A stretch of 64,000 bases of DNA from Heliopora coerulea (taxonomy: Eukaryota; Cnidaria; Anthozoa; Scleralcyonacea; Helioporidae): assembly GCA_030142905.1 (NCBI GenBank), contig JASJOG010000183.1:248001-312000 (forward strand). The letters are read 5' to 3'. How positions within the stretch are numbered: position 1 is the stretch's first letter; every line of letters begins with the position of its first letter. The position numbers and the translations under genes are program-made. A model generated the notes under the pieces. It saw nothing but the letters and a program-made list of their open reading frames with translations, did no database searches and was not told the DNA's origin. Shown in pieces: positions 1-64,000 of the stretch.

Positions 1-117
1 GAGTCATCCTGAAAACTGAAGATTTGAACCACAAATTTAGTGGAAAAGTTTGTAACAGTGATATTTCGACTCTATTTCAAAGTCAACATCAGTCAGAATG
101 TTCATTAAAACAAGGAA

Positions 118-308
118 AATAATACCTTGAGATGACAGATGAACGATTGTCAAGCTGTATCCTCAGAAAAACGATTTGTGAGCGCGAGACGGGGATCGAA
201 CCCGCAACCTTCTGATGACTGGTGAGACGCTCTGACCATTGAGGTACCAAGACTCAAATGGTGAGCTAAAGTGCAAGTTCGGCGTATGTGCGACCTAAGC
301 GGAAGCCT
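118..308 (-). repeat. tRNA-derived SINE, family A, copy 1
   Basis: On the minus strand a tRNA-like head carries a box B (GGTTCGATCCCCGTCT) and a box A region, preceded by a leader related to GCTTAGGTCGCACATA and followed by a tail containing AGCTTGACRA and a copy of ATCTCAAG. The same unit recurs at about eight places here in both orientations. The acceptor stem does not close and copies diverge, so this is a retroposon with an internal pol III-type promoter and not a tRNA gene. Confidence 0.75.
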
Positions 309-339
309 CTATTTGTTGATAATGATATTGAGGAAATTT

Positions 340-462
340 ATATTTTGGAAGTGTAAGAGCTTGGAGATATCTTGAGATGATAGACGAACGATCGTCAAGC
401 TCTGTCCTCAGAAAAACGATTTGTGAGCGCGAGACGGGCATCGAACCTGCAACCTTCTAAAT
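340..462 (-). repeat. SINE family A, copy 2 (partial)
   Basis: This is the tail and box B half of the same family on the minus strand. It breaks off after the box B region, near 460, so the head with box A is missing. Confidence 0.7.
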
Positions 463-524
463 AGGCCCACGATATAACCTGTCATAAATATGATATAATT
501 CATATGTTATAGCATTATTAACCT

Positions 525-625
525 TTTGTGACTTCCGCTTAGGTTGCACATATGTCGAACTTGCACCTTAGCTCACCATCTGAGTCTTGGTAGCTCAATG
601 GTTAGAGCGTCTTATCGGTCTTCGT
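525..625 (+). repeat. SINE family A, copy 3 (head only)
   Basis: The plus strand has the leader, GGTAGCTCAATGGTTAGAGC (box A) and the first bases of the tRNA-like part, then diverges. With copy 2 it forms an inverted pair separated by about 60 bp. Confidence 0.65.
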
Positions 626-2338
626 GATGGTTAAAAGTGGCATATCAGATTGAACAAGAAAAGATAAATTCCATATCTCCAAACGCCAATGTATTATTTT
701 CTTTTTGCCTCAAAAGCTGAATATTCCATTATCCTTATGGTTTTCATATTTCGTGCAAAATTTGGCATATTCTTCTGGAGGTTTTGTCTCCCTTAGAAAT
801 TCTGTTGCCCCGCTTACAGACTAGGACGTCTGGCGCCACCGCTGTTTCTTCGACATGAATCATGTCATGAACAACCAACTACTTTAGTGAAACTGGTAAG
901 AGTGACAGAAATCAAGACATGCAGACCAAAACAATGCCAAAGAAAGCAATGAGAGTAATAGAACCATCAAGTCCAGATCAGTGCCAGAGAAAGGAATGAA
1001 TACCAATCAAGTCGTCAAGATCGTAAAAATATCCAAGAAGCTTATGACAACAAGGGAACCATCGAAAGTAAACAGTTGTAGATTACACAATGACAGCCGT
1101 TAATCCAGACCCAACAAAAGCCAGGAGGTTTCGTTGCTGCAATCAAACTATCTTGAGTTCTTGACCCAACAAATAGTCAATAATACAATGCCAGTTATCG
1201 GCTATCAAAAGCCAATGAAGAGCAAGGACTGTAGTAACAGTATTTGAAGTTTTTAATGTGACGCATAATGTAATAATTGGAGCCAGAAATTTGTTATTTA
1301 TTTTTATCGCAGTCATCAATCAACGTTAGATTTGATAACTGCTGAAATAATAGAATTAAAGCGTGCCAATATCTTTGAATTTTTTCAATAAATTTATGGA
1401 TATAGTTATTTGATGAAAGCGTTTCTTACTTATATTTTTGTATACATCGTAATTGACGTTTACAGTTAGGAGCTCAAGTGTGGTGGAACGAGCTTGCTTT
1501 TTACGAATCTCCTTCTCCAAAGCGAACCTTCTGATATCTAATTGATCGAAATTAAAACTTCAATGCATTTCGTTTGACAGCAAACAAGCTGTTATAGAAT
1601 TTTGAAAACGGATACTAAGAGGTTTTTTTTATAAAATAAGTTTAAAACTGCACTGAGTCTTTTGCCCAAACTGATGAACGATGGTATTTCGTACGAAAGA
1701 CAGGGAATAAGTGACTCCAAACACTGAATTGAGACCGAATTAAGACTGAATTGAGAGGCTTTACGAATATCCTATTACTGCTTCCATTCGATGATCTTTT
1801 GCACAAAGAAGCTCAAAATTATGTAGTTTAGAACTAGTCAGGTTCCTTAGAACTGCACAAATCTATTTAGAACTGCACATTTAGTGTAGAACTGCAAGTT
1901 TAAAAACGTTGCTAAGAGGTTCTGTGTTTGGAGGAGCACGCTCCGACACCTACCTTGCGAAATTCCAGTTACAGCTGACCAATACCTAGTAAACTATATA
2001 TCACATGAAGTATCAGGCTTTCTTCGTTCCAGACACAAACCAGCACGCACAGAGTATACAGAGTATTCACTTGCGGAGGTCGATAAAGTTAACTCTCAAC
2101 AGAGGGTGTCCGTGATACTGCCGACAACCTGCCATATAAACAAGGTCTATGCATAATCTTCAGAAGATGTGGTGAATTGGTGCTGCATCTCCCGTCAGCA
2201 GAAATAGAAAATGAAACTCTGAAAAATTCGTACCGCATTTAATTACATTTTGATGACAGAAGCTTTATCGTTTCCTCTTGAACTTTTGACCAAAGCTTTG
2301 GGAGGCTGTTGTGATTTAACTGTCAAAACATCGAACAC
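626..2338. other. gene-free AT-rich stretch
   Basis: No convincing coding region, RNA gene or element end is visible. Loose variants of AATGCCA...AAAG recur at 930-1010 but do not make a clean tandem array. Confidence 0.5.
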
Positions 2339-2879
2339 CAGTGGCAAAGCTGACTATAAATGACTGGTCATGCTATTATGACTTCAGAGTAAGTGCGAGC
2401 GCCGAAGGCGCGAGGCTCCTCTAAGGGGGTCCGGGGGCATGTTCCCCCGGAAAATTTTGGAATTTGGAGTCTCGGAGATGCTATTTCCCCCATTTGAGGA
2501 TAGTTTTTATGCATTCTGAGCATCACAAAATGTAGTTTAAAGTAGGCAAAGTACAACATATTTTGGGCTGTTTTATCTTATGTCAGAGCCTATTGCCACA
2601 CTTATGGAGCACTGACAAAGCTGTGAGTGAATCTAACATAGATAGCCATGAGCAAGTCTAGCCCAAAATTACTGTTTAACTAAACGCTGAAGTGGAGACT
2701 TACTGTAACTGTAAAATATTTACCATGATTATGCTTCAAAAATACGTAAGTGAATTGGTCCTCAGTGCTGGTTTACACTGAGTTAAGCTCACATCCTTCG
2801 TGGGTTTGTCCTTTGCATTTAGTCTCACTGTAAATGGCTTTTCTTTCCTTTGTCAAGATTTTTCATAAAGTTGATCACA

Positions 2880-3645
2880 TCATACAGGCAGATATACAAA
2901 TGGCATTCAGCATATCCTTCACCAGCAGTAAGTCATCACAGTAATGAATAGCTTGAAAATGCCATGGAGAAACAGAATCACTGGATGAATATTTCTGACA
3001 CTTAATATTGCAAGTTGTCTGTTTAATCACCAAGAGGGTCATCATACAATAATGAACCACATCAAAAATAATCTGTCTAAATATATAAATGTCATAATAT
3101 TCCAGATGAGACAGGAAGTCCTTCACAAACTTGAACATGTCATGGGGAAACTGACACTTCATACAGCAACTTGTCTATTTAATCAGCAAAAAAAATAATC
3201 ATGATAATGTACCATATTAAAAATGGTTCGATTGAATGGATAAATGTCATAATACTTCATATCATACAGGAAACTCTTTACAAACTTGACAATGCCATAG
3301 GGAAACTGACACTTCATACAGCAACTTGTCTATTTAATCAGCAAAAAATTCATCATAATAATGTACCACATTAAAAATGATCCGACTGAATGCATAAATG
3401 TCATAATATTCCAGATAATACAGGAAGCTTATCACAAACTTGAAAATACCATCGGAAAGCTGAAATGTCATACAGCATGTTGTCTATTTAATCAGCAAAA
3501 AGTCATATAATGCACCATATCAAAAATTATCGTTCTGAATGCACAAATGTCATAATATTCCAGATGATACAGGATGTCCTTCACAAACTTGAAAATGTCA
3601 TGGTGAAACTGACACTTCATACAGCAATTTGTCTATTTAATCAGA
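2880..3645. repeat. minisatellite, period about 154 bp, ~4.7 copies
   Basis: The landmark TTGTCTRTTTAATCA recurs at 3015, 3171, 3326, 3480 and 3629, spacings of 149-156 bp. Units share ACTTCATACAGCAA, CATAATATTCCAGAT and CACAAACTTGA. The array lies inside the hAT element, downstream of the transposase remnant. Confidence 0.85.
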
Positions 3646-3681
3646 GTTGGAGATATGACGGAATGTAAGTTGACAACATGT

Positions 3682-4284
3682 TTATTTATAGAGAAAATTA
3701 AGTCTCCTTGGTTTTGCAATGAACTTTTCTGTTATCATGTTGTGAAGCTCATTTTGGTCCTCCTTTTCCTTCAATATGTCTTTATGAATAGATATTCTGC
3801 ATAAAGAACCAAGGCGTTCTTCGCTCATTTTACCACGAAGATAGCTTTTCACTCTTCTCAGGCAAGAAAAGGATCTTTCCACTGATGCACTTGAAACAGC
3901 AAGGACAGCATTCAGCTTCAGAAGCTTAACCACCTCAGGGACACTTGGGTGTAAATTAAAATTAAATATATACTGCAAGAGCTCCACTGGGCTTTCTTTG
4001 TGAAAATCAGGATCTTTGTAAATGAAAAGCAGTTAGCTTTCAAGTGTTGAGGTATCAAAGAGTGGTCCATATTTGTCATTTAAGAGCTGTAATTTATTAT
4101 GAGGGACATTATTTTGCCAGTGTGAGAAAAATTGAGGATTTACAAAGTCAAGAAATTCAAAGGTGGCACAATCAGCAAATCGGTCATTCAACATAGTTAT
4201 AATTGTATCAATTATCTCAAAATATAGCTGTTTGTAGTTATGCTTCCTGTCTGATCTTGAAGATTGTTGTCCAACTATACTCAC
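3682..4284 (-). pseudogene. hAT transposase, C-terminal remnant
   Basis: The two open segments 4284-4033 and 3987-3682 are in one frame, separated by a stop at 4033. The distal part has the hAT dimerisation signature, SSASVERSFSCLRRVKSYLR, with the usual Ser-rich turn, Glu-Arg-x-Phe-Ser and Arg/Lys-rich helix. The proximal part (YKQLYFEIIDTIITMLNDRF) resembles the helical insertion of ZMYM/KIAA1586-like transposases. Full-length members have 600-800 residues, so most of the RNase H-like core is gone. It cannot transpose by itself. Confidence 0.8.
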
Positions 4285-4316
4285 TATAACACTAAATCAG
4301 TCATCAAAGGCTTCAC

Positions 4317-4628
4317 CTATGCGAATCTGGATGTCCAGGATGTCCAGGTTTGCGAAAATCCAGGTCGAAAGAGCAAGCAAGGCCAGCAAAAGAGACGCTT
4401 CTTGTTTTCACTACCCCATAGCCAATCCTTCTTCATGTACCAAACATCTTGGAACATCCTGTCCCTCGTCTTCATCGTAAGCTTCGGCATAGGTCTTTGA
4501 CCAACGATAACTTTCTGCTCGCTCACATTTCTGGCAGTAAAAGACTTCCTCAGGAGCTGAGATATAACGTCCCCGTCGGTATGAACTTCCGAAGATCCGC
4601 ATGATTGACTTTGATCCATATTCGCCAT
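4317..4628 (-). pseudogene. hAT transposase, TTF-type zinc-finger remnant
   Basis: The segment has the TTF-type zinc-finger context W-x-x-x-K-W-L with CWPCLLF near residues 80-88, as expected near the N-terminus of ZMYM1/KIAA1586-like hAT transposases. Coding breaks after the finger, and the next recognisable piece (4284 downward) is C-terminal, which implies an internal deletion of the catalytic region. Confidence 0.75.
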
Positions 4629-5084
4629 TCGCTATTTGTTCGCTATGAGTAATGCTACTGAATTTTTAATAACAAAAGTCGTGCTATTAGAAATGATGAC
4701 ATTACATCTCCGAATTTTAAGCTAGGCTCTCATCTTCATTTTACGTCTAAGATTTCCGCCCGGTAAATCTTTAGTGAACATTTTAACGAAATGAGCATGA
4801 CTTGAAGCCCAAAATTGGCAAGGTACGCATGCGCAAGGAATAATTGAGCCAATCCAATGACGCGCAAATTTCGGCCAGGTCCTGCTATCTGAGATGAGCA
4901 TGACCATGCCACAGATCACCAAAGCATGTAACTCATCGGATAATTCACTGACGCCGCATTCGATTTTTAAAAAAAATTTCGAACCAAACTTCTACTTTCA
5001 AGCATGCTAAAAAAATTCTTAACTCAGGAATATTTTTGGTCATGCTCAGCATGACCAGAATGACCGCTAGCTTCGCCACTGGTC

Positions 5085-5500
5085 CTGTCTAGATAAAAGA
5101 CTGCGTGTTACTGTCGTGTGAGAAGACTGAGGGAACTACATAAGTTGAGGTAACCAACCTCTGAGGAGTGTCCTATCTAGATGAAAGACTGACTGTTACT
5201 GTAATGTGAGAAGACTTAGGGAGCAACATATGTTGAGATAACCTATCGTGGAAGAGCGCTGATCATATCCTGGTGAAAGACTAAGTGTTACTGTTGGGTG
5301 GTGCGACTGGAGATGAACAATCTCTTCACAATGTCTAGTCTATATGAAAGTGTGAGTGCTCTTATAAGGTGAATACACTTGGGAACAAGACAAGTTGACC
5401 CAACCAATCTCTAAGAAATGTCCCTTTCAAATGACTGACCGAGTGATACTTCAGTATGAGAAAGGCGACTGTGTCGATCTTGTGGTTAACGTGATAGTGA
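5085..5500. repeat. degenerate tandem repeat, period about 88 bp
   Basis: About five diverged units share GTCCTATCTAGATGAAAGAC, GTGTTACTGT, GTGAGAAGACT and GTTGAGRTAACC. The first unit starts directly at the right end of the hAT element. Confidence 0.7.
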
Positions 5501-5967
5501 AAGTACGGAGGGCTATTATCTAGCGATATAGTGGGCTGTGGACCCAAACGTGAATTGTACACTTCTATGAAAAGTATTCAACAGTCTGAATTAGTTTTAC
5601 GTTGTAAATCTTGTAGTAATATCCGTCAAGTTAATTCTACGAATGTTAATTTCAACCGCAGGTATCTTATTCTTGTTTCTCAAAGGTGCAGCTCTTGCGA
5701 TGGCGATCGAAGAGTCGGCTGCAATACCTGCAGGACTTAAGGTACGTTAAAGACCTTCATACAACTGACTGTCACATGGTAATAAAACCAATTATACGAT
5801 TACTGTTGTGTGAATACGATCTTCCGCTACCCCGTGAAGAAAACTAAAATTATTTCCTTTTCATTTCTTGATTTATTTTCCAAATTTACCCCAAATCATC
5901 ATTTTGAAACCCAAGAAAAAAGATGGTCCCTGAGCACAGTAGGTGCTTCGATATAATAACGTTTATT

Positions 5968-6002
5968 AAGAGCTCAAACGTTTGTATAATAACGTTTGAG
6001 CT
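5968..6002. repeat. short inverted repeat
   Basis: AGCTCAAACGTT and AACGTTTGAGCT are exact reverse complements separated by 8 bp. Confidence 0.8.
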
Positions 6003-6357
6003 TTTCAAATATTTCGATGAACCTCCGAAACATTTACTGGTCAACCTGATGTTGTTTGCCTCAGGAAGTAACAGTATTTTTAGTTGATCTTTAAGCAAAA
6101 AACATGAAAAGAAGTTTGTGGTTGAGCGATCTCAAGGCGGGCCGAATAACAAGGTTGCCGGAGCAGCAGGCATTGGCATGTTTGATCAGGAATTACCTCG
6201 GATGAGCAGACTGTCCTACGGTTAAAGATTACTGGAACTTTGGTTCAGTAGCGACACGTGCTCTACCATTTTTACGCTTGTAAACCTCAAAACGTTTTGA
6301 TATTAAGAATGCATAGTATTGGATGGTTAAACCAAATGATAGATATGTTGTGGTTTA

Positions 6358-6413
6358 ATGAAATGATGACTTCACAATTAACCAATTGGTTAATGGTGAA
6401 GTTATCATTTCAT
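6358..6413. repeat. palindrome, ~26-bp arms
   Basis: TGAAATGATGACTTCACA followed by ATTAACCA pairs with the downstream TGGTTAAT and TGGTGAAGTTATCATTTCA with two mismatches and almost no loop. It shares TTCACAATTAACC and CCCTGAGGATG with the palindromic repeat at 40985-41157. Confidence 0.8.
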
Positions 6414-7189
6414 AATACCCTGAGGATGATTCTGAAATTGTGGTTTAATTTTAGCCTTACTTCTTCTTTCCTTCCTTCCTTTCTTCCCTATAAATATCTT
6501 CATACTCATAACTAAAGACATTATAAATTCTTTTCAGTCTTGACCCATATCAACCTTCTTTGACAAAGACATCAACATGGCATCACAAGAGATTGTGAAC
6601 GAACATGGCAGTGCTTGTCCCCATGAAAAGATTTTGATGCTGGTATTGTTTTGGAAACTTTTGGAGATTAGTCAGTGGCATTTCTCAAAGCTTTCGTATG
6701 TTTAGTTAGTGTCATGGGATACATACGCGTACATGCGCAGTTCCAAGTGATTTCGTTCGATAATCTTAAAAATGTAGAGAGGTTTCCAAGAAGTCATTAT
6801 GTACAGTAGTTTGACATCAATGTTACGTCGTTTGCTTATTAAACACATCTTATCGAAGTGATATTAATAAGACCTGTAAACGCCAGTCATTTTAACTTCA
6901 ACAGTTTCTTTTGAAACTAATTTTTACATAACACTGCGCTAGCAGACAGCTTCAAAAAGTAAAAGATAAAATAAACACCGAAAGATACGGACTCAAGAAA
7001 GCTTAAGCATTGAGAAAATACGACTCGAGAATAATTACGATGATATTTTGACTTTATTTTAATCTTCTAAGTTTAATTTCACAATGACTTTGAAATACAA
7101 TCGAAATATCATCGTCATTAAACTCATGTCTTCTCGTTATTATTTATTTTTTATATTGGATATCACAATCAGCCATCTAAGCAGTTCAG

Positions 7190-7480
7190 TAAGGTCCAGT
7201 GAGGGCCACCCCCCATGGATTCAGTGTTAGTACAGGAGGAAACCGGAGTACTCGGAGAAAACCTACGATGTTTGGTAGAGTCAAACTGGACAACACCCTT
7301 CTTACATGTGACCAAAGTAACTTTAATCAGATAACTACATGGTGCCGGAATCGAACCTTGTTCACTGGGTACGAGACTCGTATACTACCAATGTGCCACT
7401 TACACTTCAGTCACAAAATTGAAAGACACAAGCACTACCACTGAGCCACCAACACCTCAATCACAAGTGAGAGATACGTA
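7190..7480 (-). repeat. SINE-like repeat, family B
   Basis: The minus strand has TGGCACATTGG (box A-like) and GGTTCGATTCC (box B-like) in a tRNA-like setting at 7350-7405. The adjoining plus-strand segment GGAGGAAACCGGAGTACTCG is a motif I recognise as recurrent in invertebrate SINEs. Borders are approximate. Confidence 0.5.
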
Positions 7481-7855
7481 CACTACCACTGTACCAGCAG
7501 CAACCCACCATACTCAAATCATGACATTTTAACAATTCAGTATTTTTTCGGTATTTGTTTTATCGTACAACTTTCACATCACATACACTTCATTATTTGC
7601 TCCTCTGACTTCATAATCATTGATTTGTTCAGCGCCAAACACTCCGAGCTGTCCCTGTGGCTGAAGTTGCCTACGGATGGAAGGACCAGAACCTGCGTTT
7701 CTGGATTTATGGCAGTAATCCTCGTCAAGTTTTCGCTCCTGATTATCCCCAGCAGTGTTGCTGTGGTTGCACGATTCTGTGAGGCTGAGAACTAAAGATT
7801 TTACCAGCGCAGAGACTATCAAATGCCGCTGACATTACATCCAATTTTGCCATAT

Positions 7856-7979
7856 ATATAAAACAAAATATAATCCGAAGATCAGCGTCTTGAGAAATCC
7901 AAGATATGGATCGTCTTGTTTCAATCCATATCTTGGATTTCTCAAGATGCTGATCTTTGGATTATGTTTTGTTTTATAT
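7856..7979. repeat. long palindrome, ~56-bp arms, 12-bp loop
   Basis: The left arm (7856-7911) and right arm (7924-7979) are reverse complements with only a few mismatches. The core is AAATCCAAGATATGGAT pairing with ATCCATATCTTGGATTT, and arm ends run into AAACAAAATATAATCC / GGATTATGTTTTGTTT. It could be a foldback MITE or the template of a hairpin RNA. Confidence 0.9.
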
Positions 7980-8328
7980 TTTTTCCAATTGTCGGCTGGT
8001 ATTGGTTTTTGCCATATATGTCGGTGGACTTTTGACTGCAATTTCATCTGGGGAATTTAAGGTCCAGTGTCTTAGCTGGACAAGAGTTCAGCGCAAGTGC
8101 ACCTTGTGCTGAACGAAGCCTGAAAGGAACTGAAGGGGCTTGGAAGGAACCGTAAATACTCCTCGCAAACAAACAACAATTTTACAAGAACAGCTATTAT
8201 AAAATATAGACCTCTTGCATTGACGTCATACTTTCATTAACATACGGTTAGGTACCAGTCTCCTGGGGGACAACTCGCGTAGTAGCGTTTGTAAATACAT
8301 AGTTTTCTTTTAAGTTGTCTATCGAAAT

Positions 8329-8667
8329 ATGTCGGGGAAAAAACGCAGAAAAGGGATATTTACCGGGTTATTATGCATCAATCACTGACAAAGCATCAAA
8401 GGAAAGATATGCGAAAAAGTTAGAGCTAATTGAAGGTAGTGGTCCTTTTGAGATTCTACGAAAAGAGTGGAAAGACGACGTTGAGTTAAAGCCGTCCGTC
8501 ACCTACATTGATGTCGGGATGTATCTGCCATTTTCAAAGAGTGCATACACCAAAGAACAGTTAAAAAACTAGAAGACTTTAAAATGCCATCAAAATTTTA
8601 TCAATGGATGGGTTCGAGAGATTTTAGTCAAAAATTTTGGCGAAAGACGCATCTTAATTGCCAAGGT
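8329..8667 (+). pseudogene. N-terminal fragment of a SWIM/YqaJ-type protein
   Basis: An ATG at 8329 starts MSGKKRRK, then a frameshift leads into GYLPGYYASITDKASKERY and KPSVTYIDVGMYLPFSKS. An in-frame TAG at about 8570 precedes a further segment containing NFINGWVREILVKNF, which ends at a plausible splice donor (AAG|GTAAGC, about 8667). This resembles the N-terminus of large SWIM zinc-finger/YqaJ-recombinase proteins expanded in cnidarians; that link is from memory. No downstream SWIM or nuclease exon is seen. Confidence 0.5.
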
Positions 8668-9293
8668 AAGCTTGCTATTAAGTTAAGTATTTTGTGTAGC
8701 TTCTTGTCGGCTAAAATTGTTTAGGTCGGTTTTCACATGACATACATTTGTAAGCACAAGCATAACGATTACCATATAAAAGCATCGACATACGGAGAAC
8801 AAAACTACATGTATAAAAACCTTTTTGCAAGAGCACACTTGCAGTGCGTCGAGTGAAAACATGCTTATCAGCGTTCGAAATTCTCGGGTGCACACCTGCA
8901 CTATGCATGTAGATTTCTTGCTGTGCATGTAGCCTTTTCCTCTGGGTGCACGACTGTGCATGTAGCTCTCAGTAATACAAATTACTTGATCACCAGCAGT
9001 TTTTTCTTTGTAGAAACGTTATTCGTAAAAAATACAAAAATTTCTATTATTACTGATCCAAAAAAGTTTATATTCGCATCACATTTTGACTTAAAAACAC
9101 TTAAAACAACTGCCTGCACTGCCGAACGCATTGTTTACTTGTAAGCGGTTTGAATCGCAGGCTCATGTTTCTAGAGCACATGCGTACTGCGTGCAGTGTT
9201 GTTGCGCAACCTTGTTTCACAACACGTGCAAAATCTCACGCATCATTGTTTCTTGTCAAGTTTTTCAAGTGCTGAAAGTTATAAATATTAATC

Positions 9294-11575
9294 ATGCCAC
9301 CGAAAAAAAGGCCAAGATCTGATGATGGATCACAAAGGAAGTTGTTCAATTGGTTGGCTGATAAAGAATCAACAAAACACGACGAGACTTCGCCATCAGA
9401 GAAAACGAGTGATGGAAGTGAAATTGTAAGCTCAACGACTAGCACGGCCAAGAGTGATGAAAACAAAGAAACTAGTTTAATTAAGACAAAGGTTTACAAG
9501 TTTCAAGAAAACTGGAAAACAAATAGGTCGTGGTTAATATTTGACAATGAATTAAATGTGATGTACTGCAACGTATGCAAACAGTATGATAAATTACAGA
9601 AAGCCAACAGTTTTTGGGAAGGCACTTCGAGCTTCAGAAAGCAAAATGTTGAGGCACACGAGCACTCAAATTTGCACAGAAGAGCAATTGAAAGTAAGAG
9701 AGTTATGGAAAAACCTGCAAATGAGAGGCCAATGGAAAAACTGACAACATTGATGAGTCAAATGGAAATCGAGCAAATGAAAATACTTTTCCGAACTGCG
9801 TTTTATGTAGCCAAAAAGGCCAAGCCATTTTCAGATTTCCCTGATCTCTTAAAATTGCAGCGTGTCCATGGAGTAAAAATTGGTGAAAGCTACTGCAATG
9901 ATAAACAGGCAAGGACATTTATCAGTTTTATTTATGAAGAGCAGCGACATAACATTGCCGTCGAAATAAATGAAACTGACTTTTTGCCGTTTTAGCTGAT
10001 GGCAGCACTGACAGTAGCGTTGTTAAAGAAGAAATTGTGTATGTAAAATACCTTCGCGACTATTATCCAGAAACTGTATTTGTGGTAAACAAGCCTCTGG
10101 AAAAGGCAGACGCAGAAAGTATTACTGCTGCTGTCGTGAGTGCAATGAAAGATGAGCTAGAGGTTCCAGAATGGCAAGATAAATTAGTTGGATGTGCACT
10201 GGATGGAGCTTCAGTGAACCTGGGCCGTTTGTCAGATGTGGCTGTCAGACTTAAATCAGACAATGCAGAACATTTGATAATAATTCACTGTTTTGCTCAC
10301 AGGTTGGAACTGGCCATAAAGGATGTTGTCAAACAGAACAGTTACATGGCAACTGTTGATGATTTTTTTGAAAAAATGTTCAAGTTTTACAAGAATTCTG
10401 CATTAAATTGGTCAGGCCTCAAGATTAGTGGTGCAGCCCTTGGAGTGCCAGTATTCAAGCTTGTCAATGTGGTTGGTTGCCGGTGGCTGCCACATCATGA
10501 AAGAGCTGTTGAGGTTGTATTAAAGATGTGGGTTGCTCTAGTTACTCACCTTCAACAAGTCTGTATCAGTGGGACCAGGGTCAGCAAAGAAATGGCTAAG
10601 AGTTTTCTGAAGACCCTCAAGTCACCAAAGTTTGTGATGTATTTAAACTTTTTTAGTGCCTATCTGAAACTCTTGAGTGCCCTAAGTAAAGTCTTTCAGG
10701 GAAATCACCACACAATTGAAACTGTTGTTGCAAAGATTGAGGCAGATAAGTCTAAACTTGAACAGTTGAACGACAAGGCTAAGCTAGAGCAAGTGATTTC
10801 CAAGGACCTTGCAGTGAATGAATCTGGTATCTACATGTTTCGTGGGATACCTCTGACAATTGAGGGTCACACCAGAGAAACAAGAAGTGATGGTGCAGCT
10901 CAGACAGCAAATGCCCTTAAAGTGCAAAAGGAACTTTCAGGAATTGTTGACCAAACCCTACAGAACATTGTTGAGAGATTTGGCAACACATTAGAAGACC
11001 CGGTAGCTGCGGCATTAAGAATGTTTGATCCCCAGAATTGGCCTCAGGACAGCACTTCTTTAGAGACATATGGTGATGACAATATCCTACTGCTTTACAG
11101 CCACTTCAATGCTGTCCTTGAGAAGAAGGGATATAATGTCAGTGAGGCAGAACTTGAATGGATAGACTTGAAGCAGTATGTTAACAGGCTACAAGCAGTC
11201 AACAAACCCCCTCTGCCATTTCTCAAATTGTGGCAGTCAGTTTTGCGACAAGATTCTGTCACAGGCAGATTTCGAAACATCCTTGCTCTTGTGCAGATTG
11301 CTCTTGTTATTCCAATTAACAGCGCAGAATGTGAAAGAGGATTTTCTCTCATGGGACGTGTCAAGTGTGATTGGAGAAACCGTTTGAAACCTGACACCCT
11401 AACCGAATTGATGAGTATCAACTTATGCAACACAGGTTATGAAGATTACGACCCAGAGAAGGCAATCCTGATGTGGATAAAAAGTGGTAAACTGCCGAAG
11501 TGGTTTACTAAGCTATATGGGCCGAGATCGAAGCAAGAGGAGGCTGCCTGGGATACCGATGAAGAAGAAAACTGA
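9294..11575 (+). pseudogene. hAT transposase-derived gene, ZNF862-like, one frameshift
   Basis: Two frames (9294-9995 and 10037-11575) make one ~750-residue hAT-type protein. In order: a basic Ser/Lys N-terminus; a zinc finger (CNVC ... HEHSNLH, residues ~100-130); the first catalytic-type motif LADGSTDSS at the start of the second frame; GCALDGASVNLG; IIHCFAHRLELAIKD; CRWLPHHERAVEVV; and a C-terminal dimerisation region SAECERGFSLMGRVKCDW. The break is explained by one missing base in a T run near 9982. No terminal inverted repeats were found, so it may be a domesticated copy or a truncated element. A SINE begins a few bases after the stop. Confidence 0.8.
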
Positions 11576-11577
11576 CT

Positions 11578-11695
11578 TTGTGGTAGATGAACGATCTTCA
11601 AGCTCGATACTTAGAAAATGATTTCTGAGCCCCAGACGGGGATCGAACCCGCAACCTTCTGATGACCGGTTAGACGTTCTAACCATTGAGCTACC
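11578..11695 (-). repeat. SINE family A, copy 4, cut by a hAT insertion
   Basis: Tail, box B and box A run on the minus strand and stop exactly at GAGCTACC, where the hAT terminal repeat CAGTGGCG begins. The rest of the SINE is not found beyond the right end of that hAT element. Confidence 0.75.
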
Positions 11696-14600
11696 CAGTG
11701 GCGTGGTGGCTCCAAAATTTCAGGTGGGGCCAAGCTCAAATTTGCGCCCCTTGGATGTATAATATAATTGCCGCCCCCCCTTTTGTGAGTGTAATGACTT
11801 CCTCGCTGACGAAGAAGTTAACAGTCTGTTGCCTTGGATTAGCAAGAAGCCATGAAAATGAATTGCAATGAACAACTTTTACGTTTATTTTGATATTAAT
11901 TGATTTTCTGCCAGAAACTGTGCTTAAAAGCCAAAATGAAAAAACCATGGAAAACAGGAGCGATCATGAAATGATTTAATTTGCAGTCAGAGAAGATTAA
12001 GCGCTCAGCAAAGTCATGCACGACATTAGGCACAAGTGTGCGCCCGGAATATAACTGATTTTCATTACTTTCGCAAATTCTTAGTGTCAATAATCGCTAT
12101 TACTGGTATCTTTAGCTACAAAAATGTAAATAGTCTTAATTTTTGGATGTGAATGTAAATAGTGCTAATTCTGTATCAAACATCTTATTAGCTATTATAC
12201 TAACTTTGTTCCATGACACAACGACGTCTAAAGTAGGGCTTTTGAAAGTTCTGGAGAAATTCCAACAAACAAATTGATGAGATGCTCCCTATAGAGTGAG
12301 AGCAAAATTTTACGCTCAGTCGCCATTAAAAGAAGAGATTTAAGTCTTTCCTGAATCATAGACGATCGAATTCGACTCTTTATCCTCTTGAGTCCAGAAA
12401 ATGAACGCTCTGCGGTGGACGAGCTCACTGGGATAGTCACGGCCATTGCATAAACTCGACAAAGTGTTGGGTACGCATCGACCAGATTGTAATCAGGGTG
12501 GCAAAGAACTGTGAGGGCTTCGATGTACGATGGAATCTTCTTCGTTTGCTTTTTATTTTGCTTATCTTCTTTGTCTTCTTGATCATCGTCAGTGTTTATG
12601 TCTTCATCATCACCATCGACTTCCTCCACCCTGTCCTCTGTCTCTAAGTCTTCGTCCGACTTTAGCGTAGCTGTAATATCAAATTTCTGAAAAAATCGAG
12701 AAAAATTTAACAGTTCATTTGCACATCTAAATGCGTCCAAACCGTACGTTTCGCAAAAGACTTTGATGCATGCTTGAAGATCGTGCGCGGTTTTGAATTT
12801 CCCGACAATCGCTGGAAAGTGACTTGGGGCGAACATAGAGAATGCTTCTAGCAATGATTGATTTTTCTTAAATCGATTCTTCATTGAATTTACTACTGTG
12901 TCAATAGAAACGTAAAACGTATTTCGTTTCCAGTTATCTTTAGGTGTTTCAGCAGGCTTATCTTCTGCATCCTCGCCAGCCATCCTTCTTCGGCGTCTTA
13001 GTCTTGTTGTTTGCCAAGCAATATTCTGCAGAGTTGTGTTCTCGTTCCATGTTTCCAATAATTCTCTCGGGTTCTTCACGTAAGTGCTCCAGTTGGGAGA
13101 TCGTGCTGTCGATCATGCTAAAAGCTTTTCCGAAGTCTACGTCGATACCTTGTAAGTAGCGGCTTAATGGGCCCGTAGCTGCAAAGATTTCTCGGAAAAG
13201 GTGGGCAGTTGCCAGAAACTGCTGTGATTGAAGCTGCGTCATTAATCCTGCTGCAGTATTCCGAGGATTTGCGTCAAACGAAATGTCCGTTGAAACCGCT
13301 TCCAAAACACTTAAAATACATTCGTATCGAGAAAGAAGCACCTTAAGGCAAAACTCGCGCGAATTCCAACGAACAGTATTCACTCTCTTCATAGAAAGGA
13401 CTTTGAGGTTCTCGTTCAGCTGGGTTGTCTCGAACAAACTATGGATTCTTTGTGATCTACTGAACAGCAGGTACAAGGCCTCAAGGTTGTTGAAGAGGGC
13501 GATTACCTGCACAGCAACACTTGCAGAGTCGGATAGTACAAGATTGAGCGTATGGGCATAACAGTGAACAAATACAACATGATCACCAACTTTTTCCTTG
13601 ATAATTGCCTGTAAACCGTTGTAGCAGCCGCTCATATTGGACGCACCATCATATGTTTGCGCCACAAGCTTGTCAAAGGAAACAGCTTTTGACTGGAGGT
13701 TAGTTGAAATTATATCGTATAACTGCATTGCTGTTGTACCAGAAGCTCTTTTACATGAGAGTAAATGCTCCGAACACTTCCCGTTGCGATTTACAATTCT
13801 TACACAAATACTTAGTTGCTCGTGATGGCTGACATCCGGTGTTGTATCCACTATCAAACACCATGCTCTGCAACCACTGATTTTCTTCACGATCTCTGAC
13901 GAAATCTCATTACCGATTATGCGAATCACGTTATTTTGTGAATCGTTGCTGAGGAATGTTAGCTTCGAGCCACGTCCTGGATTTTTCTTTCCTCCTCTCT
14001 TTTCTTTTGACAAAACTTGCTGCTTTCTAACTTTTTCTAAATGACTGTTAATTGTAACATCATACGCTGACAAGTAATCAAGCGTCTCTAGAAAATTTCC
14101 TTTATTAACTTCAGCAGACTGATCAAGTGACTCGCGATGACCTCTGAAAGCAATTCCCTGCTTTCCCAGAAACATAACTGTGTCGATAATACGCTTCATA
14201 ACATTGAGATTTGTACCAACTTTTTTCTTCCTGAGAGTGTTCTCCTCATTTTCTTGTTGTTCTAGACGTGAACCAATCGATTGTCCTTGTAGAAAGAAGA
14301 CTTGAGCGGTCTTGGCACTTATATGACTCTCGGACGTTTCGTGTTTTATAATGGCACTGTAGTGTTTCTTCCAATTCGAATAGCCACCATTTGTAAACGT
14401 ATTACCTTGATTTGCTCGCTTATGTTTACCTCGCAAACATTCATCGGAGAATAAAAGACATGGGAGGCAAAATAACCAGTTCTTACTCAGCGAATATGAA
14501 AGCCATCTACGTCTTGTTTTGTCTTCTAGGAAGAACACTCCCTGCGAGCAGTAACGATTGCGCTCTCCTATTTGCTTTTTTCTTGCAGACAAAACATATT

Positions 14601-15651
14601 CTGGAGGCTGACATGGCTCCATTTTAATCAGTTTTTCTTTATCTTTCACACTAAGCTTCATGCCAACAAGTGAAGCAGGATCAACAGTCTTATTCTCTTC
14701 ATCTATTTTAAGAGCGACTTTAATCTTGCCTCCAACCGTATCAAGCGCTGTTTCCTTCTGAGCTTTTTCGGCAAATTGACGTTCTGTATCCAAATCAGTT
14801 AACAAACTCTTTTTCTCGCCCCAAGCGTTGTCTTCAAGAACTTGAACATCCATGGCTTCATTATGTTCTGAGGAATGCCCCACTTTGTTGTCATTATTTC
14901 CGTAGACGTGACTTGTAGCTGAACATCTGAGATCCTCCTCAGTGTCTTGAGATTTCGCCATTTTTTCTTTCAGGTTGTCTTTATCAGCGTGATATGGGCT
15001 GCCTGTAGATGAACTTTCTCCTGTATCTTGGAGTGCTTTGTCTTCCACTTTCCCGACGTTTTTTGCAGCATCCTGGCAACGTTGATTGTCGCTCGCATCC
15101 TTTGAAAGGCAATTATTCAAATAGTTTTTCATGAAAGACCCAAGCCTTTCGTTTTCTTCTTTTCGGAACTTTCTTGCCTTCTTGTTTTCTGCACCCGATT
15201 TCTTTCGTTAACTTTTGTTGTTTTCAAACATTTTATGTTGTGTGTTGAATAAGTGATTTATTAGCAATAAAGGGAAAACATTCATTTAATATTGGGAAAA
15301 CATTCATTTAACAGCTATACAGACCACTCAAACGAGGAAAGGGACTGGAAACGTCAAACGTAGCAAATAGCTTGCCACGCGGGATAATGGATGTACTTGG
15401 ATAATAATGCTCTTTTAGCATAATTATCTTCGCTGTTATTTCTGGTTTGCCGTTTCCGCGTTTAGTGCTAGTTTGTAAAACTGTTTACTATGATCTTAGA
15501 ATTTGGTAATTTTGGGCTTTTTAATAATTTGATTGTTTCCATGAGGCCACCTTGACCATTTTTGCCGCCCCATTCACTGTTTGGCGCCCTGCTTTGAACC
15601 ATCACTGGATGGGCCAGGGCCCCCCTGGCCCCCCCTGCCACCACGCCACTG
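11696..15651 (-). mobile_element. hAT element, near full length (3.96 kb)
   Basis: Ends are exact 15-bp inverted repeats, CAGTGGCGTGGTGGC at 11696 and its reverse complement ending at 15651, with G/C-rich subterminal stretches on both sides (GGTGGGGCC, GCCGCCCCCC; GGGCCAGGG). One transposase gene reads on the minus strand. The flanking 8-mers GAGCTACC and GGGCTATC match at 6 of 8 positions. The left flank is a SINE and the right flank another hAT fragment, so the two ends may come from different insertions. Confidence 0.8.
12228..15213 (-). pseudogene. hAT transposase (ZMYM/KIAA1586-like), one frameshift
   Basis: The main frame (15132 down to about 13060) continues in another frame to 12228, giving ~980 residues. 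Coding-like sequence extends upstream of the ATG at 15132 to ~15213 (FRKEENERLGSF), as in relatives. Motifs in order: TTF-type finger (NWLFCLPCLLFSDE), a DUF4371-like start (GIAFRGHRES), WCLIVDTTPD with the first catalytic-type Asp, TYDGASNMSGCYNG, FVHCYAHTLNLVLSD, VRWNSREF, an acidic insert, and the dimerisation signature SSSTAERSFSGLKRIKSR. The switch near 13020-13079 is a single indel; otherwise the gene looks complete and recently active. Confidence 0.85.
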
Positions 15652-15654
15652 GGG

Positions 15655-15959
15655 CTATCATCTCTTCTTACTCGAAATGGGATGTTGTTTTGGGCACAAA
15701 AAATAACGGTCTTGATGATCGATATTATTCTCTCTGGATTTTCTCTCACCTGAGCTTGCATCTGTTCATTTAACCGCTGATCGAGCGGAAGAACCTGGTT
15801 TCTGATCTTCGTGAACTCCTGCATAGCAATCACAGCCATGCTGTTTATTTCCGACTTCCACGACGAATGAATTTGAAAGTTAGTGCATGCAGATGTCCAG
15901 AACGTGAGTGGAGATTTAAACAGTCGGTTGAGCTTCGCACCGTTTTTGCCAAACTCCAT
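15655..15959 (-). pseudogene. fragment of a second hAT transposase
   Basis: About 100 residues include KSPLTFWTSACTNFQIH (post-finger W...A...F..H pattern) and IIKTVIFCAQNNIPFRVRRD, the counterpart of the Arg-Gly-His-Arg segment of DUF4371 transposases. It abuts the right end of the preceding hAT element. Confidence 0.75.
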
Positions 15960-16329
15960 TTCAAAACAAACGCAGGGTAATTAAAGTTTGTTATACCTGG
16001 AATAAGCATGAAACTGCTTTGAAACTTTTTCAAACCTGGAAAAAATTAAACAACTATATTATATAGAGAATAGACAATGGAAATGGTAAATATTTAAATC
16101 TGATAATAAGTGGTGCTTTCTCAGTGTTAAATCAAGTTGAGAATAACAAAAATGACACTGGTAGGAATTGGAGTTAATAAAACAACAGTATAAAGCTATA
16201 GAAGCAAGAAATACAATTGGAAAGAAACTGAGACACAACTGGCACATAAATATGGCAATGTTGGGACAACAAAAGTTACAAAACCAAATACTTCTAACTT
16301 TTCATTAACATTGATCAGAATAAAATACC

Positions 16330-17148
16330 CTACTTGTCAGCAAACTTTTGCAGCAAAGTAAGAAGTACTTGGGTTTGTTGCTGTTGTTGTTGCAACATTG
16401 CCATATTCATTTTCTGCATTTGTTGTAGTGTTTGTTCCTGTAACCTAGTAGTATCCTGTTGCTGCTTTACCCTTTCTTCATGTTCTTTTTTCCTCATTTC
16501 CAGTTCCTGTTCCCTCAGCTGCCTTTCCAATTTCATTTCTTCCTTCTTTAGCTCCATCTTCTGCTTTTTTAACTCTAATGCACTTTCCTTCTGTTTTGCT
16601 TTCAGTTCAATCTTTTCTTTAATGAAGGCGATGGAATCAGCACCACTTGTCTTCTTCTTCTTCGGGCATGGTTTTTCATCATTTTTTCTGTCTTTACTTT
16701 CCCTAAATGATTCCAAAGAGGCTCTTCTCACTTCCTCTATTTCAGCAGCCTCTTCTTCCAATCTTCTCTTCTTCTCCACCTCAGCTTTATCAGCCTCTTG
16801 AAACAGACTAACAATTTCCTCCATTAGCTGGTCCAATTCAGTATGCTCTGGTGATAGTCCAGAGCCTCTTTCCTCCTCAGCACCTTTCCTTTTGTACCTT
16901 CTCTCCAACAGAAGGTACCGGTCTCTTAGGGACCTCTATGTCACCCGAAATATAGGATTGTCACACTTCTCCAAACATGTGGCCAGGTTAGCCCAAGTTT
17001 CTCCTCTTTCTGAGCTACCTTTTTTATGAAACCATGGCTGGAAGAACATCATTTCACTCAGAAAGTGTATATCATGGGCTTCAGACCACTTCTTAGGTTG
17101 AGTGCTAATAAGAAAGTTCGCAGTATGGATCAAATCAGTATTTATCAA
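16330..17148 (-). pseudogene. SANT/trihelix-like protein with glutamine-rich coiled coil
   Basis: The two open segments (17148-16936 and 16908-16330) are in one frame, separated only by a TAG near 16929. The N-terminal ~70 residues have the W...E....L...M..F.P segment of a Myb/SANT- or trihelix-like DNA-binding domain, continuing after the stop into RSLRDRYLLLERRYKRK. A long charged coiled coil (KEKIELKAKQKESALELKKQ) and a Q-run near the C-terminus follow. Similar short proteins accompany transposons in invertebrates, so an element accessory protein is likely. No partner transposase is adjacent. Confidence 0.65.
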
Positions 17149-17159
17149 ATAGACATAAT

Positions 17160-18170
17160 TCTACAACATTCACAAGCATAACTCAGTGTTTATTTTTGTT
17201 GACATAAATTTCTGAAATCATTGATCTACGTGGCTTTCTCTGACTAAAATATGAGAAATTCATTAAGGATTTTCAATTCAACAGTTGTGTTCAATGTATA
17301 GAACTGGCACAATAGACATGAAGCTATGATTTTATGCTGGATAGCTACGTAATAAATATTCATGACTTTGACATTTTTGCGCTTAATTTATATTGAATCG
17401 TTCCGGGTTTTTTTGGTTTTTTTCTATGATGTAATCTCGAACTATTGAACAAAATACATATAATTATAGGTTATATTTACCTGTTTTCTTTGGACATATT
17501 GCTGGAGTTTTTACACAATGTCAAAACGTATGAAATGCCGTCGTATCGGCTTGTGACAACGTGGGCTTCTCGAGACGCGTATGCGCAGTTAGAGTATTTT
17601 CGAGTTCGACGTATCCGTTCCCGTTGCTGTCCTCTAATCGTAAGGACTCTAATGGGTTAACTACGCCGCCGGCTGTACTGTCCGACACTTAACGATATTG
17701 GACCCGTCCAATACACTTTTTACTCCCGACCGACAAGTTTTGGCGGGAAAAATCTTTGAGCTGATTTTAATGAAATAGAAGGAGAATTGACTTTTTATTA
17801 TAAAATGTTCGGAGTAATCAAATGTGCAAGAACAGTATTACTGAACTTGTTTCACACTAATTGTATAAAAGTACGATAAATGAATGTTTAATTGGTGGAA
17901 ACAAGAAGTCCAACCAGCAAGTCATGAACTAAGGTAAACAGCAACATTTAACGACGAAAACCGGGTTAAAACATGAAAGAAGACCAACCAACAGCCATAT
18001 AATGAATACTTTGTTAACCCAATTTGCTCCGTTCATGCGAGAAAGTATTTGCCTTCGGTTCATTTTTCGCACGAACCTCGCTCCTTCGTCTCTCTGTCTG
18101 TACTCATTCATTGTTTTTATTTCTTTCAATGGAACTTTTATTTGTGGTCGCTAAATGGCGTGGTTCAAAG
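17160..18170. other. gene-free stretch
   Basis: No supported gene. A short GC-rich island with CpGs lies at 17530-17700; its short open frame has no recognisable motif. Confidence 0.45.
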
Positions 18171-18177
18171 GTTTCCT

Positions 18178-18247
18178 TTTCCTTCTCCTTTCTGTTATTG
18201 CAGAGCAGTCAAAAGACTGCTGTGCAATAACAGAAAGGAGAAGGAAA
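18178..18247. repeat. near-perfect hairpin, 33-bp arms, 4-nt loop
   Basis: The arms 18178-18210 and 18215-18247 pair with one mismatch inside (GCAGAGC against GCACAGC) and a small mismatch at the base. The loop is AAAA. The 5' arm is pyrimidine-rich (CCTTCTCCTTTCTG). It could encode a small-RNA precursor or be a minimal foldback element. Confidence 0.9.
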
Positions 18248-18439
18248 GAGTGAACGAAACCGAATTTTGTCTTCATTTTTGATGCTTTCGGATAACTGTC
18301 ATGGAAAAACTGATTGTTTTTGATGATTTCCTTCATTAGTGTTGATGACTACATATTTTAATTTTTTTGATTAAAGGTAAAACGTGCACAAAAGACCTGA
18401 TTAAACTAAACGAACAACCAGACAATGGTTGCAACAAAC

Positions 18440-18620
18440 ACGATGCTGGATTAGGGGCTGAAACACATTGTGCAGTCGCTATGGGGTCGCGTGAACTAGA
18501 AAAGTTGACAAGAGCGGGACTTAAAGTCGCATCTTCGGGTTACCGGACCACTACTCTACCAACAGAGTTATCGAGTCAAACGGGAATAGTATTGTCGTTT
18601 TATCCAATTTAAGTGAATGA
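18440..18620 (-). repeat. tRNA-derived repeat, family C, copy 1
   Basis: On the minus strand TTGGTAGAGTAGTGGTCCGG resembles the D-arm and anticodon-arm part of a tRNA with a degenerate box B downstream (about 18510-18578). Related copies lie at 19020-19140 and 40985-41157. Confidence 0.5.
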
Positions 18621-18697
18621 AAGATTCTCTCGACTTCTTAATACTCGATATCCATGAGGATGTGTAGTGTCTTGACTCTATTTCAAAATCATTCTCA

Positions 18698-18804
18698 GGG
18701 TAACATGAGCCGATTGTTTCATGAACCCACACTTTTGCAATTGACTTTTCTAGTTGACTTTAGCAGTTTAAGTTAATTCATGAAATAATCTGTTCATGTT
18801 ACCC
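18698..18804. repeat. palindrome, ~28-bp arms
   Basis: GGGTAACATGAGCC...TTTCATGAA at the left pairs with TTCATGAAAT...CATGTTACCC at the right. The loop contains TTTTCTAGTTGACTT, a motif shared with the repeat at 41110-41130. Confidence 0.8.
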
Positions 18805-19019
18805 AGAAGATGTTTCTGAAATTGATAGTTTGACTAGTCCATCTTTTGGCCATATTCGCTTCAGTCGCTTCACTCTTATTGGCCGATATTAGACTGGTTC
18901 GCATGCAGCACTCGTGCGCACTCGAGCTTATCACCAGCAGAATATTGTCGCATTCTGGGGTCAAGCTTTAATACATTCGACCAGGAACTATCTCCTGTAA
19001 GTTTTGCATGAATTTCATG

Positions 19020-19140
19020 ACCTTTCAAATTTATTTGGCTCACCAACCGCAATCTCTGCTTCGTGACGCACAATGAACTCGGATCTTTGGGTTTCCGTAT
19101 CACTGCCCTACCAACTGATGTATCGAGTAAACTGTTAACA
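19020..19140 (-). repeat. tRNA-derived repeat, family C, copy 2
   Basis: The minus strand again has a TTGGTAGGGCAGTG box A-like segment, and the context ATGTATCGAGTAAACTG parallels copy 1. It is diverged. Confidence 0.4.
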
Positions 19141-19149
19141 GTATGCTAG

Positions 19150-19410
19150 TTTTATACACTTTACTAATGCACCTAAGCGGAAGCCACTGTATGTTAATAA
19201 TATTATACTATTGTAAGGTCGCACATATGTCAAACTTGCACCTTAGCTCATCATCTGAATCTTGGTAGCTCAATGGTTAGAGCGTCTCACTGGTCATTAG
19301 AATGTCGTGGGTTCGATCCCCGTCTGAGGTTCATAAATTGTTTTTCTGAAGATAGAGCTTGACGAACGTTCATCGGTTATTTCAAGAAATCTCCAAGCTC
19401 CCACATTTCT
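19150..19410 (+). repeat. SINE family A, copy 5 (most complete)
   Basis: Leader (GGTCGCACATATGTC), box A (TAGCTCAATGGTTAGAGC), box B (GGTTCGATCCCCGTCT) and tail (AGCTTGACGAACGTTCATC, then TCTCCAAGCTCCCAC) are all present in order, so this copy defines the family. Confidence 0.8.
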
Positions 19411-20022
19411 TAAATATATATCTCAATACTGTTCCCACTTCACGCAACAGCTCAATCGGAATTCTTTCCAATCCTCGGCTTCGCCTCGAAGTAGAACGAA
19501 TTCCTCGTACTTGAAAACCCTGTCAAGTTCTCATTGTCGGCCTTTAAATATTACTTAAAATAGAGGTAAATAAATTATACTATATACTTCATCAACACTG
19601 GGCTAACTTTAGCGGGTGGTTTTATGTTTTCTTTCAAGTAACTTTAATCACGATTTAGTCAGTTTTCTTTGTTCTTTCGAACGGGTTTTATCCTGCGAAG
19701 AAACCGGCTATCTAAACAAAAGTGCGTTCGAAAAGCTGGGAGGGACTGTATATTCGATACCTGAAATGGCTGGTATTGTAAATACAATTCCTGAAATCAG
19801 TTAATTCAAGAAGAAAGACAAACTGAAAACATGTTTTTTTACTTCTCAAAGCAAAAACGATTCTCATTTCGCTTAACATTTCTCGAAGGAAACCTCCTTT
19901 AGTTGTGTTTTAAGTCGGATAAGTACCTCGGACTTCGGCTTTAAACCAGATGGCTTAAATCTTCCGTTCTTGGTATTTATTTTATACTTAAATGCGAATG
20001 ATCCCCAACAGTATAAAGAGAT

Positions 20023-20320
20023 CATAGGCGTAGGAAGCGGGGGAGGGAGGCGAGGGCACTTGTCCCCCAGTTTTCATCACAGTCGCTTTTTTATAATGTA
20101 AGTTGATCAGGTTGGATGAAAAAACCAGCTGTAAAGTGAATATTTGTAATTATCATTTGTTATGAAGACTTTTTTATTCTTTTGTAAAACTCTTAAAATG
20201 CAGGAAAAAGCGTTTCAGAGCCTCAAAAAAACCCCAAAGATTTGCCTGGGGGTGCATGCTCTTGGAACCCTCCTCAGGTTGGTTGTGCCCTCCAATAGTT
20301 AGTTGGTTCCAACGCCTTTG
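20023..20320. mobile_element. hAT-type MITE (~300 bp)
   Basis: AGGCGTAGGAAGC at the left and, on the opposite strand, AGGCGTTGGAACC at the right form imperfect terminal inverted repeats. G-rich and C-rich subterminal blocks (GGGGGAGGG, GTCCCCC) resemble those of the hAT MITEs at 33270 and 38830. No clear target duplication. Confidence 0.5.
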
Positions 20321-20929
20321 GAGATTATGGCATTCAAAATAATTATGTCGTCAATGCGCTGAGAAGGATAATTGTGTGGCTGGCACGTGCCAGAAGAGGA
20401 AAAGGCTAGTGGACTGAGATTTTTTTTAACTGTTTGGCTTTATCTAAAAACTGGGTACTCCAAGCGAGACCTCCAAACATAACGTACGTGGACGTGGGAA
20501 AGAATTCACGATTGAACGTAACTTATTAATATCAAGGTCAACTATTACGGAGATGGAAGAAAGATGGAAAAATTTTGTGGAAGTCAGGACAACCACCAGC
20601 CTACCAAAGAGTGTCGATACATGGTCAAGGAACTTTGGTTGTAATAAACACAACCCTGTCAGACAATGGGACTTACAAACATGTAATTGGAGACCTCGAG
20701 GCTATCAAAACCATTGTGCTGAAAGTTATTATTCTAGGGGAGTAGAATGTGCAGGTAATCCTTATAACTTTGTTCCGGCTCTTTGTACCGAATTGTTTTC
20801 AACAGGGTTCCAAGAATTTAAAGTGACGTGTTAATGAACGAGAGATGTCAGTTTTCTTCCAGTTTAATTGTTTTTAGTGTGTTTTTTTAAGCCTCGTTTA
20901 CACGTGGGACTTTTCTTCCCGCGGTTGTC

Positions 20930-21372
20930 ATCTTGGCGTATGTGTGAAATTGAAGAGAGCGTCGAGGACAAACTGCAGCCAATCAAAAGCGGATGTCTTG
21001 GTACGTCGACTGTGATGAGTTCATTACATACATCACGATGACAATCAGAACGTGCGATTTTGCACCTGGCTATTGACATCTAGGAGTATGTGTTTAACTG
21101 ACGAGAGTGTCGAGGACAAACTGCAGCCAATCAAAAGCGGACGTCTTGCTTCATAGACTGTCGTGAGTTTATTACATGCACCAGGATGATAATCGCAACG
21201 TGAGATTTTGTGCCTTCCGATTGACATCTTGGAGTATGTGTTTAACTGACGAGAGTGACGAGGACAAACTACAGCGAACCATAAGCGGATATCTTGCTGC
21301 ATGGACTGTCATGAGTTTATCACACACACCAGGAGAACAATCGCAAAGTGTAAAATTGCACCTTTAGATATA
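20930..21372. repeat. tandem repeat, period 148 bp, three copies
   Basis: The landmark CGAGGACAAACTGCAGCCAA recurs near 20962, 21110 and 21258. Each unit carries CAGCCAATCAAAAGCGG (degenerate in the third), a GTGATGAGTTCATTACA-like segment and a GCACCTGGCTATTGACATC-like segment. Confidence 0.85.
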
Positions 21373-21599
21373 TTTAGATGAGGAATTATTGAATAATTAA
21401 ACGTCTGAAAAGTTAGCTCTGATTTGCATTAGATATATACAAGCACAGTTAGACCTTCATGGTAAAGTGAACTGTTTGTTTGTCCCCAGTAGAACCATTC
21501 CTTCCCAACTTAGTAAATATCTTTGTACTGGAGAAGTACAGAGAGTTCAGTTCTCTCTTCCGAACCCTCCCGGCTGTCTTCCATAATTCAAAACGATGA

Positions 21600-21775
21600 T
21601 TGTCAATGCAGAGATATATATTTTCGAAATGTGAGAGCTTGGAGATATCTTTAATGACAGATTAACGTTCGTCAAGCTCTATCCTCAGAAAACGATTTCT
21701 GAGCCTCAGACAGGGATGGAAGCCTTAACCTTCTGATGACCGGTGAGACGCTGCAATGATTGAGCTACCGAGACT
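21600..21775 (-). repeat. SINE family A, copy 6
   Basis: Tail, degraded box B and box A run on the minus strand. It faces copy 7 across a (TA)n tract. Confidence 0.7.

Positions 21776-21777
<2 letters not shown>

Positions 21778-21807
<30 letters not shown>
21778..21807. repeat. (TA)n microsatellite
   Basis: About 14 TA dinucleotides lie between two inverted SINE copies. Confidence 0.9.
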
Positions 21808-21809
<2 letters not shown>

Positions 21810-21827
21810 TCATAACATTAACATACA

Positions 21828-22005
21828 GTGGCTGCCGCTTAGGTCGCCCATATATCAAACTTGCACCTTAGCTCGCCATCTAAGTCTTGGTAGCTCAATG
21901 GTTAGAGCATCTCAGCGGTCATCAGAAGATCGCGGGTTCGATCCCCATCTGGGGCTCAGAAATTGTTTTCTGAGGATACAGCTTGACGAACGTTCATTTA
22001 TCATT
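21828..22005 (+). repeat. SINE family A, copy 7
   Basis: Leader, box A, box B (GGTTCGATCCCCATCT) and tail run on the plus strand. It ends about 170 bp before the virus-like block and pairs with copy 6 as an inverted repeat. Confidence 0.75.
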
Positions 22006-22192
22006 CATGATTGTCGATGTAGAGAATTTCGTAAGGGATTTGACATTAACTTATTAATTGTAACCTGAGATAGGAATGGGCGCGGCGAGAGTTGTAGTTA
22101 AGCTGACTTGAAAAGGTATCGAAATAATACATTGTTGCGTTGTAACGGTAAAAAACTCTCTTTATCAGGTGGTAAAATGGAAAGTGATATCA

Positions 22193-23031
22193 ACATGTCA
22201 TCATGGAGAATAAAAAAATATTCCAGCACCAATTAATGATTACGACCCAATTTCTAAAGCTGTTCTGGAACAAACATACTTAGTAGATTGTAAAAAACTA
22301 GTCGATTATAGAAAAAGTTTAAGTGAAACATTGATGGGGGAATACTACACAAAATTGTAACGAGTATTTATAGTTTAGATAGAGGGTCAAATAATAGTGA
22401 ATTAGTATTTGATACTTTAACCAGGAAAGTGTCTAAAACTATTGATCAGGGTCTAAAAGAAAATGATGCAACTCAAAACACAACCAATTTACAACCCACA
22501 TTATGTACAAAAAGTGAAAAAGTCGGAAATAGATATTTCTTAAAATTTGATGGGACACAAAGATTGATAAGTGATATTAATTTACATGTGGTTGGTGGGG
22601 CAAAAGATATAGTGAATATTTTCATAGTATGTAGGATAAAAGCATTTGATGCTAATATTTATTGGATACGTAATGGTTTGTTTGGTCACGGTAAATTTGT
22701 TTCTTTTAACCCATCTGGCGATTTGGTTGTTTCAGGGACAACAAATAAACACACTGTTATTGGCAGTAATCCTGTTAGAAGAATACAACCATCAGCTCCA
22801 TATAAAAATAAAGCAAATGCTGGAGTAAAAAATAAATGGGTTTGTTTATCTATACATTGGGACAATTACACATCATCAACAGTTGGAGCTAGCAAGGTAT
22901 ATTGTAATGGACAAAAGCTAACAGATTTTCAAAGCAGAAGTTCACTTGGTTCAACTAAAATGATCTTCGATGATATCAATCCAAATGGTATCGCTCCGTT
23001 AAAGGGTGATATTTCTTTTTTCTCTGTATAA
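22193..23031 (+). pseudogene. fibre- or lectin-like protein, C-terminal part
   Basis: A segment from about 22210 to 22356 shifts frame into the open frame 22357-23031 (~220 residues). The C-terminal 160 residues alternate beta-strand-like stretches (FLKFDGTQRLI, KWVCLSIHWDN, KVYCNGQKL, GDISFFSV), which suggests a concanavalin/LamG-type sandwich. Such domains occur at the tips of viral fibres, so an attachment role is a guess from fold style and position. The N-terminus is missing or unrecognisable. Confidence 0.45.
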
Positions 23032-23045
23032 AGGAAGATTAATAA

Positions 23046-23201
23046 ATGAGGAAAGCATTCTACTTCATCATCATGTACTCTGTAATTGGTTTAGTATTGA
23101 TACGGTTGGTTTCAATTTTTAATATATGTTATAATAAATGCCAAGAAGGAAGAGTATTGTTTACAATCACATCAGCAAAAATTTGTCTGAGGATGAAGTA
23201 A
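23046..23201 (+). CDS. small membrane protein, 51 aa
   Basis: MRKAFYFIIMYSVIGLVLIR starts 15 bp after the fibre-like gene stops. It has one hydrophobic helix (residues ~4-24), a Cys/Lys-containing tail and no known motif. It overlaps the start of the next gene in another frame, as in compact viral genomes. Confidence 0.4.
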   Translation: MRKAFYFIIMYSVIGLVLIRLVSIFNICYNKCQEGRVLFTITSAKICLRMK

Positions 23202-23656
23202 CCAAACTGAAACAATGGTATCTATACTACCATAAGCTTTACACTTGCTACAAACGGAAGTACAAGAAACTGAACAAAACAAAACTTTCTCTAAATATGG
23301 TAAGTTTAGGGTTAACAGTATCCAGAACTATAGCTGGTGGTATCACTTTGAATCCTATTATTTTGCGATGTATTAATCGTCCAGGTATTTTAATCCAAGG
23401 ATATTTATCAAAAAGTAATATCAATACCAAGACTGTTATGTGTAGATTCGCTCACACATCATATCAAAAAATTCTAACATAGTTAAAGACATATTTGTGT
23501 AGTATGCCATATGATGAATCGATATTACTGAGTGAACTAAAAATAATCGATAATATTGTTACTGATTTATGCCCACCTATTAATGGGATGTCTAAAAATA
23601 TGATAAAATATATGGTAATATATAATGAATCCGAAATTAAAGAATCCGTTTATTAA
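23138..23656 (+). pseudogene. conserved-type membrane protein, ~171 aa, one stop
   Basis: MPRRKSIVYNHISKNLSEDE begins a basic N-terminus rich in Tyr/Lys (YYHKLYTCYKRKYKKL), followed by a hydrophobic, glycine-containing segment (residues ~50-90). A TAG at 23480-23482 interrupts it, after which the same frame runs to 23656 (MPYDESILLSELKIID). The ATG follows TTAATATATGTTATAATAA. I remember similar unnamed proteins from cnidarian genome annotations; function unknown. Confidence 0.6.
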
Positions 23657-23780
23657 GGTCAGAGATTTTGTACAATGTTGTAAAAAAGCAACTATAGAGA
23701 TTGACAGTATGTTAGAGGATATTAATAGAATACATGTAGAGAATCAACCAAGTGACAAAAAGATGGTGGTTGACTTGTAG
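23625..23780 (+). CDS. small protein, 51 aa
   Basis: MNPKLKNPFIKVRDFVQCCK starts inside the end of the preceding gene in another frame, after ATATATGGTAATATATA. It looks helical and amphipathic with an acidic centre (IDSMLEDINR). No recognised domain. Confidence 0.4.
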   Translation: MNPKLKNPFIKVRDFVQCCKKATIEIDSMLEDINRIHVENQPSDKKMVVDL

Positions 23781-23869
23781 GTGATCTTACAATTGAGTAG
23801 TAGACAACCGTTGAGGTGTCGCAAAGTTAATTGTTTAGATGACTAGTAAATAAAATACATGATATATAG

Positions 23870-24345
23870 ATGAGTGAAGAAACACATAAAATAACAGCAA
23901 CAAAAAAGGAAAAAGATCCAAAGAGGGTTGAGGCTGGTAAGCGTTTGGCTGCTATTTTTAAAGCTGCAAAAGAGAAAAAACATGCGGAATAAAACAGAGT
24001 CAGAGAACTCCAATGGTGACTTTAATAAGATAGATGAACGATCTTCAAGCTCGATACTCAGAAAATGATTTCAGAAAAAGATCGTTCATCTATCTCAATA
24101 TATCCAAGCTCTCACTTCTTCTCAAAAAAACATCAGGTGAATTTAATATCAATTATGGTCTGGTATTCGGTTTTATAGGAACAGCTGTTGCTATTGCCTC
24201 TTTGTATTATAGAAGAGAGGAGTATAAAAGAGAGACCTTAAAACCAGTCGTTATTAATAGAGTGGAACAAGAAAAAGAGCCCAAACATGGAACTATTAAG
24301 CCAACGAAAAAACAGCCAGAAATTATATTAGACAGTTTGGAATAA
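23870..24345 (+). pseudogene. small basic membrane protein split by a SINE insertion
   Basis: The 5' part (23870-23992) encodes a Lys-rich segment with KDPKRVEAGKRLAAI. After a frameshift and a 108-bp insertion (24028-24135), coding resumes at about 24136 with FNINYGLVFGFIGTAVAIAS, a single membrane helix, then a charged tail to the stop at 24345. The duplicated target flanking the insertion explains the split. The start follows ATACATGATATATAG. Confidence 0.65.
24028..24135. mobile_element. SINE family A tail insertion with 13-bp target duplication
   Basis: The 108-bp insert consists of two family-A tail pieces in opposite orientation (GATGAACGATCTTCAAGCTC, then GATCGTTCATCTATCTC). It is flanked by GGTGACTTTAATA (24015-24027) and GGTGAATTTAATA (24136-24148), a target duplication with one mismatch. 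The inverted 5' portion is what twin-primed retrotransposition produces. Confidence 0.8.
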
Positions 24346-24397
24346 CAGACATTTGAAATACACGAAAGGACTATCCATAAAATATAAATTAATGTAT

Positions 24398-24742
24398 ATG
24401 GAACATTTAAAAACTGACGAATGAGTTTCTCGGGATAACAAAAAATGTTTATACCCATAATGATGATTTATGGTTCAGAGAGTTTGAGATAACAACGATT
24501 TTGAAGTATAATAACAGAAGAGAAGTTTTCAAATACAATATTCCTGACGATAAAAAAAAATGAGAGTTAAGAAGAATATAGTGTTCTCTAATGGTAAGAC
24601 AATAGAAACACTGGTAGCGATGGTCGATGAACTAGGATTATATAGATTGATATTTCTTTCTGACTATGAACATAAAAAACAGTTCAAAAAATGGTTATTC
24701 ATGGCTGTTTTACCATCTTTAAGGGAACAGATTAAAAAATAG
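24398..24742 (+). pseudogene. BRO-N domain protein, degenerate copy
   Basis: From ATG 24398, after a stop, comes NDDLWFREFEITTILKY, the strand-helix core of a BRO-N (baculovirus repeated ORF N-terminal) DNA-binding domain. Then a 1-bp shift leads to ELGLYRLIFLSDYEHKKQFK and WLFMAVLPSLREQI, the usual ending of the domain. A paralogue lies directly downstream. BRO-N proteins are typical of large DNA viruses and phages and of virus-derived insertions. Confidence 0.7.
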
Positions 24743-24839
24743 TCCAACAGAATTCATGTTACCAGGACGATAACGTGGCCAAAAACCATTAAATTGAAAT
24801 AAAAATTATATAAAGTAATATCATATAACAGTGTATAAT

Positions 24840-25658
24840 ATGTCATTAACAGTCAAGAAATTTGATAACAAAGATTTGAATATATCCCTTGATGCTTATA
24901 TCGATAATAAGCAGAATATCTGGTTCAAGGGTAAAGAGATCGCCACATTATTGGGGTATGAGTGCCCTAGAAATGCAATTCGCGATCACGTTCATAAAGA
25001 TTATAAGACGGAATATAAGGACTTAAAAGGGGCACTGATTCACTGCCCTCCATTAAATGTCCAATCAAACACCATTTTCATCAAGAAACCTGGACTTTAC
25101 GCACTTATTTTTAGATCCATGTTAGAATCTGCAAAAGTGTTCCAGAATTGGGTTTTCTCTGAAGTGCTGCCATCAATAAGAAAGTATGGACACTATAGGA
25201 TGTTCAACCTTAACACACTCACTTTCAAAATGGAAGATGAATATGATCTACATGCTAAACTAGTTCAATTCATTAGACGATTTTACCCAGAAATACTAAT
25301 GAATGCTGGACTTGGAGAGTATCAAGACACCAAAGATAAACGCATCAAATCGTTCAAAAAGGGATATATGAAAGGATTTAATTCAAATTCAAAATCTTCA
25401 TAAGCATTATAATGGTGTTTGCATAGAGTTCAAAACCCCTCAGTGTAACGATGTTTTATCAGGCCAACTGAAAGAATTAATGGAGCGTTATAAGATAATG
25501 GCTATAAATGAATAGTTTCTAATGACTGTGACCTTATCACAAAGGAATTGAATGACTATATGCACGATATTCGCATCAGATGTAAATACTCTAGACGGAA
25601 ATTCTTATCCAGGAAAACACTAAGTCGGCATGTTAAATATTTCCACAGAATCAGATAA
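24840..25658 (+). pseudogene. BRO-N protein with C-terminal nuclease-like and finger-like regions
   Basis: ATG 24840 is preceded by TATAAAGTAATATCATATAA. Residues 1-115 form an intact BRO-N domain (WFKGKEIATLLGY, KKPGLYALIFRSMLESAKVF, WVFSEVLPSIRKYG). The frame ends at 25403. Beyond it, two other frames continue the protein to 25658: a segment with YNGVCIEFKTPQ resembles the Glu-x-Lys core of VRR-NUC/PD-(D/E)XK nucleases, and the last ~25 residues have a finger-like C...H...H pattern in which one expected Cys reads Ser. This order is seen in some invertebrate viruses, from memory. At least two frameshifts. Confidence 0.7.
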
Positions 25659-25726
25659 ATTAACACCCATTTTTAATGTTTTATTATATACCCATTGTTT
25701 GTGTATATAATAATTTGCAACCATAA

Positions 25727-25753
25727 AATAAAATATGTATTATTATATACACA
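25727..25753 (+). promoter_or_regulatory. TATATA-type promoter-like motif
   Basis: TATTATTATATACACA ends directly before the ATG at 25754, and an inverted partner GTGTATATAATAAT lies at 25701-25715. Similar motifs precede many genes of the block. Confidence 0.5.
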
Positions 25754-25990
25754 ATGCGTACAGTCAATAAGAAAGAACTGTTGAACGAACTCTATGATGC
25801 TACTCTGGTGACCGCAGGTGTTATAGGTTTATTAATGGCATCCAAGAAGTTAGCGGGTGAAAAGTTTACAGACGCAACGACGTTAAAGGACACAGCAAAG
25901 TTAGCAGTCGGTGTCGCAGCTAGTACAATGCTGGTTAAGTGGGCTCAAGATAAGACGTATTTACCAGTTGATCCCTTTAATAAGCAGTAA
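25754..25990 (+). CDS. small membrane protein, 78 aa, intact
   Basis: A short charged start (RTVNKKELLNELYDA) is followed by LVTAGVIGLLMASKKLAG and, after a turn, LAVGVAASTMLVKWAQDKTY, giving two small Ala/Gly-rich helices compatible with a membrane hairpin. It is one of the few uninterrupted genes here. The size and place suggest a virion membrane or minor structural protein, but no known family is assigned. Confidence 0.6.
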   Translation: MRTVNKKELLNELYDATLVTAGVIGLLMASKKLAGEKFTDATTLKDTAKLAVGVAASTMLVKWAQDKTYLPVDPFNKQ

Positions 25991-26016
25991 ATATATGCTA
26001 TTATATACAGATAATA

Positions 26017-26443
26017 ATGGCTAGTATTATAGGAGGGATGTTACAAACAGCATTTGTTGGTCTTGCATTTGCTGGAAGTGGTTATCTCTTTAGGATGCTT
26101 GATAAAAATGGTTATGAAGCTGAAATGAAAAGACATAATATAGCACTAGAGGAATTAGCTGCATCCAAAGAATAGTTCTATGAAAATGAAGTCAAGCAAC
26201 GTGATAGAATCCAACAGTTAAGACAAGAATTATGAGATGCTAATGAAGACCTTGAGAGGACAAACGAAACACTCGACAATCTCAGACGGGTCCAAACAAT
26301 ACAATATAATGGAAAAACATTCAACAGAGAACCGCAATTAAGTAATTTTTACCAACCAAGCATAGAAACGAAGGAAAAATCAGCATATCACTATTGGTTC
26401 TATTGGTATTGGAACAGGATCTATATTGAGCAGATATGTTTGA
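26017..26443 (+). pseudogene. coiled-coil membrane protein, two stops and a frameshift
   Basis: MASIIGGMLQTAFVGLAFAG forms an N-terminal membrane helix, followed by a long charged coiled coil (DKNGYEAEMKRHN, VKQRDRIQQLRQE). Stops lie at 26173 (TAG) and 26233 (TGA). Near the end another frame gives a Gly/Ile-rich hydrophobic tail (ITIGSIGIGTGSILSRYV), so the original was probably anchored at both ends. The ATG follows CTATTATATACAGATAATA. Confidence 0.65.
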
Positions 26444-26472
26444 AATGTGATGTATATCAGTATACAAAAATA

Positions 26473-26835
26473 ATGGATGTATTAGAAGCTCTGTGTCATG
26501 GGTTTAAATTCGAAGAAATCGTTAAAAATAATATATGATTTACCGGCTCTTTATAATAGTGAAGAAAAGAAAGAAAATGATGAAAACTATTGCAGAGATT
26601 GTGAAATAGAGCTAAAGATAATAGATGGACTTTTCATTGTGATCAATGTGGTGCAGTTGGTGATAGTGTTATGGTCAGTGAATGGATCGAAAATATACAG
26701 TCACATAGAAATATATCTGTATATATCAGAAGTCATAACATAGGAAAGAGATTGCAGAAATGCGTTTATCACAACCACCTTCGTCTTGTTTTTGAAGATT
26801 TCCTAAAAGTTGTCGATAGAATGACTAAATATTGA
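26473..26835 (+). pseudogene. zinc-ribbon protein, candidate late transcription factor
   Basis: After several frame changes the region reads YCRDCEIELKIIDG followed by FHCDQCGAVGD, a CxxC-CxxC zinc ribbon of the type in TFIIB and in poxvirus VLTF3-like factors. A helical stretch up to 26835 (HNHLRLVFEDFLKVVDRMTK) follows. The ribbon is clear; the viral transcription-factor role is inference from fold and context. At least two frameshifts. Confidence 0.5.
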
Positions 26836-27054
26836 TTGATAAAGAAAAACATTTCCAGATATGACTACTATATAATAAGACTTTCCAGTCGCATCAATGC
26901 GATATCAAGAAAGAAACCAAAAAACCTGGTGCATGGTAAAACCAGAAAAATATTCGATGATAGACTTTTTGGAAGAGTTTATCCGCTTTTATGGTGGGCC
27001 AAAAACTGCAGATGTAAGTATTATTTGAAATGGAAAAAAATACCTAAAAAATAA
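26836..27054 (+). pseudogene. basic C-terminal extension or separate small gene
   Basis: The frame continues directly after the preceding stop with IKKNISRYDYYIIRLSSRIN and ends Lys-rich. It may be the end of the zinc-ribbon gene after a nonsense mutation or a separate gene. No domain recognised. Confidence 0.35.
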
Positions 27055-27059
27055 TTTTC

Positions 27060-27081
27060 TGTATATATAGTATATAGAAAA
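27060..27081 (+). promoter_or_regulatory. TATATA-type promoter-like motif
   Basis: TGTATATATAGTATATAGAA precedes the ATG at 27082. An almost identical stretch, TGTGTATATAGTATATAAAA, precedes the ATG at 27348. Confidence 0.55.
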
Positions 27082-27268
27082 ATGTCAAACAAAAAGTTAC
27101 AGGACTTCACATCCAAATGCACATAAATTAGATGAGTTATATAACAATTTTCTAAATAGTCGTGTAGGATGTAATCGTTGTGGTAGTATGTCCTTTTTAT
27201 TTAATCGAGAGGGTTGCTGTTTATCTGAACCATGTAAGACTAAAGAGGAAGCCTATAAAGCATATTGA
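27082..27268 (+). pseudogene. small Cys-rich protein (~60 aa), frameshifted
   Basis: MSNKKLQDF shifts frame into PNAHKLDELYNNFLNSRVG, then CNRCG and CCLSEPC, four or five cysteines spaced like a small zinc-binding knuckle. One indel near 27110. Confidence 0.45.
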
Positions 27269-27325
27269 AGCTCTTGATGTTAATTACTTATACAAATACT
27301 CTTAATTGGTTTAAAAAATGATTTT

Positions 27326-27347
27326 CTGTGTATATAGTATATAAAAA
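27326..27347 (+). promoter_or_regulatory. TATATA-type promoter-like motif
   Basis: TGTGTATATAGTATATAAAA ends at the ATG and repeats the motif before 27082. Confidence 0.55.
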
Positions 27348-27620
27348 ATGGTTTACGACAAGTTACATGACTCTTCATATCCAGAAGCAGATGAACGTGA
27401 TGAACTTTATGAAAAAGTGGAACAAGGAATGAGTGCTTTTGATAGTTTTTATGTACTCCATGAGTATATTGGACTTTGTAAAGACTACAAATACGATATA
27501 TATGATAATTTGGATGACGATTGTGAAGAGTATATAAAAGCTTTCATTGGTTAGGAAAATAATATTGATGAAGACAGTTCAGATTCAAATTACACAGCAA
27601 CATCAGATTCTTCAAATTAA
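27348..27620 (+). pseudogene. acidic small protein (~90 aa), one stop
   Basis: MVYDKLHDSSYPEADERDEL begins an acidic, Tyr-rich protein. TAG at 27552 interrupts it, and the same frame continues with DEDSSDSNYTATSDSSN to 27620. No known domain. Confidence 0.5.
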
Positions 27621-27663
27621 TCACTTAAATATTATTTTAGATAACATTATTATATATAGTGTT

Positions 27664-27897
27664 ATGACTGAAACAAATAATAAACCACAACGTGGTCGTG
27701 GAAGACCCAGGAAATATTTCATAGATGAAGAGAGAAAACAAGAATACAAACGATATGTAAAGGAATGTATGGAAAGAAACCCATTTTATTGTGTGTTCTG
27801 TGACCATACTTATCATATGGCAAGTAAAAGCAAACACTTAAAAAGCAAAATACATCTAAAATTTTTGCAAAAAATGTGGGTGAATTTTAATTCTTAA
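27664..27897 (+). CDS. AT-hook and C2H2-finger protein, 77 aa
   Basis: The start follows ATTATTATATATAGTGTT. RGRGRPRKY at residues ~10-18 is an AT-hook (minor-groove binding), and residues ~42-62 give FYCVFCDHTYHMASKSKHLKS, a C2H2-like finger with a third His downstream. A DNA-binding regulatory or packaging protein is likely. The frame is uninterrupted. Confidence 0.65.
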   Translation: MTETNNKPQRGRGRPRKYFIDEERKQEYKRYVKECMERNPFYCVFCDHTYHMASKSKHLKSKIHLKFLQKMWVNFNS

Positions 27898-27934
27898 ATA
27901 ATTAATGCGTTAAATTGGCTTAAAGAATCTTGTT

Positions 27935-27957
27935 TATACCATATGTTATATGGTATA
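27935..27957 (+). promoter_or_regulatory. palindromic promoter-like element
   Basis: TATACCATAT-GTT-ATATGGTATA is a perfect palindrome with 10-bp arms, 13 bp before the ATG at 27971. It may be the replicase promoter or a protein-binding site. Confidence 0.5.
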
Positions 27958-27970
27958 AAGAACATTTTTC

Positions 27971-28744
27971 ATGACTAAAGATTTCATCAATCCGATAACT
28001 GGGAGGTTTGTATCTCAGACATACTACAATAGGGTTATGAAAAAAATCGCCCGTGAAAAAGCCATAGAAGAAGAGAAGTTAGAATTGGCTCGAAACAGAT
28101 TAGAAAGACAGTTGAACAATAGACCCAAACAATGCCACCACCTGCTCAGCAATTTGAGGTCGTAAATGACGAAAAAATAGAAGATAAAAAAATAGCAAAA
28201 AGGACTGGTTTGAAAAGAAAAGTCATAAAACAAATTGTCAAAAACCGTCTAATCGCAAAAAGGACCGGTCTGAAAAGGAAAACCATCCGTATACCAAAAA
28301 AAAACTATACTAACCCTCTGAATGCCGAAAAAGTCATACTCAAAAAAATATTTGAATGCCTTAGTGGAGAGAGAAAGAAGGGACAAAGAGTGGTAAAAGG
28401 CCCTGGATAAGGCCAATGAACTCAATTCCCTCATGGAATACGAACCTGTCCGTTCTGATAAGTACCCCATGATTGGCCTATCTCTATACGAAGCAAGATG
28501 CTATGAACTGGACTTTATAAACAGAAGAACTGTTATGTTTGAAAGGAACTCTTCGTTTGTCAACCTATTTAGAAGGAGGATGAGAAGGAACGGAAACGGA
28601 TGGGAAACTGTTTCTGTCACCATAGACGTTGTTATTAAAGACGATAGAGCACCTTTAGAGAAGCAGGAGAAAACCAAACTTTTGGACCATTTGAAGAGAG
28701 TCAACCAAGAGGCTTATAAAGACGTGATATTTACCAGTTTTTGA
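27971..28744 (+). pseudogene. replication gene, N-terminal basic region
   Basis: MTKDFINPITGRFVSQTYYN starts the region. A frame change near 28135 leads to a segment with a duplicated 20-residue unit containing KRTGLKRK (28190-28310), then, past a stop near 28395, a region with SDKYPMIGLSLYEARCYELD to 28744. The repeated basic unit suggests DNA binding. I place it in the same gene as the polymerase because order and strand are continuous and spacing is small, but a separate gene is possible. Confidence 0.5.
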
Positions 28745-28789
28745 TGTATGAGCGCTCTTGTTGACAAATGTAACAACTAAAAAAAATAA

Positions 28790-30443
28790 TTCAAAATAAA
28801 GGCTCCTGTGTGCAGGACTATATTTATGAAGCTGGTAAAGGGGGAAATGGATTCAAAAGATACACTAAAATATCCCTTACTGAAGAAATCATTAAATATG
28901 TGTTTGATAGACATGCCAAATAACCCTCCACTAGAGAATTATTAGGCTGGAGGGATAACTGCCACACTAATGTGTCTATATATGCTTTGTACCCCTTCTA
29001 TAACAAATTTATGTCCTCTCCAGCACCTAGAAACAATGGAAATACAGTTCGTCTGTGTTTTATATGCAAAGATGGTCATTGTTTTCCAATATTGAATGAA
29101 AACCTAATAACTAAGATTACAAAAGGATCTCCATTATTAAACCACTTGGATCTCATACAGTGGAATTCTAAACAAAATGAAGATAAAATAGAAATCTGTA
29201 AAATTAAGAAAGACTAGTATAATATTATTAATCACTCCAAAAAGTGCTTTATTTGCAAATTCTGATAAAACAAAAAATTATGAAAACTATGTGATTGTGC
29301 TTCCTGATGGACACAATGGTAAAGATATGATGGTAGAGACCATGCACAGGGCACACACTCATATAGAGTACTTCCACTACGATGGAAGGAGCCAAATCGA
29401 TGGGTTAATGACTCCTGATTTGAAAAATATGGTTTCCGGTAAATAATGACTATGAACTGAAGAAAAATCTTTGCGACCAGCTTTTTGAAAAGTATCCAGT
29501 AGATGCTTTCAAATTTAACAACCAATATCTGACTTCAATAGCAGTAAATCTGTTTAAACAACTATATGGGCACTTAAAAAGTTCCAATTATAACGAACAC
29601 GTGATATCAATCATTGATGACTACTATCCAAAGGCACTGCAGCATACATTCCATAAAGAATTCAATAAGGATGACGAAGAAGTGGAACTAACTGCTTTAG
29701 ATATTGCAAAAGACTACCCATCAGTGCTGCCAACTAACGAACGTGATATCCCATTATATAATATACACAATAAGATAAGAAAATTTGATGGAAACTAAAG
29801 ACAAGCGAATACTATATTAATGAAACACTAATAAAGAAGCATAAAACACTAAATAATGACCCAATAATAATAGAAGTTGGATTTTACGAAAGAAATCTGA
29901 TTGACTATCTACTCAAAGAAATTTATAACACTCCAAGATATAAAACTGCAACTAGTAACTGATATGTCAATCAAATATGATGTATTCAAAGAGTAAATCA
30001 AATATATTTTTGACAATTTTGACGAATCCACTGCTAAAAAGTTGGCAAACCGACTCATTGGATACTTAGGAACGAAATATGATAAAAGTAGCGAAGGATT
30101 TACTTCCACTAGTTATGACACTGCTTGCGCTGTTTGGAAGGAGGCTCTTGAAAATAATGAGAAAGTGAGTATCCATAAGGAAGATGATTTCTTTCTAATC
30201 CGCAAAATAGATATCAAAAGGAGGATGGTTGAAAACTGTTCTATTAATAGACATGTTATATCAGGATCGGTCATGAAGCTTTTGGAAGTGATTGAAGAAA
30301 CTTGTGATCAATATACTATAATTCATGGATACAATACTGATGCTGTCTACTGTGAAAATTCATGCAAAGATCACTCAATAAAAGGTAAACAACAAAAATT
30401 TACTTCTGATATGATCGGTAAAGTGTATCAAAAGGTAGGGTAG
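28790..30443 (+). pseudogene. B-family DNA polymerase region
   Basis: Three conserved regions occur in the right order: motif A-like LDIAKDYPSVL (~29697-29730, catalytic-type Asp plus Tyr-Pro-Ser), motif B-like KKLANRLIGYLG (~30033-30070) and motif C-like GYNTDAVY (30327-30350, where the first Asp of the usual pair reads Asn). The upstream part (28972-29215) has a Cys-containing segment LCFICKDGHC. The region is broken by at least four stops or shifts. Spacing suggests the protein-primed, Polinton-like group. Not functional as read. Confidence 0.65.
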
Positions 30444-31692
30444 ACCCCTCCTATGATTGAAAAATCTTACAGAAAGAATATCGACTTAGATTACTATATA
30501 ATAGAACCTGGAAAAAGAAACTAAATAACAGGAGGTGCTGGATGTGGCAAAACCACAAAACTGATAAATCATGCCAAAGAAAGTAAAAATCTTATTACAT
30601 TCAGCTTCACCCACAAGGCTGTGGATAACATTAGAAGTAGAGTTGACAATAGTTTGAAAAATAAAGTGGATACATTTGATACTTACTTCAATGAATATAT
30701 ATCAGATGCAGAAAACCTCAAACTATTGACCAATAAGGATGTATTTATAGACGAATTCACTATGGTTCCAAATAAATGGATCACTTTGATTTATCATAGC
30801 TATGTGGCAAATACTCTGAAGGTTAACCTATATGGAGATGCAAACCAATGTGACCCTGTTAGATACAGTAGTTGATTAAAGTATGACTATACATGCAAAG
30901 AGTCCTGCTATATTGGAGATGTGTCCTGATACTATTGAACTTAAATATATTGAAGAGAGTACTAGATATGACAAGAAAACTTTTGATATGCTGACTAACT
31001 TCCTACAGACCGGTCGCTTGAACCAAAAATTGACCAACTATACAGACACATTTGTCAATATATGCTACTTCAATAGCACTAGAAAGGAGATTAATGAAAG
31101 GTGTTCTGATGCATTTTGCGAAAGTAAGAACCACCTAAAAATTAACGTCTTCTACAATGGATCTAAAGAAGAATATAAAGTCTGCCCGGGCACACCTGTG
31201 ATATGTATTGATAACATGAAGGACCATGGTATGTTCAACTCTCAGCAGTTCACCATTAAAGATATAAATATAAATGGAGTAAGTATAAAGGAAAATGACC
31301 AAAAGTTCTCTTTGGACGAATTTAGAAAGAAGTTCAATCTAGCATTCTGTATGACAGTATACAAATATCAGGGACCAGAGATAGACCAACACTATAACAT
31401 TTTTGAACAAGCCATGAATGAGGCCATTAGCAAGAAACAATTATATACAGTATTAAGCAGGACAACAAAATTCGAATACATACATGCAGAAAACGTGGAT
31501 GCAAAATATACGTACAATTCTAAGAACAAATACGAAGTAGTTTCAATAGGGCACACAGAATATCAAAAAGATAAGATTTATAAAATAGAATTTGATGACG
31601 GAACCATTTACATTGGATCTACGATAGAGACCAAAGAAACCAGACTAAAAGAGCATTTGTCTGACACCAAATCTAAACTATACAAAAATTAA
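30444..31692 (+). pseudogene. SF1 helicase fused to a GIY-YIG domain
   Basis: Walker A GGAGCGKTTKL at 30531 follows a stop in the same frame. Walker B VFIDEFTM lies at ~30740-30765 and motif III LYGDANQCDP at ~30831. After a frame change at 30875, motif V/VI-like TVYKYQG and LYTVLSRTTKFEY lie at ~31350-31480. These define a Pif1/RecD-like superfamily 1 helicase. The same frame runs on into IYKIEFDDGTIYIGST and TRLKEHL (~31576-31660), a GIY-YIG nuclease start with its Arg helix. The polymerase frame reaches 30443, so all three activities may have been one polypeptide. Confidence 0.8.
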
Positions 31693-32126
31693 GACAAAAA
31701 TCCTAAAATATCACTAGTCATAAATTGCCCTTGCAAAAATAAACACAAATTAGAAAAGATAGAAAAGAAACACGTAAATGATTACGCCAAAAAACATGGT
31801 GATAAAGTACTTAATAAAGAGGCAATGAAGAAATCAAAGAAAAACCAGAAATCAAATACAGTTTCAAAATAGAGAAAGAGGAAGATCTGTTAAACAGAAT
31901 AGAAAATATGCTCGCAATCGAAAATGATGAAAAGAACAAACAATTGAAAATCCACTTTTGCAATGGTGGGGAAAATGTCAAGGTAACCAAGTGTTACGGA
32001 AAAATATTACTCGCTGAAGCAATGGATTACATGAAACTTCAACAAAAATCATTGAAACTGCAACTTATTCAACTGAGATATATTTATCTATTAAAATGGG
32101 TATTACCCGAGCCGCTGAACTTCTGA
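31693..32126 (+). pseudogene. C-terminal tail of the helicase/GIY-YIG gene
   Basis: Beyond the stop at 31690 the same frame continues with KISLVINCPCKNKHKLEKIE, which supplies the Glu-containing helix expected late in GIY-YIG domains, then a Lys/Asn-rich tail with several frame changes. The last frame ends at 32126, just before the inverted repeat at 32154. Confidence 0.5.
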
Positions 32127-32153
32127 CCCCTGGGTGTTTAAAACAACAGATAA

Positions 32154-32242
32154 CATACCAAATATCCCTAGCAACTAGTCTTGCTGAAAATAGTTTTTGT
32201 GTTTACAATGGTCTATTCAAATCGTTAGGGATATTTGGTATG
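32154..32242. repeat. inverted repeat, 17-bp perfect arms, 55-bp spacer
   Basis: CATACCAAATATCCCTA at 32154-32170 is the exact reverse complement of TAGGGATATTTGGTATG at 32226-32242. It sits directly after the last coding remnant of the virus-like block. It may mark its end or be a small independent foldback element. Confidence 0.85.
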
Positions 32243-33269
32243 CATTGGTGTGGGGAATCCCAGTCTTAAATTGAAAATTACTATATGGTTTCACTTTATG
32301 GTATTTATAGCTGTAGGGTCTCTCAAAACCCTTCTATTTTTCCATTTCTCATTTTCCCAGGTCCTCCAAAACCCCGCTAAATCTGATGTTAGGCCTCCGA
32401 AAAAGTGAGTCAACTTTCGGTCGGTTCCCATCGGTAGTCTTTTCCGCACTAGGCCTCTCTTGTCAAAACACTTTTGTTGATTCAGCCAAGTTCTGCATAT
32501 GCAGAAAGAGCTTTTAGTCTTTTGACAAATGCTTTAAGCTCCCAACAAGAAAGGGCTCTGGAAGACTATCTTGAAGTTTGTATCATGATTCAATATAACA
32601 GTGCAAAGAGATTTTAGAACTTAAGTTTGTTGGACTTTGTGTGGATAAACTCTTCAAGTTATGATTGTTATACGTTACATTTCAGTTGAAGTGAACAAAT
32701 GTAATTATACTGAAATAAATCATTTTTTGTTCTTGTTTCAAGTAATTATGGAAGAAAAATTAGTTTTCCCTAGTTGTTAAGGACAACAAAGGAAACGTAA
32801 AACATCACGTTCATAAAGTACTGTGTGAAAATATTGTACAGTTTCGATTACAGGTAGTAGAAACTCAGAGTTTTAAGGCAGCAACTTTTTTAATTTTTGG
32901 CAACTTTATAGCAATTTTTGGTGTTTTTGTTTGTAACTTTTCATGATTTTGGGAGCACAATCGGGAAATGCCTAGCTGCCCCCTATGTTGGTTTCATTCA
33001 ATCGTGAGGCCAGGTATGACAAGGTATTGTTCCAGTCTTTTTACAGCACAATGTCAATAATATACCAGTCCACTCGAGATGGGTGAGTGGACAAATCAAC
33101 CTAGAATTTTTTCCCTTAGTCACTTCGTGTGTTAGAAATCCACGCACCAAAGTTCGCGCGGTGGGCGATGGGATTAATCTTTATTATTAAGTTTGTTCTT
33201 AGGTCTGCAACTCCACTTTTGTTTACAACAATTTAATTAGCCAATTGTTTTCGGTGTAGTTATATACAT
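32243..33269. other. gene-free stretch
   Basis: Base composition becomes more balanced after the virus-like block. I see no coding region or repeat with clear ends. Confidence 0.45.
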
Positions 33270-33736
33270 CAGTGGTGTAGTCAAGGAGGTATTGGAGGTG
33301 GAGTCTCCCCACTTCCTACAGGATCAACATCGGAACTGTTTTAAATCCGATGAAAAGTGTTTAGGAAGTATATGAAAATTCACAACTCAGTTTGTTTCAA
33401 GCAGATAAACTCAGACCATTGAGTAGTCTACATTGTAAAAGTGGTTTTCTTTAGTTGTCCAGATCAAAAAAATTTCAATTTTTGCTGTTTCTAATTTGCC
33501 GTGGTGGTTATTTTGTGACTAGAAAGCCAGATTTTGTGGAGTTGTCCTTGCCTTCGGGTAATAAGTGTCACCTTTGATGACATAAGTTACCTAAACATTA
33601 TGTAATTTATTTAGTCATGATGTCACATTAAAATGACCTCACCTATGGAAACATGACGTCACCAAATACATGACGTCATATTTCCGTGACATCATGCATT
33701 GTTCTCCCCACTTTAAAATCCCTGGCTACGCCGCTG
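33270..33736. mobile_element. hAT-type MITE with TGACGTCA cluster
   Basis: CAGTGGTGTAGTCAAGGAGG at the left and, on the opposite strand, CAGCGGCGTAGCCAGGGA at the right are imperfect terminal inverted repeats. The 8-bp flanks ATATACAT and ATATAGAT match at 7 of 8 positions. No coding. The right half holds two TGACGTCA-type sites and several TGATGTCA/TGACATCA variants (33560-33705). Confidence 0.8.
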
Positions 33737-34197
33737 ATATAGATTAATTTGTTGATATTAAAGATATAAATGATAATCAGCTCATATTTTCAGGCAGGCA
33801 GGCCGGCCGGCAAGGAAGCAAACAGATGGTCTGACAGATAGCAGATGTACATCAACTAGAAAAGCGACAAATAACTAAGTGATGAACGATTTAGCCATAA
33901 CAATCTGATCATGTATTTGTAGTTTTGGTTTCAGTTCCTTGATGTAAAGCGTCTTATGTCTGAGATAGTGCAAATTAGTTCCAAGTCTTTCTTCAAGTTT
34001 TCGCTCGTTTTGCAAATCAGTAACATACAGCGTTGATTATTTTTGACGTCCTGCGGAATTCACATTACGCATAAATTGTCCGTCCAGTGGTAGCATTACC
34101 ATTTTGGTATACATGTTACCATAATCAAACGTAGACGGTTTCAGTTCTTTTATCAAGAACGAGCAAGGATAATTTACCAGATTTCCTTTTATTTTCT

Positions 34198-36179
34198 CTA
34201 GCAACCCTCTAGTTGTAGTGTATCTTTACGAGGCAAAGGAATATCCTTATAATGCTTTAACGCTTCAAAATCTTCAATGCCCTCTCTTGGAAACACCGCT
34301 GGACCAAATGCTGTTAGAAAAGCCACTGTATTAATCTCTGCCCGAGCTGAAACACCTTTAATGAAGCTGTTGACCAATGGATCGTGTATGGTTATCTCAA
34401 GTTCTTCCTCGTTGTCCTCTAATGATCCTAAATGTTCCTTTAATAAATCACATCTCAAGCCATGAGCGAACTTTCCCATCTTGTATTCCAAACCATTCAT
34501 TTTGCCATCCATCGTGTCCAAATCCTTTATAATAACTGCTACTTCGGAATCGCGTTCTCCCAACATACTGCGATCATTTATATTTGCAGATCCAATGATA
34601 GCCACATGATCGTCTACAATCATTGTCTTACTATGGACATAAACAATCTCAGTCACAAAATATCTCTCTATTAAATCATACGTACGTAAGCTGTACACAG
34701 AGAAATATTTCCTTGCAATTTCTTTCGGGATGTTTCTTTTCTCCAGCTTGCTGAATAAGGAGTCCTCTCCATGGCAGATAGTGGCTTGGTTCCAGAAGGT
34801 CACTGCCCGCAAAGCATCACCGTTCCAATCACTTGAGTCCCAATCCCCAGGGAATTCTGGTTTTAGGGGGGTGATGACCATGACGTGAAAATTTTCACCA
34901 GCCTCGTGGGCGTGGACAATTCTCTCGACCAATGCAGACTGGATCCTATTTTGAACTTTTCGCCAGAATCCTTCTTGCGACGAAATGAAGAACTGATTTT
35001 CTATATAAATGAAGTGCTTGGCATTTTTTATCGCATCTACGTAAGCGTTATAAATCGAAGCTTCATGTTCCTGACCAGCTGACCAGTTGTCTACGGATCG
35101 CAGGAGCTGAATGTCGACATTATACGCACCGAAATCTAACACGTGTCCCGCTTTCGATTTGCTGTTCGGAAAAATTTTGCGGAGGGGGTTACTGAACTGA
35201 AAATACTGGCGAAGCGAGCCCCAATATTCTTGCAACCAAGGTTTAAGAGCATTGCATCTGTCAGTAAAATGTTTTACAGCATCCTGTACTGCATCCCCAG
35301 TGAATGCACAGCTTACATCATGCCAAGGCATGCGAGGAATTGCATTTCTTTCTACACCCTCGTAATCTTTGAATGGCTTGTCCCAGTCTGTTTGACTTTC
35401 CTTGTTATAAAACGTGTTTTTGTAATCTTTGCCAACCCAACGAGCATATTTACCAGCAGGGTTTGATTAGGTTGCTCAGTAGGCTTGCTTTCATCTACAG
35501 CAGGATGAGTTGGATAATTATCCATCAACTCATGGCTGCGAGTATCCCAGCGGCCATAGCAAAGATCAATACCACCAACAAATGCAATACTGCGGTCAAC
35601 AATGACCATCATTTCATGATGACTTCACCGGAATAAAGTTGTGGGGTTTTGTATTCCACTAAGGTGATCAGGATGCCGTTGAATCACTATATTTTTATGC
35701 TTACCAAGCAGTTTCAAGGCGTGAACACTTCCAAGATCTGGCAATGGCTTCGTTTCCCAGTATAGTAGGATGTGCACTAGAGCACCTTCATCAGCTTTTC
35801 GCAATAGCATCTTGTCCAGTCGCCATTTCAAGCTATCCACTCCTAAATCAGATCTTTTCATGAAAACTTCTGGGTTCATTTGAAAGTCTGTAATCATAAT
35901 TTCTTTCTTGGCTGACTCAATCGCATCAGCCACAGCAGACATATAATCTTTGCCGTCAATAAACCACGCAGCTCGTCCGTTTCTGCGAACTGGTGCAAAT
36001 GAGCCATAGCGATAGCGTTGAGAGTCTGATCTCCTAGTGTAGGCTATTATCATAGCCAGCGTGGCGAGACAAACTGCCCCTAATATGTATCTAAAGAGCA
36101 TCACAGGTCTAAGCTTTAAGACAATTCTTCGAAGAATTAAGAGAAAATTATGTATGCTTGATACATATTCAAATTTCAA
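34198..36179 (-). pseudogene. PLD: phospholipase D (PLD1/2-like), intronless, broken
   Basis: Phospholipase D hydrolyses phosphatidylcholine to phosphatidate at membranes. From 36179 down: an N-terminal membrane helix (LFRYILGAVCLATLAMIIAY); DGKDYMSAVADAIESAKKEI; the first HKD region [10 protein letters not shown], where the Lys of HxKx4D reads Met; [28 protein letters not shown]; and the second HKD motif VHSKTMIVDD with GSANINDRSM intact. Breaks: TGA at 35625 where relatives have Trp, and a frameshift at ~35440-35465. No introns and no PX/PH domains are seen, and AATAAA follows the stop closely. It is either a retrocopy or a decayed intronless paralogue. Confidence 0.85.
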
Positions 36180-36915
36180 ACAGCTCAGACATGTGGGGAT
36201 TTCCCAGATGTCTTTTTAAGATAGTATGCGCACACCAGTCAAACAGTTCTAAACTGCTGGACATAAAAAGTTTATTGTTTTGTTACTTGCTTAACGAAAA
36301 TCAACTAGTAAAAAGCAAAACCCATATATTATATGTTTGTTACATAATATTTTATTCAACACAAATTATTCAGACTTAAGGAAGCCGTGGGGTATTTCCA
36401 AACATAACTCTTTAATTGTTCAAGGTTATTGACTGTCACACAAAATTTCTCTCATTTCCAAAGGCGACTACTTATTCGACCAACTTATATGAAAGACACA
36501 TTTTGGTTTTGCTGGACAGAAATCAGCTAGATCTCAGCCAAGTAATTCTGGAGCGCAAAAGCCAAAAAATATTTATTTACCGGAAACCACACAAGCATAG
36601 GGGAAATTTTCCTGGGTAAACAATAAACCTCTTTCATCATAGCAACAAAGCTAGCCTGCATGCAGTCTCAGTCTTTTGTTGTGCACGCAGGCCACAACAA
36701 AATTAAACCTTATGTCATGTGCATTAGGGTAACCTTTCGTCTTCGTTTCTCATAAATATGAAAACAAAATGTTATAATTTTGTTAGTATTTATTTAACGA
36801 ATATCAGTAAGTTTGGGAAAGAGAGGAACCAAATATGAATTATTCGAATGTATACTTCAAAGTAATCAGATCTTTGAGATAAATATAACTGCAGTGCTTG
36901 CTTTGTAGATCTTTA
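36180..36915. other. gene-free stretch
   Basis: No supported gene. It would contain the promoter of the phospholipase D copy if that were expressed; no clear core element is visible. Confidence 0.4.
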
Positions 36916-37098
36916 AGCCCGGTTTTCACTAGCGACATAAGCATAAGCATAACGACATACGCAAGCGCATTGAGCACTTCACGGTCAACTGAACACTTTG
37001 TCCTTCACCAATACAAAGGAATTAACCAACCATGAAGTACCTACTGCGTTTGCGTATGTCATTATGCTTACGTTTATGTCGCTAGTGAAAACCAGGCT
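36916..37098. mobile_element. PIF/Harbinger-like MITE (183 bp)
   Basis: AGCCCGGTTTTCACTAGCGA at the left and TCGCTAGTGAAAACCAGGCT at the right belong to ~55-bp inverted repeats, and TTA flanks both ends. A 3-bp TTA target duplication is typical of PIF/Harbinger elements. No coding. Confidence 0.8.
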
Positions 37099-37109
37099 TT
37101 ACATTGCGA

Positions 37110-38829
37110 GGAGTAGCCCAATACGACGTCATCTATCGCCATCAAATCGTTTATGGAGAAAGCGTGCTATGAAGTGTAGTAACGCCAGTCTTGTTATTGT
37201 ATCGGCTAGGTTGCCGTACTTCTCACCAACAAATTTATTTCAAAATCTCACTTTTTATATAATAAACCAGAAATACACATACGCAACAACCCTTCGCCCA
37301 TGCTTCCATTGTATAGCTCGAAAATTCGAGTGAGGTTGATAATTTTTCAAAATTGACAAAAAATTTGAAATTCAACTATCAATCAAGAAACCATCGTTAT
37401 TATAATTGAGAAAGTGAATGCAATCAACTACAGTTCTTGCTTAATGGGAACTGGTAGCAAAATAGGAGAAGGAGGCTGGGTCACTGGACGGTTGCAATAC
37501 TTAAATCCAGAGTAAAAAAAAGAAAAAAGAAAAGAAAAACGTCTCAAACGTACACAGCTCGGCCTTTAATCAATAAAAACTCCGACAGGTAAAATTCATA
37601 TTTAAATCGTTGATCATTTAGTGTGAATAACCTTTAAAGACTTCACAAATGTTAAAAGACACATTCTCATAATTATGGCAGTGAATGCTCGGATGAACAC
37701 CCTGTATCAGTTGCAGACTTGTGCTATTTCTTGTGATTGTCTTCTACACTTGTCACTTAGTTCCCCAATTCTATTGTTCTGAAGGGGAAGTTTAATCAAT
37801 AAATTCCCTCATCTGCATGCATATTTTTAATAATTCTCCCTCAAAAGAGCGAAAATTAGCATCAAATAATGCTTTTAGATTTAAGCATTGAACAGCTAAT
37901 TTAATACAAGTGCTGGTACCCACCATGAACAATACTAACATTCCAAAAAGAACTTCAAACAATACCAACTAAATTTTGTCGGTCATCATAGTATTACAAA
38001 CTAATTCCATGACATGTAGGGAAATGAGTAATTAAATGTCCCCTCAAGCCTCTGGAGGTTTCAGAAAGTCGCTCGGGCTAACACCCTCGGCACTTCCCCA
38101 AACCTCCCCCGGCTCTCTGGGACATTTAATCACTAACTTCTCTCATGTCATGGGACTACTTATAGTTACTGGTCATAATGCAGCACTGGGGATAGGTTAA
38201 GATTTAAAACTTTTTTTTTAACATTTTTGCTCTGAAAAAATTCCATAAAAATGTCTAAAGAGGTGTTGTGATGACGATTTGTACCTACATTTAGCCGAAG
38301 GTACAAGACTTTTTTGACAAAGATGAAACGAATTACGAAACCGACAAAATAAAAAAAAGAAAACATGAACGAATTCTGCAATCTTATTGCTGACCAAAAA
38401 CCGAAAAACAAAATACAAGCAAACCTGGTATAACTTTTGTGGTAAGAAAAACAAGTTGAGAGAAGGAGAAGATATACCTGTCACATAGTTAAACTATCTG
38501 CTTTGTTCATTTTCGATGGTGTAAAAAAAAGAAAAAAGTCCCGAAGCGAACAAACTTTACGGCTTTCCAACGAAACACTCTCCCGTTCCTGAACAAAAAA
38601 GGTTCAATGGTAAAATTACTAAGAGAAGTCAAGTTTAAGCTTTCCCGAAAAGTTTAAAATCTAGAAGAAAGTAGATGCTGGTCGTATATGGAAAAGAAGA
38701 TAATATTTGACAAGTGTAGTTTCCCTTTTGGAAGAATAAAGTCCGGAATCAAATTTCGAGAGTGGCTCAAAACATTGGTTTTCAAGGAAGATTAGCCAAC
38801 CATTCTGTTCACAAAACTTATATTTCAAG
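37110..38829. other. gene-free stretch
   Basis: No gene recognised. An A/G-rich low-complexity tract lies at 37510-37545, and another run of A/G near 38520. Confidence 0.4.
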
Positions 38830-39393
38830 AAGTGGAGTAGGAAGCAGGGGAACCAGAGGGGACAAGCCCCCCTAACTTTTTATTTAGAGGGGTGCAATAT
38901 TGTTCGGTCCCCCTTAAAAACAGATATAGTAACACTATGTAGAGTGTTTTCCAATTTTTTCCATCACACGTACTTGCATTTCAAAATTAAAATATGGATA
39001 TAATAAATAATTAACATATCTATATGACTAAAAATCTAATGTGCTGCACACATTCAAACCATGGTTGGTACTTTACTATAATTTAGTGTTGCACGAAGAT
39101 GCCGCTAAAACTCGGGAATAATGTATGGTCACTTTTAGTATTCTTCAAAAGGGTTAAAAAAGCTACGACATCTTATGATTGCATTTAGTCTTTTAAATCA
39201 TAAATTAGTAATCTACTGAAACATTCTTTTCTTCTAAACACGAAATGTGCTTTACCAAAGATGCAAAACAGCAAGTATTGTCCCAATATTGTCAACAATA
39301 TAAGCGATGAAAACATTTACGCAAAAAACGCTCACCCTGAACTAAAATTTTGATCCCGCCGCCTGTAAGTTCAACTGGCTTCCTACGCCACTG
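38830..39393. mobile_element. hAT-type MITE (564 bp) with perfect 8-bp target duplication
   Basis: ATTTCAAG occurs on both sides (38822-38829 and 39394-39401). The ends are AAGTGGAGTAGGAAGC and, on the opposite strand, CAGTGGCGTAGGAAGC. The interior is non-coding with GGGGACAAGCCCCCC-type subterminal blocks like those of the MITE at 20023. Confidence 0.9.
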
Positions 39394-40984
39394 ATTTCAA
39401 GGCTACTCAGTGCTGACTAACCCTTGAATTATACAGTTTAACTACGTGATAACCAAAACATGAAAATTCTCAATTCATACAAATTACCTCCCGTTCAAAA
39501 TCAGCGAAGAATGTCGTTTGGACTTACTCAGCAAATGTCCGGTCAACAAGCGCCAGTTCCAGTTCCTTTACGAGTTTTGTAGATATTCGTCAGAAAAAAC
39601 AAAGCTAAAAAGTCCCTCTAAAAAGTAATCATTTGGGCATGTTTAATGGAGTTAAGTTTGGAAACTGCTCTTTCAATATCCAAGTCATGAATGGTTTTGT
39701 TACTCTCAGACGGCCTCAAAAACTGAAACCAGTAACAAGCTCCGACTTATAAAAGAAGGCAATTTCTTGAGCTGGTATTCGATCATTTACTGACTTCAAT
39801 GTTCAAATGATGTAAACAACTTTTCAGAGGTCCATAAAAGCAAAAAAAGAACTAGACACTGCACGAAAAGACGGATTTGTCACACAGGCAAATGTTATTA
39901 CCAATATTTAGCTTAATATCGGTTACACTCAACTATGCCTTAAATTTGCCCTTTGGTCATGTATCGTATTTACATACACATTTGCCACATTGACAGAAGT
40001 GGTAAAGTCCGTATGTCCCGAATTATCCAGTACGGTAAATTTGTGGTTTAATTGTTTTTTTCTATGTATTTTCTCTTATGAAAAACTGTTCTTAATTGAA
40101 ATAATGCCAATGTTACGCCGATATGTATATTTGCCCCAGTGTCGATTCATCCTATATTTTTGATTGGGCCAAATATGAGACAAGCTATGATGTTATCCTG
40201 ACACATTTACGCTCCATAAATGCGTAGTTAACCTTGGATAAGCTCTGAATTTGGATATGGATAAATATTTGGCAAAATTGAAATAACGCCTTTGTCATGC
40301 AAGCTGGGTTGTTTTTATACCAATTTCCGATTTATCCTCTGCTCTCACACGGGTTTACGGATTTTATTGCCAAAGATTTAATAATTTTTATGGTTGATCC
40401 TGACCCCGAGTTAGTTTTATTGAATTTACATTTTAACATTATTGATTTTTGTTGAAAGTTTTTATTTCAATATTTCTTAAAGTTATACAACGACAAATAA
40501 TTTCATATAACAAAGTCATATTATTATTAAACACGAATTGCCCCTTCAGGGGCTTCCGCAGGAGATTGACGTGTAGATGGTGCAGCAGTTCTACGCTCGA
40601 GAAGCATTGTGTGGCTTTGGTCCGACAGCCGGCGTTTAGTCTTTCGGTCCATACTTTCCATATATCCATTTGCCATTTCACTTCGTCAAGGCAATGGTCT
40701 TTTCATAAGAATTTTTCTCCTGGTAATTTGCGTTGTACCTTCTTCATCTGACCCGCTTTGATTTTGCGGCCGATCGTTTACACCATCGTCAGAAATGCAT
40801 TCTTCTGACGACACAAAACACAAAGTTCGCAGTTAGAATACTTTTTATCTTTGTTCTTTCCGTATCTGTTAGTGAGGTTGACGGCCGATTAGCTATCAAC
40901 CGCGACTTTAAAAGCTAAAATGTAGAAAAAAATTATCAGCATATATTTATTTAGATCTAAGGAGTAAACATATGAAACCAACAC

Positions 40985-41157
40985 TTCACAATTAACCTTC
41001 AATGCCGAAGTCAACCAGAAAAAGTTGAGTCGAGCTGGATTTGCACTTGCACCTTTGGGATACCGGTCCGCTGCTCGACCAAAGGTGGTAGTACAAATCC
41101 CGCTTGGGTCAACTTTTCTAGTTGACTTCAGGCAGTATAGGTTAATTGTGAAGTTTT
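40985..41157 (-). repeat. foldback repeat with tRNA-like loop, family C, copy 3
   Basis: CTTCACAATTAACC...AGAAAAAGTTGA at the left pairs over ~46 bp with TCAACTTTTCTAGTTGACTT...GGTTAATTGTGAAG at the right. The loop holds a tRNA-like segment on the minus strand (GAGCAGCGGACCGGTATCCC). Confidence 0.75.
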
Positions 41158-42110
41158 CGTTTCATAATATACCCTGAGGATGTTTTTGAGTGAACATATG
41201 TGTAGTTATCCCTCTCTACGTTTGTCTGGCTAAGACTAAGGCTACATTTACGGTTTTTTGATCTTTCGAATTGAAATATAAAAGAAAACTTTAATCTACC
41301 CAAGTTAACTGAATCTATCAACTCATTTACCACACGTCTTACTCTTAATTTCTCGGCTATTGATCAAATTAAGCCGATGAAACTGATATACATTAGTTAC
41401 ACAAGACGGTTGTTAACGACGATTTATAAGTCAAGGGATATCGCAGATAAAAACTATTGCGAGTAATATGCCTTTTATATGAACGATTTTTAGCGCAAAT
41501 TTTTGACGGTAATATGTTGCATTTAAAAAAAACGAAGTTGAAAATTGTCCTGTGTAACAACATCGTCATACAACCATATAATCATTCAGCTTTGTAGCAA
41601 TACGGTAAAACCGGTGAGACCGCAACAGCTAGAGAGTTAAATTTTCTGTAGGGTATAAAAACTTGAAATCTATTTGACTTTCGAGTTTAGGTTACAATTT
41701 AATAAGTCCACATTCTTTTAGTTGTTGTTTTTTTTTAACTTTGTCATTTGTCCAGACTTGCTTCCTTCCACACACTTATCAGAAAAGATACTGCCTAGTA
41801 ATTTACTCGATGATATAGTGACTTCAGCCTTGTCATACAGTTGCACGCCTTTTGCTTCATTGTGGTCGGAGTAGAGAAACTTTTATACAGCTAGTGTAAG
41901 AATCGAACTAACTTTAACTGTGTAGTAATGGCAATTTTCGATCGTTTATCAGCATATTGCTTACGGCCATATTGGCTTGTCATGCAATGGCTAGTAATAC
42001 CTGTTCATGCTCTGTTAATCAACTCTGTATCGAGCTTTGCCAGAAGCACATCAAATAGTCGTTCATTGTTTGGTAGGCACGCAAATAATGATGTTCTACG
42101 GTGTACTTAC

Positions 42111-43351
42111 ATTTTGTTTTCTTTGTCTTTTCCTTTGTATCTTTTCATACCGTTTTTCTACACCAGCCCTAGCTTGTTTGAAGCACTCTTTTCGAGTCTG
42201 GAAATGGTTCTTCAATGCAGCTATAAGTAAAGGAATCTGTCTCAGAAATTCCCGTCCAAAACGTAGGTGAAACTGATGTCCCTACAAATATCTGTTTTTG
42301 GATAAGTGCATGTTGTTACTTAAATTGGTTGTCTTAAACTAAACCACGTATGCACCTTCTAAAACAACTTCAGATAAATCCTTGTGGACATTTCTTACCC
42401 TCAACCTGACAGCAGCATTTACAGTCTCGTTAACAGTGTCGCGAAAGCTAAATGATAAAAAGAATATGATAAATATGTACGACATGGTTTGTTTAGTAAT
42501 ATGTTATATTCATTGTAAGGTGCTATTCATGTGAATATGAGTTTATAGTCATACCCTTCAGTCATATCCCATGCCAGAGGGCTTTCTTCTTGCTCACGCA
42601 ATGTCTTTGTCGCAAGACGTACTTCGGCCTAAATTTGAGGAATCAGAATAATCGAAAATTATGTACAGTGACAAAACAAATCTGCAAAAAAGAATCGTTG
42701 AAGTCCTGGTACACCTGTTCATTGAATAAATTTAATCTACGACACAGACTGAAAGAGCGCAAATTGTGTGCACACATTTCCCGCTCTTGTTAACAAAATG
42801 ACGATTGTCGCTTATTCGGCGACTTATTAAAAACAACAATACACAACTCAGTATTTAGAAACACAATTAAAATATATACTCACAGAAACAGCTTTTGGTA
42901 CATTTACTTTCCTTAGATTTGTTCGCAGTCGTTCTGGTTGTTGTACAGCCACCAAAATTTGACGGTTTTGTTGATCAATACGCTACAATAAGGAGCAGAT
43001 TCCACCAGCACTAGCGCTACCTTCGTTATTTTCTTGGTCCTTGTCATTCGTCGACACATTATGAAACTCTGGCAATATACGCAGCTGTTGTTCATTCAAA
43101 ATATTTTGAGCACCACTGGGTAAGGTTGGTATTAGAACGTTTCTTCTTGTGCTAGCCACGGTGGAGTTTGTGTCGCCATTTGGACAGCGCACTCGGTCCC
43201 TGTTTGGTGTTTCAGAAACCCTGGTAGAGAGTGAATGAGTTGGTGTACCTCGACCAGAAAAAGGCAGCGTTCTAGCCATACACGACCGAGGAAAATCTTT
43301 CTTTTTAGTGGAAAGATACTTGACAAGACGACGACGCTGCAGCTCAGATAT
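42111..43351 (-). pseudogene. second gene of the EnSpm-like element (spliced, minus strand)
   Basis: A chain of exons with matching phases reads 43351 to ~42990 (ISELQRRRLVKYLSTKKKDF and MARTLPFSGRGTPTHSLSTR), 42628-42555 (AEVRLATKTLREQEESPLAW), 42447-42399 (FRDTVNETVNAAVRLR) and 42281-42111 (HFQTRKECFKQARAGVEKRY). Each junction has AG/GT at the expected place, except that the first donor is ambiguous. A further coding-like piece ending in LLAKLDTELINRA lies just beyond. The protein is basic and helical; it may be the DNA-binding partner of the transposase. I do not recognise its family. Confidence 0.5.
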
Positions 43352-43604
43352 CTGAGAGAATTTGATATTAAGTGATTACAAAGTTTGAAAGTCGTGCCCA
43401 TTGCAAGGTGGATCACGTGGTTAATGATTTCTTGCAAATCTAATAACTATATCGCAGGATGCCCTTGATTTCATTGATGTTGTGATTGGTCCTAATTGTT
43501 TCATCCGGCCTAATGAAACTAAGCATCTACTTTGCCTCTGGATAAATACATGCTATCCTTTTGTAAAACAAGATTATAATTTGGTCCAATTTCACTATGA
43601 TATA

Positions 43605-46600
43605 ATGGCAGAACGTTTTAACTGTTTTCACTGTGACGAGGAACTTGACTACAGGTCATTTACGAGACATCGAAAAGAGTTTTACGATAGTTCGACTAAC
43701 ACTTGACAGCGACGCTTTGTCTTATCTGACAGTGATTCCGATCACGATGTCAATGGCAAGCCTGACGAACAACAATATTTCTTTGATGAAATTAATCTTA
43801 CTAACAATACTTCGTTACAACCACAGATTGAAACGCACGAAGAGTTTCTTCCTATAGAAGGTAGGTCTTCAGTCAAATATTGAAATTAAAGTGAGAAAGA
43901 ATCTAAAGTTAATTCAAGTGCCCTTACAATCTGAGGCCTCTCAGAGTATGAGGCCCTGGGGTAATCTGACCCCCCCTGCCCCCCTCTCTGCGCGCCTGTG
44001 CATGCATTGCCATAATAAAATGTACTAATTATTTCCCTCTAAATTTTTTTTTCTGGCTGTTTGAACAATATCGGCCAGAGTTAGAATAAATTACGATGAA
44101 GAAGAGCAAAGGTTTTGGGATGGAGATAAAGTACACAGTGATTCAGAAGAAGAGGATGAAAGAGCAGATAGAACAAGAGGCCCATGTGTCGAAATATGGG
44201 GTCTTGAAGATGAAGATTTGGATCGGGACTTTTCTCAGAATGATGAAGCTGTTTCAAAAGCATCAGTCGCTTCACCATATCCCAACTTTATGCCGTTGAT
44301 AAACTGGGTTGTTTTGTTCATATGCTTCTGGTCTGTTTATTTTTCAATGTCAGATCGAACTGTTGACGCATTTCTCGCTTTTCTGCAAGCTATTTTTCAG
44401 GCTCTCAAGGAACTACTGCTCACCATTTTCTCAGCACTAACATATGTTTTCCCCTCCTCTGTTCAAGTGATGAAGAGGCATTTAAATTTACAGGATAAGG
44501 ATACCAAATATGTCGTTTGCCGAAAATGCGATTATCTTTACAAATTCAAAGATTCTTTTGAAAATCGGTTAGGAAAAATCATTTCAAAAAGCTGCATTAA
44601 CGTTGCATTTCCCCATCACCAGCAACCTTTTCGTTGCACACGATGTGACACAGAATTGCTAAAGGAGATCCAAATGAAAGACGGAAAAACGAAGCTGTAC
44701 CCGTATTATCCGTATAAGGTTTATTGCTACAAAAGCGTGAGAGAAACTTTAACTAGCTTTATTAAGCAACTGGGATTTGTGAGCAAATGCAAATCCCGGA
44801 AAAGTAGGAAGGTACCAGAAGGCTGCTGGTTTGATACTTACGATGGTCAGGTCTGGAAAGAATGGGAAAATTTTGACGATGTTCTATTCTTAGGAAAGCC
44901 CAATAATTACGCATTTATGCTAAATGTAGGTTGGTTCCAACCTTTCACGCTCAGTATTTATAGTGTTGGAGTAATTTATTTGGTGCTTCTAAATCTTCCG
45001 AGAAATGAAAGATTTAAAGAGGAAAATATAAATATTGTTAGGATAATTCCTGGTCCGCATGAACCTAAATTGACAATAAAATCATTTTTGCAAACATTGG
45101 TTGCTGAATTGAATATTCTATGGTCTCAAGGGATTCGCGTAAAGCCACATGGATGCAAAACGATGTACTTCTTTCGTGCTGATTTAATTTGCGTTGTGTG
45201 TGATATCCCTGCTCTGAGAAAAGTCTGTGGTTTTACTGGATGCAACTCCCACCGTGGTTGCTCTAAATGTAAGAAATATTTTCTGGGAAGTGTACAAACT
45301 GGCATCGATTTTTCCGGATTCGATAATGAAGAAACACCAAGAACAGACGAAGAGCATCGTTGGTATGCGCAATTAATACTAAATGCAAGCAGTTCTGAGC
45401 AACGTACTAAATTAGTGCAATCATCTGGTACTCTTTACTATAAGCTGTTACAGTTACCATATTTTGACTGCGTAAGGTACCACGTAATTGATCCAATGCA
45501 CAATTTATTTCTGGGAACAGCGAAGCATATCATGAAAAATATATGGCTTGGGGAAAAGACGCTGTCATTTCAATAGAGAATTTACAACACATACGAGAAA
45601 AGGTTGACTCCGTCAAAGTATCCTCCTTCTTAGGATGTTTGCCCAAGAAGATCACAGCATCGTACGCCGGTTTTACCGCTGATCAATGGAAAAACTGGAT
45701 TCTTGTCTACTCAATCTATTCTCTATGGAATATCTTGCCGGTAGAAGATTTAGAACTATGGCGTTTATTTGTTTTAGCTTGTTATAAGATCTGTTCACCA
45801 TGTGTCACTGTACAAGAAGTTCAAGATAGACATGTTCTCCTCCCGCGCTTTTTCTCTACTTTCCAAGAAAAATACGGCAGAAACAGAGTGACTCCTAATA
45901 TGCACCTTCATACTCACTTGAAGGCTTGCATTTTGGATTACGGGCCATTGTGCTCATTTTGGCTTTACAGTTTTAAGCAGTTTAACGGTATGTTGGGGTC
46001 GTGTAGCACAAATAATCGTCCAGTTCAGATACAAATAATGAGACACTTTTTTCAGAAGCAAGACATTGGAGATACTCTACTACCTGAGCAGTATCGCCAT
46101 ATATTTCAACCAATTCTGGACAAGATCAGAAAGGATCAACTTGGAACACTTGAAGAACAAATACCACTCCCTATTTCTCTTTTGGAGTTATCGGTTGGTC
46201 CTTATCAGCGATGTTTGGATTGGGTAAGTCTTGAAGCATACACTATTTCCCCCCCGCGAGTCATCGATAAGCTTCATAATGCTTATGCTGAGTTTCTCAA
46301 AGAGGTTTATGAAACAATCTTACCTCCTGGTACGGTTATCGAGGGAGTGACTGAAATGTTTGAAAGAAATAGTACAATTGGGTATTCTGGTGTAAGATTG
46401 GGCTCTCATGACTCTAGATTAGATCGTTCATCTTTCATATTGGCAAGTTGGTGTGGAAATGATGGCAGCAATATTCAGATGGATTCCTTCGACTTACGCC
46501 CTGGTGCTATTGACTATTTCCTCCATCAAAGTGTCTTGGTAAATGGGAAGTATCAGTCATTCTACATGGCAAGAGTGCGCTGGTTTCAGCGACATCCTTT

Positions 46601-46779
46601 TAGAAATAGGCTGGGCAAACCAAAATGAAGTCTGGTGCCAGAACCTACATGAAATGGGGGGACCTGTATCATTTATTCCACTACAAAGAATCCACAGTCA
46701 ATTTGTTGCTGCTTATGATATAACTGATAGAGAACGTGCTTTAGGTATGTGTCCTTTGCAGGGCAAAATGTATAGCTAG
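43605..46779 (+). pseudogene. EnSpm/CACTA transposase (TNP2-like), spliced
   Basis: Exon 1 (43605-43860) starts MAERFNCFHCDEELDYRSFT, a CxxC...H zinc-finger-like start, and has a TGA at 43704. The intron 43861-44080 has a GTAGGT donor and an AG acceptor in matching phase. Exon 2 carries a membrane-like segment (44280-44440), a CRKC...CTRC zinc pair, GFTGCNSHRGCSKC, and DPMHNLFLGTAKH, the Asp-x-Met-His signature of TNP2/Transposase_21 proteins, then a C-terminal region (VRWFQRHPF, FIPLQRI). Frameshifts lie near 45550 and 46620, both in homopolymers. Confidence 0.75.
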
Positions 46780-47230
46780 AGGGCAAATTTAATCTTATGT
46801 CAAACCTGATAATAAAATTATTAATGAATTTCCAGTAATATTCGTGCCGAACAATAAACATATGGTAAATATCGAACAAGACGTTTTTGTCGTATTTATT
46901 GTCATGTACCAAATCCGTCGACAAATAAACATTCGCACAGCTTTGAAAATATAAAGGTGTATACAATATTTGGCGACATTTGGGCATAGGTTAAATGTGT
47001 AGTGAAAGTAGAGACTATATTTACCCAAGGTAAATGTGCTTTTATTCTGGGCAAATTTATAATAAATTCATCCGCATGGAATATGAATGGCAAATGTCTG
47101 GCAAAACTATGTCAGTTTACCCCCCTACTTTACCTTCTTTGGCAAACTAGTGGGTAAATTTAGTATTCAATATTTGACCACTTTTTGACCAATAGGGATA
47201 AGCATGGTAAATGTATTTTTTCATCCAGTG

Positions 47231-50103
47231 GTTTGTAAATCTTGTGGAGAGGGTACGGGAAAATGTTTATCGCTCAGGTTTCGGAAGTTGCAGCCTACTA
47301 TTGCTCCTTTAAGAGGTGTTGCATCATATCGTTTCTACGTCGTTTGCTTTTTGAGCTTGTCTAGTTTTGTTGGTATTTTGGGACAGTGTTGAAGCTTAAT
47401 GTTAAAGTGGCGTCTTTGCTGGGCTTCTCCCCATATAGGAGACGCTGCTTCGAACGACGTACGATCGGATAAAGATTGAAATGTGCTTACAAATGGCTGA
47501 TGGGATTTATTTTATTACGGGGGATGGTAAAGTGCCCACTGATAAACTGAGGATGATAAAAGCTGTGCCCAATCAAGCTTCTTATTACAGGAATGTATTG
47601 CCGATAATGCCAGGTAGTAGGATGGCCATTATCAGATATCAAGAGCCAACAAATAGCAGGATATGTAGTGATAGTTTTCGATGTTTAAGAGGACATGCAT
47701 AATGTAATGATTGAAACTGATCCTCGGAAATACATTATGATATATTTTTATCTAGCAGTGTTCCATTATATAAGATACAGTACTTAATAGCATTAAGATG
47801 TGTAAATGCATTGGAATATTTTCAATAAATGCGAACGTATTTTTCAAGTGAATTGATCATTTTGTCTTGTTAAATTTGGTAAATACGATGACGTCAGAGC
47901 TATGTATGACTTTTGCTTCCGTAATGATGAGAAAAACTGTTCAGAAATTTAATTTTCGTATTTGCTCTAATTCATGTTCATGGTTAAGAGATTCGTAAGC
48001 AAAACAGTTCTAGAATGTTTACCTCAGTCCTCATTCTGGACTGTGGCAAGTTTTTTAACATGAACAAGGTATTAGGAGAGTGCTGATTTTAAGAGTGGAT
48101 GAGATGCTAGAGAACGGGTCATCGGTACAGAAGGCATATCTCCAACACGTAGATATATGAACAACAACTTTGTTTCAGACATATCACGTTTGACAATGAC
48201 TTTGAAATAAAGTAGAAACACCACCGTGATCATTCTTGTCTTGTTTTATCATTCAGATATTTTTATCATTGAGCTTACGAGGTGTTGTTCGTCTGACATT
48301 TCTTGCTCAAGTAGAATTAAAAAAATGGTTCATGATTTGGCGTGCTCCATTGAGTTATGGATGCACTTGGTTCAAAATCTGTTACCCAATTCCATTTGTC
48401 GATATCTTCCTTTGCCATTTAAGAACACGCTTATTTGACCGTTTAATAATTTTCTCTAGAATTTTTTCAGCCTTAGGAAATGTTTTCCTGCGGTTTTTCA
48501 TGTGCTTCATCGAGACACAGATGTGGAGTACGCATAGCAGCCAATCAAAAGTGGCGTTGTATTTTGTTTGTTATAATACTATTTATATCAATTTAAGCTT
48601 ATATGTCATAAGTGAAAGCTCCCACAGTTAAAAAAGAAACTTGGCTGTCGCACAGTGCGTTTCCTTGGTATACCAGAAGGATTTGTCGTAATTTGTGTTC
48701 ATACTCCATTAACAAATAAAACTTCCCATAAACGTACAAGGGTTCTTCAATCTCGCAATATTTTTTGGGTGCCCTACTGTGAGAGTGTACCAATTTTTGT
48801 GTACTGAAGTGGAGAGGAATAGTTTTAGTACATTACCTCCGAAACAGAAAGATGATCCAAAAAAAGCTTGGGTGAACGACAGATAATTGGCTGAAAGTAA
48901 TCATCACCACGGGCAGTCAAGCGAGGTTATGTGCTGTAGGTGACCAATGACGTTCAAGACGAAGTTTCTAGAACTGGGAATACGTGTAATATTTTCGTGT
49001 CTTGCTGTTTTTCCAGCAGTGGTAGCGTTTGTCAAGCATTGTTGTGTCCATAAAACGGCCCGCCATGGCGTATTAAGCTTGAAGTCAGATTTGGAATATT
49101 TGTTTTAGACTACTGATAAGTTTCTAATAGTAATAAAAGGCATCTTATTTTAGTATAAAGATCCAGTTTTTGTTTCTTTTAAAATGACAGAATGGGTTCA
49201 AAATTAGTAAGTTAAAAATTTAGTGAATTAACTCTCCAGTTAGAGCTCTTTCATCGGCGAGTAAAACCATTCGTCGTTAGCCTGAGTAAGATATCAGAGA
49301 ACTGATCCTGCAGGAAAAAAGCTCAAGTATTTTGGGCACTGAAATTGTAGAAAAATTAGTCTCGTATTTCTACAAAACGGCAGTTAGAAATACTCAGCAG
49401 ATCCAGCATTGTGTAAGTGTACTTGATATATTTATCATAAACCTGTTGTCAAAGATTTTAGGTAAAATTGAGATTTACCAAGGAACGTAAATAAACCTAG
49501 CAGTGACCAAAGACTATGTTGAAATTTTAAGACTTGGGCTTCCTGAATATGGGATCCGTGTGAACATTACGATGGAGGAAAAGATTCAAATTAATACTCC
49601 GCAAAAAAAAGACAAAACAAGGTGCTGACGATTTGACTGAAAGCACTTCATCAGAGAAGAACATGGGCTGAAGTTAAAAACCCTTCATATTAATGGTTCG
49701 AAAATGTTCGTATAAAGGATTGCAAATATCTGTAATCAGTCAAATGAACGGAAGATAAGAGAATGATAATTACGTCGAAAAGTCATTGGCTATTTTTATC
49801 TTTTGAACTCGAAATGTTAGACTCGGATACGAGAGAGGCTGACTTCCGTTGACATCGTCGGACTCGGTCTTGGACTCAGTGGACTTGACGACAACAACCT
49901 CTAAAAATAGTGTGAAATGATCTAACTTGGGTTCTCATTTCAATTAGAAACCAGTGGGGAAATCAGGACTAATCGCATTACTTTTACATCGACATCGAAC
50001 ATCACATCAAAATTCACAACACTTCACACCACAACACATGAACACACGCGACATCTTCACTGCACTACTTCACATCACAACCCACAACACGATATCAGCT
50101 ATG
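47231..50103. other. gene-free stretch
   Basis: No supported gene or element end. The open frames at 47481-47702 and 48236-48631 show no recognisable motif. Confidence 0.4.
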
Positions 50104-50935
50104 GAGGTACCAGGCGGGAATCCTAATCTTAAATTAAACAGTAAAGCCCAGGAAAAAACACGAACAATAGGCATTTTTAAAAAGTTTTACTATTTCTGAC
50201 GTTTCTTTACATACATCGGACACCACTGTCTCCAAATCCGGACACAGATTCGCAAATTTTGTTCCAGTGCTTTTCCGTATCAAAGCATTTGTTTTGTTTT
50301 TCCTCATTGTCTAAGGTTGGCTTATTTTTTTCCTTTTCGGGACAGGGTTCCCAAGAGTCTGAGATCTCGCATGGTTTATCAATTCAAGTGTCAAATGATA
50401 TTCTTCGTTGTATTTAGGACAGAGAAGTCATCTTTTTCACACGTGAATCTCAGACCCCTTGGGTATCTCTGCTCTTACTGCGACAAGTTAACCCTCCGCC
50501 TACAAGCATTCTTTCTCACCACTGCGAGACCGGACATCCGGTTTCCCCAAAAGAGTTTACTATATTATCTACCTCGTCGCCTAATTCTACCCACTGAGAT
50601 TCTTATCAGAGAAAGTCTTTTAATCAAAAGACTTAATCCATCTCTTGACATTAACACCAGCTCTTTACCGCTTACTCTCTTTTAACTTCTTGGCCTTATT
50701 ATTATTATATGACTCTGTCTTTTTCCTTCCTTATTTCACTTTTCTTTCCAATCTCTCTCACACGCCAACTTCCTGTAATATCATATTACATGTTGCCACC
50801 TATTTGCTAATTATAACTTTGTTAATATTCATTCTCTGATGATGTCGTGAGACGAGACGTTAGAAATATTAAAAGTTTTTAAAATGCCTCTTATTTGTTT
50901 TTTGCTAGGCTTTACTGTTTATTTTAAGATTAACA
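50104..50935 (+). mobile_element. Penelope-like element, 3' fragment with inverted ends
   Basis: The interior (50340-50690), read through frame changes, resembles the C-terminal GIY-YIG endonuclease of Penelope-like elements: LRSRMVYQFKC at its start, and LIRESLLIKRLNPSLDINTS at its end. The fragment is flanked by inverted copies of ~85 bp (AAACAGTAAAGCCCAGGAAA at 50137 against TTTGCTAGGCTTTACTGTTT near 50904). CTGATGATGTCGTGAGACGA at ~50837 is the degraded counterpart of the ribozyme-like motif at 57146. Confidence 0.65.
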
Positions 50936-51045
50936 CACCACACCACACCACGCCACTCCAGACAACATCACACCACTCCAGACTACATCACACCACACCA
51001 CACCACATCAAATCTTCATCACGTCACATCACGTCAGTCAATACA
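50936..51045. repeat. low-complexity CACCA/CATCA tract
   Basis: Repeated CACCACACCAC and CACTCCAGACTACATCA units are present. A looser version lies at 49988-50095, on the other side of the Penelope-like fragment. Confidence 0.75.
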
Positions 51046-54000
51046 AATTTCTGGAAACGTTATGTCGACAGTAATCTTTCGATCATATAAACCAACGCCA
51101 TTTAACCCTTCATTTTCCCCAGTACACTGAACTTTAGCGAATTCAAAATTCCATTCGCCATCGATATCGAACAAGAAGACAAAGGCAGATCAGAATTCTT
51201 TGAGCGAGACAAACCATCGAGAAAGACATAAAAATTTTGATACTTGTCTAAATACGAATTTTAAAGCATATAAGTAAACATTGTGTTGAATACTACAGTT
51301 TGAAGGTATGTTTTAAAAGAACTGTTGGAAACTTAAAGAGGTCTAACTGATGAAAAACAGAATATGAAGAGATGAAAACATTTCATTTGAGTAATGTAAA
51401 TAGAAGTTTGACCAAACTACAACATTTATATACTTAAATAAAGTCAACCAAGCAAATTGTTATAGCACATCAAATTATATGAAAGGGTTGTGTCTGGTGT
51501 TGCGTAGGAAAAATAGCTAGTCTTTCAATGCTTTTCCAAAACAGAACAGTTTTGGGATGTAAAATATTACACGATGGAATCAGGTATTGCCATTCATACC
51601 AGGACGAACAGTCACAAAACAAATTTTAACAAAGGGGAATTTCAGAAGAAGGAATTACGACATAACACTGCTAACTTCCACCTTTCGCTTTTGCTCTTTT
51701 TTTTTCTCATTGGAATCAACTGACTACCAGTATGCGAATTTTGTTCAAAGAAAGAATGTATTTCTATAAAAAAGCAATAAATTTAGAAATTTCAATTGAC
51801 GAAGACTATATTACAGCAAATATACTGAGTTGTTTGAACGTCTGTTGGAGTAATCCGGTCACCGTAGTATGAGAAAGCCAAATAAATTAATCACACTGAC
51901 GATAAGTTGCTTCTCTTGATCTTGCAGGTAGTTTGATGTAAATCATTTTCCAATGATGTAATGCGAAACAACAACGACCAGTCTACAGACAAAAAAACAC
52001 AGCAATAACAAAATATATGAATTCCAGTATTTACCGTAAATTTTTACCATCTAATTTCGAAACTTCGAGACCTAGTTACAAAGAATGGTTTCAAATTACG
52101 ATAGTTAACTTTAAAGAAATCCACTTACACAAGGTATAGCCACTTGCAAGGTGCAGTTGAAAACCCAGCACATTTAAAAGCATCGTCGGTGCATGCTATA
52201 AAGACATAAAAAAGGTAAATACATGTTTATTGGTATTTTTTTCTGCTTTAATTAGTGGTGTGACAGCCTAAAAATTGCTTAAACCAGGCCCCAAGAATGA
52301 GCAACTTACAGGAGGTTAAGTCCACCTATTGGTTTCGGAAACACCTGGGCCATGATCTTCTGAAAAGTTTTAATGTTCTTGAAACTACTTAGGTGATTTT
52401 GACCAGATGAGAGATATTAGTTCTTTTCAAAAACCAAAGATAAGAAAATTCTTTTACTTCCGAAATTTGCCAACACGGTTATTCCCTGTACCGAGACTAT
52501 TGGCAATTTTTCCAGGAATCAGAAATCATCTGATGAACGAGTAATCGTCGGCTAATAATTGTCAAGTAGAAACTCGCTACTTTTATATAAAATAATTCTG
52601 GTTTTTGAACAACTGAAACTATCGAAGTTGGTCGAAATTTTAATTACAGTTCTACTTTTTAAAATCTCTCTATATTAGCTGTGTCACCCATTTCTCATGC
52701 AGGCTCTGGCGTTTATCTATTCAAACTTCATTCATTCCACATTTGATAGCACGTGTCATAACAGACAAGTTTTTAGATCTCTTACTAGCCTTTGACATGT
52801 GGCAGGAAACTACGTAGTTTGGATACCAAGCCAAACGAACTGCATACCACAATGTTTCTACATGTAAATGAACACCATTCTCGATATGAAAAGGAGTTCT
52901 TTTCCAGATTGTCAGTGACCGACTTAGATTCTTCTTACTTCCCGGACCACTTGAGCTCCAAAGTTCACCATAGTTAACGGTTAGCGATTTGTTCGCCTGT
53001 TTCTCGTGAACACGAACAGATATCGTAAAAATACTCAAAGTAATTCAAAAGTCCTTTATTCTTTTTCACTACAATTCCCTTTCAAAGAAGTAGCCAATCT
53101 CTACCTCAGTAGTAATTATTCCCAAGATCGCCTCAAAGGAAGATCTACCATAAAACTGTATCAAAATTTGCATCAACATCAAATTCTTAAACCAACGTTC
53201 GAAAAAAAAGATGCTTGAGGATTGTGTTTTAAAACAATGGTTAAATAAAGAGGCGACAGACATGAAAATTAGGGATCCATGGAGGTGAAGCCGAGGCAGC
53301 TCCAAGGGAGACATGTCCTGTTGTATATTGCAGTGGTGGAGCGGCATATCTTTGAATGTACTTCTAACATGGCAGCCAAGGTAAAAAACCGAATTGCAGG
53401 ACTTTGTAATGCTCTTTTCCGAACAAGATTCATTAATAATCTTTTTATGAGGTAAATATTTGATATAATACAAGCTAGCGCATTACAAACCTCCATGAAA
53501 TCTCATGCTCACCTGTCATGGCGGGGACGTTATTCTTCAATACGCAATCAAACTGAAGATTATTTAGTTATTGTAAGGTGAAAAAATGCTGCTATTGAAA
53601 TTTTGAAAAATTTTAAAAAACATTGATGTGGGCACAAAATTGCAGTGCGATAGGGAAGATGGAGGTGTTTTACGCTGTTTGTGAAAGTCAAAGGACTTAA
53701 TTGTACAGAAGGAAAAAGAACAAACCGTCCGATATGTTCATTGTTTCTCGTTACAGCACTTGCTCCATGAAATAAATCAGCATAAAGATGCTCTATTCAT
53801 AAAAGAATACGTATCTTACTGTGTCATGACTCTCTTGTTGTTTCCTTAAGACAGTGTTAACGCCGGGTCAATTCGCTCGCTAGGTCACACGTTCGTATGT
53901 TAACACTGCTCTTTTTAGCCCTCTCATGCTGGCCAAGAAACTTGCCCAGAAAGAGGGGGCTTGCAACAAACATTTGAACCAAGTGTCCGCGGTCAAAATG

Positions 54001-55120
54001 GTTTTCAATCTTTTATAACTGTTAAAAAATATTCTACCATGCCAAAAAATAATCGAACTTGCACTGTTAGTCAGTGGACAGAATTCAAGTTCCAATTCTG
54101 TAGTTCAAAGCCTCGAGAGCGCTGTTTACTCGTCCGGACTTCGTCATAGTATAAAGATTTCCGGGCTTTCAAAAACAGACCTCAAGTTGTTTCTGTTTAC
54201 GAGGAGTTTAGCGGGAAAATCTTTTCGTCATCTCTGCCACATGTATATGGTCAAAATTCCCTTCTGAAGACATAAAACAGAGCCAACTGGTTGTCTTATC
54301 TATACTTATTAAGGTGGATGTCATCTAAGGCATGTAAAGGAAAGGACATTTAACGTACGAGATTCATGTATGATTTAGACCAAATTATTTAGAAAGACCA
54401 AATAAACTTCATGGTTATTCGACGAGGGTAAAACAAAGCAAAGGGATTCCCTCTCATGTCAAGATATCTAGGTTTCGAGATGATAGAGATTGCAGGGTTC
54501 CGTTGACTGCAGAGTTTTGCCTAATGTTTAATTTCCAAATTTGCGTTCCACTTTTGTTTTGAAAAGCACGAACGGTCACAACTCATATAGATATTTAGGT
54601 AGAAGCTACGTTTAAAAGATGTTTTAGACAGTGCTGCAAAGTAGAATCATTTGTCACATAAACTGATGTTATTAATAAATGACAAATTGTTTGGGTGTTT
54701 TTGTGCTGTGATAGGAACTTGAATGACGTCATTCTAACCAGGAAAATTCTAGTAAAATTGGAAAATGTGATCGTTCTAATAGGTGACAGATGTGATACAT
54801 ATGCGATCACATGTGAAAAAAGCTAGTTCACATGTGATCAAAAAAGAACATATGTGATTCGTATGTGATTACATCTTAAACACACGTCATCATAATGTTG
54901 ATAGTCGTGGAGTTTTCGTAAAGGTCGACTCAGCTAATCTGCACATTTTTTGCAATCAGTTCTTTACGGCATTACCACGTTTTGTAAGGATGTTTGACAT
55001 GCGCAAAGTTTCATTACTTTTTATGGATTAATTCCGGAGATGTTCCTCGTCTCGTGAATTTTATATTGTCTACATGGACATAGATTGTGACGTCAAATGT
55101 CATTATGTCATGTCAAATGT
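51046..55120. other. gene-free stretch
   Basis: No supported gene in about 4 kb. A palindrome around CACATGTG lies at 54805-54839. Confidence 0.4.
54805..54839. repeat. inverted repeat around CACATGTG
   Basis: GATCACATGTGAA and TTCACATGTGATC are exact reverse complements separated by 9 bp. Each contains the E-box-like palindrome CACATGTG. Confidence 0.8.
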
Positions 55121-55720
55121 CATATACTTAATGAAATTCTTTGTATTCAACAGTTTAGTGTCATTGAACATGCAGCTGTTCTATTCTAAGCATTCAAGTA
55201 GACGAAATACAACATATCGTCGACGTCCCAGTTCATTTTAGACATTCAAGTGTGTATTTTAAGCATTGAATATTTCATTTCCATAATCGTGATTTGTATT
55301 TTCAACAATTAAGTTCACGCTTTCATCATTGCTTCCAAATTGTATTCTCAACATTCATGTTCGCATCTTCCACATTGACGTTCACATTTATTAAGACTGA
55401 AATCTGCATTTTCAACATTCATGTTTCCATTTTCAATATTGAAGCTTGAGCTCGTACCAGGCCTCAAATAAAAATTCATGCGTGCTTGTAGCTAAAATGT
55501 TTACAACATTTGACCTGAACACGGTTCCTGTATTTATAACTATAGTTCTGGGAACTTTATCGTGCATCACCTGCAATGTTACCGTTCATTTATACAGGCG
55601 CCGCTCACTTTCTATTATTACGTGTAATACTATTATGTCATTATTCTCATTATTATTATCTTTAGCATTAACACTAATATCATTAATAATTATTAGTAAT
55701 TGTTAATTAGTAATTAACAC
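55080..55720 (+). repeat. long inverted repeat, left copy
   Basis: Imperfect ~18-bp units of the form ACATTCAAGTTCACATTTTC are repeated across 55190-55445, followed by GAGCTCGTACCAGGCCTCAA and AAATGTTTACAACATTTGAC. The same order appears in reverse complement at 61540-62290. Confidence 0.8.
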
Positions 55721-55739
55721 TAATATCAACCCTCAGATT

Positions 55740-55960
55740 AGTGTGATTAAGAGAATGTTTGCTAGTCGAAATGCTGAAAACTGTGTTTTGGAAATGGTGG
55801 AATGTGCTAGGAGTGCTTTGACTGTGTCAGGTGATCAAGTGATAATGAGACCAATCCTGCGTGTAGGTTTACTGGGAGACACCTTATCTCTCCAAGAAAG
55901 GTGCAACAGACAATGCACGTTTCCGGGAACTCGTGGGGAAAGGAAATTTTACCATTAAAA
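55740..55960 (+). pseudogene. fragment related to the HTH region at 57245-57620
   Basis: GTGCTTTGACTGTGTCAGG and GTGATCAAGTG and flanking sequence match, in reverse orientation, the segment at 57495-57600. Translated, GDQVIMRPILR parallels GDQVFMKFIQH there. It is too short for a functional call. Confidence 0.4.
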
Positions 55961-56574
55961 TGGATTTTCAACAACATCCTCAGGGTCAGCCTTACTCGCC
56001 CAACTTATCCAGTCGGGAAGGAGTAAGGGATGTACAGCCCTTTAAAGTCCCTGAAAGTACTCCCCGATGTGTATATCTAGTTTGACCTTAACAGTACTCT
56101 GTTGCACTTCTAACCTGTTAAGATCAGTTTAGGTGTGCCAGTGATAGGGATAAGTCTTAATATTGCTTTATTCTTAGACTTGTACTAATCTGTTTCAGCA
56201 TTTAAAGCTGGTTCATACTCAACCAACCAAGGTCAGGGGCATCAGCCTACGGTACAGATTGTCTTCTAGTCCTTGGGCTAACTGGGCAGGTCTGCCAACA
56301 TCTGGATGTAGTGTACTTGCAATTGCCAGCCAGTTAAGGCAAGCTGAGGCTTTCGGCTGGCTCCGAGTCAATGTCCTGCCAACTTACTTCTTGTTTTACC
56401 TCGGAATTATCTTTTCCTAGATAAGTAGCCATCCAAGGTTAAAAGTCTTTATCTACCCTTGGCTAAGGGGTTGGTGACACTTGCAGAAGGTGCCACCCCG
56501 GGGACTCTGGCGGGCAGGAGCGTCCACATTCCCATAATAGGCTGAAGCGGTGCTTGTCCTCCTCCAGTGCCCAA

Positions 56575-56715
56575 ATTGTAATTATAATTACGGTTATTAT
56601 ATTATTGTTCTTATTATTGTTGTTGTTATTATTATTAATAATTTATTATTATTATTACTTTTACCATTATAATTATCTTCTTATCTATATAATTATCTAT
56701 AATTATATAACAAAC
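56575..56715. repeat. A/T-rich trinucleotide tract
   Basis: ATT and GTT trinucleotides are repeated with ATAATTAT interruptions. Any open frame here is low complexity. Confidence 0.8.
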
Positions 56716-57244
56716 TACATCGCTGTATGTCGGTCGGACGAATCGGCTTATCCACACACGAATCCCAGAGCACTTGGGCATTTCTGCACTCACTGGCAAG
56801 AAGCAAGTCAATCTTCTTCCGACAAGCATCCTGTCACATCACTGTGACACTGGACACCCTGTCTCGCCTGATGATTTCACCATCTTGTCTTCTTCTTTCA
56901 AATCTGAACTTCTCGTCAGAGAAAGTCTTCTTTATCCGCAAACTCAATCCATCGCTTAATGCCAACATGGGCTCTTTTTCACTTTCTTTATTTAAGACTT
57001 GTTTCTTGACATTTCCATTACATCTCAGTCTGCTGATTCCTTTTGTCTTTCCCACTTCCGTTCTTACACCAACATCTCGTTAATACATACATATCATGTA
57101 ACATAACCACTATAATATTTCTTACCTTGTAATATAAGTTATTCTCTGAGGATGTTGCGTGCAGCAACGAAACGTTAGAATTATACTATAAACCTTCAAA
57201 TATGCCTATTTTGCGTGTTTTTTGCTGGGCTTTATTATTTCTTA
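56716..57244 (+). mobile_element. Penelope-like element, GIY-YIG and 3' end
   Basis: Across one frame change the region reads SLYVGRTNRLIHTRI, EHLGISALTGK, LLPTSILSHHCDTGHPVS and LLVRESLL, the typical C-terminal GIY-YIG endonuclease of a Penelope-like element. It is followed by an untranslated end with a hammerhead-like motif (57146-57185) and TGCCTATTTTGCGTGTTTTT, which recurs at the ends of the copy at 50104-50935. The 5' part with reverse transcriptase is missing. Confidence 0.7.
57146..57185 (+). ncRNA. hammerhead-ribozyme-like motif of a Penelope-like element
   Basis: CTGAGGA (57146-57152) is followed by one extra T, a 5-bp stem GTTGC/GCAAC with a 5-nt loop, and GAAAC (57169-57173), which matches the CUGANGA...GAAA core. 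Penelope-like elements are known to carry minimal hammerhead motifs with a very short stem III. The extra base and the unclear stem I lower confidence in activity. Confidence 0.5.
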
Positions 57245-57620
57245 TTTGTTTACGATTCCCGCCTGATACCTCTGTGGCTCGTATTTTGAAGCAAGTTTCG
57301 TATCTGCATTTTTTGCATCCTTGTAGCTTATGTGACACACTGACACCCAACGAGGTCATCTTCCTCTCTAAGGTTCTTTTACCAACTCCAAGCATGTTGC
57401 TGATTTCTACTACTTTAGCTTTACTTGCCCTTCTGTTCTCCCTCTCTTCCAGGAAACCTTGGTGCTGAATGAACTTCATGAACACTTGATCACCTGGCAT
57501 ATTTATTCAAAGCACCCGAGTACATTTCACCATTTCTAACACACAGTCTCAACATTTTGACTAAAAAGCATTCTACAATATTCAACATACAATTCTCAGA
57601 ATCAAACCCTCAGTACAACC
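57245..57620 (-). pseudogene. helix-turn-helix protein fragment
   Basis: On the minus strand GDQVFMKFIQHQGFLEER leads into AKVVEISNMLGVGKRTLERK, a good helix-turn-helix pattern, then TSLGVSVSHKLQG. It ends at the Penelope-like 3' end. The source element is not identified. Confidence 0.5.
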
Positions 57621-57854
57621 TGAATTCGATAAAGGTTCTAATCTAAATAACTGGTCTTGAACAATGTGCAATGCATCACCAAAATTGTAATAATATTAAT
57701 ATCTTTATTAAGAATCCATCAGTTAATCATATAATTAAAAAGTTGTTTCAATTGAAGAAAAGATTAAAATGTATCGACTTAAAAACTGTTCATTTACCTT
57801 TCATTATATTAAAAATTTATATATATTAATTATAATTATGTATACATGAAAATT

Positions 57855-60800
57855 TAAAAAAATTCCTAAGCGGCTTTCTGTATAGCCCAGTTCAATGTTT
57901 GCATCTAGATCCCGGTTTGAAACCGAGCGAGTACCTCTTATTGCCATCACAGCTGATCGTATCAAGGCAAAGGATAACGTGCATCGCATCCACGCAAGAG
58001 TTACACTATATTCTAGCTTTCGCTTCTGAGCAAGTAACTCGGCTAAACGTTTGTAGGCAACAATTGTCTCTTTTCCCATTCAGCCCGTTGTTGAGAACAC
58101 AAGTGGAGTGAACACAGCATATTCCACTTCCCTGATCCTGTCGCCATACTCCCTCTTCTTCGCCATCTCGTGTTGTCTGTAGAGTGCTGGGATACTGGTA
58201 CTTCGGTAGCTCGACGCGTTTGGGTGGAAAACCCTAACATCAAAAAATGCATCTTGCTGCCTACTCCAGAATCCCTTTGCTCTAATATCTAACCTTGCTT
58301 CGTCTTGCTTGTTGGCCGTGCGTGGTAGTATGATTTCACCTGAGAGTGGTTGAAGCTGTGGTTCTCTTTCTACATCAGGACGAACTTCCATCAGCCACTG
58401 GGTTGTTATATCTCTGATCTCGTTATGTCTTACAATTGGCAGTCCACCATAGGGGCATATCATGGCATGGTCTGTTGAAAAAACTTTTCCATATTTACAA
58501 TGATGGGGTACGTTTTTCAACTACCATCCATATCGTAAGTTAAGCGCATCACGGAATTCCCCTTTATTTAAATTGAAACCATGATCTTGTAATGGCAATA
58601 CCGACAACCACGACGATGATCCTTTTCACAAAGAAGATCCATCATTCTTTGCTTTGGTATAGACAGGCTTTCTCTAGTTTCTTGAACCACACTTGTAATT
58701 TCCTGTTGCTTTAACCGACGCAAGTCTGTCTTGATTGATTGTAGTTGCGGTTTATTAAAGGATTCCTTCTGTTGAACAATCATGTCTTTTAGTGGTTTGC
58801 TGATCTTTTGTGAAGCAAGGTATTCTCCACTTGCACTGGTTACCGGGTTGATGATATTTAGACCACCATGACGAATGGGCAAAGAGAGAAGTCTCCTTTC
58901 ATCAGGATTGCACTGACTTCTACCAGTTAATGCAGGGATAAAGGTTTGATTGATCACATCTTCTAATGGCTGGAATAGTGTCTCAACGCCTTCAATTGTC
59001 CGCATTATATACCTCTATTTTCCCATAATGCATTGGGTCAAGAAGCATACGCAGATTGGGGATAACGATCTGCTATTTTAGAAAGATTCTCAATTTCCTC
59101 AACAAAATCTTGGAGTTTGTTCGATGTGTATTTTTCAGCAAAATGTGTTGAACCTATCGTTGAGCCAAGCATCTCATGTTCTTCGGTTGTTACTTTAATT
59201 CCTGTTCCTTCAAATACTTTAATTGCGTCCACTTGGAACTGTGGCTTAACAATGAGATGTGTTTTATATGCATTTGGGTAATATCCCATCTGTGGGCCGA
59301 CAGTTGATAGACACTGCCACCACCTTCTTAATGGATTGATTTTTCCACCACCTGTAGAATCATCGGCAAACCATACTTGTTTCACACTTGGCTCATCTGA
59401 TCTCAATCTACGAATTAAGGGTGTTACAGCTAGAACGTACATCGCCATTGCAAGAGGATCTCCCTGAGTGATTCCTTCCGATGATTCGATTTCTCCTCCT
59501 CTGGTCACAAATAACCTCACCGGGATTTGGTAGGTGTTATTCAGTACAGTCGATATTGCAGGACAGATCACTCCAATGTTGCGCAGCGCAGCTTTTCGAT
59601 TGATTGTATTGAACGCATTATTGGCATCTACCAATAACACTGCTTCTGTTTCATCTGATGACATAATCTCTTTCATAGCATGAACTGCTACTTCACAACC
59701 AGCTTCGTGTCCTGTACATGCTTGTAGTGGCCCCGCGGCTTCCTGGATATCATTTCTAATAATCTTCAAAATGGACTTCGCTATTATACGCCGTGGAACT
59801 TCTCCAATAGCAATCGGACGTACTCCCGGATTTTTGTTAAGTGGTATTAACCTGCATGCCACAAATGATGATAAACCTTCTTGATGGACAATTGAAGTAC
59901 ATAGACGTCTTGCTATTCCAGCTAGCGCGTTACATAAGTCCACCGAGGCACTCTTGTATGAAGAACAAAAATGGCGCCAAGCATACGCATCAGTTCCTGA
60001 CGGACCAGCAGCGCCTTGTGTCTTATTTGCAGCTATCTTAATTGATTCTCCGGTAATTCTTTCAAAAATAATAGGATCGTGATGGATTTCGTCTACCTCA
60101 GGCTCTGTGAGAAGTATCTCTGCAGATGCGGCTTTTCCTTGCGGATGCTTTTCTATCAAAACTTCCTGTGTCGTTTTCCACCGGATATCGCCATTCTCAT
60201 CCTTACCCACTGGAATTAATGTATCTATGTTTAAAAGACCTCCTTTGTTAGCCTTAGAGATTAATCGAACCGCTTGTCGTGACTTTCCTTGCAGCATTAG
60301 TCGGTTAAACCCCCTTGCAATCTTTTCCATCTGTGCTTCAGGTACGGCATTCGAAGAAAGATGTTTTTGAATACACCTTCCTTCAGAGATAAATCGATTA
60401 ATCTTTCCTTCAGTCCACAAAATCATCCTGCGTTCTAGATACGCAATGTGTTCCTTTGTTTTGCTTTTGGCGTGCGGCTTTTGTAATAATAGGCATTGCA
60501 TGAGTGAACATGCCTTAAGAGCAATGCATTCCAAAGCCGATTCATCTGCATAGGCTTGATATAATTTGGCTAACTCTTTAACAAATGCTTTTCCCGTTTT
60601 TCCAGATGGCAAAATGAAGATATTTCGTCTCCACTTTACCATTTCCTCATAAGCCGCCTCTATACGTTGTACAAATACTTTTCCACTTAAGTCACCCCAA
60701 AGAAATTGCACTGGCCTGTTGATATGTTCATCCGGTGAAGCATGATTTGCATTTCTTATTTCTTCGGTTATGTAAATTTCCTCTGGAACACCAGAGTTTT

Positions 60801-61150
60801 CTTCTTGATTTCTCTCTGGAAATTCACAAGTTACTCGTTCCAGAACATCAGTAGTTTCATTGTTAGTATTCATATCTTCACTAACATCCATATCTTGTTG
60901 CCGGTTTCTTCTTTGAGCTTTCAGTACTTGAGCTGCCTTATCCCTCAGATTTTGCGCTGTTAGGCCTAGTGAAGCGTACCCTTTTTCTTCCCACAGCAAC
61001 CGCATTATCTCCATGTAGCCTTTCCTTCGATCATTCTGGCTGTTCTGCTCTACTAATGCTCTTTCTCGACAAGATAGGAGATCTGATACCATCTCCTCGG
61101 TTCATTTAATTCTTTTCAATGTTACATTCCGTCGTTTAGGTGGCATCTTG
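57855..61150 (-). pseudogene. LINE-type retrotransposon: SANT-like domain, reverse transcriptase, C-terminal nuclease
   Basis: The probable start is MPPKRRNVTLKRIK near 61145, followed by an in-frame TGA where a SANT Trp is expected, then TEEMVSDLL...GYMEIMRLLWEEKGY and QNLRDKAAQVLKAQ. Reverse transcriptase motifs: GVRPIAIGEVPRRI, LLVDANNAFNTIN, EGITQGDPLAM, VWFADDSTGGG. After two frameshifts (~59030 and ~58550) comes a C...H...C segment and RLDIRAKGFW, QDAFFDVRVFHP, a restriction-like endonuclease as in R2/NeSL-type LINEs. The frame runs past a TGA at 58080 to about 57860. RT catalytic residues are intact, but the copy is not translatable. Confidence 0.8.
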
Positions 61151-61539
61151 TAAGTATTATCTGGCTGTCCAACTGTGCAGTAGTCTTCTCCTCGCTTTGA
61201 CTGTTTAACTGCTTCCGTGCAACAAGCGTAGCTGTGTTTTTATTCTTAAACTTATAAACGAGTCAGATTTTTATCACCATAGTCCGTTTGTTAACACTAC
61301 ACTGTTCAAAAACTTCGTCATCTTGGAGCACAAAATACTGCGACCATCACCAATTATACACCAATTATTACATCACCAATTATTATAATTGTTGTCTTTG
61401 GATACAGAAGCACTGTGGACAAAAAAGGTGCAATGATCTCTTGGACACACATACTACCTTAGATCAAGACTGAACATTTCAAGTAGCGTTTTGTAAATGG
61501 ATGCCTTTTTAGATATATAAATAAATAGTAGCACAATTT

Positions 61540-62290
61540 GTATTACTTCAAATTTACATTGTATTGTAAATCTGAATACATGTTTTGAATGAATAATGAC
61601 TTGAATGATAACAATAATACCAATAATAGTAACAGTAATAATAGTAATACATACATGTCATAATAAAAAGTGAACAACATTTGTACAAACCAGTGGTGAG
61701 GTTGCATGTGATATTTACACAAGAAGGTTTCCACAACAATTGTTATGAACACAGAGACCCAATTTAGGTCAAATGTTGTAAACCTTTCAGCTACAGAAAT
61801 GCAAGAATGCTCATTTGAGGCCTGGCACCAGCTCAAACTTTAATGTTGAAAATGAGAACATTAATTTTGAAAGTTCAAACTTCAGTCTAACAAATGCACA
61901 CTTTAATGTCAAGAATAATGTAAACATGGATCTTCAGAATGTTAACTTGATCGTGAATCACTGTTGAAAGTGTGAACTTGAATGTTGAAAATGTTAACTT
62001 GGATGTTGAATATATGAACTTCAATGTTCAAAATGCAAACTTAGATGCTGAAAGTGTGAATTACAATGTTGTACATGCAAACCATGATGCTAGAAATGGA
62101 ATTTTCAATGTCCAAAATACACACTTGGAAGTGTAAAATAATGTAAACTTGGACACTGTCAAGTTTAATGTAGCCAACTTGGATGCTGAAGACAGAACAG
62201 TTCCATGTTTGATGACACTACTGTTTAATAGAAGAATTTGAATTTATGCAGACATTCGACATCACAGTAGATGACGTCATACGAAGTTCG
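61540..62290 (-). repeat. long inverted repeat, right copy
   Basis: This is the reverse-oriented counterpart of 55080-55720: TTGAGGCCTGGCACCAGCTC, then many AATGTTGAAAATGNNAACTT units, then GTCATCTACTG. Homology continues through AACATTTGACC on the inner side. The two copies enclose 5.8 kb with the LINE and the second Penelope-like fragment. Confidence 0.8.
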
Positions 62291-62595
62291 TTTGAAATTT
62301 TCAAATACCTGATTATCTTTGCCTTACACGAGTAAACCTTGACTGCCATTGTTTAGATAGTCCAGTTTTCATCGAGGTGCTACTTTGTGTATATTATCTA
62401 TTTCTATCAAGTTACACTTTCGTACATATGTTTTAGCACACGAAACATATGCATAACACACTAAATAACATTTCAATATCTCTAGAGAAGATGATAATTG
62501 CAAGAAAATTAGAGAATGTTTGTATGAAAGAGTGGTGTAAATCTGTAGTTGATCTAGCAAGATGCACTTTACATGTGTGAAACAAGGCTTCTTAC

Positions 62596-63010
62596 CCGTA
62601 GTACGAGGGCAGCAAAGACCTTCAGCAATTTCTGGACTCGAATTTGTTGTTTCGGCTACCGCAGTATAAATACCGTTGTTGTACCGAGCTCGAAACGGAT
62701 TTACATCAAGGAAAACAATGTATTCGGAACCGACGTATACTTCGGAAAGGCAACTGGCACTTAATCCAAACCCACTTGCGGTAATTGTACTAGAATTTAG
62801 CATCCCTTTGTAGACGTGTGTCACGTTTAAAGTTGCATTGTACTCATCCTTTCGGGGATTTTGGTCGACGGCCACCACATAAGCTTGGATTACCAAAGGT
62901 GATAGTCGAGTACGTTCTGCGATGGTCGGGTGACGATAACCTTCGCCTGGCGAACAGGATTTACTTTTCTCCAATATTACCAACAAAGACAGAGCCAGAA
63001 GCAAAGTCAT
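62596..63010 (-). CDS. first exon of a secreted protein with an NtA/NTR-like domain
   Basis: MTLLLALSLLVILEKSKSC is a signal peptide followed by a Cys-led domain. VIQAYVVAVDQ, YNATLNVTHVYKGML, ITASGFGLSASCLSEV and GSEYIVFLDVNPF form a beta-rich pattern like the agrin N-terminal (NtA) or netrin/TIMP (NTR) fold. NAT, NVT and NSS are possible N-glycosylation sites. The exon ends at ACTACGG|GTAAGA (62596); the open frame beyond it reads into the intron. Later exons are not found, and the intron would enter the repeat-rich region. Likely a host extracellular or matrix protein. Confidence 0.55.
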
Positions 63011-63089
63011 CGTTTATGAGGCCTAATCCTTCAGTATGAGTTTACCCAACTTACACTCGTATATCTTTGTTTACGTATAAAAAACACTT

Positions 63090-64000
63090 TAAAGTGCAGC
63101 CAAGAAGGAGGTCAGTGGGTGGAGCCAGTGAACTCTATTTTTAAGTAATTGGAATGTTAATTCCCAGACTCTCAATCAATGGCCGGATAAAAAGTGAGGC
63201 CAGGGTGACAAACCATTTTTAGACTCATGAATGTTATTTATTCCTAGGGCAATAAAAATAACAGATTTGTTGTAATTTTATTGAAATTTTTAAATACAAA
63301 TATAAACCTGAGAGCAATTTGTGATCTCGCTTCTTGACAAGGAGGCTTGTCAAGATATATTAATAATTTTTAAATAAAGATTTTAATATTTGAGTTAATT
63401 CTTCTAATAAATATTTTTCTAATAATCTAATATATATTCTCATTATCTATAAACTTGGGTTTGAAGTGGATTCTTGTCTGTTTTTATATATGTATATCTA
63501 CTAATTTTTTTCGGAATTGTCCCGGTTACCCCAACGGGTTTCACGCTGTTGGCGATCTTCAGAAAACTATTGTGATGTCCGGTTGGTCTCGCTTACGCAT
63601 GTTCCAGGTGGCTAAGATATGTTGCGTGGGAAGTGGTGTGACTGATCACTTTTTATCTTAGGCGGATACTTTTGGAACTGTGGAACTCAGTCTGGTGACG
63701 GCATTTTGGAAACAATTTCGTTCGTTACCTCAAAAGATTTCTTTTTCCTGCCGTCATGATGGCAAGTTCTTCTTCTAAACCGAGAGTACAACGCCTGTGT
63801 GAACTGTGACCCATGTCACAAGTGAATTGACCATATCATTATGAAAGGTCTTATCTTTGCTTTAAATCTCAAAAGTGCTACAACAGTTCTGTCTTTTTGA
63901 CATATATTATATAGAGGATGATTCTGAAACAGAATTGAAACACTGCACATCTATCCTCATGGATAGTGTTAAGTTGTTGCGAGAATATTTCGTGCACTTA
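63090..64000. other. gene-free stretch
   Basis: It includes the upstream region of the secreted-protein exon. AT-rich runs at 63355-63440. No further gene is supported. Confidence 0.4.

What the first reader, a model, noticed from the sequence alone, without database searches (positions are those of the whole stretch)
22170..32150. Compact one-strand virus-like block that matches no standard layout
The block has ~15 intron-free genes, all on the plus strand, with overlapping starts, and is AT-rich against its flanks. It combines PolB motifs, an SF1 helicase, GIY-YIG, two BRO-N genes, a zinc ribbon, an AT-hook/C2H2 protein and several small membrane proteins. I see no integrase, capsid, packaging ATPase or protease. 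It looks like a poorly described lineage of endogenised small DNA virus or virus-like transposon. Its genes are broken, so intact relatives would be needed.
Basis: partly seen in the sequence, partly recalled or inferred. Interest (0 to 1): 0.92.

Follow-up and report, generated by a model that had tools for sequence, protein, structure and literature searches.

The report
Broken polinton-like virus in animal genome
This stretch looks like the decayed remains of a small DNA virus of the polinton-like kind, with a known type of fused polymerase-helicase, sitting in what looks like an animal genome; the type is known, but this branch is distinctive and its capsid remains to be found.

Summary
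The claim that it fits no standard layout is wrong. The PolB motifs, SF1 helicase and GIY-YIG are one broken gene, in the order vOTU protease, PolB palm, SF1 helicase, GIY-YIG. That is the Tlr1-like (pPolB-S1H) replicase of polinton-like viruses (PLVs). A profile of 111 related replicases finds six colinear pieces here and nothing else in the window below E 0.19. The first gene is fibre-like with a LamG/ConA-type lectin head. BRO-N, zinc-finger-like and small genes lie between. Relatives of fibre and replicase occur on many contigs, a few over 1 Mb. The replicase family forms a deep group of its own, one unsure row aside. 'No capsid, no integrase' holds for the 36 pieces scanned but says little: homology begins inside the fibre gene, so the left part is probably missing. 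I saw the surroundings of no close relative, so capsid, intact copies and gene co-occurrence stay open. PLVs in stony corals are in print (paper not held). Verdict: new member of a known kind, of interest for its apparent animal host and deep branch.

The parts
22150..23119 (+). Fibre-like protein: N-terminal part (cut and broken) and C-terminal LamG/ConA-type lectin head, last part in another frame
   Evidence: tblastn of relative P0004 matches 22150-23028 at 59% from its residue 24 on; profile of 46 relatives hits 22327-23028 (3.2e-101), 23003-23119 (2.3e-11) and, weakly, 22214-22357 (0.0044); 86 relatives besides itself; model of P0004 pLDDT 71-97 per block of ten from residue 151; fold matches
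23138..23780 (+). Small gene, about 200 aa, apparently split over frames; function unknown (SLATT-like pore protein is a guess without test support)
   Evidence: ORFs 23138-23482, 23483-23656, 23619-23780; hydropathy maximum 1.14, below the cut; no Pfam match; one weak PHROG 'virion structural protein', E 0.059
23870..24345 (+). Small gene with one candidate membrane helix, apparently split over frames
   Evidence: ORFs 23870-23992 and 24034-24345; hydropathy maximum 1.74; weak PHROG 'holin', E 0.089
24411..24742 (+). BRO-N gene 1, broken in two
   Evidence: Pfam Bro-N E 9.3e-3 (24411-24563, profile 4-41) and 2.8e-7 (24554-24742, profile 54-96)
24819..25658 (+). BRO-N gene 2 (domain open) with a broken C-terminal part that looks like a degraded zinc finger
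   Evidence: Pfam Bro-N E 2.1e-26; C-terminal reading by eye, no Pfam match
25754..25990 (+). Small ORF of 78 aa, weakly hydrophobic (maximum 1.39)
26017..26480 (+). Small gene with N-terminal hydrophobic stretch (maximum 1.64), broken after about 52 aa
   Evidence: ORFs 25984-26175 and 26236-26538
26486..26835 (+). Zinc-ribbon-like gene split over two frames (CxxC in each)
   Evidence: read by eye; no Pfam support
27071..27305 (+). Second zinc-ribbon-like fragment
   Evidence: read by eye; no Pfam support
27348..27554 (+). Small acidic ORF, 68 aa
   Evidence: weak PHROG matches only, best E 0.0076
27664..27897 (+). AT-hook plus C2H2-like protein
   Evidence: AT_hook E 0.013, zf-DBF E 0.018, both below cut-off; start codon position
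28774..32075 (+). Tlr1-like replicase (pPolB-S1H-GIY-YIG) in eight homologous pieces over two frames; the N-terminal part may begin further left (from about 27970)
   Evidence: six pieces by the profile of 111 replicases, 31693-31869 by blastp (best 4e-22), 31818-32075 by tblastn with P0091; frames
28774..29214 (+). vOTU protease domain, with aligned Cys (CVQDY) and His (GHCFPI)
   Evidence: profile positions 221-259 and 286-355, E 5.5e-4 and 1.9e-4
29424..30440 (+). PolB palm: motif A (ALDIAKDYPS), motif B (KKLANRLIGYLG), motif C (YNTDAVY)
   Evidence: profile positions 420-548 and 624-757, E 5.2e-6 and 1.8e-6
30525..31483 (+). SF1 helicase
   Evidence: profile positions 813-923 and 948-1149, E 7.6e-9 and 2.4e-35; Pfam AAA_19 7.6e-10
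31573..32075 (+). GIY-YIG domain and C-terminal tail
   Evidence: alignment with relatives carrying PF01541; tail 64% identical to P0091
21884..21956 (+). tRNA-derived repeat near the left limit (host side)
   Evidence: Rfam tRNA 35.8 bits; similar repeat at 19216-19344

Best explanation
This is a decayed, probably left-truncated copy of a polinton-like-virus-type element of a lineage with a Tlr1-like replicase. In active relatives the large replicase is thought to work as follows: an N-terminal part primes synthesis as a terminal protein, the vOTU domain cuts it free, the PolB palm copies a linear double-stranded genome, and the SF1 helicase unwinds the template; the exonuclease is lost and the C-terminal GIY-YIG is a fused homing-type nuclease. 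BRO-N and zinc-finger-like proteins would bind DNA or regulate. The fibre-like lectin protein would bind glycans on the host cell from the surface of a particle, which implies a virion whose capsid genes lay in the missing left part. After integration this copy decayed. Shown here: domain order, motifs, lectin fold of a close relative, clade, decay. Taken from the cited families: priming, cleavage, unwinding, glycan binding. Inferred only: the lost capsid, and that fibre and replicase belong to one element (they lie in one block here; no second copy was seen).
For: Six colinear pieces hit by a profile of 111 replicases, E 2.4e-35 to 5.5e-4; next best of 1204 ORFs E 0.19. vOTU Cys/His, palm motifs A-C and Walker A align; the corresponding residues are among the invariant ones of 9 aligned distant replicases (positions assigned by me). 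Natural relatives P0109 and P0134 have motif C and Walker A in one ORF, and P0154 aligns at 78% across 30273-30893. PF01541 is precomputed in 14 of 67 relatives. The spacing from vOTU to palm fits a profile of replicases of a kind described as lacking the exonuclease. The one related viral contig with the whole architecture (L001/L002, 28% identity in the helicase) encodes such a replicase beside a 618-aa ORF that I read as the capsid protein and an adenain-like protease (Pfam E 1.7e-5). Lectin fold. Published domain order: PMC11071308 and PMC12721341 (passages).
Against: No capsid, ATPase or integrase in 36 scanned pieces and no terminal repeat between the sides. Fibre and replicase relatives share no contig by length (0 shared, 85 distinct lengths against 67 rows), though that search's length filter shuts out full-length replicases. 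The capsid reading of the L002 ORF has no Pfam or PDB support, and the fibre profile finds no fibre in the part of L002 held (best E 0.8). Each palm and vOTU match is weak by itself. That the 111 profile proteins lack an exonuclease rests on the literature, not on a test here.
Confidence: 0.87

Rival explanations
1. A capsid-less, transpoviron-like linear element: it keeps the Tlr1-like replicase but never had a capsid module, and spreads as a plasmid or inside another virus's particle.
For: No capsid or packaging gene in about 10 kb. Transpovirons carry this replicase after loss of the structural module (PMC11071308 passages).
Against: A fibre-like lectin protein with virus-fibre fold matches makes most sense on a particle. 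The left end lies inside the fibre, so absence is expected either way.
Confidence: 0.08
2. A Polinton/Maverick or adintovirus remnant.
For: PolB palm and vOTU, animal-like host; BRO-N is reported from some polintons (PMC12721341 passage).
Against: The SF1 helicase lies in the same gene as the palm, the spacing leaves no place for an exonuclease unless it was deleted, and no integrase was seen.
Confidence: 0.02
3. A fragment of a large DNA virus (giant virus or baculovirus-like), with BRO-N and lectin genes.
For: BRO-N is common in large DNA viruses (passage); Feldmannia, Pyramimonas and Aureococcus virus proteins are among the fold matches.
Against: The replicase is of the small-virus type; no large-virus hallmark gene was seen in the pieces scanned.
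Confidence: 0.02

Closest known systems
Tlr1 element of Tetrahymena and its Tlr1-like helicase (pPolB-S1H-GIY-YIG)
   Same: Order vOTU, palm, SF1 helicase, C-terminal GIY-YIG; no exonuclease (passages)
   Different: Ciliate host; it carries integrase, ATPase and capsid genes (passage), not seen in this copy. No direct sequence comparison with Tlr1 was made.
Cryptomonas PLVs with SF1 helicase fused to GIY-YIG (PMC12220804, passages and section 13 part 1)
   Same: Same fusion in 1000-1400 aa proteins in 16 PLVs; LamG lectin fibres are described in cryptophyte PLVs
   Different: Algal hosts; not compared by sequence here
Environmental PLV-like contig IMGVR_UViG_3300011339_000889 (L001/L002)
   Same: Replicase of the same architecture, 28% identical in the helicase
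   Different: The contig ends before any GIY-YIG; carries a capsid-like ORF and a protease; no fibre of this family in the half of the contig held
OmPLV of Oxyrrhis marina (PMC12721341, abstract and passages)
   Same: Endogenised PLV with SF1 helicase, pPolB, BRO-N and GIY-YIG
   Different: Helicase is N-terminal to a pPolB with exonuclease; BRO-N fused to VRR-NUC
Transpovirons
   Same: pPolB-S1H replicase (PMC11071308 passages)
   Different: Parasites of mimivirids, no structural module (passages); I know of no fibre in them (recalled)
Polintoviruses and PLVs of stony corals (Stephens 2024, doi 10.1093/ve/veae039; seen as reference entry and one citing sentence only)
   Same: Endogenised small DNA viruses of a cnidarian, perhaps including this very lineage
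   Different: Could not be compared: paper not held

Membership tests
PLV with Tlr1-like (pPolB-S1H) replicase | vOTU domain with catalytic Cys and His before the palm | tested here: met
   Cys and His invariant in 9 distant rows
PLV with Tlr1-like (pPolB-S1H) replicase | PolB palm motifs A, B, C, with the first Asp of motif C replaced | tested here: met
   ALDIAKDYPS, KKLANRLIGYLG, YNTDAVY; changed first Asp as described in the passage
PLV with Tlr1-like (pPolB-S1H) replicase | No exonuclease domain | tested here: inconclusive
   209 nt between vOTU and palm pieces and spacing as in the profile fit absence; a deletion in this broken copy is not excluded and no exonuclease search was run
PLV with Tlr1-like (pPolB-S1H) replicase | SF1 helicase fused C-terminal to the palm | tested here: met
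   colinear pieces; P0109 and P0134 carry both in one ORF
PLV with Tlr1-like (pPolB-S1H) replicase | C-terminal GIY-YIG or HNH (variable) | tested here: met
   by alignment to relatives with PF01541; the window pieces alone give no such Pfam match
PLV | Double-jelly-roll major capsid protein, minor capsid protein, packaging ATPase | tested here: inconclusive
   none in 36 pieces, but the copy is probably cut on the left
PLV | Terminal inverted repeats | tested here: inconclusive
   none between the flanks; ends probably lost
Polinton/Maverick/adintovirus | pPolB without a fused SF1 helicase | tested here: not met
Polinton/Maverick/adintovirus | Retroviral-type integrase | tested here: inconclusive
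   none in the pieces scanned; truncated copy
OmPLV-type | SF1 helicase N-terminal to a full pPolB | tested here: not met
   order reversed
Transpoviron | pPolB-S1H replicase without capsid module, carried by a giant virus | not testable with these tools
   no complete close relative with context could be fetched

The most novel reading that the evidence does not exclude
A family-level lineage of animal-infecting elements with a Tlr1-type replicase and a lectin fibre that either uses a capsid unrelated to the double-jelly-roll type or borrows another virus's particle, and that has seeded many animal genomes without being described.
Probability: 0.1. Interest if true: 0.85.

Novelty: new member of a known kind. 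Interest (0 to 1): 0.45.

Why it matters
In the passages I read, Tlr1-like replicases come from protist elements, environmental PLVs and transpovirons. A deep separate group of them, with relatives on long contigs and, here, beside an animal-type gene, would extend this replicase to animal hosts. It would let one ask whether animals host their own viruses of the PLV kind and which capsid they use. It also shows that three 'odd' domains are one recognisable gene.

Tried and rejected
Polinton/adintovirus: rejected on the helicase fusion. HelPol (PMC11071296, section 13 and passages read): a different polymerase with remote similarity to PolBc and Pol-Delta, not described there as a helicase fusion. 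Capsid hidden in small ORFs: no support in Pfam (36 pieces); PHROGs (10 pieces) gave, outside BRO-N and helicase, only weak matches, among them 'virion structural protein' E 0.059 and 'holin' E 0.089. Membrane protein at 26498-26743: probably out of frame. Terminal inverted repeats: only 12-base matches at E 0.58; the perfect 17-base pair at 32154-32242 lies outside the block, with no partner near the left end. Second copy of the block elsewhere in the window: none at E 1e-3 with plus-strand pieces of 40 aa or more. IMG/VR scans with the window's helicase piece, BRO-N, two small genes and the fibre alignment: none; alignment A5: none; A2: one PLV-like contig; A6: that contig again and four loci whose matching ORFs are 267-470 aa, two of them cut by an end. 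GTDB genomes: none in two scans. Phages: none. Contig-length fingerprint for fibre and replicase: no shared length, a weak test. PDB fold matches of the fibre model: 47 of the 50 rows listed (of 173 with E up to 0.001) are clostridial neurotoxin chains or their partner protein, the other three a pilin and an arabinanase module; TMq 0.34-0.46 and the LamG matches speak for a generic ConA-like sugar-binding fold, not a toxin; not pursued.
Full report
WHAT WAS CLAIMED. A compact plus-strand block at 22170-32150 with PolB motifs, SF1 helicase, GIY-YIG, two BRO-N genes and small proteins, no capsid or integrase, fitting no standard layout.

IS IT THERE. Yes in outline. GC is 0.326 in the block against 0.392 (left) and 0.376 (right); 8 of 10 one-kb windows lie below all 54 windows outside. 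There are 11 plus-strand and 1 minus-strand stop-to-stop ORFs of at least 100 aa; 200 dinucleotide shuffles give at most 2 on plus, mean 0.175. Pfam supports one open BRO-N domain (E 2.1e-26), one split BRO-N and the helicase (AAA_19 E 7.6e-10). AT-hook and C2H2 stay below their cut-offs. No second copy of the block lies elsewhere in the window at E 1e-3.

ONE GENE, NOT THREE. A search with an alignment of the helicase family and a related environmental replicase gave 121 proteins, 120 listed; most look like relatives of the environmental one. I built a profile from the 111 of these 120 that are longer than 900 aa and searched 1204 stop-to-stop ORFs of at least 30 aa of the window. Six ORFs have E below 0.001, all in the block, on plus, and in the order of the profile: 28774-28920 (profile 221-259, E 5.5e-4), 28924-29214 (286-355, 1.9e-4), 29424-29795 (420-548, 5.2e-6), 29997-30440 (624-757, 1.8e-6), 30525-30872 (813-923, 7.6e-9) and 30880-31689 (948-1149, 2.4e-35). 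The next ORF has E 0.19. The alignments place a Cys (CVQDY) and a His (GHCFPI) on the vOTU positions, and show palm motifs A, B and C and a Walker A motif. In nine aligned distant replicases the Cys, His, motif A Asp, motif B Lys and Gly, motif C Thr-Asp and Walker Lys are invariant (I assigned the positions). The vOTU, palm and helicase scheme is that of PMC11071308 (passages read). Relatives P0109 and P0134 carry palm motif C and Walker A in one natural reading frame, and P0154 aligns at 78% across window 30273-30893. The piece 31693-31869 matches relatives at up to 4e-22, and the tail is 64% identical to P0091 up to 32075. GIY-YIG (PF01541) is precomputed in 14 of 67 replicase relatives and found in 10 of 28 aligned rows, but in 0 of the 120 listed proteins. 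The window's own pieces give no GIY-YIG match; it rests on that alignment.

WHAT THIS MEANS. vOTU, palm, C-terminal SF1 helicase and GIY-YIG, without exonuclease, is the domain order of the Tlr1-like helicase of polinton-like viruses (PMC11071308 passages; PMC12721341 abstract and passages). The same fusion is reported in 16 Cryptomonas PLVs (PMC12220804, passage). So the layout is known. Absence of the exonuclease here is suggested by spacing only.

THE CLADE. A tree of 55 rows (dereplicated from 129 that held the region, of 133 given) puts the window family, 10 rows, with one long-branched, poorly filled environmental row (P0265) in one group with support 100/100 on a stem of 1.99. The window family alone needs one change in 28% of bootstrap trees, otherwise more; I blame that row, which I did not remove and retest.

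THE FIBRE. The first gene has 86 relatives besides itself at E 0.001 or better. Of 85 distinct contig lengths among those 87 rows (the window's own included) 38 are at least 50 kb and 10 at least 1 Mb; of the 67 replicase rows 14 and 2. The 11 longer relatives whose sequence I read are 320-403 aa. Pfam LamG_3 matches 2 of 46 (best 1.5e-6); PHROGs matches are few and weak, 'virion structural protein' in 5 of 46, 'tail fiber protein' families in single rows. The model of relative P0004 has mean pLDDT 72 and blocks of 71-97 from residue 151 on. Foldseek against viral models gives 467 matches with E up to 0.001; of the named ones among the first 50 many are LamG/ConA-like or tail-fibre proteins, the very first an uncharacterised one. 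Against PDB there are 173; 47 of the 50 listed are clostridial neurotoxin chains or their partner protein, which hold such a sugar-binding jelly-roll, TMq 0.34-0.46. I read the protein as an attachment lectin. LamG-bearing fibres are described in PLVs of cryptophytes (PMC12220804, section 13, part 1 of 2 read).

WHY 'NO CAPSID' SAYS LITTLE. Homology on the left starts at 22150 at residue 24 of P0004, about 190 bases from a tRNA-derived repeat at 21884-21956. On the right it ends at 32075, near the end of the replicase. No terminal repeats join the sides. The copy is thus probably cut, and capsid genes may have lain to the left; that is inference. The only viral contig with the whole replicase that I could fetch, L001/L002, has a 618-aa ORF that I take for the capsid protein (by position and look; no Pfam or PDB match), an adenain-like protease (E 1.7e-5) and the replicase. 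It shows no fibre of this family in the half of the contig held.

HOST. To the right lies a PLD1/2-like ORF (34201-35466, minus), best PDB match phospholipase D1 at 2.4e-79, PLD2 at 5.3e-69, two other phospholipases D at 3.4e-31 and 1.6e-21. The window also holds hAT, tnp2-type transposase and reverse-transcriptase ORFs. This fits an animal. A cnidarian was not shown.

WHAT FAILED. The window's genome could not be searched. Fibre and replicase hits share no contig length; the search only admits proteins of similar length to the query piece, so intact replicases were shut out. Viral and GTDB scans found no close relative.

PRINT. Nine word searches of the paper library and the passages read in six papers showed me no description of this replicase in animals. 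The library lacks Stephens 2024 on stony-coral polintoviruses, which PMC12220804 cites for endogenous PLVs in corals, and I did not look up Barth 2024 on entomopoxvirus-associated viruses (reference entry). PMC10120064 (passages) notes cnidarian capsid genes outside the main animal polinton cluster. I claim no priority.

CHANGES ON CHECKING. The fibre was extended to 23119; the exonuclease row was set to inconclusive; the PLD gene was cut to its supported ORF; best-explanation confidence went from 0.88 to 0.87 for the exonuclease point.

VERDICT. A decayed, probably left-truncated polinton-like virus with a Tlr1-like replicase and a lectin fibre, of a distinctive clade. New member of a known kind.

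Noticed in passing
window 32154-32242: Perfect 17-base inverted repeat pair with 55 bases between, just outside the right limit of the block.
   Followed up: partly
window 20902-21363: Three tandem copies with a 148-base spacing, 75-80% identical to the first, left of the block.
   Followed up: no
window 19171-19424 and 21611-22011: tRNA-like repeats (Rfam tRNA at 19259 and 21884) in direct and inverted copies 2.2-2.6 kb apart; look like tRNA-derived SINEs.
   Followed up: no
window 34201-35466 (-): Phospholipase D1/2-like ORF, useful for naming the host.
   Followed up: partly
window 9980-11572, 12231-15207, 44065-45573, 59041-61101: hAT-type (dimerisation domain, DUF4371), tnp2-type transposase and reverse transcriptase ORFs.
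   Followed up: no
Fibre relatives share contig lengths in two pairs (1,831,392 and 2,070,848), and two replicase fragments share 13,685: likely several copies, or one broken copy, per contig.
   Followed up: no
P0265 and P0263: Full-length environmental replicases nearest to the window's palm piece (26-30% identity); P0263 seems to carry a GIY-YIG-like tail (by eye). Their contigs (20 and 10 kb) would be worth reading.
   Followed up: no
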